DNA of 35,931 nucleotides from Rhodobacter capsulatus. Its GTDB lineage: Bacteria > Pseudomonadota > Alphaproteobacteria > Rhodobacterales > Rhodobacteraceae. A model generated the notes under the pieces. That model was not told the DNA's origin. It saw only the letters and a program-made list of their open reading frames with translations, and did no database searches. The translations under genes were made by a program, and so were the position numbers. Shown here one piece after another: positions 1 through 35,931 of this stretch (its first letter is position 1; each line of letters starts with the position of its first letter). The stretch covers positions 1 to 35,931 of the forward strand of contig NZ_SWJZ01000097.1 in assembly GCF_005144475.1 (NCBI RefSeq), in the 5' to 3' direction.

Positions 1-44
1 AGGGGGGCAGAGCCCCCCTTTGGGGCGCCCGCGACAGCGGGCGC
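1..44 (-). terminator. Two adjacent hairpins downstream of pyrG
   Basis: Two strong GC hairpins lie just after the pyrG stop, read on the minus strand. The first has 8 bp arms at 25-32 and 37-44 (GCGCCCGC / GCGGGCGC) with loop GACA. The second has arms at 1-8 and 12-19 with loop AGA and is followed by a short T run on the plus strand. On the minus strand the first hairpin has no U tract, so factor-independent termination of pyrG is plausible but not proven. The second could also end transcripts arriving from the left. Confidence 0.5.
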
Positions 45-51
45 AACAGTT

Positions 52-1695
52 TCAGACCAGACGGCTTTGCGCCAGCGCGGCTTTCACGAAACCGGCGAAC
101 AGCGGATGCGGCGCGAAGGGTTTCGACTTCAGCTCCGGGTGGAACTGCACGCCGATGAACCACGGATGGTCCTTGTGCTCGACGATCTCGGGCAGACGGC
201 CGTCCGGGCTCATCCCCGAGAACACCAGACCGCAGTTTTCCAGCGCTTCGCGATAGGTGATGTCGACCTCGTAACGGTGGCGGTGGCGTTCCTCGATCTC
301 GGTCTTGCCGTAAACCTCGGCCACTTTCGAGCCCGCCGTCAGATGCGCCGAATAGGCGCCCAGCCGCATCGTGCCGCCCTTGTCGTCGGTCAGTTTCCGC
401 TCCACCCGGTGGTTGCCCTGCACCCATTCCTTGAGGTGGTAAACCACGGGCGTGAAACGCTTTTCGCCCGCCTCATGGTCGAATTCCTCGGAGCCCGCAT
501 TCGTCAGCCCCGCCATGTTCCGCGCGGCCTCGATCACCGCCATCTGCATGCCGAGGCAGATGCCGAGATAAGGCACGCCCTTTTCCCGCGCGAATTGCGC
601 CGCGCGGATCTTGCCCTCGGTGCCGCGCTCGCCGAAGCCGCCGGGCACCAGGATCGCATGGAAGGGCTCCAGATGCGGCGCCGGGTCTTCGCGTTCGAAG
701 ATTTCCGCGTCGATCCATTCCGCCTTCACCCGCACCCGGTTCGCCATGCCGCCATGCGTCAGCGCCTCGGCGATCGACTTGTAGGCGTCTTCCAGCTGCA
801 CATATTTGCCGACGATGGCGACGCGGACCTCGCCCTCGGCATGGGTCAGCCGGTCCATCACGTCTTCCCAGCGGCTCATGTCGGGCCGCGGCGCGGGCGA
901 GATGCCGAAGGCGTTCAAGACCGCCTGATCCAGCCCGGCGCGGTGATAGGCCAAGGGCGCCTCGTAGATCGAGCGCAGGTCATAGGCCGGGATCACGCTG
1001 TCAGGCCGCACGTTGCAAAAGAGCGCGATCTTCGCGCGTTCCTTGTCCGGGATCGGATGTTCCGACCGGCACACCAGCACGTCGGGCTGCAGCCCGATCG
1101 AGCGCAGCTCCTTGACCGAATGCTGCGTCGGTTTCGTCTTCAGCTCGCCCGAGGCCGCCAGATAGGGCAGCAGCGTCAGGTGCATGAAGATGCATTGTCC
1201 GCGCGGCCGTTCCTGCGCGAATTGCCGGATCGCCTCGAAGAAGGGCAGGCCCTCGATATCGCCGACGGTGCCGCCGATCTCGCAGAGCATGAAATCGACC
1301 TCGTCATCGCCGACGGCAATGAAGTCCTTGATTTCATTGGTGACGTGGGGGATCACCTGGATCGTTTTGCCCAGGTAGGCGCCGCGGCGCTCTTTCTCCA
1401 GCACGTTCGAATAGATCCGCCCCGAGGAGACCGAATCCGTCTTGCGGGCGCTGACGCCGGTGAAGCGTTCATAGTGGCCCAGATCGAGATCGGTTTCCGC
1501 GCCGTCATCGGTGACGAAGACCTCGCCGTGTTCGAACGGCGACATCGTGCCCGGATCGACGTTCAGGTAAGGGTCGAGTTTGCGCAGTCGCACCGAGAAG
1601 CCGCGGGCCTGCAGAAGGGCACCCAGAGCGGCCGAAGCCAGCCCCTTGCCCAGCGAGGAAACCACGCCCCCGGTGATGAAGACATAACGCGCCAT
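52..1695 (-). CDS. pyrG: CTP synthase
   Basis: CTP synthase converts UTP to CTP using ATP and glutamine, the last step of de novo pyrimidine nucleotide synthesis, in the cytoplasm. The 547-residue product has the usual family length. It starts [10 protein letters not shown] with the amidoligase P-loop region SSLGKG, and has [11 protein letters not shown] near residues 139-149. The C-terminal class I glutaminase domain has the nucleophile C380 in GICLGMQ, with H519 and E521 in VQFHPE completing the triad. The open frame extends 32 codons upstream to 1791, but homologues start at MARYVF, so ATG 1695 was chosen. It lies downstream of secG on the same strand, with a 150 bp leader that holds a long hairpin. 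Confidence 0.97.
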
Positions 1696-1726
1696 GAGAC
1701 CCCCGTGACAAGCAAAATAAAGGCTT

Positions 1727-1750
1727 GTTCCGGTCGGGATCGACCGGAAC
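1727..1750 (-). promoter_or_regulatory. Perfect 10 bp hairpin in the pyrG leader
   Basis: Arms at 1727-1736 (GTTCCGGTCG) and 1741-1750 pair perfectly around a GGAT loop. On the minus strand the hairpin is followed by an A/T-rich stretch containing TTTATTTT, and a smaller inverted repeat (ACAAGC / GCTTGT) follows. It could be the secG terminator or an attenuator in the pyrG 5' leader. Nothing in the sequence decides between these. Confidence 0.45.
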
Positions 1751-1845
1751 CACGGGATTTGACTGATACACGATTCGCAGCCTGCCCGCAACCAGACCGC
1801 AAGACTTGGAGTAAACTAAGAGCCGAACGCCCAGCGCTTGTGGGC

Positions 1846-2340
1846 TCAGTTCGAGGCCGGCGCCTGGCTATAGGGCGAGACGCCCCCCGGCAGCACGGGC
1901 ATGCCCGACGCAGGCGCTTCGGCCGGAGCCGGGGCGGGTGCTTCGGTCGGAGCCGGGGCCTCGGTTGCCGCGGGCGGCGCCACCGGCGGCACGACCGGCT
2001 CATCGGTCGAGGGCGGCGGGGCCGAAATCAGCGGCGAAGTGCCGGTGCTTTCCGGCGCAGCGGGCGTTTCAGCCGGGGTGATGTCGATGACCGAGGTTCC
2101 CTTGCCCGCCCGGGCCGACAGCACGGTCAGGGTGATCGAGGTGGCCAGAAAGCCGATCGCGAAGATCCAGGTCAGCTTGGTCAGCGCATTGGCCGCCTGC
2201 CGTCCGGTCATCACGCCGCCGCCGCCACCGCCGCCCATGCCAAGGCCGCCACCTTCCGAGCGCTGCAGCAGCACCACCCCGATGAGGAGGAGCGCCAGCA
2301 CGAGGTGGACGACGAGGATGACGTTTTGGACGTTTTCCAT
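1846..2340 (-). CDS. secG: Protein translocase subunit SecG
   Basis: SecG is the small auxiliary subunit of the SecYEG channel that exports unfolded proteins across the inner membrane. The N-terminal part is typical: a first membrane segment at about residues 5-25, then LLQRSEGGGLGMGGGG with the Gly-rich cytoplasmic loop, then a second segment around residues 55-75 (LTKLTWIFAIGFLATSI). After about residue 80 the protein continues with a long Pro/Ala/Thr/Glu-rich tail (APAPTEAP-type repeats), giving 164 residues where E. coli SecG has about 110. Such tails are common in alphaproteobacterial SecG. It is divergent from purA and upstream of pyrG. No strong ribosome binding site is seen before ATG 2340. 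Confidence 0.93.
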   Translation of the reverse strand: MENVQNVILVVHLVLALLLIGVVLLQRSEGGGLGMGGGGGGGVMTGRQAANALTKLTWIFAIGFLATSITLTVLSARAGKGTSVIDITPAETPAAPESTGTSPLISAPPPSTDEPVVPPVAPPAATEAPAPTEAPAPAPAEAPASGMPVLPGGVSPYSQAPASN

Positions 2341-2516
2341 GAGGGAGGCGCGCCTTTTTTCATTCGACGCGCCTATCTAGGCGCTTGGGCCTCGGCGCGC
2401 AACCCGGTTTTCTGCCGCTGCCGGGCCGGGCGGCGTCCTTGCCGCGAAAAATCGGTTTCCCCCGGGCGTTCACCCCGCTATATGTCGCGCGGTTTTCAGA
2501 CCTGCGGAGAATGCGA

Positions 2517-3809
2517 ATGGCCAACGTGGTGGTTGTCGGCGCCCAATGGGGCGACGAAGGCAAGGGCAAGATCGTCGACTGGCTCTCGGAACGGGCCGAC
2601 GTGATCGCCCGCTTTCAGGGCGGCCACAATGCGGGCCACACGCTCGTCATCGGCGGCAAGGTCTACAAGCTGAACGCGCTGCCCTCGGGCGTCGTGCGCG
2701 GCGGCAAGCTCTCGGTGATCGGCAATGGTGTCGTGCTCGACCCCTGGCATCTGGTCAAGGAAGTGGCGGCGATCCGCGAACAGGGCGTCGAGATCAATCC
2801 CGACAACCTGATGATCGCGGAAAACACGCCGCTGATCATGCCGTTCCACGGCGAACTTGACCGGGCCCGCGAAGCCCATGCCGCGGTCGCCAAGATCGGC
2901 ACCACCGGCCGCGGCATCGGGCCGTGCTATGAAGACAAGGTGGGCCGTCGGGTCATCCGTGTCGCCGATCTGGCCGATGATGAAACGCTGCAGCTGCGCG
3001 TCGATCGCGCGCTCGTGCACCACAACGCGCTGCGCGCCGGGCTGGGCCTTGGCCCGATCGACCGCGAGGCGGTGCTGGCCGATCTGCGCGCCATCGCGCC
3101 CGAAATCCTGCAATATGCCAAGCCGGTCTGGAAAGTCCTGAACGAGCTGCGCAAGGCGGGCAAGCGCATCCTGTTCGAGGGCGCGCAGGGCTCGCTGCTC
3201 GATATCGATTTCGGCACCTATCCCTTCGTCACCTCCTCGAACGTGATCGCGGGGCAGGCGGCGACGGGGGTGGGCCTTGGCCCGAATGCGGTCGATTATT
3301 CGCTCGGCATCGTCAAGGCCTACACGACCCGGGTGGGCGAAGGCCCGTTCCCGACCGAGCTGAAAGATGACGACGGCGAGCGTCTGGGCACGCGCGGCCA
3401 TGAATTCGGCACCGTCACCGGACGCAAGCGCCGCTGCGGCTGGTTCGATGCGGTGCTGGTGCGCCAGACCTGCGCGATTTCCGGCATGAAGGGCATCGCG
3501 CTGACCAAGCTCGACGTGCTCGACGGGTTCGAGAAACTGAAGATCTGCGTCGCCTACGATGTCGAGGGCGTGCGCTACGACTATCTGCCGACGCAAGCCG
3601 CGCTGCAGGCGAAGGCGAAACCGATCTACGAGGAACTGGACGGCTGGTCGGAAAGCACGCAGGGCGCGCGGTCGTGGAACGATCTGCCCGGCGCCGCGGT
3701 GAAATATGTCCGCCGCATCGAAGAGCTGATCCAATGCCCGGTGGCGATGCTCTCGACCTCGCCCGAGCGGGATGACACCATCCTTGTGACCGACCCCTTC
3801 GAGGATTGA
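2517..3809 (+). CDS. purA: Adenylosuccinate synthetase
   Basis: PurA condenses IMP with aspartate using GTP to give adenylosuccinate, the first committed step to AMP. The 430-residue product begins [18 protein letters not shown]. This contains the GDEGKGK GTP loop at residues 12-18 with catalytic D13, and catalytic H41 lies in GGHNAGHT. The later motifs [12 protein letters not shown] and [10 protein letters not shown] are also present. ATG 2517 was chosen over ATG 2511 because GGAG at 2506-2509 is 7 nt from 2517 and homologues start at MANVVV. It is followed after 4 nt by a small membrane-protein gene, probably in one transcript. Confidence 0.97.
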
Positions 3810-3813
3810 GCCC

Positions 3814-4059
3814 GTGCCGATCCCCTACAAGACCCGCCGCCGTCTGGCGCTGTTCGTTCTGGTCGTCGGCCTTCCGGCCTATATCGTCGTGGCGGTCTCC
3901 GCCGTGGCCTGGGCCGAGGCGCGCTGGGGCGTTTTGCCGTGGTGGGGATCGGTGCTGGTCTATGTCGGGCTGGGATTTCTCTGGATCGTGCCGATGAAGC
4001 CCGTCTTCATCGGCGTCGGCAAACCCGACCCGGACGCGCAACCGCCTGAGCAGAAATGA
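3814..4059 (+). CDS. DUF2842 family small membrane protein
   Basis: This 81-residue protein starts at GTG 3814, four bases after the purA stop. It has a basic N-terminus (YKTRRR), two hydrophobic segments at about residues 11-33 and 43-62, and a hydrophilic tail rich in Pro and acidic residues. It matches my memory of the DUF2842 family, which is of unknown function and often follows purA in Rhodobacterales. The context suggests translational coupling to purA, but no function can be inferred from the sequence. A terminator follows directly. Confidence 0.8.
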   Translation: MPIPYKTRRRLALFVLVVGLPAYIVVAVSAVAWAEARWGVLPWWGSVLVYVGLGFLWIVPMKPVFIGVGKPDPDAQPPEQK

Positions 4060-4060
4060 A

Positions 4061-4085
4061 AACGGAGGGGCAAGCCCCTCCGTTT
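4061..4085. terminator. Bidirectional rho-independent terminator
   Basis: The stem AACGGAGGGG (4061-4070) pairs with CCCCTCCGTT (4075-4084) around loop CAAG, and T residues follow on both strands. It sits between the convergent DUF2842 gene and the 764-residue protein gene, so it can serve both. Confidence 0.85.
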
Positions 4086-4107
4086 CCGCATCGCGTCGTC
4101 CGGTGGC

Positions 4108-6402
4108 TCAGGCGCGGGCCTGATAGAACCGGCTCGCCTCGGTGATCGCGTATTGGCCGCGCTTCACCTTGGCGATCTTCCCCTGACGCAACAAGGTTCC
4201 GAACATCCGCAGCCGGTCTTCGCGGCTGAAGCTGGCGTCACCGATCGCGGTGACCTTGCTCATGATCTGCGGCGGCGAGAAATGCGGCCGCCCCTCGACC
4301 TGCGCGGTATAGGCGGCGGCGGCTTCCAGCAGCTCGGCCAGACCCTGCGGCGCCCGGCTTTGCGCGAATTCGGCAAAGCTCGAGGCTTCCTCGGGGCTCA
4401 GCGGCACCTCGGTTTCCTCGTCCGTCTCGGCCTCGGCGGCGGTTCCCTGCGCCAGGGTCGCGGCGACGATCCGGCGCGGACGGACCGCCTGCGCCTTGGC
4501 GACGGCCTCGGCGGGGGCGCGGTCGACGCGCTGCTCGGAGACCAGCACCAGCGGCGCGGGACGGGCTTCGGGACGGGCGGCGGTCTGATGATGGCTTTCG
4601 CCGACCGCGGGCAACACCGGACGGCGCGGCCGCACCGCCTGGGTCAGATCCTGCCGATAGGGCGCGGTTTCGTCCTTTTGCACCTCTTCGGTGCCAGCCC
4701 GGCGTTCGGCCACGGTGGCGGCCACGGCGGCCTTGAGATGCGCGATCGCCGAAATCCGGCGCCGGTTCTCGTTGCCTGCCATCTGCGCATCGGCCTTTTC
4801 CAGCAGCCGCGGCAGGTCGCCCTCGGGCAGGGGCGGCGCTTTCGCGACCGGGCGCGGCGGCAGGATCAGCGGCTCGGCCGGATGTTTGCGCCGGTCGACG
4901 CCCCCGGGGGGCAGCTCTTCGGAGAGGGCGGCGGCGATCGCGGCCCGATCCGGCGGGTCTTCGGCAAAAAGCGCATCCAGATCGATTTCGGGCCTTGCCG
5001 GAGCCGAAGCTGCCGCTGCGGAAACCGCGGCGGCGGGCGCTTCCTCTTCCGGTTCGGGGTCGAGTTCGACCACCAGCGCCTCGATCTCCACCTCCGGCTC
5101 TGCCGCAGCTTCGGTCGCAACCTCGGTCGCAGAATCCGTCGCGACGGGCTCCGGGGCGGCTTCGGCGTCGACCTCGGCTTCGGTTGCGATTTCGGGCGCC
5201 GCAGCGGGGCTTTCGGCGCTCCAGCCCTCGATGCCCCAATCGACATCGCCCAGATTTTCCGTCAGCGCGGCCAGTTCCGCCATCAGCTCGTCTTCCGCCT
5301 CGGGGCTCAGGGCCGCCGGTTCCGGCGCGGCCGGGCTTTCGGGGGCAGAGGCTTCGGCCATCGTCGCCGCGACCGAGGCCAGCATCCGGTCGATGTCTTC
5401 GGCGGGTTCTGCTTCTGCCTCGGCCGGGGGGGCGGCTGCGGGCGCCGGGGCGGCCGGCGGCTCGGCGCGGCGCAGCTTGATCACCCGGGCCCGGATCACC
5501 GGACGCGGCGCCTCGGGCAAGGCGGGGGCGGCCGCTTCGGCGGGCGCCGTTTCGGGCGCGTCCATCACCGGCGCCATCGCTTCGGCGGCGGGCACCGGGA
5601 CCGTCCCGGCCTCCGGGAGCGGCGCAGACGCCGCCCCGGTGTCGCCGGGCGCTTCGGCCTGCATCAGACGGGCGGCGCGGCGTTCGGCGCGGCGGCGCAT
5701 GCGCTCGATCTTCTCGGGGTCCATGCTGCCGCCCGGGCCGGGGGCCTCGTCCTCGTCTTCATCCTCAAGGGCCGGGTCGGGGAGGATGTCCTGCCGGTCC
5801 TCGGGGTTCAATTCGTCCGCGCGCAGCGGGCCGGAGATATCCAGCGCAAAGCCGAATTCTTCCGGCGCGGCGATCGGCTCGGCTGCGGTTTCGGGCGCAG
5901 GATCGGGCGCGACGGCGGGGGCGGCTTGCGGGGGCGCGGCAAGATCCGGCTCGGGTTCGGCCGTGCCCTGTGCCGCGCGCGCCTGCGCCACCGCCGAGCG
6001 GATGCGCTGCAGCTTCGCCGCCACCGATTCGCTGATCGGATCGCCGACACCCTCGGGCGCCGTGGCGGCGGGCCCCACCGGCGTCACCGCAACCTGCACC
6101 ACGGCGGGCATCGCCACCACGGCGGGCGCCGGTTCCGGCGTCGCCGCAGCGCCCGGCCGCAAGACCACGCTGTTCTTTTCGATCTTCGCATCCACCCGCC
6201 GCGCCATTTCGCGCTCGGCGATGCGATGCAGCATCTCGGCATCGGGCTGCGGCGGCTCGGCGCCAAAATACCGGTCTTCCGCGGCCAGATCGCGGAAATA
6301 TTCCGCAATCGCCTTCATCGTCGTGAAGGGTTCGTCGAACCCCTCCAGCGTGCACGAGAAGGTGCCGTAGGAGACGGTTAAGATCTTGCTCGCTCCAACC
6401 AT
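4108..6402 (-). CDS. Conserved Rhodobacterales protein with long Ala/Pro/Glu-rich centre
   Basis: Function is not recognised. The 764-residue product has a compact N-terminus (about residues 1-75, starting MVGASKILTVSYGTFSCTLE) and a compact C-terminus (about 665-764, ending in IAKVKRGQYAITEASRFYQARA). Between them are some 580 residues dominated by Ala, Pro and Glu, surely disordered. Only the two ends look like folded domains, and the C-terminal part reads like a winged-helix-type unit (inference). ATG 6402 is preferred over ATG 6441 because AGGAGAGG lies about 10 nt upstream and the protein then begins at the conserved block. It resembles proteins sometimes labelled CheA or lipoprotein in databases. 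I see no CheA domains and no lipobox. Confidence 0.75.
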   Translation of the reverse strand: MVGASKILTVSYGTFSCTLEGFDEPFTTMKAIAEYFRDLAAEDRYFGAEPPQPDAEMLHRIAEREMARRVDAKIEKNSVVLRPGAAATPEPAPAVVAMPAVVQVAVTPVGPAATAPEGVGDPISESVAAKLQRIRSAVAQARAAQGTAEPEPDLAAPPQAAPAVAPDPAPETAAEPIAAPEEFGFALDISGPLRADELNPEDRQDILPDPALEDEDEDEAPGPGGSMDPEKIERMRRRAERRAARLMQAEAPGDTGAASAPLPEAGTVPVPAAEAMAPVMDAPETAPAEAAAPALPEAPRPVIRARVIKLRRAEPPAAPAPAAAPPAEAEAEPAEDIDRMLASVAATMAEASAPESPAAPEPAALSPEAEDELMAELAALTENLGDVDWGIEGWSAESPAAAPEIATEAEVDAEAAPEPVATDSATEVATEAAAEPEVEIEALVVELDPEPEEEAPAAAVSAAAASAPARPEIDLDALFAEDPPDRAAIAAALSEELPPGGVDRRKHPAEPLILPPRPVAKAPPLPEGDLPRLLEKADAQMAGNENRRRISAIAHLKAAVAATVAERRAGTEEVQKDETAPYRQDLTQAVRPRRPVLPAVGESHHQTAARPEARPAPLVLVSEQRVDRAPAEAVAKAQAVRPRRIVAATLAQGTAAEAETDEETEVPLSPEEASSFAEFAQSRAPQGLAELLEAAAAYTAQVEGRPHFSPPQIMSKVTAIGDASFSREDRLRMFGTLLRQGKIAKVKRGQYAITEASRFYQARA

Positions 6403-6542
6403 GGGCGTTTCGCCTCTCCTGAACCTCATTGCGTTCACCATCCTTGGGAACTGGTGCTTTCCGGTGAACGAAAAAGGGCAAATGCAGGGAATTTTAGCGA
6501 TATCGGTTGCATGGCTTTGCCTTAATCATCATCAATCATGCC

Positions 6543-7214
6543 ATGAATGCGGAAATTGTCCATTGTGAAGGCGGGGTCACGCTGCTGGGCGGGGGAATCG
6601 CCTCGGCCGCGGATGTTGCCAATTCGTTGACGATCGCGCCGGTGCTGGTGGCGGCCGATGGCGGCGCCGACCGGGCCCTGGCGCTTGGTCTGACGCCTGC
6701 GGCGGTGATCGGCGACATGGACAGCCTCTCGGCGGCGGGCCGGGCGGCGCTGGCCGGGCGGCTGTATCCGGTGGCCGAGCAGGACAGCACCGATTTCGGC
6801 AAATGCCTGCGGCTGGTCGCGGCGCGGTTCTATCTGTGCCTTGGTTTCACCGGGCTGCGGCTGGATCACACCCTGGCGGCGCTGACCGAACTGACCACGC
6901 GGCCCGAGCAGATCGTGATCCTGATCGCCGAGGACGAAGTGATCTTTCGCGCCCCGCCGCGGCTCTGCCTTGATCTGCCGCCGGGCACGCGGGTCTCGCT
7001 GCATCCGATGGGGCCGGTGTCCGGGCGTTCGACCGGGCTGCGCTGGCCGATCGACGGGCTGCAGTTCGCGCCCGACAGCCGCACCGGCACCTCGAACGAG
7101 GTGACAGGCCCGGTGACGATCGAGATCGACGGCCCGATGCTGGTGCTGCTGCCGAAGGACCGGCTTACGCCTGTGCTGCACGCGCTTTTGCCGCCAGACG
7201 TTCGCGGTGGATGA
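6543..7214 (+). CDS. Thiamine diphosphokinase
   Basis: This enzyme transfers pyrophosphate from ATP to thiamine to make thiamine diphosphate. The 223-residue product shows the family blocks in order: VAADGGADRAL, VIGDMDSL, the acidic DSTDFGKC, and GFTGLRLDHTLAAL. A C-terminal beta-rich substrate-binding part (LHPMGPVSGRSTGLRWPID) follows. ATG 6543 was chosen from the start of the conserved domain; no clear ribosome binding site precedes it. It is divergent from the long low-complexity protein, and its last 50 bases overlap the end of the converging EamA transporter gene. No thiamine riboswitch is apparent upstream. Confidence 0.88.
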   Translation: MNAEIVHCEGGVTLLGGGIASAADVANSLTIAPVLVAADGGADRALALGLTPAAVIGDMDSLSAAGRAALAGRLYPVAEQDSTDFGKCLRLVAARFYLCLGFTGLRLDHTLAALTELTTRPEQIVILIAEDEVIFRAPPRLCLDLPPGTRVSLHPMGPVSGRSTGLRWPIDGLQFAPDSRTGTSNEVTGPVTIEIDGPMLVLLPKDRLTPVLHALLPPDVRGG

Positions 7215-8076
7215 TGTAAAGCCCCGAGGCGGTGATGATGCCGATGCCGACCCAGGTCAGCGCATTCGGGAAATCGCCGAACACCAGATAGCCGAACAGC
7301 GTCGCGGTCAGCATCTCGAAGTAGTGAAGCGGCGCCAGCGTCGAGGAGGGGGCGTATTTCAGCGCATAGCTCATCGACATGTGGCTGACGGTCGAGGCCA
7401 GCCCGACGCAGAAACACCAGAGCCAGAAGATCCCCTCGGGCGCCTCGAAGCGCATCTGGCCAAGGTCGATCTGGCCGCCAAGGGCGAGAATCGGGATCAG
7501 GATCACGATGGCGGCCCAGGCGGTGTGCAGGTTCATCGGCACCGGATGCATGTGGCGCGACAGCGCCCGGGTCAGCAGGATGTAAAGCGCGAAACCGACC
7601 GCCGTGCCCAGCGGATACAGCGCGATGACGCCAAAGACCGCGAACGAGGGCTGGATCACGAACAGCGCGCCGATGAAGCCCACGACCGAGGCGCCGATCC
7701 GGCGCGGCCCGACCTCTTCTTTCATGACGAAGCGGCCGATGAACAGGATCACGAAAGGCTCGACAAAGGCGATGGCCAGCGCATCGGCGATCGGCATGTG
7801 CTGCACGGCGGCGACAAAGGAATAGGTCGAGAGCACCGAGACCGCGGCGCGCGCAAAGGTCAGCGCCAGCGCCCGCCGGCTCATGCCCCAGGGATGGCCC
7901 AGAAGCGCGACGATCGGCACCATCAACAGCAGCTGCGCGACATAGCGGCCCAGCGTGACGGTGCCGACGGGCACCGCCTGCGCCGCCAGTTTCGAGGCGA
8001 CGTCGATCAGCGGCGCGATGATGCAAAAGCCAAGCATCAGAAGGATGCCGGGCAGGATACGGTCTTGATGGCTCAT
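7165..8076 (-). CDS. EamA/DMT-family transporter
   Basis: This 303-residue integral membrane protein has about ten hydrophobic segments arranged as two EamA repeats. The second half ends with LHYFEMLTATLFGYLVFGDF, the typical final-repeat motif where DMT exporters keep a conserved P/E-x-x-x-x-x-x-G pattern. Family members export metabolites or amino acids, or take up nucleotide precursors. The substrate cannot be read from sequence. ATG 8076 gives a normal-length protein. Its 3' end overlaps the thiamine diphosphokinase gene by 50 bp, which is unusual and may limit simultaneous expression. Confidence 0.85.
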   Translation of the reverse strand: MSHQDRILPGILLMLGFCIIAPLIDVASKLAAQAVPVGTVTLGRYVAQLLLMVPIVALLGHPWGMSRRALALTFARAAVSVLSTYSFVAAVQHMPIADALAIAFVEPFVILFIGRFVMKEEVGPRRIGASVVGFIGALFVIQPSFAVFGVIALYPLGTAVGFALYILLTRALSRHMHPVPMNLHTAWAAIVILIPILALGGQIDLGQMRFEAPEGIFWLWCFCVGLASTVSHMSMSYALKYAPSSTLAPLHYFEMLTATLFGYLVFGDFPNALTWVGIGIITASGLYIIHRERLAAKARAAQA

Positions 8077-8256
8077 GCTTTCGCCTAGCCTGCGGGGCAG
8101 GGGGCGTCCATCCTGAAAACGACGGGTTGCGGGCGATTTGCCGCGATCCGCATTGCCGGGTTGAGGCGGGGCGGGCTTGCGGATTAGGCTGGCCCGAAGC
8201 TTCAGGGCCGCAGGTGCAGGCCCGCCGTTACAGGCCCGCAGTCACAGGAGAGTGCC

Positions 8257-8997
8257 ATGACCGATTTCTTCGACAGCCCCGAGGGCCGCCGCATCGCCTA
8301 TGACCGCCGTTCGGGCAAGGGGCCGGGGGTGATGTTCCTGCACGGGCTGCATTCCGACATGACCGGCACCAAGGCGACGGCGCTCGACGCCTGGGCGGCG
8401 GACACCGGCCGCGGTTTCCTGCGCTTCGATTGCGCGGGGCACGGGCAATCCTCGGGCGTTTATGCCGAAACCTCGATCGCCGAATGGTATCAGGACGCGC
8501 GCTCGGTGCTTTTGAACCTGGCAGAGGGGCCGCAGGTGCTGGTCGGCTCCTCGATGGGGGGCTGGCTGGCGCTGTTGCTGGCGCGCGACTGCCCGGAGAA
8601 GGTCGCGGGTCTGGTGACGATCGCGGCCGCCGCCGATTTCACCGAGGACGGCTATTGGGCCAGCTTCTCGCCCGAGCAGCAGGCCTTGCTGATGGACCAG
8701 GGCTATCTGGACCTGCACCACGGCGGCCCGGTGCCCTACCGCATCAGCCGCAAGTTCATCGTCGACGGCCGCGATCATTTCGTGCTGCGCAGCCCCCTGT
8801 CGCTGCCCTTCCCGACGCGGCTTTTGCAGGGCTCCGAAGACCGCGCCGTGCCGCCGGACTGGGCGGTGAAGCTCTTCCACCATGCCGCGGGCCCCGATAT
8901 CCGGCTGACGCTGGTGAAGGGCGCGGATCACAATTTCTCGGCCCCCGACAATCTGGCGCTGATCAAGGCGGCGATCGACGAGATCGCGCCGATCTGA
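8257..8997 (+). CDS. Alpha/beta-hydrolase
   Basis: This 246-residue alpha/beta-hydrolase has an intact triad: nucleophile S99 in GSSMGG, acid D195 in LLQGSEDRAVPP and H225 in KGADHNFS. The oxyanion region is FLHGLHSDM. The overall layout resembles the ABHD10/palmitoyl-thioesterase-like group, so esterase or thioesterase activity is likely, with unknown substrate. AGGAG at 8246-8250 lies 6 nt upstream of ATG 8257 and fixes the start. The 180 bp between it and the divergent transporter gene holds nothing recognisable except short repeated GGCCCG runs. Confidence 0.85.
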   Translation: MTDFFDSPEGRRIAYDRRSGKGPGVMFLHGLHSDMTGTKATALDAWAADTGRGFLRFDCAGHGQSSGVYAETSIAEWYQDARSVLLNLAEGPQVLVGSSMGGWLALLLARDCPEKVAGLVTIAAAADFTEDGYWASFSPEQQALLMDQGYLDLHHGGPVPYRISRKFIVDGRDHFVLRSPLSLPFPTRLLQGSEDRAVPPDWAVKLFHHAAGPDIRLTLVKGADHNFSAPDNLALIKAAIDEIAPI

Positions 8998-9120
8998 GCC
9001 CCGGGCGCGGATCCGGGCCAGATCCGGGGCGCTAACCTTTGCGCGAGGGGGGTTTTCCCCCGCCCCCCCTTCGCGCTACCTAGGGCAAAAAGCGCGAAAC
9101 CGCGCGTTGCTGGGGTGAGC

Positions 9121-9822
9121 ATGTCTGCCGATCCGTTGATCTTCCTGCCGGGCTTCATGTGTGATGCGCGGCTCTACTGGCATCAGATCATTGCCTTTTC
9201 GGCCGATCGTCCGGTGATCGCCGTGCCGCTTTCCGGCGCGACGGTCGAGGAGATGGCCGAGCGTGTCCTTGCGGTCGCGCCGCCGCGCTTCGCGCTGGTC
9301 GGGCATTGGCTGGGCGGGCTGGTCGCGATGGAGGTGGCGCGTCGGCTGCCCGAACGGGTCTCGGGGCTGGCGCTGATCGACGTCTCGCCGCTGGCCGAGA
9401 CCCCGGCCCAGGCGGCCAGCCGCGAGCCGCGGATCATCCGCGCCCGCACCGGGCGTCTGGACGAGGTGATGCTGGAAGAAATCCCCGCCGCCGCGCTGGC
9501 CCCGGGCGAGGGCCGGGCCGAGGTGCAGGCGATGCTTCTGGACATGGCCGGAACGCTTGGCCCCGAGGTGTTCACCAGCCAGTCCCGCGCCCTGATGCGC
9601 CGCCCCGATCAGCAGCGCGCGCTGCGCAGCCTGCGGGTGCGGAGTTTGCTGATGTGCGGCGAATACGACACGATCTGCCCGCCGCGGCGGCATGAATTCC
9701 TGGCGGAACTCATGCCGCAGGCGACGTTCCGGCTGATCCCCGGCGCCGGTCATCTGGCGCCGCTCGAACAGCCGCTTTTCGTCTCCGAGGCGCTGCGCGA
9801 CTGGCTCGACGCGCCGCGCTGA
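9121..9822 (+). CDS. Alpha/beta-hydrolase-fold protein lacking the nucleophile Ser
   Basis: This 233-residue protein has the fold and most motifs of small esterases: FLPGFMCDARLYW near the N-terminus, acid D183 in CGEYDTICPP and H211 in IPGAGHLAPLEQP. The nucleophile elbow, which should read G-H-S-x-G, reads G61-H62-W63-L64-G65 (GHWLGG). The codon is TGG (9307-9309), one base from the TCG Ser codon. Either the protein is a non-catalytic homologue or there is a base-call error or mutation. ATG 9121 was preferred to GTG 9115. It converges with a chemotaxis receptor gene, only 18 bp away. Confidence 0.82.
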   Translation: MSADPLIFLPGFMCDARLYWHQIIAFSADRPVIAVPLSGATVEEMAERVLAVAPPRFALVGHWLGGLVAMEVARRLPERVSGLALIDVSPLAETPAQAASREPRIIRARTGRLDEVMLEEIPAAALAPGEGRAEVQAMLLDMAGTLGPEVFTSQSRALMRRPDQQRALRSLRVRSLLMCGEYDTICPPRRHEFLAELMPQATFRLIPGAGHLAPLEQPLFVSEALRDWLDAPR

Positions 9823-9840
9823 CCGCCCGGGCGGGCGGTC
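9821..9840. terminator. Inverted repeat between convergent genes
   Basis: This is a perfect inverted repeat with 9 bp arms (GACCGCCCG / CGGGCGGTC) and only 2 nt between. It fills the whole gap between the hydrolase stop and the chemotaxis receptor stop. There is no T tract, so termination is only suggested. Confidence 0.4.
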
Positions 9841-12183
9841 TCAGGCGCTGCGGCGCGACACGAACAGCGCCGGGCGGGGGGCCTCGACCACCGGCGGGCG
9901 CGGCGCCCAGGTCTCCTCGCGCTGCAGCTGGAAGGTCGCCACGGCCTCGGCCAGCGCCGTCGCCTCGCCCTGCAACGAGCGCACCGCGGCATTGGTCTCC
10001 TCGAAGACGGCGGCGTTTTGCTGCGTCGTGCGGTCGAGTTCCGTCGTCGCATTCGAGATCTCGGTGATCCCGGTCGCGGTCTCCTGCGAGGCGGTGACGA
10101 TCTCGGCGATCTTTTGCGCCACATCCTCGACCCCGGCAACAATTTCGCGCAGCGCTTGACCGGAATCATGCACCAGCCCGACGCCGCGGTTGACGTTGCT
10201 CGACGCGGTCTCGATCAGCCGGGCGATCTCGCGCGCGGCTTCCGAAGACCGCTGTGCCAGCGCCCGCACCTCCGACGCGACGACGGCAAAGCCGCGCCCC
10301 GCATCGCCCGCCCGCGCGGCTTCCACCCCGGCGTTCAGCGCCAGAAGGTTGGTCTGGAAGGCGATGTCGTCGATCACCTGCAGGATGCGCCCGATCGCCT
10401 CGGACGAAGCCTTGATCTCGTCCATCGCCGAAACCGCCCGCGACACCACCTGATGCCCGGCCCCGGCGCGGCTCGAGATTTCGGTCACCGCGCTGCGGGC
10501 GGTCTGCGCCGAATTCGCCGCCGAACGAACCGTGGCCGACATCTGTTCCAGCGCCGAAGCGGTCTGTTCCAGCATCGCCGCGTTGCGTTCCGACCGTCGC
10601 GCCAGATCGTCGGCCGCCCCGGCGATCTCGCGTGCCGAGGTGTCGACGGCGGTCGCGGAAACCGAAATGTCGCCCAGCGTGCCGGTCAGGCTTTCGGTGG
10701 TGCGGTTCATCGTCTCCGCAATCTCGGCGAAGATGCCGTGGAAACGGGTGGGCATGCGGTGGGTCAGATCGCGCGCGGCAAGGCGTTCCAACGCCACCCG
10801 CACGGCGGTCAGCCCGTCGTCCGCCGCCTCGCCGATCCGGTTCATCCCGGCGCAGAGATCGGCGAAGACGCCGGTCTTGTCGTCGGTGCGCAGCCGGCGC
10901 GAAAAATCGCCCTCGGCACAGGCGGCCACCACGGCGGCGATCTCCTCGGCCGCGGCATGTTCGCGCGCCTGGGCGGCGGCGGCGGCGGCGCGTTCGGCCT
11001 CGGCCTGACGGGCCCGTTCCGCCATCTCGGCGCGTTCCTGCGCGGCGGTCGCGATCCGGGCCTGCGCCGCGCGCTCGGCGGCGGCGGCACTTTCCGCCTC
11101 GAGCCGCTGGCGATCAAGGATCGTGGTCCGGAAGCTTTCGAGCGCCGCCCCGATCGAGCGCACTTCGCTGACCCGGGCGTCGGGGACGGTGATGTCCGTG
11201 CGCCCCTCGGCCAGCTCCTGCACCGCCAGCGTCACCGCGCGCAACGGCGTCACCGTGGCGCGGAATAGCCGCACGGCCGAGACCCCGAGCACCAGCATCC
11301 CGATCCCGCCCGCCAGAAGCATCAGAATGTAGCCGCGCATCTTCGCCGCATCGGTCGTCGCCGTCATCTGCCGGACATCGGCCGCAAGACCGTCGCGCAG
11401 CGCGGCAAGCGCCAGCGGCATCGCGTCATAACTGTCGTCGCAGGCGCGGGTGATCGCGTCGACCTGCCGCGCAAGATCGGCATATTGGTGGAAGGCGTCC
11501 TGATATTCCGTCAGCTTCGCCAGCGTCCGCTCCCGGTGTTGCGGCGAGACGAACATCGTTTCGGGATAGGATTTGAAGGTCTCGATTTCCTTGTCGAGCT
11601 TTTCGATGTATTTCGGATCGAGACGCATGATGAAGTCTTTTTCGGCGCGTCGCATCTTCAGCAACGTCACCTCGACCTTCGGCAGGGCAAGCGCGGCCAC
11701 CATCTTTTCGGCGGCATGCACGGCGGCGCGCAACTGCCCCTCAAGCCCGGAATCCGCATCGAGCCCCAGAACCACCCGGGTATCGGCAAAAATCGCGAAG
11801 CTTTCCTCGTAGCCGTCGAGCAGATCCTGCAGCCCACCGGCGCGGGCGGCGCTTTCGACGAGGTTCATGTCGGTTTCGTGCGCCATCAGCGTCTTCAGCT
11901 GGGCCGATGCCTGCGCGATCTGCTGCGCGTGATCCGTGATCCGCGATTCCTTGCGGTCGATGCGGAACTTCGCCTCGGTGTCGCGCGCCGAAGCCAGAGT
12001 GCGCTCCAGCGTGGCCAGGTCCGCGCTCAGTTGCGAAATCTTCAGACTTTGCTGTTCGGCCCTGCGGTCGACGAGCGCGGAATAGAACACGGTTGCGAAG
12101 ACCGCCGCCGTGCAGACGACGATGACGAGGCCCATGCGGACCAGATAGGACAAAAAGCTGCGGGATATACCTGCGCGTGCCAT
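9841..12183 (-). CDS. Methyl-accepting chemotaxis protein
   Basis: This 780-residue transmembrane receptor has a first membrane helix at about residues 15-36 and a periplasmic helical region at about 37-284. That region contains [14 protein letters not shown], which recalls the helical bimodular (HBM) sensor family. A second membrane helix lies at about 285-306. A HAMP segment, an Ala/Glu-rich coiled coil, a second HAMP-like stretch and the long cytoplasmic signalling hairpin follow. The tip reads [32 protein letters not shown] across its CheA/CheW-binding turn. The start at 12183 is supported by GGAG upstream in TCTTTCGGAGCAACCGC. An upstream extension to 12318 is open but unlikely. The ligand is unknown. 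It lies next to a second receptor on the same strand. Confidence 0.92.
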
Positions 12184-12320
12184 GCGGTTGCTCCGAAAGA
12201 TCGCTTCCGCAAAATCGGCGAAAGGGATTAAGGGCAGGTGAAGCCCCGCGCAGATTGGTAAACTTGTATCTTTCTCTGCGCCGGGGATCGGGTGGGGGAA
12301 GATGCGGCGGGGCGGCATGC

Positions 12321-12343
12321 AAACCCCGGCCCTGCGGCCGGGG
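12321..12343 (-). terminator. Hairpin with short T run after the upstream chemotaxis receptor
   Basis: Arms CCCCGGCC (12324-12331) and GGCCGGGG (12336-12343) enclose a CTGC loop. Read on the minus strand, TTT follows. It lies about 26 bp past the stop of the receptor gene ending at 12370, inside the 186 bp gap between the two receptor genes, so these are probably separate transcription units. Confidence 0.6.
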
Positions 12344-12369
12344 CGCTTGGCGCCGGAACGGGGGGGCGG

Positions 12370-14310
12370 TCAGCCCGCCATCCGCTGGTCCCAGACAGAA
12401 CCGCCCGACCGGCCGGCGATGCGGAAGACGGCGCTGAACTCCTTGAGCGTGCGCGCCTCGTGCAAAAGACCCTGTGTCGCGGCCGAATTTTCCTCGAACA
12501 TCGCGGCGTTGTGCTGCGTCACCTGATCGAGCTGGTTCACCGCCGCCGTCACCTCGGAGATGCCGGAGGATTGCTCGGCCGCGGCACTGGCGATCCCGTC
12601 CAGCAGCCCGTCCAGCTCGGTGACCAGCGTCTCGATCTCGCCCAGCGCCGTGTCCGACCGTGCCGCCAGATCCACCCCTGCGGCGACCTGTCGCGACGAG
12701 GTGTCGATCAAGGCGGCGATCTCGCGCGCGGCTTCGGACGAGCGTTGCGCCAGTGCCCGCACCTCGGAGGCGACGACGGCGAAGCCGCGGCCCGTTTCGC
12801 CCGCCCGCGCCGCCTCGACCCCGGCGTTCAGCGCCAGAAGGTTGGTCTGGAAGGCGATATCGTCGATCACATGGGTGATGCGCGAGATCTTGTCGGAGCT
12901 TTGCGCGATGTCGTCCATCGCCCGTTGCGTCTGCCGCACGACCTCGCGGCCGGTGGCGGTGGTGGCGCGGGTGCGGTTCACCGCCTGCGCCGCAGAGCGC
13001 GCCCCCTCGACCGATTGCGCGACCGAGGCCGCCATCTCGTTCATCGCCGCCGCCGTCTCCTCGAGCGAGGCGGCCTGGGTTTCGGTGCGCCGCCCCAGCT
13101 CCATCGAGGCCGAGCCAAGCTGGCCCGCTTCGGTCTCGACCACCTCGGTCGTCTGCACGATCGAGGCGATCAGCCCCGCGACCTTGTCGATGGCGCCGTT
13201 GAAATCATTGCGCAAACCTTCGTAGGCGGGGGGGAAGGTCTCGGTGATCCGCGCCGTCAGATCGCCCGCCGAAAGCGCCTGCAGGCCCTGCGCCAGCGCC
13301 GAGACGATATTCATCTGCTCGCGCATCTGCGCTTCGCGTTCGGCCTCGGTGCGCTGGCGTTCCGCCTCGCGCTCGCTTTGGCGGGCGGCTTCGGCGCGCT
13401 GCAATTCCGCCTCTGCCTCCTGTTCGCGGCGGCGCAGCGCCTCTTCGCGGTCGCGGGCCTGGGCCTCGGCCTTGGCGATCTCGGTCTCTTGGGCGCGGCG
13501 TTGCCGCTCCAGCTCCGCCTTTTCCGCCAGCGAGGCCCGGAACACTTCCAGCGCCTGCGCCATCTCGCCCACTTCGCCGCGCGCGGTGGTGCAGGGGACC
13601 GGGCTCTCGGTATCGCCGCCGGTCATCTGCCGCATCCGGTCATTCACGGCGCCGAACGGCCCGGTGACCGTGCGCGCCAGCGCCGTCGCCGCCCCGCCCA
13701 GCGCCACCAGCGCCACCGCCATCGCGATCAGCGAGGCGTTGCGCAGATGCGCCAGCGCCGCGGTGATGTCGGTGACATAAGAGCCGGTGCCGACGATCCA
13801 GCCCCAGGGCGCGAAGTCGCGCACGAAGCCGATCTTTTCCTCGGGCGTGTCGTTGCTGTTGGGCTTCTTGAAATGGTAATGCACCTCGCCGCTGCCCGCG
13901 GTCTCGGCGATCTTGATCATCTCGACGAAGATCTTCTTGCCGTAGGGATCGGTGAAGCCGATCTGCGATTTGCCGATCCAGTCGGGCATCGTCGGATGCA
14001 CCAGCATCACCGCCTCGTGGTCGAGCACGTAGAAATAGCCGGATTTGTCGAAGCGCAGCGCGGTCAGGCGCCGGGCGCCCTCGGCACGGGCCTGGTCGGG
14101 GGAAAGCGTGCCCGCCTGCACCTGCGCCTCCAGATCGATCAGAATGCCGATGGCGGTGTCGGTGACGTCGCTGAGGTGCTGTTCGCGCATCTCATAGGCG
14201 TTCGAGACCGCAAAACGCACAAGCGTTTCGGACAGGATGATCAGCGAGAGGGCGGCAAGGGCCACGATCGCATAGATGCGGGCGGAGATTCCGAAGAATT
14301 TGTTTTTCAT
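12370..14310 (-). CDS. Methyl-accepting chemotaxis protein with single-Cache sensor
   Basis: This 646-residue receptor has a membrane helix at about residues 11-32. A periplasmic single-Cache domain (sCache_2 type) follows, with GYFYVLDHEAVMLVHP and later GFVRDFAPWGWIVGTGSYV, the pattern seen in receptors for small carboxylates. A second membrane helix lies near LIAMAVALVALGGAA. HAMP, a coiled coil rich in Arg/Glu/Ala, and the signalling domain follow, the last carrying the [18 protein letters not shown] tip. ATG 14310 is preferred to 14358 because the signal-anchor helix then begins MKNKFFGISARI. The ligand is inferred only by family. Its signalling tip is nearly identical to that of the neighbouring receptor, but the sensors differ. 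Confidence 0.92.
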   Translation of the reverse strand: MKNKFFGISARIYAIVALAALSLIILSETLVRFAVSNAYEMREQHLSDVTDTAIGILIDLEAQVQAGTLSPDQARAEGARRLTALRFDKSGYFYVLDHEAVMLVHPTMPDWIGKSQIGFTDPYGKKIFVEMIKIAETAGSGEVHYHFKKPNSNDTPEEKIGFVRDFAPWGWIVGTGSYVTDITAALAHLRNASLIAMAVALVALGGAATALARTVTGPFGAVNDRMRQMTGGDTESPVPCTTARGEVGEMAQALEVFRASLAEKAELERQRRAQETEIAKAEAQARDREEALRRREQEAEAELQRAEAARQSEREAERQRTEAEREAQMREQMNIVSALAQGLQALSAGDLTARITETFPPAYEGLRNDFNGAIDKVAGLIASIVQTTEVVETEAGQLGSASMELGRRTETQAASLEETAAAMNEMAASVAQSVEGARSAAQAVNRTRATTATGREVVRQTQRAMDDIAQSSDKISRITHVIDDIAFQTNLLALNAGVEAARAGETGRGFAVVASEVRALAQRSSEAAREIAALIDTSSRQVAAGVDLAARSDTALGEIETLVTELDGLLDGIASAAAEQSSGISEVTAAVNQLDQVTQHNAAMFEENSAATQGLLHEARTLKEFSAVFRIAGRSGGSVWDQRMAG

Positions 14311-14559
14311 GGGGCCTTGGAGTCTGGGAAGGTGAAAGCCTGGCCAGGCACGGTACACGACAAGATGGGAAACGGGGCCGGAGTGGAGCCTTCAGTCTGA
14401 CACCCAACTGTCAATTTTCCCTTACGGTTCTGGATTTGTTTTAGCTCAAGTCGATACATCCGGCAGGCGTGGGGGGCCGCCGCCGCGTCGCGCCCGAAGC
14501 GCCGCGGCGGGCGGGGAAAGGCCCCGGAAGCAGGGAAAACCCCCGCAAAAACATCGAGT

Positions 14560-14581
14560 GGAAAGCGGGTTTCCGTTTTTT
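14560..14581 (+). terminator. Terminator-like hairpin with T6
   Basis: GGAAA (14560-14564) pairs with TTTCC (14570-14574), then G and six T. The short stem can be exchanged for a longer pairing with the upstream AAAACCCCCGC. It might be the 3' end of a small plus-strand RNA, since no plus-strand gene precedes it. This is weak evidence. Confidence 0.3.
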
Positions 14582-14729
14582 CGCAACGCTGGAATGTTTT
14601 TGATCGCAGCACGTTTTCCTGGCCATCCCGGCGCGGCGGCAAAGCCGGGCCGGGCGCGGATTTGACCGCGGTTTCGAGGCTGGAAATCGTCCTCAGAGGG
14701 GCCTGCCGCGTCGATTTTCGCACCACCGC

Positions 14730-14751
14730 AAGGGGCCGAAGTGGCCCTTTT
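14730..14751 (+). terminator. Terminator-like hairpin
   Basis: AAGGGGCC (14730-14737) pairs with GGCCCTTT (14743-14750), with one G-T wobble and loop GAAGT, ending in TTTT. It lies in the gene-free region on the plus strand and has no coding sequence upstream of it. Confidence 0.35.
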
Positions 14752-15000
14752 CTGGCGCGCCTTGCCGCGCTGATCTGCTGTTTTTGGCCTCGGACGGCGT
14801 TTTTTGCGCAGGTGTCGGGCCGGATGGGGCGCATATGATGTCGAAGGCGGTCGGATCGATGCCGGATGTCGGCGCGAAATGGCGGGAAAATGCCCGGCAT
14901 TCCGGTTTGGCGTCGTTGTGGCGGGGAATCTGGTCGGGATTATGGTCAGCAATCATGCCGCAACGCTCCGCGCCACCGGGCCGCCGCCGCCGCCGTCCCG

Positions 15001-15033
15001 GAAAGCTTTTGGCAAGCACGTCGAAAAGCTTTC
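15001..15033. promoter_or_regulatory. Paired AAAGCTTT palindromes
   Basis: GAAAGCTTTT (15001-15010) and AAAAGCTTTC (15024-15033) form a perfect 10 bp inverted repeat. Each arm also contains the self-palindromic octamer AAAGCTTT, with centres 23 bp apart, close to two helical turns. This is unexpected in such GC-rich DNA and looks like two half-operators for a dimeric regulator, or a stem-loop. It is 334 bp upstream of the hoxH-like gene. Confidence 0.4.
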
Positions 15034-15366
15034 GGGGGGCAGCGGGCATTTCGTTTGACCCGCCCGGCCTGCTGTCGCAATTTTGATCCATCCCAAGGGA
15101 AGGGTGGAGGATGGAGGGGTTCGGGCCGCGGAGGGCTGCAGATCTTGGAAGATGACGGCGGGGTCAGGGTCGGACACATGGCCCCCGAACCATCGCGTCG
15201 AGACCGGGAGAAATCCCGCGCCGACCCCAGGATCCGCGGCGATCGTGCCTGACCTCTCCATGATCCTCGGCCAAACCTCGGCACCCGGTTCCGTGCCCTG
15301 TGCTCTGCTGATTCTGTTCCGTCGACCCGCGGGCCCGCCGCCTGCCTGCTGCCGCTGAGTGCCCCG

Positions 15367-16881
15367 ATGCTTGCCCTCAAGACTGCTCCCAGTTCCCGGA
15401 TGCCGCCGATCCCGGTCGATGCGGCGGCCCGGCCGGTCTGCCCCGTCCCCGCCCCCGCCCCCGAACGCGAGGGGCAGGGCAGGGTCACGATCCGGCTCGA
15501 TGCGCGCGGACAGATGCAGCAGGTGCAGTTGCAGCTTCTGGAGCATTGCGGCGTCGAGACCTTTCTTGAGGGCCGCGCGATCGCCGACATCCCCGAGGCG
15601 GTGCAGCGGCTGTGCGGTCTGTGTCCGGTCAGCCATCATCTGGCCGCGGTCAAGGCGATGGACCGGATCGCGGGCTATGACCGGCTGACCCCCACGGCGG
15701 AAAAGCTGCGGCGGCTGATGCAATACGGCCAGATCGTGCAAAGCCATGCGGTGCAGCTTTACCATCTGGCCGAGCCGGATCTGCTTCTGGGCTTCGACAG
15801 CGAGCCCGCCCGGCGCGGTCTGGTCGATGTCGCGCGCGCCTTTCCGCAGCTGGCGACCGAGGGTGTGCTGATGCGCCGCTTCGGGCAGGAGGTGGTGCGG
15901 GCGATCACCGGCGGGCGGTTGCGCGGCGCCGGGGCGGTGCCCGGGGGGATGCGGCGCCGGCTGGCGCGCGAGGCCCGCGATCAGCTGCGCGCCGATGTCG
16001 ATCAGGTGATCGACTGGGCGGTGGGCGCGCTGCGGGTGCTGGAACGGCTGCATGGCACCAACCCGGCGTTTTACGACCATCTCGGCGCGGGTGACGGCAA
16101 CCTGCTGGCGCTGGTCGGGCCGTCTGGCGCGGTGGATTTCTACGATGGCCAGCTGCGGGCCCGCGATGCCCGGGGGGGGGCGCTGTTCGACGCCATTCCC
16201 GCCGCGGCCTATCGCGGCGTTCTGGCCGAGCCCTCCGGCCCGGGCGGTCCGCATCTGCGCGCGCTGGGCCCGGAAACGGGCTGGTATCGCGTCGGACCGC
16301 TGGCGCGTTTGCAGGTCTGCGACCTTCTGACCTCCGAGATGGCCGAGACCGAACGGCAACGGCTTCTTGCCCCCGCGGACGGGAAGCCGTTGCACGGATC
16401 GGTGTTCCATCACGGCGCGCGGCTGGTCGAACTGCTGCATGCGGCCGAGCTGATCCGCGACCTTCTGGACGATCCCGACCTTTTGGGCGCCGATCTGATG
16501 GCCGACCGCGGCGCGCCGCAGCGCGAGGCCGTCGGCGTGATCGAGGCGCCGCGCGGCACGCTTTTGCAATGCTACGAGGTCGACGAGGCCGAGCGGGTCC
16601 GCCGCTGCACGCTGCTTTTGTCCACCCGCAACAACAGCCGGGCGATGAATGCGGCGCTGCAGGGGGTGGCGGCGCAATATTGCGACGGCCGCAGCGTCAC
16701 CGAGGATCTGCTGGCCCATATCGAGGTGGCGATCCGCGCCTTTGACCCCTGCCTGTCCTGTGCCGCCCATGCGCTGGGGCAGATGCCGCTGTCGGTCGAG
16801 CTGATCGATGCCGCGGGGGCGGTCGTTTCGGGGCTGCGCCGGGGCGCGGACGGGGGGGTATCATGCTGCGTTCGATCCTAG
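15367..16881 (+). CDS. HoxH-like [NiFe]-hydrogenase large subunit, unpaired
   Basis: The 504-residue product aligns from memory along its whole length with HoxH, the large subunit of soluble NAD-linked (group 3d) [NiFe]-hydrogenases. All four Ni-Fe cysteine ligands are present: C83 and C86 in RLCGLCPVSHH, and C462 and C465 in DPCLSCAAH. A 36-residue tail follows H468, as expected for an enzyme needing C-terminal processing. Other conserved positions differ: the family RIEGHG is REGQG here (34-38), and EAPRGTLLHHY is EAPRGTLLQCY (393-403). No hoxY, hoxU, hoxF or hoxE is nearby. The start is uncertain (ATG 15367 or 15400) and no ribosome binding site is seen. Its end overlaps the HoxW-like gene by 19 bp. 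A run of nine G occurs at 16172-16180 in frame. Role unknown: a relic, a scaffold or a sensor. Confidence 0.82.
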   Translation: MLALKTAPSSRMPPIPVDAAARPVCPVPAPAPEREGQGRVTIRLDARGQMQQVQLQLLEHCGVETFLEGRAIADIPEAVQRLCGLCPVSHHLAAVKAMDRIAGYDRLTPTAEKLRRLMQYGQIVQSHAVQLYHLAEPDLLLGFDSEPARRGLVDVARAFPQLATEGVLMRRFGQEVVRAITGGRLRGAGAVPGGMRRRLAREARDQLRADVDQVIDWAVGALRVLERLHGTNPAFYDHLGAGDGNLLALVGPSGAVDFYDGQLRARDARGGALFDAIPAAAYRGVLAEPSGPGGPHLRALGPETGWYRVGPLARLQVCDLLTSEMAETERQRLLAPADGKPLHGSVFHHGARLVELLHAAELIRDLLDDPDLLGADLMADRGAPQREAVGVIEAPRGTLLQCYEVDEAERVRRCTLLLSTRNNSRAMNAALQGVAAQYCDGRSVTEDLLAHIEVAIRAFDPCLSCAAHALGQMPLSVELIDAAGAVVSGLRRGADGGVSCCVRS

Positions 16882-17408
16882 GGCCGCGTCTGGTCGTCTT
16901 TGCCTGGGGCAACGAAAGCCGCGGCGATGACGCGCTGGGGCCGCGGCTGGCCGCGCGCATCGCGATGGCGGGCTGGAGCCACATCACCCTGATCGAGGAT
17001 GTGCAGCTGCAGGTCGAACATGCGCTTGATCTGGTGGGCCAGGATCTGGCGCTGTTCATCGATGCGGGGATGGGCACGCCCGCGCCCTTCGCCTTCGTGC
17101 AGGCGGTGCCGCGCCGCTTCCTCGGGCCCTCGACCAGCCTTGGCATCGGTCCCGAGGGGGTTCTGGAAGCCTATCGCCAGGTCATGCATGACGAGCCGCC
17201 GCCCGCCTTCGTGCTGTGTCTGCGCGGCGAAAGCTTCGCGCTGGAGGAAGGTCTCAGCGCCACGGCCCGCGCCCATCTGGCAGAGGCCTGGGGGTTTCTG
17301 ATCCCGCTGCTGTCCTGGCCCGGGATCGACCGCTGGCAGGCGGCGCTGACCGGCCCGGCCGAGGATCTGTTCCCCGGCAGCGACGCGCGCCGCTCGGCCG
17401 CCGAGTGA
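16863..17408 (+). CDS. HoxW-like hydrogenase maturation protease (M52)
   Basis: This 181-residue protein belongs to the peptidase M52 family, which cuts the C-terminal tail of a [NiFe]-hydrogenase large subunit once nickel is in place. It has VFAWGNESRGDDALGPRLA with D22/D23, and LFIDAGMG with D67, the two acidic metal-contact regions, and it resembles HoxW more than HupD. The third usual ligand, a His in a T-H-x-L-S/T-P motif, is not seen: the region reads STSLGIGP (90-97). H109 is the nearest His. It starts at ATG 16863 inside the end of the hoxH-like gene, so the two are surely co-translated. The 82 bp to hupT lets it be cotranscribed with the sensor operon. Confidence 0.8.
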   Translation: MLRSILGPRLVVFAWGNESRGDDALGPRLAARIAMAGWSHITLIEDVQLQVEHALDLVGQDLALFIDAGMGTPAPFAFVQAVPRRFLGPSTSLGIGPEGVLEAYRQVMHDEPPPAFVLCLRGESFALEEGLSATARAHLAEAWGFLIPLLSWPGIDRWQAALTGPAEDLFPGSDARRSAAE

Positions 17409-17490
17409 GCCCGCAGGGGCGGGACCGGCTCTCCCCTTGCGCGGGGCTTCGGGCCCGATATGCTGACGCAGCCCCCACCGGAGCCGCGCC

Positions 17491-18879
17491 ATGCCCCGAC
17501 CGCCCGTCAAGGACAGTCCGTCCCTCAAGGACAGTCCGCCCCGTTTCGAACCGGCCGCTCTGGCCGGTCTTCTGCCCGGTCACGCGGCGGGTGATGCGGT
17601 CTGGGTCGACGTGCTTTCGGCCGTCGATCGCACCTATGCGGAACTTGTCGATTATCAGGAACGGCTGGAGCGGCAGAACCACGAGTTGGAAGACCTGCGC
17701 TCCTATCTCGGCTCGATCTTCGCCTCGGTTTCGGATGCGCTGATCGTCGCCTCGCGCGCGGGGGAGGTGCTGGGCACCTCGGCCTCGGTCGAGGCGCTGA
17801 CCGGGCAGGGGGCGGGGGTCTGGCAGGGGCGGCCCTTGTCCGCGCTGTTCGATCCGGCCTCGGGGCCGCGGCTGGATCGCGTGCTGGCCGAGGCGGCGAA
17901 CCGCCGTGCCCCGGTCACGATCGAGGCGGCGCTGCTGGGCCCGAACGGCCCCGCGCCGCTGGAACTTTCCGTCAGCCCGCGGCTGGACGACCGCGACCGG
18001 CTGATCGGCTATGTGCTGACCGGCCGTCCGCTGGGGGAATTGCGCCAGGCCTATTTCGAGCTGGAACGCTCGCATGCGGCGCTGATCGCGGCACAGGCGC
18101 AGCTGGTGCGCAATGAAAAGCTCGCCTCGCTTGGCCGTCTGCTGGCGGGGGTGGCGCATGAGCTGAACAACCCGATTTCCTTCGTTTACGCCAATGCTCA
18201 TGCGATGGAACGCTATGCCGCGAAATTCGAGACCTATTTCGCCGCGGTGCAGGCGGGCGCCTCGCGCGAAGAGCTGGTGGCGCTGCGCGAGAGCCTGAAA
18301 CTGGAACGCGAGGTCGGCAATCTGCGCACCGCGATCGACGGCGCCCGCGACGGCGCCGAGCGGGTGCGCGCCATCGTCGAGGATCTGCGCCGCCTTTCTT
18401 CGGAGGGCACCGGCGCGCAGGTGGCCTTCGATCTGGTCGCCACCGCCGGGGTGGCGGCGGATTGGGTGCGGCGCGGCTCGAAAACCGCGGTGGCGGTCGA
18501 TTTCACCGGCCTTGCCACGCTCGAGGTGATCGGGCGGCCGGGTCATATTCAGCAGGTGGTGATGAATCTGGTGCAAAACGCCCTTGATGCGATGGGTGAT
18601 TTTCAGGACGGCCGCATCCGCATCGAGGCGCGGATCGCGGGCGGGCGGGGCGAACTTGTCGTCTCCGACACCGGGCCGGGCGTGCCCGAGGAGGTGGCGC
18701 CGACGATTTTCGACCCGTTCTTCACCACCAAGGATGTCGGCAAGGGCACCGGGCTTGGCCTGTCGATCAGCGCGAAGATCGTCGAGGAACATGGCGGGCG
18801 GCTCCGGCTTTTGCCCGAAAACCCGCTTGGCGGCGCCTGTTTCGGCTTCGATCTGGCCTTGGCGGGGGCGCCCGCATGA
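17491..18879 (+). CDS. hupT: Sensor histidine kinase HupT
   Basis: HupT is the cytosolic kinase of the H2-sensing system. In R. capsulatus it autophosphorylates, passes phosphate to HupR, and is controlled by HupUV. The 462-residue product has a PAS region at about residues 70-180 and a phosphoacceptor H223 in GVAHELNNPISF. The ATPase domain has the N box (NLVQNALDAMG), DTGPGVP, FDPFFTTK and GTGLGLS. There are no membrane segments, fitting a soluble kinase. Near the N-terminus an 18 bp tandem repeat duplicates SLKDSP-type residues. Published HupT has its His at 217 (from memory), 6 less than here. GGAG precedes ATG 17491, and the stop overlaps the hupU start (ATGA). Confidence 0.95.
   Translation: MPRPPVKDSPSLKDSPPRFEPAALAGLLPGHAAGDAVWVDVLSAVDRTYAELVDYQERLERQNHELEDLRSYLGSIFASVSDALIVASRAGEVLGTSASVEALTGQGAGVWQGRPLSALFDPASGPRLDRVLAEAANRRAPVTIEAALLGPNGPAPLELSVSPRLDDRDRLIGYVLTGRPLGELRQAYFELERSHAALIAAQAQLVRNEKLASLGRLLAGVAHELNNPISFVYANAHAMERYAAKFETYFAAVQAGASREELVALRESLKLEREVGNLRTAIDGARDGAERVRAIVEDLRRLSSEGTGAQVAFDLVATAGVAADWVRRGSKTAVAVDFTGLATLEVIGRPGHIQQVVMNLVQNALDAMGDFQDGRIRIEARIAGGRGELVVSDTGPGVPEEVAPTIFDPFFTTKDVGKGTGLGLSISAKIVEEHGGRLRLLPENPLGGACFGFDLALAGAPA
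17507..17542 (+). repeat. 18 bp tandem duplication within hupT
   Basis: TCAAGGACAGTCCGTCCC (17507-17524) is repeated at 17525-17542 with one base change. It adds six residues to the flexible N-terminus of HupT without changing the frame. Confidence 0.85.
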
Positions 18880-19874
18880 AGGTTCTGTGGTTGCAGGCGG
18901 CGGGCTGCGGCGGCTGCACGATGTCGGCGCTTTGCGCCGAGGCCCCCGATCTGATCGACACTTTGGCGACGGCGGGCGTGGAGTTCCTGTGGCATCCGGC
19001 GCTCAGCCTCGCCACGGGCGGAGAGGTGCGGCAGCTTTTGCAGGCGATCGAGGCCGGAGAGATCGCGCTGGATTGTCTGGCCATCGAGGGCGCGATCGCC
19101 CGCGGGCCGATGGGCACCGGGCGGTTCCAGATGCTTTCGGGCACCGGGCGCGCGATGCTCGACTGGGTGCGGGCGCTGGCGCCGCTGGCGGGGCATGTGG
19201 TGGCGGTGGGGTCTTGTGCCGCTTATGGCGGCGTGACCTCGGCCGGGGGGAACCCGTCGGATGCGGTCGGGCTGGCCTATGAGGGCGCGCATCCGGGCGG
19301 GGTGCTGGCGGCCGAGTTCCGCGGCCGGGCGGGCCTGCCCGTGGTCAATATCGCGGGCTGTCCGACCCATCCGGGCTGGGTCACCGAAACGCTGATGCTG
19401 CTGGCCCGCGGGCAACTGTCCGCGGCGGATCTGGATGCGCTGGGCCGACCGCTGTTCTATGCGCAACATCTGGTGCATCATGGCTGCCCACGCAACGAAT
19501 TCTATGAATACAAGGCCTCGGCGCTGCAGCTTTCCGATCTGGGCTGCATGATGGAACATCTGGGCTGCGTCGGCACGCAAGCCGTGGGCGATTGCAACAT
19601 CCGGCCCTGGAACGGCGAGGGGTCCTGCACTCGCGGCGGCTATCCCTGCATCGCCTGCACCGCGCCCGAGTTCGAGGAACCCCGCCACCCTTTCACCGAA
19701 ACCCCGAAGGTCGCGGGCATCCCGGTCGGGCTTCCCGCCGACATGCCGAAGGCCTGGTTCATGGCGCTGGCCTCGCTGTCAAAGGCCGCCACGCCCGAGC
19801 GGATCGCGAAAAACGCGGTGGCCCCGCGCGTGACGGTGCCGCCGACGATCCGCAAACCCGGGGGGCGGCGATGA
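18876..19874 (+). CDS. hupU: Regulatory hydrogenase small subunit HupU
   Basis: HupU is the FeS subunit of the H2-sensing hydrogenase HupUV, which tells HupT whether H2 is present. The 332-residue product has no Tat signal, fitting a cytosolic protein. The proximal cluster ligands C11 and C14 lie in AAGCGGCTMS, followed by GSCAAYGG and NIAGCPTHPGW. Medial and distal cluster Cys lie in HHGCPRNEFYEYK, LGCMMEHLGC and CNIRPWNGEGSC. Unlike HupS it lacks the two extra Cys near the proximal cluster. It overlaps hupT and hupV by 4 bp (ATGA) at both ends, so the three are translated together. Confidence 0.95.
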   Translation: MKVLWLQAAGCGGCTMSALCAEAPDLIDTLATAGVEFLWHPALSLATGGEVRQLLQAIEAGEIALDCLAIEGAIARGPMGTGRFQMLSGTGRAMLDWVRALAPLAGHVVAVGSCAAYGGVTSAGGNPSDAVGLAYEGAHPGGVLAAEFRGRAGLPVVNIAGCPTHPGWVTETLMLLARGQLSAADLDALGRPLFYAQHLVHHGCPRNEFYEYKASALQLSDLGCMMEHLGCVGTQAVGDCNIRPWNGEGSCTRGGYPCIACTAPEFEEPRHPFTETPKVAGIPVGLPADMPKAWFMALASLSKAATPERIAKNAVAPRVTVPPTIRKPGGRR

Positions 19875-21301
19875 GCGACACGCCGCGGCTGGTCGTCGGC
19901 CCGTTCAACCGGGTCGAGGGCGATCTGGAAGTGCATCTCGATCTGGCCGAGGGCCGGGTGGCCGCGGCCCGGGTCAACAGCCCGCTTTACCGCGGCTTCG
20001 AGCGCATGCTGGAGGGCCGCGCCCCCAGCGACGCGCTGACGCTGACGCCGCGGATCTGCGGCATCTGCTCGATCTCGCAATCGGCCGCCGCGGCGCGGGC
20101 GCTGGGCGCGGCGATGGGGCTGGCGCCGACCGGGCAGGGCGCGATGCTCGCCGCGCTGATCCACGCGGTCGAGAACGTCTCGGACCATCTGGTGCATTTC
20201 AACCTGTTCTTCATGCCCGATTTCACCCGGCCCTGTTACGCCGCCCGGCCGTGGTATCCGCGCGCCGTCGCGCGCTTTGCCGCGATCGAGGGGCAGGCGG
20301 CCCGGGCGGCGATTGCGGCGCGTTCGGGGCTGATGCACATTCTGGGGCTGGTGGCCGGGAAATGGCCGCACACATTGGCGCTGCAACCGGGCGGCGTCAC
20401 CCGCACCCCCGGCCCGCGCGAGGTGCTGCGCATTCAGACCGAGCTGCGGATGTTTCGCAAGCATCTGGAAACGCAGGTTTTCGGCGGGCGGCTGGAGGAT
20501 TTCGCGGGCCTTGCATCGGTTGCCGATCTGCTGCGCTGGGATCGCGGCGATGCCGGGCTTTTTGTGGAAATCGCCACCGATCTGAAGCTTGACGCGTTGG
20601 GCCGCGGCGCCGGGCGCTATCTGAGTTTCGGCGCCTATCCGCTGGCCGAGGGGCATGGCTTCGCCCCCGGTCTTTGGCAGGCGGGCGCGGTCACGGCGCC
20701 CGACATGACGACGATTGCCGAAGACCTCAGCCATTCCTGGATGCTGGGCGGCAGCGCGCATCCCTTTGACGGCGTCACCCGCCCCGACGAGACGATGCGC
20801 GCGGGCGCCTACAGCTGGTGCAAGGCGCCGCGGCTGGGCGGGCAGCCGGTCGAGGTGGGGGCGCTTGCGCGGCAGCTGATCGACGGCCATCCGCTGGCGG
20901 TGCAGCTGGCGGGGGGCGGCGTGCTGGCGCGGGTGGCGGGGCGGCTGCTGGAACTGGCCCGCACGCAGATCCTGATGGAGGGCTGGGCCGCGGCGCTCGA
21001 TCCCGGGGCGGTCTTCATGGTGCAGGGGCGGATGCCCGAGGCGGGCGCGGGCGCCGGGCTGGTCGAGGCGGCGCGGGGAAGCCTGGGGCATTGGCTGCGC
21101 ATCGAGGGCGGCAAGATTGCGTCCTATCAGATCATCGCGCCGACGACCTGGAACTTTTCCCCCCGCGATGCGCGGGGCGTGCCCGGGCCGCTGGAGGCGG
21201 CGCTGGTCGGCGCCCCGGTCGAACCGGGCGAGGACAGCCCGGTCGCCGTGCAGCATATCGTGCGCAGTTTCGATCCCTGCATGGTGTGCACCGTGCATTG
21301 A
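19871..21301 (+). CDS. hupV: Regulatory hydrogenase large subunit HupV
   Basis: HupV holds the Ni-Fe site of the H2 sensor. The 476-residue product has FNRVEGDLEVHL near the start, C63 and C66 in RICGICSISQ, and C470 and C473 in DPCMVCTVH. The stop codon follows directly after this His. The missing tail means no protease is needed, a known hallmark of sensor hydrogenases. The Q70 in CGICSISQ replaces the His of catalytic enzymes, also typical for the class. ATG 19871 overlaps the hupU stop. A frame opening at 19592 would place 93 extra residues inside hupU and was rejected. Confidence 0.96.
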   Translation: MSDTPRLVVGPFNRVEGDLEVHLDLAEGRVAAARVNSPLYRGFERMLEGRAPSDALTLTPRICGICSISQSAAAARALGAAMGLAPTGQGAMLAALIHAVENVSDHLVHFNLFFMPDFTRPCYAARPWYPRAVARFAAIEGQAARAAIAARSGLMHILGLVAGKWPHTLALQPGGVTRTPGPREVLRIQTELRMFRKHLETQVFGGRLEDFAGLASVADLLRWDRGDAGLFVEIATDLKLDALGRGAGRYLSFGAYPLAEGHGFAPGLWQAGAVTAPDMTTIAEDLSHSWMLGGSAHPFDGVTRPDETMRAGAYSWCKAPRLGGQPVEVGALARQLIDGHPLAVQLAGGGVLARVAGRLLELARTQILMEGWAAALDPGAVFMVQGRMPEAGAGAGLVEAARGSLGHWLRIEGGKIASYQIIAPTTWNFSPRDARGVPGPLEAALVGAPVEPGEDSPVAVQHIVRSFDPCMVCTVH

Positions 21302-21307
21302 AACCGG

Positions 21308-21326
21308 CTGGGGGCTTTGCCCCCAG
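21308..21326 (+). repeat. Hairpin of a repeat-like element between hupV and hypF
   Basis: CTGGGGGC (21308-21315) pairs with GCCCCCAG (21319-21326) around TTT, followed by ACCCCCAGCGTATTGGGACC and AAGAAGAAA directly before the hypF ATG. A related hairpin followed by GACCC occurs at 35830-35851. From memory, G-rich hairpins with this layout are scattered through Rhodobacterales genomes. Here it may act as a weak terminator or RNA stabiliser, and it supplies the purine-rich stretch in front of hypF. Confidence 0.5.
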
Positions 21327-21355
21327 ACCCCCAGCGTATTGGGACCAAGAAGAAA

Positions 21356-23575
21356 ATGCAGGCTTGGCAGATCAGGGTGCGCGGACAGGTGCAAGGCGTG
21401 GGGTTCCGGCCCTTCGTCTGGCAATTGGCGCAGGCGCGCGGGCTGCGCGGGGTGGTGCTGAACGATGCCGAGGGGGTGCTGATCCGGGTCGCGGGGGATT
21501 TGGGCGATTTCGCCGCGGCCTTGCGGGATCAGGCGCCGCCCTTGGCGCGGGTCGATGCGGTCGAGGTCGCGGCGGCGGTCTTTGCCGATCTGTCCGAAGG
21601 GTTTCGGATCGTCGCCTCGGGCGGGGCGGGGGCCGAGACGCGGGTGACGCCCGATGCCGCCACCTGTCCGGCCTGTCTGGCGGAAATCCGGGGAGAGGGG
21701 CGGCGGCGCGGCTATGCTTTCACCAACTGCACCCATTGCGGGCCGCGCTTCACCATCCTGGAAGGTCTGCCCTATGACCGCGCCCGCACGACGATGGCGC
21801 CCTTTGCGATGTGCCCGGCCTGTCGGGCCGAATACGAAGACCCCGCCGACCGGCGCTTTCACGCGCAACCCATCGCTTGCCCCGATTGCGGGCCGCGGCT
21901 CTGGCTGGAGGCCGGGGGCATCGAGATCGCGGGGGAGGCCATCGCCATCGCGGCCGCGCGGCTTAAGGCCGGGGAAATCCTTGCGGTGAAAGGGCTTGGC
22001 GGCTTTCATCTGGCCTGCGATGCGGTCAATGCCGAAGCCGTCGACCGGTTGCGGGCGCGCAAGCGTCGCCCGGCGAAGCCCTTTGCCTTGATGGCGCGCG
22101 AAGGTGATCTGGACCGCATCGTTTCGGTCAGCCCCGCGGCCCTTGCGGCGCTGCGCGACCCCGCGGCGCCGATCGTGCTGATGCCCGGCCGCGGCGCGCT
22201 GCCCGAGACCGTCGCCCCCGGCGTGGCCGAGCTGGGGGTGATGCTGCCCTCCACGCCGCTGCATCACCTGTTGCTGGATGCCTTTGGCGGCGTGCTGGTG
22301 ATGACCAGCGGAAACCTCTCGGGCGCGCCGCAGGTGATCGGCAACGCGGAGGCGCGGGACACGCTTTCCGCCTTTGCCGATGCCTTCCTGATGCATGACC
22401 GCGCCATCGCCCGGCGGCTGGATGACTCGGTCGTGCGGGCCGATCCGCCGATGGTGCTGCGCCGGGCGCGCGGGCAGGTGCCGGGGACGGTGCCGCTGCC
22501 GCCGGGGTTCGAGACCGCGCCCCCCGTCTTGGCTTGCGGCGGCCAGATGAAGGCGGCCATTTGCCTGATCAAGAACGGGCAGGCGCTTTTGAGCCAGCAT
22601 CTGGGCGAGTTGGACGAGGCCCTGACCTGGGAGGCGTTCTTGCAGGCCGATGCCGATTGTGCCGCCCTTTTCGATCATCATCCGCAGGCGGTGGCGGTCG
22701 ATCTGCACCCCGATTTCCGCGCCAGCCGCCACGGCGCCGCCCGGGCCGGGGCGCTGGGCGTTCCCTTGATCGCGGTGCAGCACCACCACGCCCATCTGGC
22801 CGCCTGCCTGGGCGAAAACCTCTGGCCGCGGGACGGCGGCAAGGTGGCGGCGATCGTGCTGGATGGGCTTGGCCTCGGCCCCGAGGACACGGTCTGGGGC
22901 GGCGAACTTTTGCTTGGCGATTACAAGGGCTTCGAGCGTATCGCCTGGCTGAGGCCCGCGCCCCTCATCGGTGGCGACCGGGCGCAGATCGAGCCCTGGC
23001 GCAATGCGCTGGTGCGGCTTGATGCGGCGGGGCTTTCCGATCTGGCCGACCGGCTTTTCCCCGAGGCGCCGCGCGATCTGGCGCGTCAGATCGCGGCCAA
23101 GGCGATCAACGCGCCGCTGTCGTCCTCGGCGGGGCGGCTGTTCGATGCCGTCGCCGCCTGTCTCGGCCTCTGTCCGATGCGCCAAAGCTACGAGGGCGAG
23201 GCGGCGATGCGGCTGGAATCACTGGCCGCCGAGACCGGGCCGGTGCTGGATCTGCCCTGCGTCGACGGGGCGATCGACCCGGCGCCGCTGTTTCAACTTC
23301 TGGCGGCAGGCGAGCGCCCCGACCGTGTGGCCTATGCGCTGCATGCCAGCCTGGCCCGGGCATTTGCCGCGCAGGCCGCGCAGCTGATCGACAGCGGACG
23401 GGCCGAGGCGGTGGCATTGACGGGGGGCTGCTTTCAGAATTCCAGAATTGCAACCATGACGCGAAAATGCCTTGCCGATCAAAGGATTCTGACGCAGTGC
23501 AGCATCCCGGCCAACGATGGCGGGCTGGCGCTGGGTCAGGCCCTTGTCGCGGTGGCAAAATTGGAAAGCTTCTGA
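21356..23575 (+). CDS. hypF: Carbamoyltransferase HypF
   Basis: HypF makes the carbamoyl group that becomes cyanide on the active-site iron: it hydrolyses carbamoyl phosphate, forms carbamoyl-AMP and transfers the carbamoyl to HypE. The 739-residue product shows the domains in order. First is acylphosphatase (VRGQVQGVGFRPF with R18, LNDAEG with N36). Second are two zinc-finger pairs (CPACLAEI, CTHCGPRFT, CPACRAEY, CPDCGPRL). Third is a YrdC-like domain from about 195 (KGLGGFHLACDA). Last is a Kae1-like domain with HHHAHLAA and ALTGGCFQNSRI. ATG 21356 is preceded by AAGAAGAAA. An upstream TTG at 21317 lies inside a hairpin and was rejected. It serves both HupUV and HupSL. Confidence 0.96.
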   Translation: MQAWQIRVRGQVQGVGFRPFVWQLAQARGLRGVVLNDAEGVLIRVAGDLGDFAAALRDQAPPLARVDAVEVAAAVFADLSEGFRIVASGGAGAETRVTPDAATCPACLAEIRGEGRRRGYAFTNCTHCGPRFTILEGLPYDRARTTMAPFAMCPACRAEYEDPADRRFHAQPIACPDCGPRLWLEAGGIEIAGEAIAIAAARLKAGEILAVKGLGGFHLACDAVNAEAVDRLRARKRRPAKPFALMAREGDLDRIVSVSPAALAALRDPAAPIVLMPGRGALPETVAPGVAELGVMLPSTPLHHLLLDAFGGVLVMTSGNLSGAPQVIGNAEARDTLSAFADAFLMHDRAIARRLDDSVVRADPPMVLRRARGQVPGTVPLPPGFETAPPVLACGGQMKAAICLIKNGQALLSQHLGELDEALTWEAFLQADADCAALFDHHPQAVAVDLHPDFRASRHGAARAGALGVPLIAVQHHHAHLAACLGENLWPRDGGKVAAIVLDGLGLGPEDTVWGGELLLGDYKGFERIAWLRPAPLIGGDRAQIEPWRNALVRLDAAGLSDLADRLFPEAPRDLARQIAAKAINAPLSSSAGRLFDAVAACLGLCPMRQSYEGEAAMRLESLAAETGPVLDLPCVDGAIDPAPLFQLLAAGERPDRVAYALHASLARAFAAQAAQLIDSGRAEAVALTGGCFQNSRIATMTRKCLADQRILTQCSIPANDGGLALGQALVAVAKLESF
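23472..23482 (+). promoter_or_regulatory. Exact TTG-N5-CAA match (HupR-type site) in the hypF 3' end
   Basis: TTGCCGATCAA matches the TTG-N5-CAA palindrome that I recall as the HupR binding site of R. capsulatus, reported at -162 to -152 from the hupS transcription start. If this is the site, the start would be near 23634, giving a leader of about 141 nt. Confidence 0.35.
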
Positions 23576-23590
23576 TCGAAGTGGAAATGG

Positions 23591-23650
23591 AATCGATCAA
23601 ATTCCTTTCGGATTTTTTACGTGACAAAATCACACACCCTTGAAAGGCAA
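23591..23650 (+). promoter_or_regulatory. hupS promoter region with second TTG-N5-CAA site
   Basis: The 199 bp between hypF and hupS contains an A/T-rich stretch (23591-23630) unlike the surrounding GC-rich DNA. Within it, ATCAAATTCCTT is close to an IHF site, and GTGA-CAAAA-TCAC (23621-23633) is a small inverted repeat. TTGAAAGGCAA at 23640-23650 is another exact TTG-N5-CAA match, 125 bp before the hupS start. IHF, HupR and RegA are known to act on this promoter in R. capsulatus. Which of these marks they use cannot be decided without the mapped transcription start. Confidence 0.5.
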
Positions 23651-23774
23651 GGAAAAATTTTTCTGCGACAATTTGCCGTTTCTCATTGGCGGAAACCGGC
23701 CCAACCATGAGAATTCCACTCTACCCATGGGCGGCCGAGGAGGTCACGGACGTCTCAAGGCAAGGGAGGGATAA

Positions 23775-24851
23775 TTGTCGGACATCGAAACTTTCTATGA
23801 CGTCATGCGGCGTCAGGGGATCACCCGGCGCAGTTTCATGAAGTTCTGTTCGCTCACCGCGGCAGCCTTGGGCCTTGGCCCCTCCTTCGTGCCGAAAATC
23901 GCCGAAGCCATGGAAACGAAGCCGCGCACGCCGGTCGTCTGGGTGCATGGGCTGGAATGCACCTGCTGTTCGGAAAGCTTCATCCGCTCGGCGCATCCGC
24001 TGGCCAAGGATGTCGTGCTGTCGATGATCTCGCTGGATTACGACGACACGCTGATGGCCGCCGCGGGGCATGCCGCCGAAGCGGCCTTCGAGGAAACCAT
24101 CGCCAAATACAAGGGCAACTACATCCTGGCCGTCGAGGGCAACCCGCCGCTGAACGAAGACGGGATGTTCTGCATCACCGGCGGCAAGCCCTTTGTCGAG
24201 AAGCTGCGCCATGCCGCGGAAGGGGCCAAGGCGATCATCAGCTGGGGCGCCTGCGCGTCCTATGGCTGCGTGCAGGCCGCGGCGCCGAACCCGACCCGGG
24301 CGACGCCGGTGCACAAGGTGATCACCGACAAGCCGATCATCAAGGTTCCGGGCTGCCCGCCGATCGCGGAAGTGATGACCGGCGTCATCACCTATATGCT
24401 GACCTTCGACCGCATGCCGGAACTGGACCGTCAGGGCCGCCCGGCGATGTTCTACAGCCAGCGCATCCACGACAAATGCTACCGTCGCCCGCATTTCGAC
24501 GCCGGCCAATTCGTCGAACACTGGGACGACGACAACGCGCGCAAGGGCTATTGCCTTTACAAGATGGGCTGCAAGGGCCCGACCACCTACAACGCCTGTT
24601 CGACCGTGCGCTGGAACGGCGGCGTCAGCTTCCCGATCCAGTCCGGTCACGGCTGCATCGGCTGTTCGGAAGACGGGTTCTGGGATCAGGGCAGCTTCTA
24701 TGACCGGCTGACCACGATCAAGCAATTCGGCATCGAGGCCACCGCCGACAAGATCGGCTGGACCGCCACCGGCCTTGTCGGCGCCGGTGTCGCCGCACAT
24801 GCCGCGGTCTCCGTGCTCAAGCGCGCGCAGAAAAAGAACGAGGAGGCGTAA
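23775..24851 (+). CDS. hupS: Uptake [NiFe]-hydrogenase small subunit HupS
   Basis: HupS carries the three FeS clusters that move electrons from the Ni-Fe site of HupL to HupC. The 358-residue precursor has a Tat signal with TRRSFMK (17-23) and a likely cut near residue 45 (IAEA). The mature part has GLECTCC with C62, C64 and C65, WGACASYGC with C160 and C165, and C194 in VPGCPP. That is the six-Cys pattern of the proximal [4Fe-3S] cluster of oxygen-tolerant group 1d enzymes. A C-terminal hydrophobic stretch ([18 protein letters not shown]) anchors it. The start is TTG 23775, preceded by GGGAGGG. ATG 23805 would give [13 protein letters not shown] but lacks a ribosome binding site. A 3 bp gap separates it from hupL. 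Confidence 0.96.
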
Positions 24852-24854
24852 GCC

Positions 24855-26648
<1,794 letters not shown>

Positions 26649-26657
26649 GGGGATGCC

Positions 26658-27446
26658 ATGAAGGGAGTTTCCGACGAAAGGATCAATGCCCCCGTCCGTG
26701 GCCCGGATGAAATCTTCGAGGCCTCGCGACTGACCGGCGACGCCACCCGCGAAGACCTCGAAAGCATCCGGCGGCGCACCTCCGTCTATGTCTACGAGGC
26801 GCCGGTGCGGGTCTGGCACTGGGTCAACGCGCTGGCGATCACCATTCTGGTGGTCACCGGCTATCTCATCGGCTCGCCGCCGCCCTCGATGGAAATTGCC
26901 GAGGCGACCGACCAGTTCGTCATGGGCTACATCCGCTTCGCCCATTTCGCGGCGGGGGTGGTGATGTCGGTGGGTTTCTTCGGCCGCATCTACTGGGCCT
27001 TCGTGGGCAACCGCCATGCCTGGCAGATGTTCTACATCCCGGTCTTCAACAAGCGCTACTGGAAGGAGTTCGTCTTCGAGCTGCGCTGGTATTTCTTCCT
27101 GGAAGAAGAGCCGAAGAAATACATCGGCCACAACCCGCTGGCGCATGCGGCGATGTTCACCTTCATCACGCTGGGCATCACCTTCATGATGATCACCGGC
27201 TGGGCGCTTTATGCCGAAGGTGCGGGGCAGGGCGGCGTGACCGACAGCCTGTTCGGCTGGGTGCTGGGCTATGTGCAAAACAGCCAGCGGCTGCACACTT
27301 TGCACCATCTGGGGATGTGGTCGATCGTGATCTTCGCGATCATCCATATCTACGCCGCCATCCGCGAAGACGTGATGAGCCGTCAATCGATGGTCTCGAC
27401 GATGATCTCGGGGCACCGGACCTTCAAGGACGACCGGATCGAGTGA
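26658..27446 (+). CDS. hupC: Ni/Fe-hydrogenase cytochrome b subunit HupC
   Basis: HupC is the di-heme cytochrome b that anchors HupSL in the membrane and passes electrons to the quinone pool. The 262-residue protein has four hydrophobic segments at about residues 55-73, 91-113, 162-185 and 216-236. H54, H96, H217 and H230 are candidate heme ligands (HWVNAL, FAHFAAG, LHHLG, IIHIY). The start ATG 26658 is preceded by GGGGGA. The N-terminal 45 residues are hydrophilic and precede the conserved YEAPVRVWHW block. A strong terminator directly follows, closing the hupSLC unit. Confidence 0.95.
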   Translation: MKGVSDERINAPVRGPDEIFEASRLTGDATREDLESIRRRTSVYVYEAPVRVWHWVNALAITILVVTGYLIGSPPPSMEIAEATDQFVMGYIRFAHFAAGVVMSVGFFGRIYWAFVGNRHAWQMFYIPVFNKRYWKEFVFELRWYFFLEEEPKKYIGHNPLAHAAMFTFITLGITFMMITGWALYAEGAGQGGVTDSLFGWVLGYVQNSQRLHTLHHLGMWSIVIFAIIHIYAAIREDVMSRQSMVSTMISGHRTFKDDRIE

Positions 27447-27462
27447 CCCTGACCACGGGGCG

Positions 27463-27496
27463 AAACCGGGCGCAGAAAGCTCTGCGCCCGGTTTTT
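27463..27496 (+). terminator. Rho-independent terminator after hupC
   Basis: A 14 bp stem, 27463-27476 with 27481-27494, has loop AAGC and is followed by a T run. It is the strongest terminator in the window and separates the structural genes hupSLC from the maturation genes. Some read-through or a promoter in 27497-27650 must serve hupD. Confidence 0.9.
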
Positions 27497-27650
27497 AGTG
27501 GAAATAATGCTTCCAAATACATCATAAAAGCGGTAACAAGGTTTCCGAAATTCGCGATATTCCGACTCTCTCGCCGGGTTTTGCCGGTCTGGGGGCTGGA
27601 TCATCATGGGGGCTGAGCGCCCGCGCGAGCCACGGTCTAGGGAGGGACCC

Positions 27651-28283
27651 ATGCCAGCATTCACACCTGAACGGGTGCTCGTTCTGGGCATCGGCAACGT
27701 GCTTTGGGCCGACGAGGGCTTCGGCGTGCGCTGCGTCGAGCGGATGGCCGAAACCCATGCGCTGCCGGCCAATGTCCGGCTGCTCGATGGCGGCACGCAG
27801 GGGCTTTATCTGCTGCCGTTTCTGGAAGAGGCCGAGGCGCTGATCGTCTTTGACGCGGTCGATTTCGGTTTCACCCCCGGCACGCTGGTCACCATGCGCG
27901 ACGACGACGTGCCCGCCTTCATGGGCGCGAAAAAGATGAGCCTGCATCAGACCGGCTTTCAGGACGTGATCGCGACGGCGCAGCTGATGGGCTATTGCCC
28001 GCGCCACATGACGCTGATCGGCTGCCAGCCGGTCGAGCTGGAGGATTACGGCGGCTCTCTGCGCCCCGCCGTGGCCGAGCAGATCGATTTCGCCATCGCC
28101 GAGGCCCTGCGCGAATTGCGCGCCTGGGGGATCGAGGTGACGACGGGCGCGACGATCAGCAACGATCTGCTCGATCCCTCGCTCGCCCGTGACGTCTATG
28201 AACGCGGCCGTCCCACCGAGGACGAGGCCTGCCGGATCGGCGATCACCGCTTCTTCCCCTCGGCCGCCAAGGTCCGCGCCTGA
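27651..28283 (+). CDS. hupD: Hydrogenase maturation protease HupD
   Basis: HupD is the endopeptidase (family M52) that removes the HupL C-terminal tail after nickel insertion. The 210-residue product has [18 protein letters not shown] with E22, VFDAVDFG with D68/D71, and H99 in [11 protein letters not shown], the three nickel-contact regions known from E. coli HybD. All are intact, unlike the HoxW-like protease upstream. ATG 27651 follows GGGAGGG by 3 nt. A frame open from 27606 adds 15 residues without homology. It overlaps hupF by one base (TGATG). Confidence 0.95.
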
Positions 28284-28603
28284 TGTGCGTCGGCATTCCC
28301 GTGCAATTGCTGGCGGTCGATGGCATCCGTGGCGACGTGATCGAGGACGGCCGTCCGGGGCTGGTCGATCTGTCGCTGACGCCCGAGGCGCGGCCCGGCG
28401 ACTGGGTTCTGGCCTTTCTGGGCGCCGCCCGCGAAGTGCTGACGCCCGACCAGGCCGCGCAGATCACCGCCGCGCTTTCCGGGCTGCGCTCGCTGATGGC
28501 GGGCGGCAGTCTCGGCGATGCCTTCGCCGATCTTGAAGCCCGCGGCCCGCAGCTTCCCCCCCATCTTCAAGCCGCGCTTGACGCCGGCAAGACCCGCGCC
28601 TGA
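28283..28603 (+). CDS. hupF: HupF, HypC-like maturation chaperone
   Basis: This 106-residue HypC/HupF family protein starts [10 protein letters not shown]2 is exposed after Met removal and is the residue that contacts the active-site iron in the family. Family members hold the HupL precursor or carry the Fe(CN)2CO unit. HupF is the paralogue dedicated to the uptake enzyme and is thought to protect HupL under oxygen. A second family member, hypC, is at 34403. It is longer than HypC, with an Ala/Leu-rich C-terminal helix region. It is coupled to hupD and precedes hupG by 7 nt. Confidence 0.93.
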
Positions 28604-28610
28604 GGTATCC

Positions 28611-29027
28611 ATGCACGACTTCCCCATGCCCGACACCGCGCCGCCCTCGGGCAAGACCCATCCGCTGGTGGCCCGGCTGACCACCGATTTCGGCTGGCCG
28701 CGGCTGGAAAACGCGCATGACCTGCGCGAATTCACCACCCGGCCGGGGGCGCATTGCCTCTTCGTGCCGGGCGACGGCGCGCGCAATCTGGAAACCCCCG
28801 ATGCGGCGGTGATCCTGCCCGAACTGCGCCAGGCCTTCCAGAACGCCTTTGATTGCGCGGTCGTCGGCGACGGCATCGAGACCGAGCTGCGCGAGACGAC
28901 GCGGGTTCTGAAAACCCCCTCGTTCCTGTTCTTCCGCGACGGCGACTTTCTGGGCGGCATCGAGAAGATCCGCGACTGGGACGATTACATCGCCCGCACG
29001 TCCCACATCCTTGCCGCGAAAGGCTGA
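28611..29027 (+). CDS. hupG: HupG, HyaE-family accessory protein
   Basis: The 138-residue product belongs to the HyaE/HupG family, thioredoxin-fold proteins without a CxxC motif that bind the Tat-signal-bearing small subunit as chaperones. Visible signs are LTTDFGWPRL near the start and the TPSFLFFRDGDFLGGIEKIRDW strand-loop in the C-terminal half, with no Cys pair. ATG 28611 is preceded by GAGG. A longer frame from 28518 runs inside hupF and was rejected. It precedes hupH by 3 nt. Confidence 0.9.
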   Translation: MHDFPMPDTAPPSGKTHPLVARLTTDFGWPRLENAHDLREFTTRPGAHCLFVPGDGARNLETPDAAVILPELRQAFQNAFDCAVVGDGIETELRETTRVLKTPSFLFFRDGDFLGGIEKIRDWDDYIARTSHILAAKG

Positions 29028-29030
29028 GCC

Positions 29031-29858
29031 ATGGTTTCGAATTTCCACCTGCCCCCCGTCGGCTTCGGTCCCGGTTCGCAAAGCGATGAAGACGAGGAGC
29101 TGGGCTACATGCAGCTTCCCTCCGGCATGCGGACCTATGCGGCGCATCTGCCCGAGGTCGAGGATACCTCGGCCGTCGCCCCGGCGCTGAAGCTGCTCTC
29201 CGACATCGCCGCGGCGGCCGAGGCCTGCGCTTTGGGCGGCATGGCCAGCTTTGACCTTGCGGGGCTGGATGCGCAAAACCGCGCGCTGATTGCGGAAACC
29301 ATGGGGCAGGGCGAGGTCGCGATGAAGATCCGCGGCATCCCGGCCCTGATGGTGCAGGAATCGGTCTTTGCCGGGGTCTGGTCGGTGGCGGGCGCGGGCG
29401 TCGACCGGATCGAGGTGGGCGCGGTGCCCGCCGCGGCGCTGTCGCGCGCGTTCGAGCCCTTCCGCAAGGGTCAGACCGCGCTGCCGCCGCTTGCGGACGG
29501 GGTGGTGAACGCCCCGGCGCTGATCGCGGAACTTTTCGACAAATCCGCGGCTTATGTCGGCGGCGCGGCCGATGTGATCAACCTGACGCTGCTGCCGCAT
29601 ACGGAAGAAGACCTGACGCTGCTCGACACCATGCTGGGCGAGGGCGCGGTGACGATCCTGTCGCGCGGCTATGGCAACTGCCGGATCACCGCGACGGCGA
29701 CGCCGCATGTCTGGCGCGTGCAGTTCTACAATTCGACCGATGCGCTGATCCTGGACACGATCGAGGTGACGGTGATGCCCGAAGTGGCGCTCGCCGCGCG
29801 CGAAGACCTGGAAGATTCGGCGGGCCGCATCCGCGAAGTGCTGGAGGCCATTCGTTGA
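29031..29858 (+). CDS. hupH: HupH, HyaF-family accessory protein
   Basis: This 275-residue protein of the HyaF/HupH family helps make the FeS-containing small subunit ready for assembly. It shows the family features PPVGFGPGSQ near the start, IPALMVQESVFAGVW in the middle, and the closing domain with GYGNCRITATATPHVWRVQFYNS. No membrane segments or signal peptide are seen. The stop overlaps the likely hupJ TTG start (TTGA). Its exact biochemical activity is not known. Confidence 0.92.
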   Translation: MVSNFHLPPVGFGPGSQSDEDEELGYMQLPSGMRTYAAHLPEVEDTSAVAPALKLLSDIAAAAEACALGGMASFDLAGLDAQNRALIAETMGQGEVAMKIRGIPALMVQESVFAGVWSVAGAGVDRIEVGAVPAAALSRAFEPFRKGQTALPPLADGVVNAPALIAELFDKSAAYVGGAADVINLTLLPHTEEDLTLLDTMLGEGAVTILSRGYGNCRITATATPHVWRVQFYNSTDALILDTIEVTVMPEVALAAREDLEDSAGRIREVLEAIR

Positions 29859-30703
29859 GCGGGCCGTTGAGCGGGGCAAATGCCCCCCGCGCCGGGTTCG
29901 AGGGCTCTTACCTTGGCGCCAATGACCGGATTTCCGATCTGGCGATCATGGAATGCAAGATCTGCTGGACGCCCTACGACCCCGCCTCGGGCGACGAGTT
30001 CCGGCAGGTTCTGCCCGGCACGCCCTTCACCAAACTGCCCGAGGACTGGCATTGCCCGACCTGCGATGCGCCGAAAGCGCAGTTCATCGTGCAGACCGAT
30101 CCCGGCGCCCCCGCGCTTTTGGAACAGAACCGCGTCGATGCGCAGGTGGTCGCGCTGGTCGCCGATTTCCGCGAGATCTGGCATGCGAAAATGCGCGACG
30201 TGCCCCTGGTGAACAAGGCCCTGTCGATCGAGGCGGTGGGCTTTCGCAGCCATGCGGGCCGCGGCCTTGGCGTGCTTGTCAGCCCGTGGTTCATGAACCT
30301 GATCCTGCTGCCCGCCGAGGGCGAGGATTGGTCGGGCCTGATCCCCGGCGCCAAGGAGGACGTGCATTTCCCCTCGGGCACCTATGAATTCATCCACAAC
30401 CGGCGCGAAATGGTGGGCGGCTACAAGGCCTGCTCGCTTTGCTCGACGATGGGCGATTTCCAGACCCAGATGCAGGCGGTCGATCTGGCGCGCGCGGTGA
30501 TGATCGAGCTGTTCAAGGCGGAAAACCGCGCCGAAACCGACCGGGCGGCGGAAATCCGCGCCACCCGCGCGGCGGATCTGGCGGCGGTCGAGGCCGCCGA
30601 AGCCGAGGCCGCCGCCGCCGAGGCGCGGGTCGAAGCCCTGGCGCAGCCGACGCGGCGGCGGCTGATCTCGGCCGGGCTGGCCGGCGAGGGCGAGGCGGAA
30701 TGA
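29855..30703 (+). CDS. hupJ: HupJ, rubredoxin fused to HybE-like chaperone
   Basis: This 282-residue product is a fusion. Residues 33-80 are a rubredoxin with C34, C37, C67 and C70 (ECKICWTPYDP and CPTCDAP). Residues about 90-235 are a HybE-type hydrogenase assembly domain with ACSLCSTMGDFQTQMQAVDLA. The last 45 residues are an Ala/Glu-rich, probably helical tail. In other bacteria the two parts are separate genes (hoxR/hupI and hoxT/hupJ). Rubredoxins of this type are linked to FeS-cluster assembly when oxygen is present. The start is unsure: TTG 29855 (overlapping the hupH stop) or TTG 29867. ATG 29948 would remove the conserved FEGSYLG leader. Confidence 0.9.
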   Translation: MSGPLSGANAPRAGFEGSYLGANDRISDLAIMECKICWTPYDPASGDEFRQVLPGTPFTKLPEDWHCPTCDAPKAQFIVQTDPGAPALLEQNRVDAQVVALVADFREIWHAKMRDVPLVNKALSIEAVGFRSHAGRGLGVLVSPWFMNLILLPAEGEDWSGLIPGAKEDVHFPSGTYEFIHNRREMVGGYKACSLCSTMGDFQTQMQAVDLARAVMIELFKAENRAETDRAAEIRATRAADLAAVEAAEAEAAAAEARVEALAQPTRRRLISAGLAGEGEAE

Positions 30704-31584
30704 CGGCGGCGCTGGGCATCGTGCTGCGTCCCGCGGGGCCGCGGCTTGAGGTGACGTTGAGCGCGCCCGATCCGCTGCCGGTCGCCGCGCTGATGCTGGG
30801 CAAGCCCCCCGAGCAGGTGGCGGCGCTGCTGCCGCGGCTCTTCAATCTCTGCGGCGCGGCGCAGGGCCATGCGGCGCGGCTGGCGCTGGGCCTTGCGGCG
30901 GACGAAACGCCGTCGCGGCGCGAGATCCTGCGCGATCATCTGGCCAAGCTCTGCCTGATCTGGCCGAAGCTGCTGGATCTGCCGCCGCAGCCCCTGCCCG
31001 ACGCCTGGGCCGAGGGGGGCGAGGCGCTGCAACACTGGCTTTGGGGCGGCGCGAAACCCGGTGATCTGTGGTCCTTCCTGACCTCGGGGCAGGGGGTGGC
31101 GCCGCTTCTGGCAACGCTGGGCCACGCTTTCGCGCCGGGCGAGGCGGTGGCGGTTCTGCCCCCGCTGACCGATCCCATGGCCTTGACGGCACAGGAAAAT
31201 TCCCCCGCCGGGCGGGTGGCCGGTGATCCGCTGATGCACCAGGCCGAGGCGCGGTTCGGCCGTGGCCCGCTTTGGCGCGCGCTGGGCCGGGTCGTCGATC
31301 TGCACGCTCTGGCGCGCGCGCCGCTGGCTGCCGAAACGCCGCGGCCGGGGCTGGCGCTGGTGGCGGCGGCGCGCGGCACCTATGCGCTTTCGGCCCGGGC
31401 CGAGGCGGGGATGGTCACGGCGCTTTCGCGCGTCACCCCCACCGATCACCTGCTGGCCCCGGGCGGGGCGCTGGCGCTGTCGCTGGCCAGCTTGCCCGCG
31501 GCGAAAGCCGGTCTGGCGGCTTTGGTCATCGACATTCTCGACCCCTGTGTGGCAGTCTCGCTGCAGGAGCTGGCGCATGCATGA
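30700..31584 (+). CDS. hupK: HupK, degenerate large-subunit-like maturation protein
   Basis: The 294-residue HupK helps mature HupL. It looks like a stripped-down large subunit: the first metal motif is reduced to LCGAAQGHA (one Cys), and the C-terminal one to DPCVAVSL (one Cys). [26 protein letters not shown] recalls the middle of HupL. It may hold the iron centre during assembly (inference). ATG 30700 overlaps the hupJ stop (ATGA). A frame reaching back to 30439 lies inside hupJ and was rejected. It overlaps hypA by 8 bp. Confidence 0.9.
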
Positions 31585-31918
31585 AATGTCGATCGTCGAG
31601 GGGATTCGCACGGCGATCGAGGAATCCGCCCGCGCCAACGGGTTTTCAAGGGTGACGCGGGTGCGGCTCGAGATCGGGCGGCTGGCGGGGGTGGAGCGCG
31701 CGGCGCTGGACTTCGCCTTCGACGTGGTCTTGCGCGGATCTTTGGCCGAAGGGGCAGAAGTGCAGATTCTCGACATTCCGGGGCAGGCCGCGTGCTTTGA
31801 CTGCGGAAAAACTGTCGAAATCGACCATCGGCTGGATATCTGCCCGGAGTGCGGCGGCACGCGGCTTCTGGTGCAGGGCGGCGACGAGATGCGGATCAAG
31901 GATTTGGAGGTGCTCTGA
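31577..31918 (+). CDS. hypA: Nickel chaperone HypA
   Basis: HypA delivers nickel with HypB to the HupL precursor. The 113-residue product starts MHEMSIVEG with H2 and E3 for Ni binding, and has a zinc site with C73, C76, C89 and C92 (CFDCGK and CPECGG). AGGAG at 31565-31569 lies 7 nt upstream, inside the end of hupK. The stop overlaps the hypB start by one base (TGATG). Confidence 0.96.
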
Positions 31919-32925
31919 TGTGCACGGTATGCGGCTGTGGCGGTCACAGCGTCGAAGATCAGTTCAAGGCGCATCTGAAAAGCCAGGGCAAGGATGGCGC
32001 GCACAAGCCCGCCCCCTTTGCCGTGCTGGCCGAGACGACGGGCAGCCACAGCCATGCGCACAGCCACTGGCACACCCACGCCGACGGCACGAGCCATGCC
32101 CATCCGCATGCGCACAGCCACAGCCATGACACCGCGCATGGCGCCGAGGCCGACAGCGATCACCCGCATGCCCATGGGCATGATCACGGCCATTCCCACG
32201 GCACCTGTGCCCATGACATCCATCTGGGGCACGGCCCGGCCGGGACCGAAGTGCCCGGCATGAGCCAGGCGCGGCTGATCGAGATCGAGACCGACATCTT
32301 GTCGAAAAACAACCAATATGCGGCGCGCAACCGCGCCGGGCTGGCGCAAAAGAGCATTTTTGCAACCAACCTTGTCTCCTCCCCCGGCTCGGGCAAGACC
32401 ACGCTGCTGGTGCGGACGATCGAGATGCTGGGCGCGCAGCCGCTGGCGGTGATCGAGGGCGATCAGCAGACGACGAATGATGCCGACCGCATCCGCGCCA
32501 CCGGGGCGGCGGCGATTCAGGTCAATACCGGCAAGGGCTGCCATCTGGACGGGGCGATGGTCGAACAGGCGCTGGCGCATCTGCCGCTGCCCGAAGGCGC
32601 GCTTCTGTTCATCGAAAACGTCGGCAATCTGGTCTGCCCGGCCGCCTTCGATCTGGGCGAGGATGCCAAGGTGGCGATCCTCTCCGTCACCGAGGGCGAG
32701 GACAAACCCCTGAAATACCCCGACATGTTTGCCGCGGCGGGGCTTGCGATCCTCAACAAGGTCGATCTGGCGCCCCATTGCGATGTCGATCTTGATCTTT
32801 ACGAGGCGAATATCCGCCGGGTCAATCCGACGATCGCGGTCCTGCGCGTCTCGGCCCGCACCGGCGAAGGCATGGCGGCCTGGATCGACTGGCTCCGCGC
32901 GGGTCTGGCGCGGAAAGCGCGCTGA
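31918..32925 (+). CDS. hypB: Nickel-binding GTPase HypB
   Basis: HypB couples GTP hydrolysis to nickel insertion. The 335-residue product starts with the high-affinity motif MCTVCGCGG (C2, C5, C7). A His-rich stretch with 23 His follows between residues 44 and 105, likely a nickel store. The GTPase domain has P-loop SSPGSGKTT (K160), a D/E-containing [17 protein letters not shown] with the metal-site Cys, and NKVDL. It overlaps hypA and hupR by one base at each end (TGATG). Confidence 0.96.
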
Positions 32926-34403
32926 TGGCTGCCTCGGCCCCCGCGATCCTTCTGGTCGATGACGAGCCGCATTCGCTGGCGGCGATGAAGCTGGCGCTGG
33001 AAGACGATTTCGACGTCCTGACCGCCCAGGGCGCCGAGGCGGCGATTGCGGTTCTGGAAGAGGAATGGGTGCAGGTCATCATCTGCGACCAGCGCATGCC
33101 CGGCCGCACCGGCGTCGATTTCCTGACCGAGGTGCGCGAGCGCTGGCCGGAAACCGTCCGCATCATCATCACCGGCTATACCGACAGCGCCTCGATGATG
33201 GCGGCGATCAACGATGCGGGCATCCATCAGTTCCTGACCAAGCCCTGGCATCCCGAGCAGCTTTTGTCCTCGGCGCGCAATGCGGCGCGGATGTTCACCC
33301 TGGCGCGGGAAAACGAGCGGCTCTCGCTGGAGATGCGGCTTCTGAATTCCACCTCGGAAAGCCGGGTCGAAAAGCGGCGTCGCGCGTTGCGCGAGGGGAT
33401 GGGGTTTGAAACCATCCTGCGCACGCCGAATTCCGCGATGACCGGGGCGATCGCGCTGGCGCGGCAGTTTGCCAGTTTCGACGTGCCGGTGCTGCTGCGC
33501 GGCGAACCCGGCTCTGGCCGGGCGCAGCTGGCGCGGGCGATGCATTACGTGTCGCTGCGTTCGGACAAGCCGTTTTACGAGATCAACCTGGCCGGTCTGC
33601 CCGAGGATCTGGCAATGATCGAGCTGTTCGGCGCGCGTCGCGGCGTGCTGCCGGGCGGGGTGGCGAAGATCGGTCTGGCGCAAAAGGCCGACCGCGGCAC
33701 GCTGTTTGTCGCCGGGGTCGAGGCGGCCAGCCCGACCTTGCAGCTGGCGCTGTTGCGGATGCTGGCCGATGGCGCGATCACGCCTTTGGGCGGGCAGGAG
33801 ACGGCCTCGACCAACCTGCGGCTGATCACCGGCGCCGCCGCCGATCTGCGCGCGATGGTGGCCGAGGGGAAATTCCGCTCGGATCTTTACTATGCGCTCT
33901 CGGCGGGGGAAATCGCGCTGCCGCCCTTGCGGGCGCGGCGCGGCGATGTGGCGCTTCTGGCGCAATCGATGCTGGCCGAGGCGGCGGTGCGGCATGGCAA
34001 GCAGGCGCTGGGTTTCGACGCGGCCGCGCTCGAATTTCTGGAAAACTACGACTGGCCCGGCAACCTGCGGGAATTGCACAATGAAGTCACGCGGATGCTG
34101 ATTTTCGCGCAGGACAATGTGCTCGGCGCCGAGCTGATTTCGCGCCACATCCTGCAGGCGGCGCCGTCCGAAAGCGGCGCCGACCGATCGGCCGAGGAGG
34201 TGATGACGGCGGAGGGCACGCTGAAGGATCGCATCGAGCTGATTGAGATGCGGATCCTGCGCGAGACGCTGACCCGCAACCGCTGGAACAAGAGCCGGGC
34301 GGCGGCGGAACTGGGGCTGAGCCGAGTCGGCCTGCGCGCGAAGCTTGACCGCTACGGCATCGAGCATCCGGCGGGCCGGGTGCAGGAAGAGGAGGAAGAC
34401 TGA
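32925..34403 (+). CDS. hupR: NtrC-family response regulator HupR
   Basis: HupR activates hupSL in R. capsulatus and, unusually, works in its unphosphorylated form with sigma-70 polymerase (established knowledge). The 492-residue product has a receiver domain with D55 in [10 protein letters not shown] (called D54 in the literature) and T84 and K106 in place. Its AAA+ domain is degenerate: Walker A reads GEPGSGRAQ with Arg for Lys (193-201), and the GAFTGA loop is replaced by GVLPGG. This fits a protein that no longer contacts sigma-54. A Fis-type helix-turn-helix ([19 protein letters not shown]) lies near the C-terminus. It sits between hypB and hypC, overlapping each by one base. Confidence 0.95.
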
Positions 34404-34693
34404 TGTGTCTGGGGATTCCGGGCCAGATCGTGGCGATCACCGACGCCGGTCGGATGATGGCCTTGGCCGATGTGTCGGGGGTGAAGCGCGAAGTGAATGT
34501 CGCCTGCATCGCCGAGGGCCGGCTTGAGGATCTGCTGGGCCATTGGGCGCTGATCCATGTCGGCTTCGCGATGAGCCTCATTGACGAGGCGGAGGCGGCG
34601 CGGACGCTGGAGGCCTTGCGCGATCTGGGCGAGGCGCAGGAAACGCTGGCGCAGATCGCCGAGGGCGCCGCGGCGCTGGAGGGGCGGGGATGA
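34403..34693 (+). CDS. hypC: Hydrogenase maturation chaperone HypC
   Basis: HypC carries the iron with its CN and CO ligands from HypD to the large subunit. The 96-residue product starts [12 protein letters not shown] with essential C2, followed by the small beta-barrel with VSGVKREVNVACI. It has a family length slightly over the usual 75-90. It overlaps hupR (TGATG) and hypD (ATGA). It serves all hydrogenases here, while HupF is the dedicated paralogue. Confidence 0.95.
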   Translation: MCLGIPGQIVAITDAGRMMALADVSGVKREVNVACIAEGRLEDLLGHWALIHVGFAMSLIDEAEAARTLEALRDLGEAQETLAQIAEGAAALEGRG

Positions 34694-35823
34694 AATTTGC
34701 CTCGGAATTCCGCGATCCCACGCTGGCGAAGGGGCTTTTGGCCGAGATCGCGCGGCTGGCCGGGCAGATCGGCGCGACGGTGGAAAAGCCGGTGCACATC
34801 ATGGAGATCTGCGGCGGGCACACGCATTCGATCTTTCGCTACGGGCTCGACAAGCTGATCCATCCCGGCATCGAATTCATTCACGGGCCGGGTTGTCCGG
34901 TCTGCGTGCTGCCGCGTGCGCGGGTCGATGAATGCATCGAGATTGCGCAGCGTCCCGAGGTGATCTTTTGCACCTTCGGCGATGCGATGCGGGTGCCCGG
35001 ATCGAAACTGTCGCTCTTGCAGGCGAAGGCGGCGGGGGCCGATATCCGCATGGTCTATTCGCCGCTCGATGCGCTGGAACTGGCGCGGCGCAACCCCGGG
35101 CGCGAGGTGGTGTTCTTCGGGCTGGGCTTCGAGACGACGACGCCCTCGACCGCTTTGGCGATCCAGCAGGCTTCGCGCGAGGGGCTTTCGAATTTCAGCG
35201 TCTTTTGCAACCACATCACCGTGCCCGAGCCGATCAAGGCGCTGCTCGATGACCCCTACATGCGGCTCGACGGCTTCATCGGGCCGGGGCATGTGTCGAT
35301 GGTGATCGGCATTCATCCCTATGATTTCATTGCGCAAGACTACGGAAAGCCGCTGGTGGTCGCGGGATTTGAACCGACCGATCTGCTGCAATCGGTGCTG
35401 ATGGTGCTGCGCCAGATCGCGCAGGGCCGGGCGGCGATCGAGAACCAATATGCCCGCGTCGTGCCCGAACATGGCAACCGGGTGTCGCTGGCGGCGATCG
35501 CCGATGTCTATGAGCGGCGGCCGTCCTTCGAATGGCGGGGGCTGGGGGAGATCGACGCCTCGGGGCTGCGGATCCGGGCGGCCTATCGCGCCCATGATGC
35601 CGAGGAGAAATTCGGGGTGGGCTATGCGGGCCAGCGCGCCGAGGTGGCGGAGGCCGAGGGCTGTGCCTGTGGCGCGGTGATGACCGGGCGGATGAAACCC
35701 GTCGCCTGCGCGCAATTCGGCAAGGGCTGCACGCCCGAGATGCCGCTGGGGGCGCTGATGGTGAGTTCGGAGGGGGCCTGTGCGGCCTACTGGCAATATG
35801 GCGGGGCGCGGGCGGCGGAATGA
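34690..35823 (+). CDS. hypD: Hydrogenase maturation protein HypD
   Basis: HypD is the [4Fe-4S] protein on which, with HypC, the Fe(CN)2CO unit is built using cyanide from HypE. The 377-residue product has the conserved MEICGGHTH with C41, HGPGCPVC with C69 and C72, GFETTTP, and a C-terminal cluster region with CACGAVMTGRMKPVACAQFGKGC and a last Cys in SSEGACAAYW. It is complete, ending at TGA 35821-35823. hypE is expected next but the sequence breaks down after 28 bases. Confidence 0.96.
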   Translation: MKFASEFRDPTLAKGLLAEIARLAGQIGATVEKPVHIMEICGGHTHSIFRYGLDKLIHPGIEFIHGPGCPVCVLPRARVDECIEIAQRPEVIFCTFGDAMRVPGSKLSLLQAKAAGADIRMVYSPLDALELARRNPGREVVFFGLGFETTTPSTALAIQQASREGLSNFSVFCNHITVPEPIKALLDDPYMRLDGFIGPGHVSMVIGIHPYDFIAQDYGKPLVVAGFEPTDLLQSVLMVLRQIAQGRAAIENQYARVVPEHGNRVSLAAIADVYERRPSFEWRGLGEIDASGLRIRAAYRAHDAEEKFGVGYAGQRAEVAEAEGCACGAVMTGRMKPVACAQFGKGCTPEMPLGALMVSSEGACAAYWQYGGARAAE

Positions 35824-35829
35824 GGGTTT

Positions 35830-35931
<102 letters not shown>

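Follow-up and report, generated by a model that had tools for sequence, protein, structure and literature searches.

A retained hoxH-hoxW pair without its hydrogenase partners, upstream of hupTUV in Rhodobacter capsulatus

Why would a bacterium keep the catalytic subunit of a hydrogenase, with its maturation protease, when the rest of the enzyme is missing? This question is raised by a 35,931-nt stretch of R. capsulatus DNA (the window), in which a hoxH-like and a hoxW-like gene lie directly upstream of hupTUV (Table 1). As an earlier note made from the bare sequence had claimed, HoxH is full length, with both cysteine pairs of the NiFe site and a C-terminal tail, and it can be assigned more exactly to the group 3d type: it matches the Pfam family NiFeSe_Hases, and its residues 10 to 468 align at 418 bits with the HoxH subunit of 5xf9, an NAD-reducing hydrogenase. 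The 19-bp overlap of hoxW with hoxH and the position of hupT as the next gene were also as described there. HoxW scored 43.0 bits (E 4.2e-11) against the NCBIfam hydrogenase maturation protease model TIGR00072, slightly below the model cutoff of 47.45, and matched no Pfam family at E 0.01. Its identity to the protease encoded after hoxH is 67 to 97% in five related Rhodobacter loci and 97% in a sixth. Sequence searches for solved structures gave just a weak match for HoxW (5zby, HycI) and a single unrelated weak match with C. necator HoxW as the query; AlphaFold models of HoxH and HoxW were of low confidence (mean pLDDT 57.7 and 39.9) and uninformative.

Table 1. Features of the hoxHW locus, in window coordinates
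Feature	Position	Strand	Basis or remark
Intergenic region 5' of hoxH, about 1 kb	14359..15366	+	No hoxFUY remnant; the SB1003 RegA ChIP peak covers part of the homologous region
42-nt near-invariant core 5' of hoxH	15088..15129	+	Four genomes agree at 41 of 42 positions; no Rfam family
hoxH-like gene, 504 aa	15367..16881	+	Large subunit of a group 3d-type [NiFe]-hydrogenase; small subunit missing
Degenerate remnant of N-terminal R-x-E-G-H-G motif, residues 33-38 (E-R-E-G-Q-G)	15463..15480	+	Alignments
C83 and C86, NiFe-site cysteine pair 1 (RLCGLCPVSHH)	15613..15624	+	Alignment
C462 and C465, NiFe-site cysteine pair 2 (DPCLSCAAH)	16750..16761	+	Alignment
C-terminal tail, 36 residues past His468	16771..16878	+	Homology: portion cut off by the protease
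hoxW-like gene, 181 aa, hydrogenase maturation protease family	16863..17408	+	TIGR00072; identity to related loci
HoxW codon 93 (Leu), equivalent of HybD His93	17139..17141	+	His in 48 of 51 aligned HoxW
hupT (context)	17491..18879	+	
hupU (context)	18876..19874	+	PF01058 protein; the genome search gave three

HoxY and HoxF were sought in the whole genome, which is an estimated 99.98% complete. HoxY had no match. Three PF01058 proteins were found: a presumed NuoB (contig 58), and HupU and HupS, both of which adjoin their own large subunits. HoxF was not found either. The HoxF query returned only two strong diaphorase-type matches of 36 to 40% identity, which we read as what NuoF and diaphorases of the formate-dehydrogenase type would give; R. 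aestuarii has the same two matches plus its own HoxF. HoxU had no match within the window, in a search around the locus. The absence of small-subunit and diaphorase genes near the pair holds, and for HoxY and HoxF it extends to the genome. The suggestion of a third hydrogenase with partners elsewhere, and that of an ordinary split enzyme with hoxF and hoxY at another site, found no support in this genome.

The origin of the pair can be read from its relatives. R. aestuarii (locus L029) carries an intact nik-hoxF-U-Y-H-W-hupTUV arrangement at the same place, and its HoxW is 67% identical to that of the window. TJ_12 has hoxH and hoxW together with fragments of hoxF (start), hoxU (end), and hoxY (middle), at 81 to 83% DNA identity; R. 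maris has the two genes plus a piece of hoxY; nothing of the operon but hoxHW remains in R. capsulatus and R. viridis. nikR and a nickel-type uptake operon lie upstream in R. aestuarii, TJ_12, and R. maris. Pairs of hoxH and hoxW without hoxY are thus present in relatives: seven of the 18 genomes of the genus carry hoxHW, and six of these seven are orphans, all with open frames. Across the six orphan genomes, the HoxY search gave no match in five and a fragment in TJ_12, and the HoxF search gave only diaphorase-type matches of about 240 bits, plus the start fragment in TJ_12. As judged from gene order and content, hoxHW is the remainder of an operon for a group 3d NAD-reducing hydrogenase, hoxF-U-Y-H-W, which once lay directly 5' of hupTUV in Rhodobacter.

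An unrooted hupTUV tree (ultrafast bootstrap) grouped TJ_12 with R. aestuarii (100) and joined R. maris to them (96), and the HoxW tree also paired TJ_12 with R. aestuarii (97); with an ordinary root, the hupTUV grouping implies three losses. The rooting that corresponds to three losses was, however, rejected for HoxH with outgroups (AU p 0.003), the rootings not rejected placing either R. aestuarii alone (one loss) or R. aestuarii with TJ_12 (two losses) at the base. The four HoxH topologies apparently differ only in where the outgroup attaches to the Rhodobacter part, an attachment made unreliable by the fast orphan branches. Given these conflicting rootings, we state only that hoxF, hoxU, and hoxY were probably lost at least twice.

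Might HoxH still be catalytic, as part of a working hydrogenase with HupU or another small subunit? It retains the four Cys ligands and an intact EAPRG segment, and two R. capsulatus regulon papers list or describe hoxH as an NAD-reducing hydrogenase gene (PMC5359404 Table 2; PMC9603517). However, HupU and HupS have their large subunits beside them, neither HoxY nor HoxF was found, and the N-terminal motif is degraded: RxEGHG is degenerate in five of the six orphan HoxH, with Ala aligned at the Glu position in an SB1003-like genome, and the WSYMKFP segment is lost. Retention, in HoxH of the window, of the 168 columns that are conserved in 46 other HoxH differed between regions (11 of 23 in residues 1 to 75, 45 of 55 in 76 to 200, and 12 of 13 in 471 to 500, R. 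aestuarii numbering; Fisher p 0.011 and 0.005). Pairing with a surrogate small subunit is hardly credible. Because the partners are missing and RxEGHG is degraded in most orphans, we infer that any hydrogenase activity of HoxH is very unlikely; without HoxY and HoxF, and with such an N terminus, it would be unable to pass electrons from H2 to NAD.

The pair had also been considered a possible relic of a lost soluble hydrogenase. As to origin this is borne out by the intact set of R. aestuarii and the pieces in TJ_12 and R. maris, but a dead pseudogene is not what the codons indicate. Among three R. capsulatus-type genomes, all without hoxFUY, neutrality was rejected for both hoxH (omega 0.225, 2dlnL versus neutral 75.4) and hoxW (0.066, 58.8), with hupT/U/V at 0.06 to 0.09. 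Values so far below 1 indicate that both frames are real genes. Across comparisons, omega of hoxW was 0.07 to 0.11, about the hupT/U/V level, with no difference between clades. That of hoxH was about 2.5 to 4 times the hupT/U/V values, and NG86 counting within the three genomes gave 0.31 to 0.40, which argues that part of HoxH is relaxing. Omega of HoxH was also raised against the rest of the tree, at 0.18 versus 0.09 (2dlnL 24.7; six-family outgroups, one dropped) and at 0.18 versus 0.13 (2dlnL 5.3; seven Rhodobacter only), the whole-tree codon models excluding family HoxH f045. By region, in the three R. capsulatus-type genomes plus R. viridis, omega was 0.63 for residues 1 to 32, which is indistinguishable from 1 (2dlnL 1.6) and compatible with neutrality, 0.30 for 33 to 75, 0.07 for 76 to 200, and 0.05 for the tail. 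Tail residues 469 to 488, which lie outside the hoxW overlap, gave 0.014 in these four genomes, from 20 codons only; the tail is the most constrained segment within the R. capsulatus/viridis clade and unexceptional across seven lineages (0.12). On this codon evidence, hoxH and hoxW are intact and have been under purifying selection since the loss of hoxFUY.

These values bear on the main rival explanation, a plain relic in slow decay, in which hoxHW would be the last genes of a dying operon, not yet hit. The visible decay of hoxFUY in TJ_12 and R. maris is as it would predict, as are the near-neutral HoxH N terminus, the elevated omega of HoxH, and the loss of the RxEGHG motif, the WSYMKFP segment, and a HoxW histidine (see below). 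It accounts poorly for the rejection of neutrality in both genes, for a constraint on HoxW about equal to that on hupT/U/V, for the uninterrupted reading frames of all six orphan pairs, and for a RegA-bound promoter region in SB1003; we regard it as unlikely, while granting it an appreciable chance. Alternatively, HoxW alone might be needed, for instance in the maturation of a different hydrogenase, with hoxH loosely kept as the upstream gene. The uniform, hupTUV-like constraint on HoxW beside a relaxed HoxH would fit this, but HupV terminates at its Cys motif and has no tail, the hup cluster encodes another HycI-family protease (27606-28283) that we take from its position to be HupD, R. capsulatus HoxW lacks the metal-site histidine, and HoxH itself is strongly constrained in residues 76 to 200 and the tail. 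We consider this improbable.

Relative to the HybD metal residues Glu16, Asp62, and His93, HoxW has D23 and D67 and a Leu in place of the His, the equivalence being by alignment only. The His is absent only from the three R. capsulatus-type genomes; as R. viridis, R. maris, and TJ_12 retain it, a noncleaving HoxW cannot be the general rule. For R. capsulatus HoxW, its loss suggests that the enzyme cleaves slowly or not at all and that binding may be the conserved activity.

The 1 kb upstream of hoxH had been called noncoding, which stands insofar as no conserved gene or hoxFUY remnant was recognized in it; it is not empty, as an SB1003 RegA ChIP peak overlaps the homologous stretch. In-frame queries found no hoxFUY remnant at E 0.05 upstream of hoxH in this locus, an SB1003-like genome, DSM 1710, or R. 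viridis, and reversed-sequence controls scored at least as well as the weak matches that partly out-of-frame queries had given. A sigma-70-type promoter scan of positions 14300 to 17700 found none. The leader folds somewhat better than its shuffled versions (z -2.26; of 200 shuffles, 3 were equally good), shows almost no covariation (four sequences), and is 74% identical to that of R. viridis, not above 4-fold sites (0.67 to 0.76), the 42-nt core alone standing out. Given the near-zero covariation and this level of identity, we do not claim a riboswitch. No Rfam family reached its gathering score in the entire window, and sub-threshold RNA-family matches in the upstream 1 kb, four of five to unexpected kinds of family, were regarded as chance. 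Among the 18 Rhodobacter genomes, long matches to the leader are confined to the hoxH locus of R. viridis and of the three R. capsulatus-type genomes; R. viridis and R. aestuarii have three further matches at other sites, all short and weak.

In SB1003, the RegA peak spans 833738-834931 in the hoxH promoter region, and hoxH (2.96-fold) and hoxW (2.05-fold) are both marked as RegA repressed, each in a single medium, PY and RCV, respectively, by table column order (PMC5359404 Table 2). In the SB1003-like genome, the RegA motif listed there precedes the hoxH ATG by 39 nt; the exact motif is missing from this locus and from the DSM 1710 and R. viridis loci. hoxH is also activated by FnrL and repressed by RedB, indirectly and with a sign opposite to that of hupT and hupU (PMC9603517). 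These published expression data show that hoxHW is transcribed under redox control in SB1003.

The explanation toward which we lean is that a former hydrogenase pair has been retained for a second, noncatalytic role. Selection would act most strongly on the first-Cys-pair segment of HoxH (76-200), the tail, and the protease, the N-terminal RxEGHG part having been released. In the likeliest mechanism, HoxH would still be loaded with nickel and Fe(CN)2CO by the Hyp proteins and would be a protein handled by HoxW, with a loading state that matters, as a nickel or cofactor reservoir or as a regulatory protein for hydrogen and redox metabolism. A more specific and doubtful version is that R. capsulatus HoxW is a noncleaving partner of uncut, cofactor-loaded HoxH, the locked pair reporting nickel or [NiFe]-cofactor availability; if true, this would be a sensor or reservoir of a novel type, made from a hydrogenase maturation intermediate. 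There is precedent in a system where the protease stays stably bound to the large subunit before processing, in a complex that needs cofactor synthesis (PMC5299533). As that interaction is independent of the C-terminal extension, a mechanism based on tail binding is weakened.

A literature search found no description of an orphan HoxH in titles or abstracts, full texts being covered by search terms only, and the main text of PMC5643017 has no hoxH or hoxW. The genome evidence indicates that the enzyme behind the printed "NAD-reducing hydrogenase" label of hoxH is gone. A functional pair would mean that a catalytic subunit and its protease have both survived the hydrogenase they served, in a phototroph amenable to genetics whose relatives show the intact, the decaying, and the orphan state. 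Noncatalytic roles of large subunits and maturation proteases would then become directly testable.

Compared with the group 3d HoxFUYH hydrogenases and their HoxW (C. necator pHG1 [L043], Hydrogenophilus 5xf9, and R. aestuarii), the pair shares the HoxH sequence, the four cysteines, the tail, and an adjacent HoxW-type gene, and with R. aestuarii also the position beside hupTUV; it differs by the lack of HoxY and HoxF, the lost RxEGHG and WSYMKFP, and a fast N terminus. It shares its locus and the [NiFe] large-subunit superfamily with the regulatory hydrogenase HupUV and the kinase HupT, but tailless HupV has HupU alongside, and hupTUV is present in all five fetched Rhodobacter loci that lack hoxHW, so that the H2 sensor can occur where the pair is absent. 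In the HydB-HydD/HyaD system (PMC5299533), the protease serves maturation of a complete enzyme, of which there is none here; the two systems are nevertheless alike in that a tailed large subunit and a maturation protease form a unit.

The window encodes a 504-residue HoxH that aligned over residues 10-468 with the HoxH chain of 5xf9, the structure of an NAD-reducing hydrogenase (418 bits, top of 68 matches), contained C83, C86, C462 and C465, and retained a tail beyond His468. Its gene overlaps that of the 181-residue HoxW by 19 bp; open reading frames, structural match and alignment all bear out the earlier note's description of the pair. HoxW scored 43.0 bits against TIGR00072, below the model cutoff of 47.45, and matched no Pfam family at E 0.01. 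Despite this, sequence identity clearly makes it the same protein as that encoded directly after hoxH in five relatives, to which it is 67-97% identical. We call the window genome R. capsulatus-type, its HoxH having 93% identity to HoxH of DSM 1710 and 91% to HoxH of a genome that the position of a published ChIP motif marks as SB1003-like; these three were entered as separate species in the genome collection used.

Features of the window and of related loci
Locus	Position	Strand	Feature
Window	9841-14358	-	two consecutive methyl-accepting chemotaxis genes, upstream of the pair
Window	15088-15129		42-nt core, nearly invariant (CCATCCCAAGGGAAGGGTGG...), upstream of hoxH
Window	15367-16881	+	hoxH
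Window	16863-17408		hoxW
Window	29855-30700		single ORF with a rubredoxin domain fused to a [NiFe]-hydrogenase chaperone domain of HybE type
TJ_12 (L028)	2591-6661		nikR and CbiM/CbiQ/ABC-type uptake operon, directly upstream of hox genes
R. aestuarii (L029)	320-4368		same
R. maris (L030)	2881-6893		same
SB1003	833738-834931		RegA ChIP peak (PMC5359404)
SB1003-like (L031)	834361		RegA motif
SB1003-like (L031)	834400		hoxH ATG

Of 18 Rhodobacter genomes, 7 encode HoxW, and these coincide with the seven whose HoxH matched at ≥59% identity; in all of them the pair lies directly upstream of hupTUV; five further Rhodobacter loci (L036-L040) carry hupTUV without hoxHW. R. aestuarii HoxH had matches in 13/394 family, 8/390 order and 32/398 phylum genomes, sets that overlap and each include the window genome. 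The earlier note proposed looking for hoxH-hoxW without hoxY in other Rhodobacterales. Among 45 fetched loci of other genera (12 + 33 tested, leaving out two more matching genomes and one second copy), 44 had HoxY within the fetched stretch, and the exception, L085, lies on a stretch starting ~300 bases before hoxH. In this sample the orphan state, hoxH without hoxY, was therefore observed in no genus but Rhodobacter. As R. aestuarii HoxH is closer to that of two genomes from other families of the class (L062 and L063, 68-70% identity) than to the HoxH of fellow family members outside Rhodobacter (55-59%), the Rhodobacter hox operon may have been acquired by horizontal transfer.

The possibility of a third hydrogenase with partners elsewhere found no support in searches of the window genome (170 contigs, estimated 99.98% complete) for HoxY and HoxF. 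The three PF01058 proteins found there are HupU, HupS and a contig 58 protein taken as NuoB. An R. aestuarii HoxY query had no match there or in DSM 1710, the SB1003-like genome, R. viridis or R. maris, matching in only two of seven genomes, R. aestuarii itself and TJ_12 (fragment only). The corresponding HoxF query gave two strong matches (36-40% identity) in every orphan genome, which we read as NuoF and a formate-dehydrogenase-type diaphorase, besides weaker ones, and additionally a HoxF start fragment in TJ_12.

The pair derives from a former hoxFUYHW operon. In R. aestuarii the gene order is nikR, nikKMNQO, hoxF-U-Y-H-W, hupTUV (nik names inferred from Pfam matches NikR_C, DUF4198, CbiM, CbiQ and ABC_tran on the TJ_12 and R. 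maris homologues, nikN having none). TJ_12 has the same gene frame, and its nikO-hoxH gap holds only pieces of hoxF (residues 1-57), hoxU (179-223) and hoxY (76-154), the three longest at 81-83% DNA identity; R. maris keeps one hoxY piece (residues 88-138). No such pieces were found in R. viridis or at the R. capsulatus-type loci, where the gene lying upstream is one for a chemotaxis receptor and not nik. In a hupTUV tree TJ_12 and R. aestuarii grouped together (100), with R. maris joining them (96), which under an ordinary root implies three hoxFUY losses with hoxHW retained every time. That rooting is rejected by HoxH analysed with outgroups, which is compatible with two losses, or with one if R. 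aestuarii is basal, a case contradicted by the hupTUV and HoxW (97) trees. hoxFUY was thus probably lost at least twice.

Selection was estimated with our own maximum-likelihood codon model (F3x4, branch classes; not PAML). Across the three R. capsulatus-type genomes and R. viridis (the clade), ω was 0.203 for hoxH, 0.101 for hoxW, 0.083 for hupT, 0.057 for hupU and 0.082 for hupV, each fit being far above the ω = 1 model (2ΔlnL 116-361). As all four lack hoxFUY, the divergence of the three R. capsulatus-type genomes by parsimony postdates its loss. Among the R. capsulatus-type genomes alone, neutrality was rejected for hoxH (0.225, 2ΔlnL 75.4) and hoxW (0.066, 2ΔlnL 58.8), with hupT, hupU and hupV at 0.075, 0.059 and 0.090. 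NG86 estimates were 0.31-0.40, 0.08-0.12 and 0.06-0.17 for hoxH, hoxW and hupT/U/V within these three, and 0.30, 0.21 and 0.11-0.14 against R. viridis. The earlier idea of a soluble-hydrogenase relic therefore holds for the origin of the pair, given the intact R. aestuarii operon and the TJ_12 and R. maris pieces, but not in the sense of a dead pseudogene with matching dN/dS. Slow decay of hoxHW is the main rival to a retained role. HoxH of the clade is under relaxed constraint, with ω of 0.18 versus 0.09 in the rest of the tree (2ΔlnL 24.7; rough, given many long branches outside the clade) and versus 0.13 within seven Rhodobacter (2ΔlnL 5.3); HoxW is alike between clades (0.106 versus 0.111).

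Constraint varies along HoxH. In the four genomes ω was 0.63 for residues 1-32, indistinguishable from 1 (2ΔlnL 1.6), 0.30 for 33-75, 0.07 for 76-200, 0.27 for 201-300, 0.16 for 301-400, 0.19 for 401-472 and 0.049 for 473-504. For the part of the tail that does not overlap hoxW (residues 469-488), ω was 0.014 with 1/20 variable, and 0.12 over seven lineages. We compared 168 columns conserved in ≥95% of 46 other HoxH, including R. aestuarii (45 whose HoxY was shown or annotated, and L085; the remote L088 and L089 left out). By R. aestuarii numbering, window HoxH keeps 11/23 in positions 1-75, 45/55 in 76-200, 9/14 in 201-300, 24/32 in 301-400, 22/31 in 401-470 and 12/13 in 471-500. Fisher p values for the N terminus versus the tail and versus 76-200 were 0.011 and 0.005 (window), 0.004 and 0.0002 (SB1003-like), 0.006 and 0.006 (R. 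maris), and 0.06 and 0.014 (R. viridis). Lost sites include WSYMKFP and RxEGHG, the latter still kept in TJ_12. At the Glu of RxEGHG, the proton gate of [NiFe]-hydrogenases, the SB1003-like genome has an aligned Ala and R. maris an aligned Gly; the window, DSM 1710 and R. viridis retain the Glu.

In HoxW, the position equivalent to HybD His93, one of the likely metal ligands named in the HybD account of PMC2670836 with Glu16 and Asp62, is His in 48 of 51 aligned proteins; the other three are exactly those of the R. capsulatus-type genomes. This equivalence rests on an alignment including the hup-cluster HycI-family protease (SLH) and, weakly, 5zby (E 0.05). Despite the His loss, HoxW is strongly constrained in these genomes under the codon model.

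Table 2 of PMC5359404 gives hoxH as changed 2.96-fold and hoxW 2.05-fold, in one medium each, marked RegA-repressed. That paper's RegA motif occurs once in the SB1003-like locus, 39 nt before the hoxH ATG, and was not found in exact form in the window, DSM 1710 or R. viridis loci. According to PMC9603517, hoxH is indirectly activated by FnrL and repressed by RedB, with signs opposite to those for hupT and hupU. The published data thus show hoxH to be transcribed, under control separate from hupTU. The 42-nt core, shared by the four genomes, is followed by a predicted long hairpin.

For this intact, transcribed pair under selection, absent partners and motif loss strongly suggest that hydrogenase function has been lost. 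Constraint is highest around the first Cys pair, in the tail and in the protease, which points, less firmly, to a retained role. A HoxH-HoxW complex would be a plausible working unit, since PMC5299533 reports for Hyd-5 stable complexes of unprocessed large subunit and protease that require the cofactor to be synthesized. In that account the large-subunit tail is not required for binding the protease.
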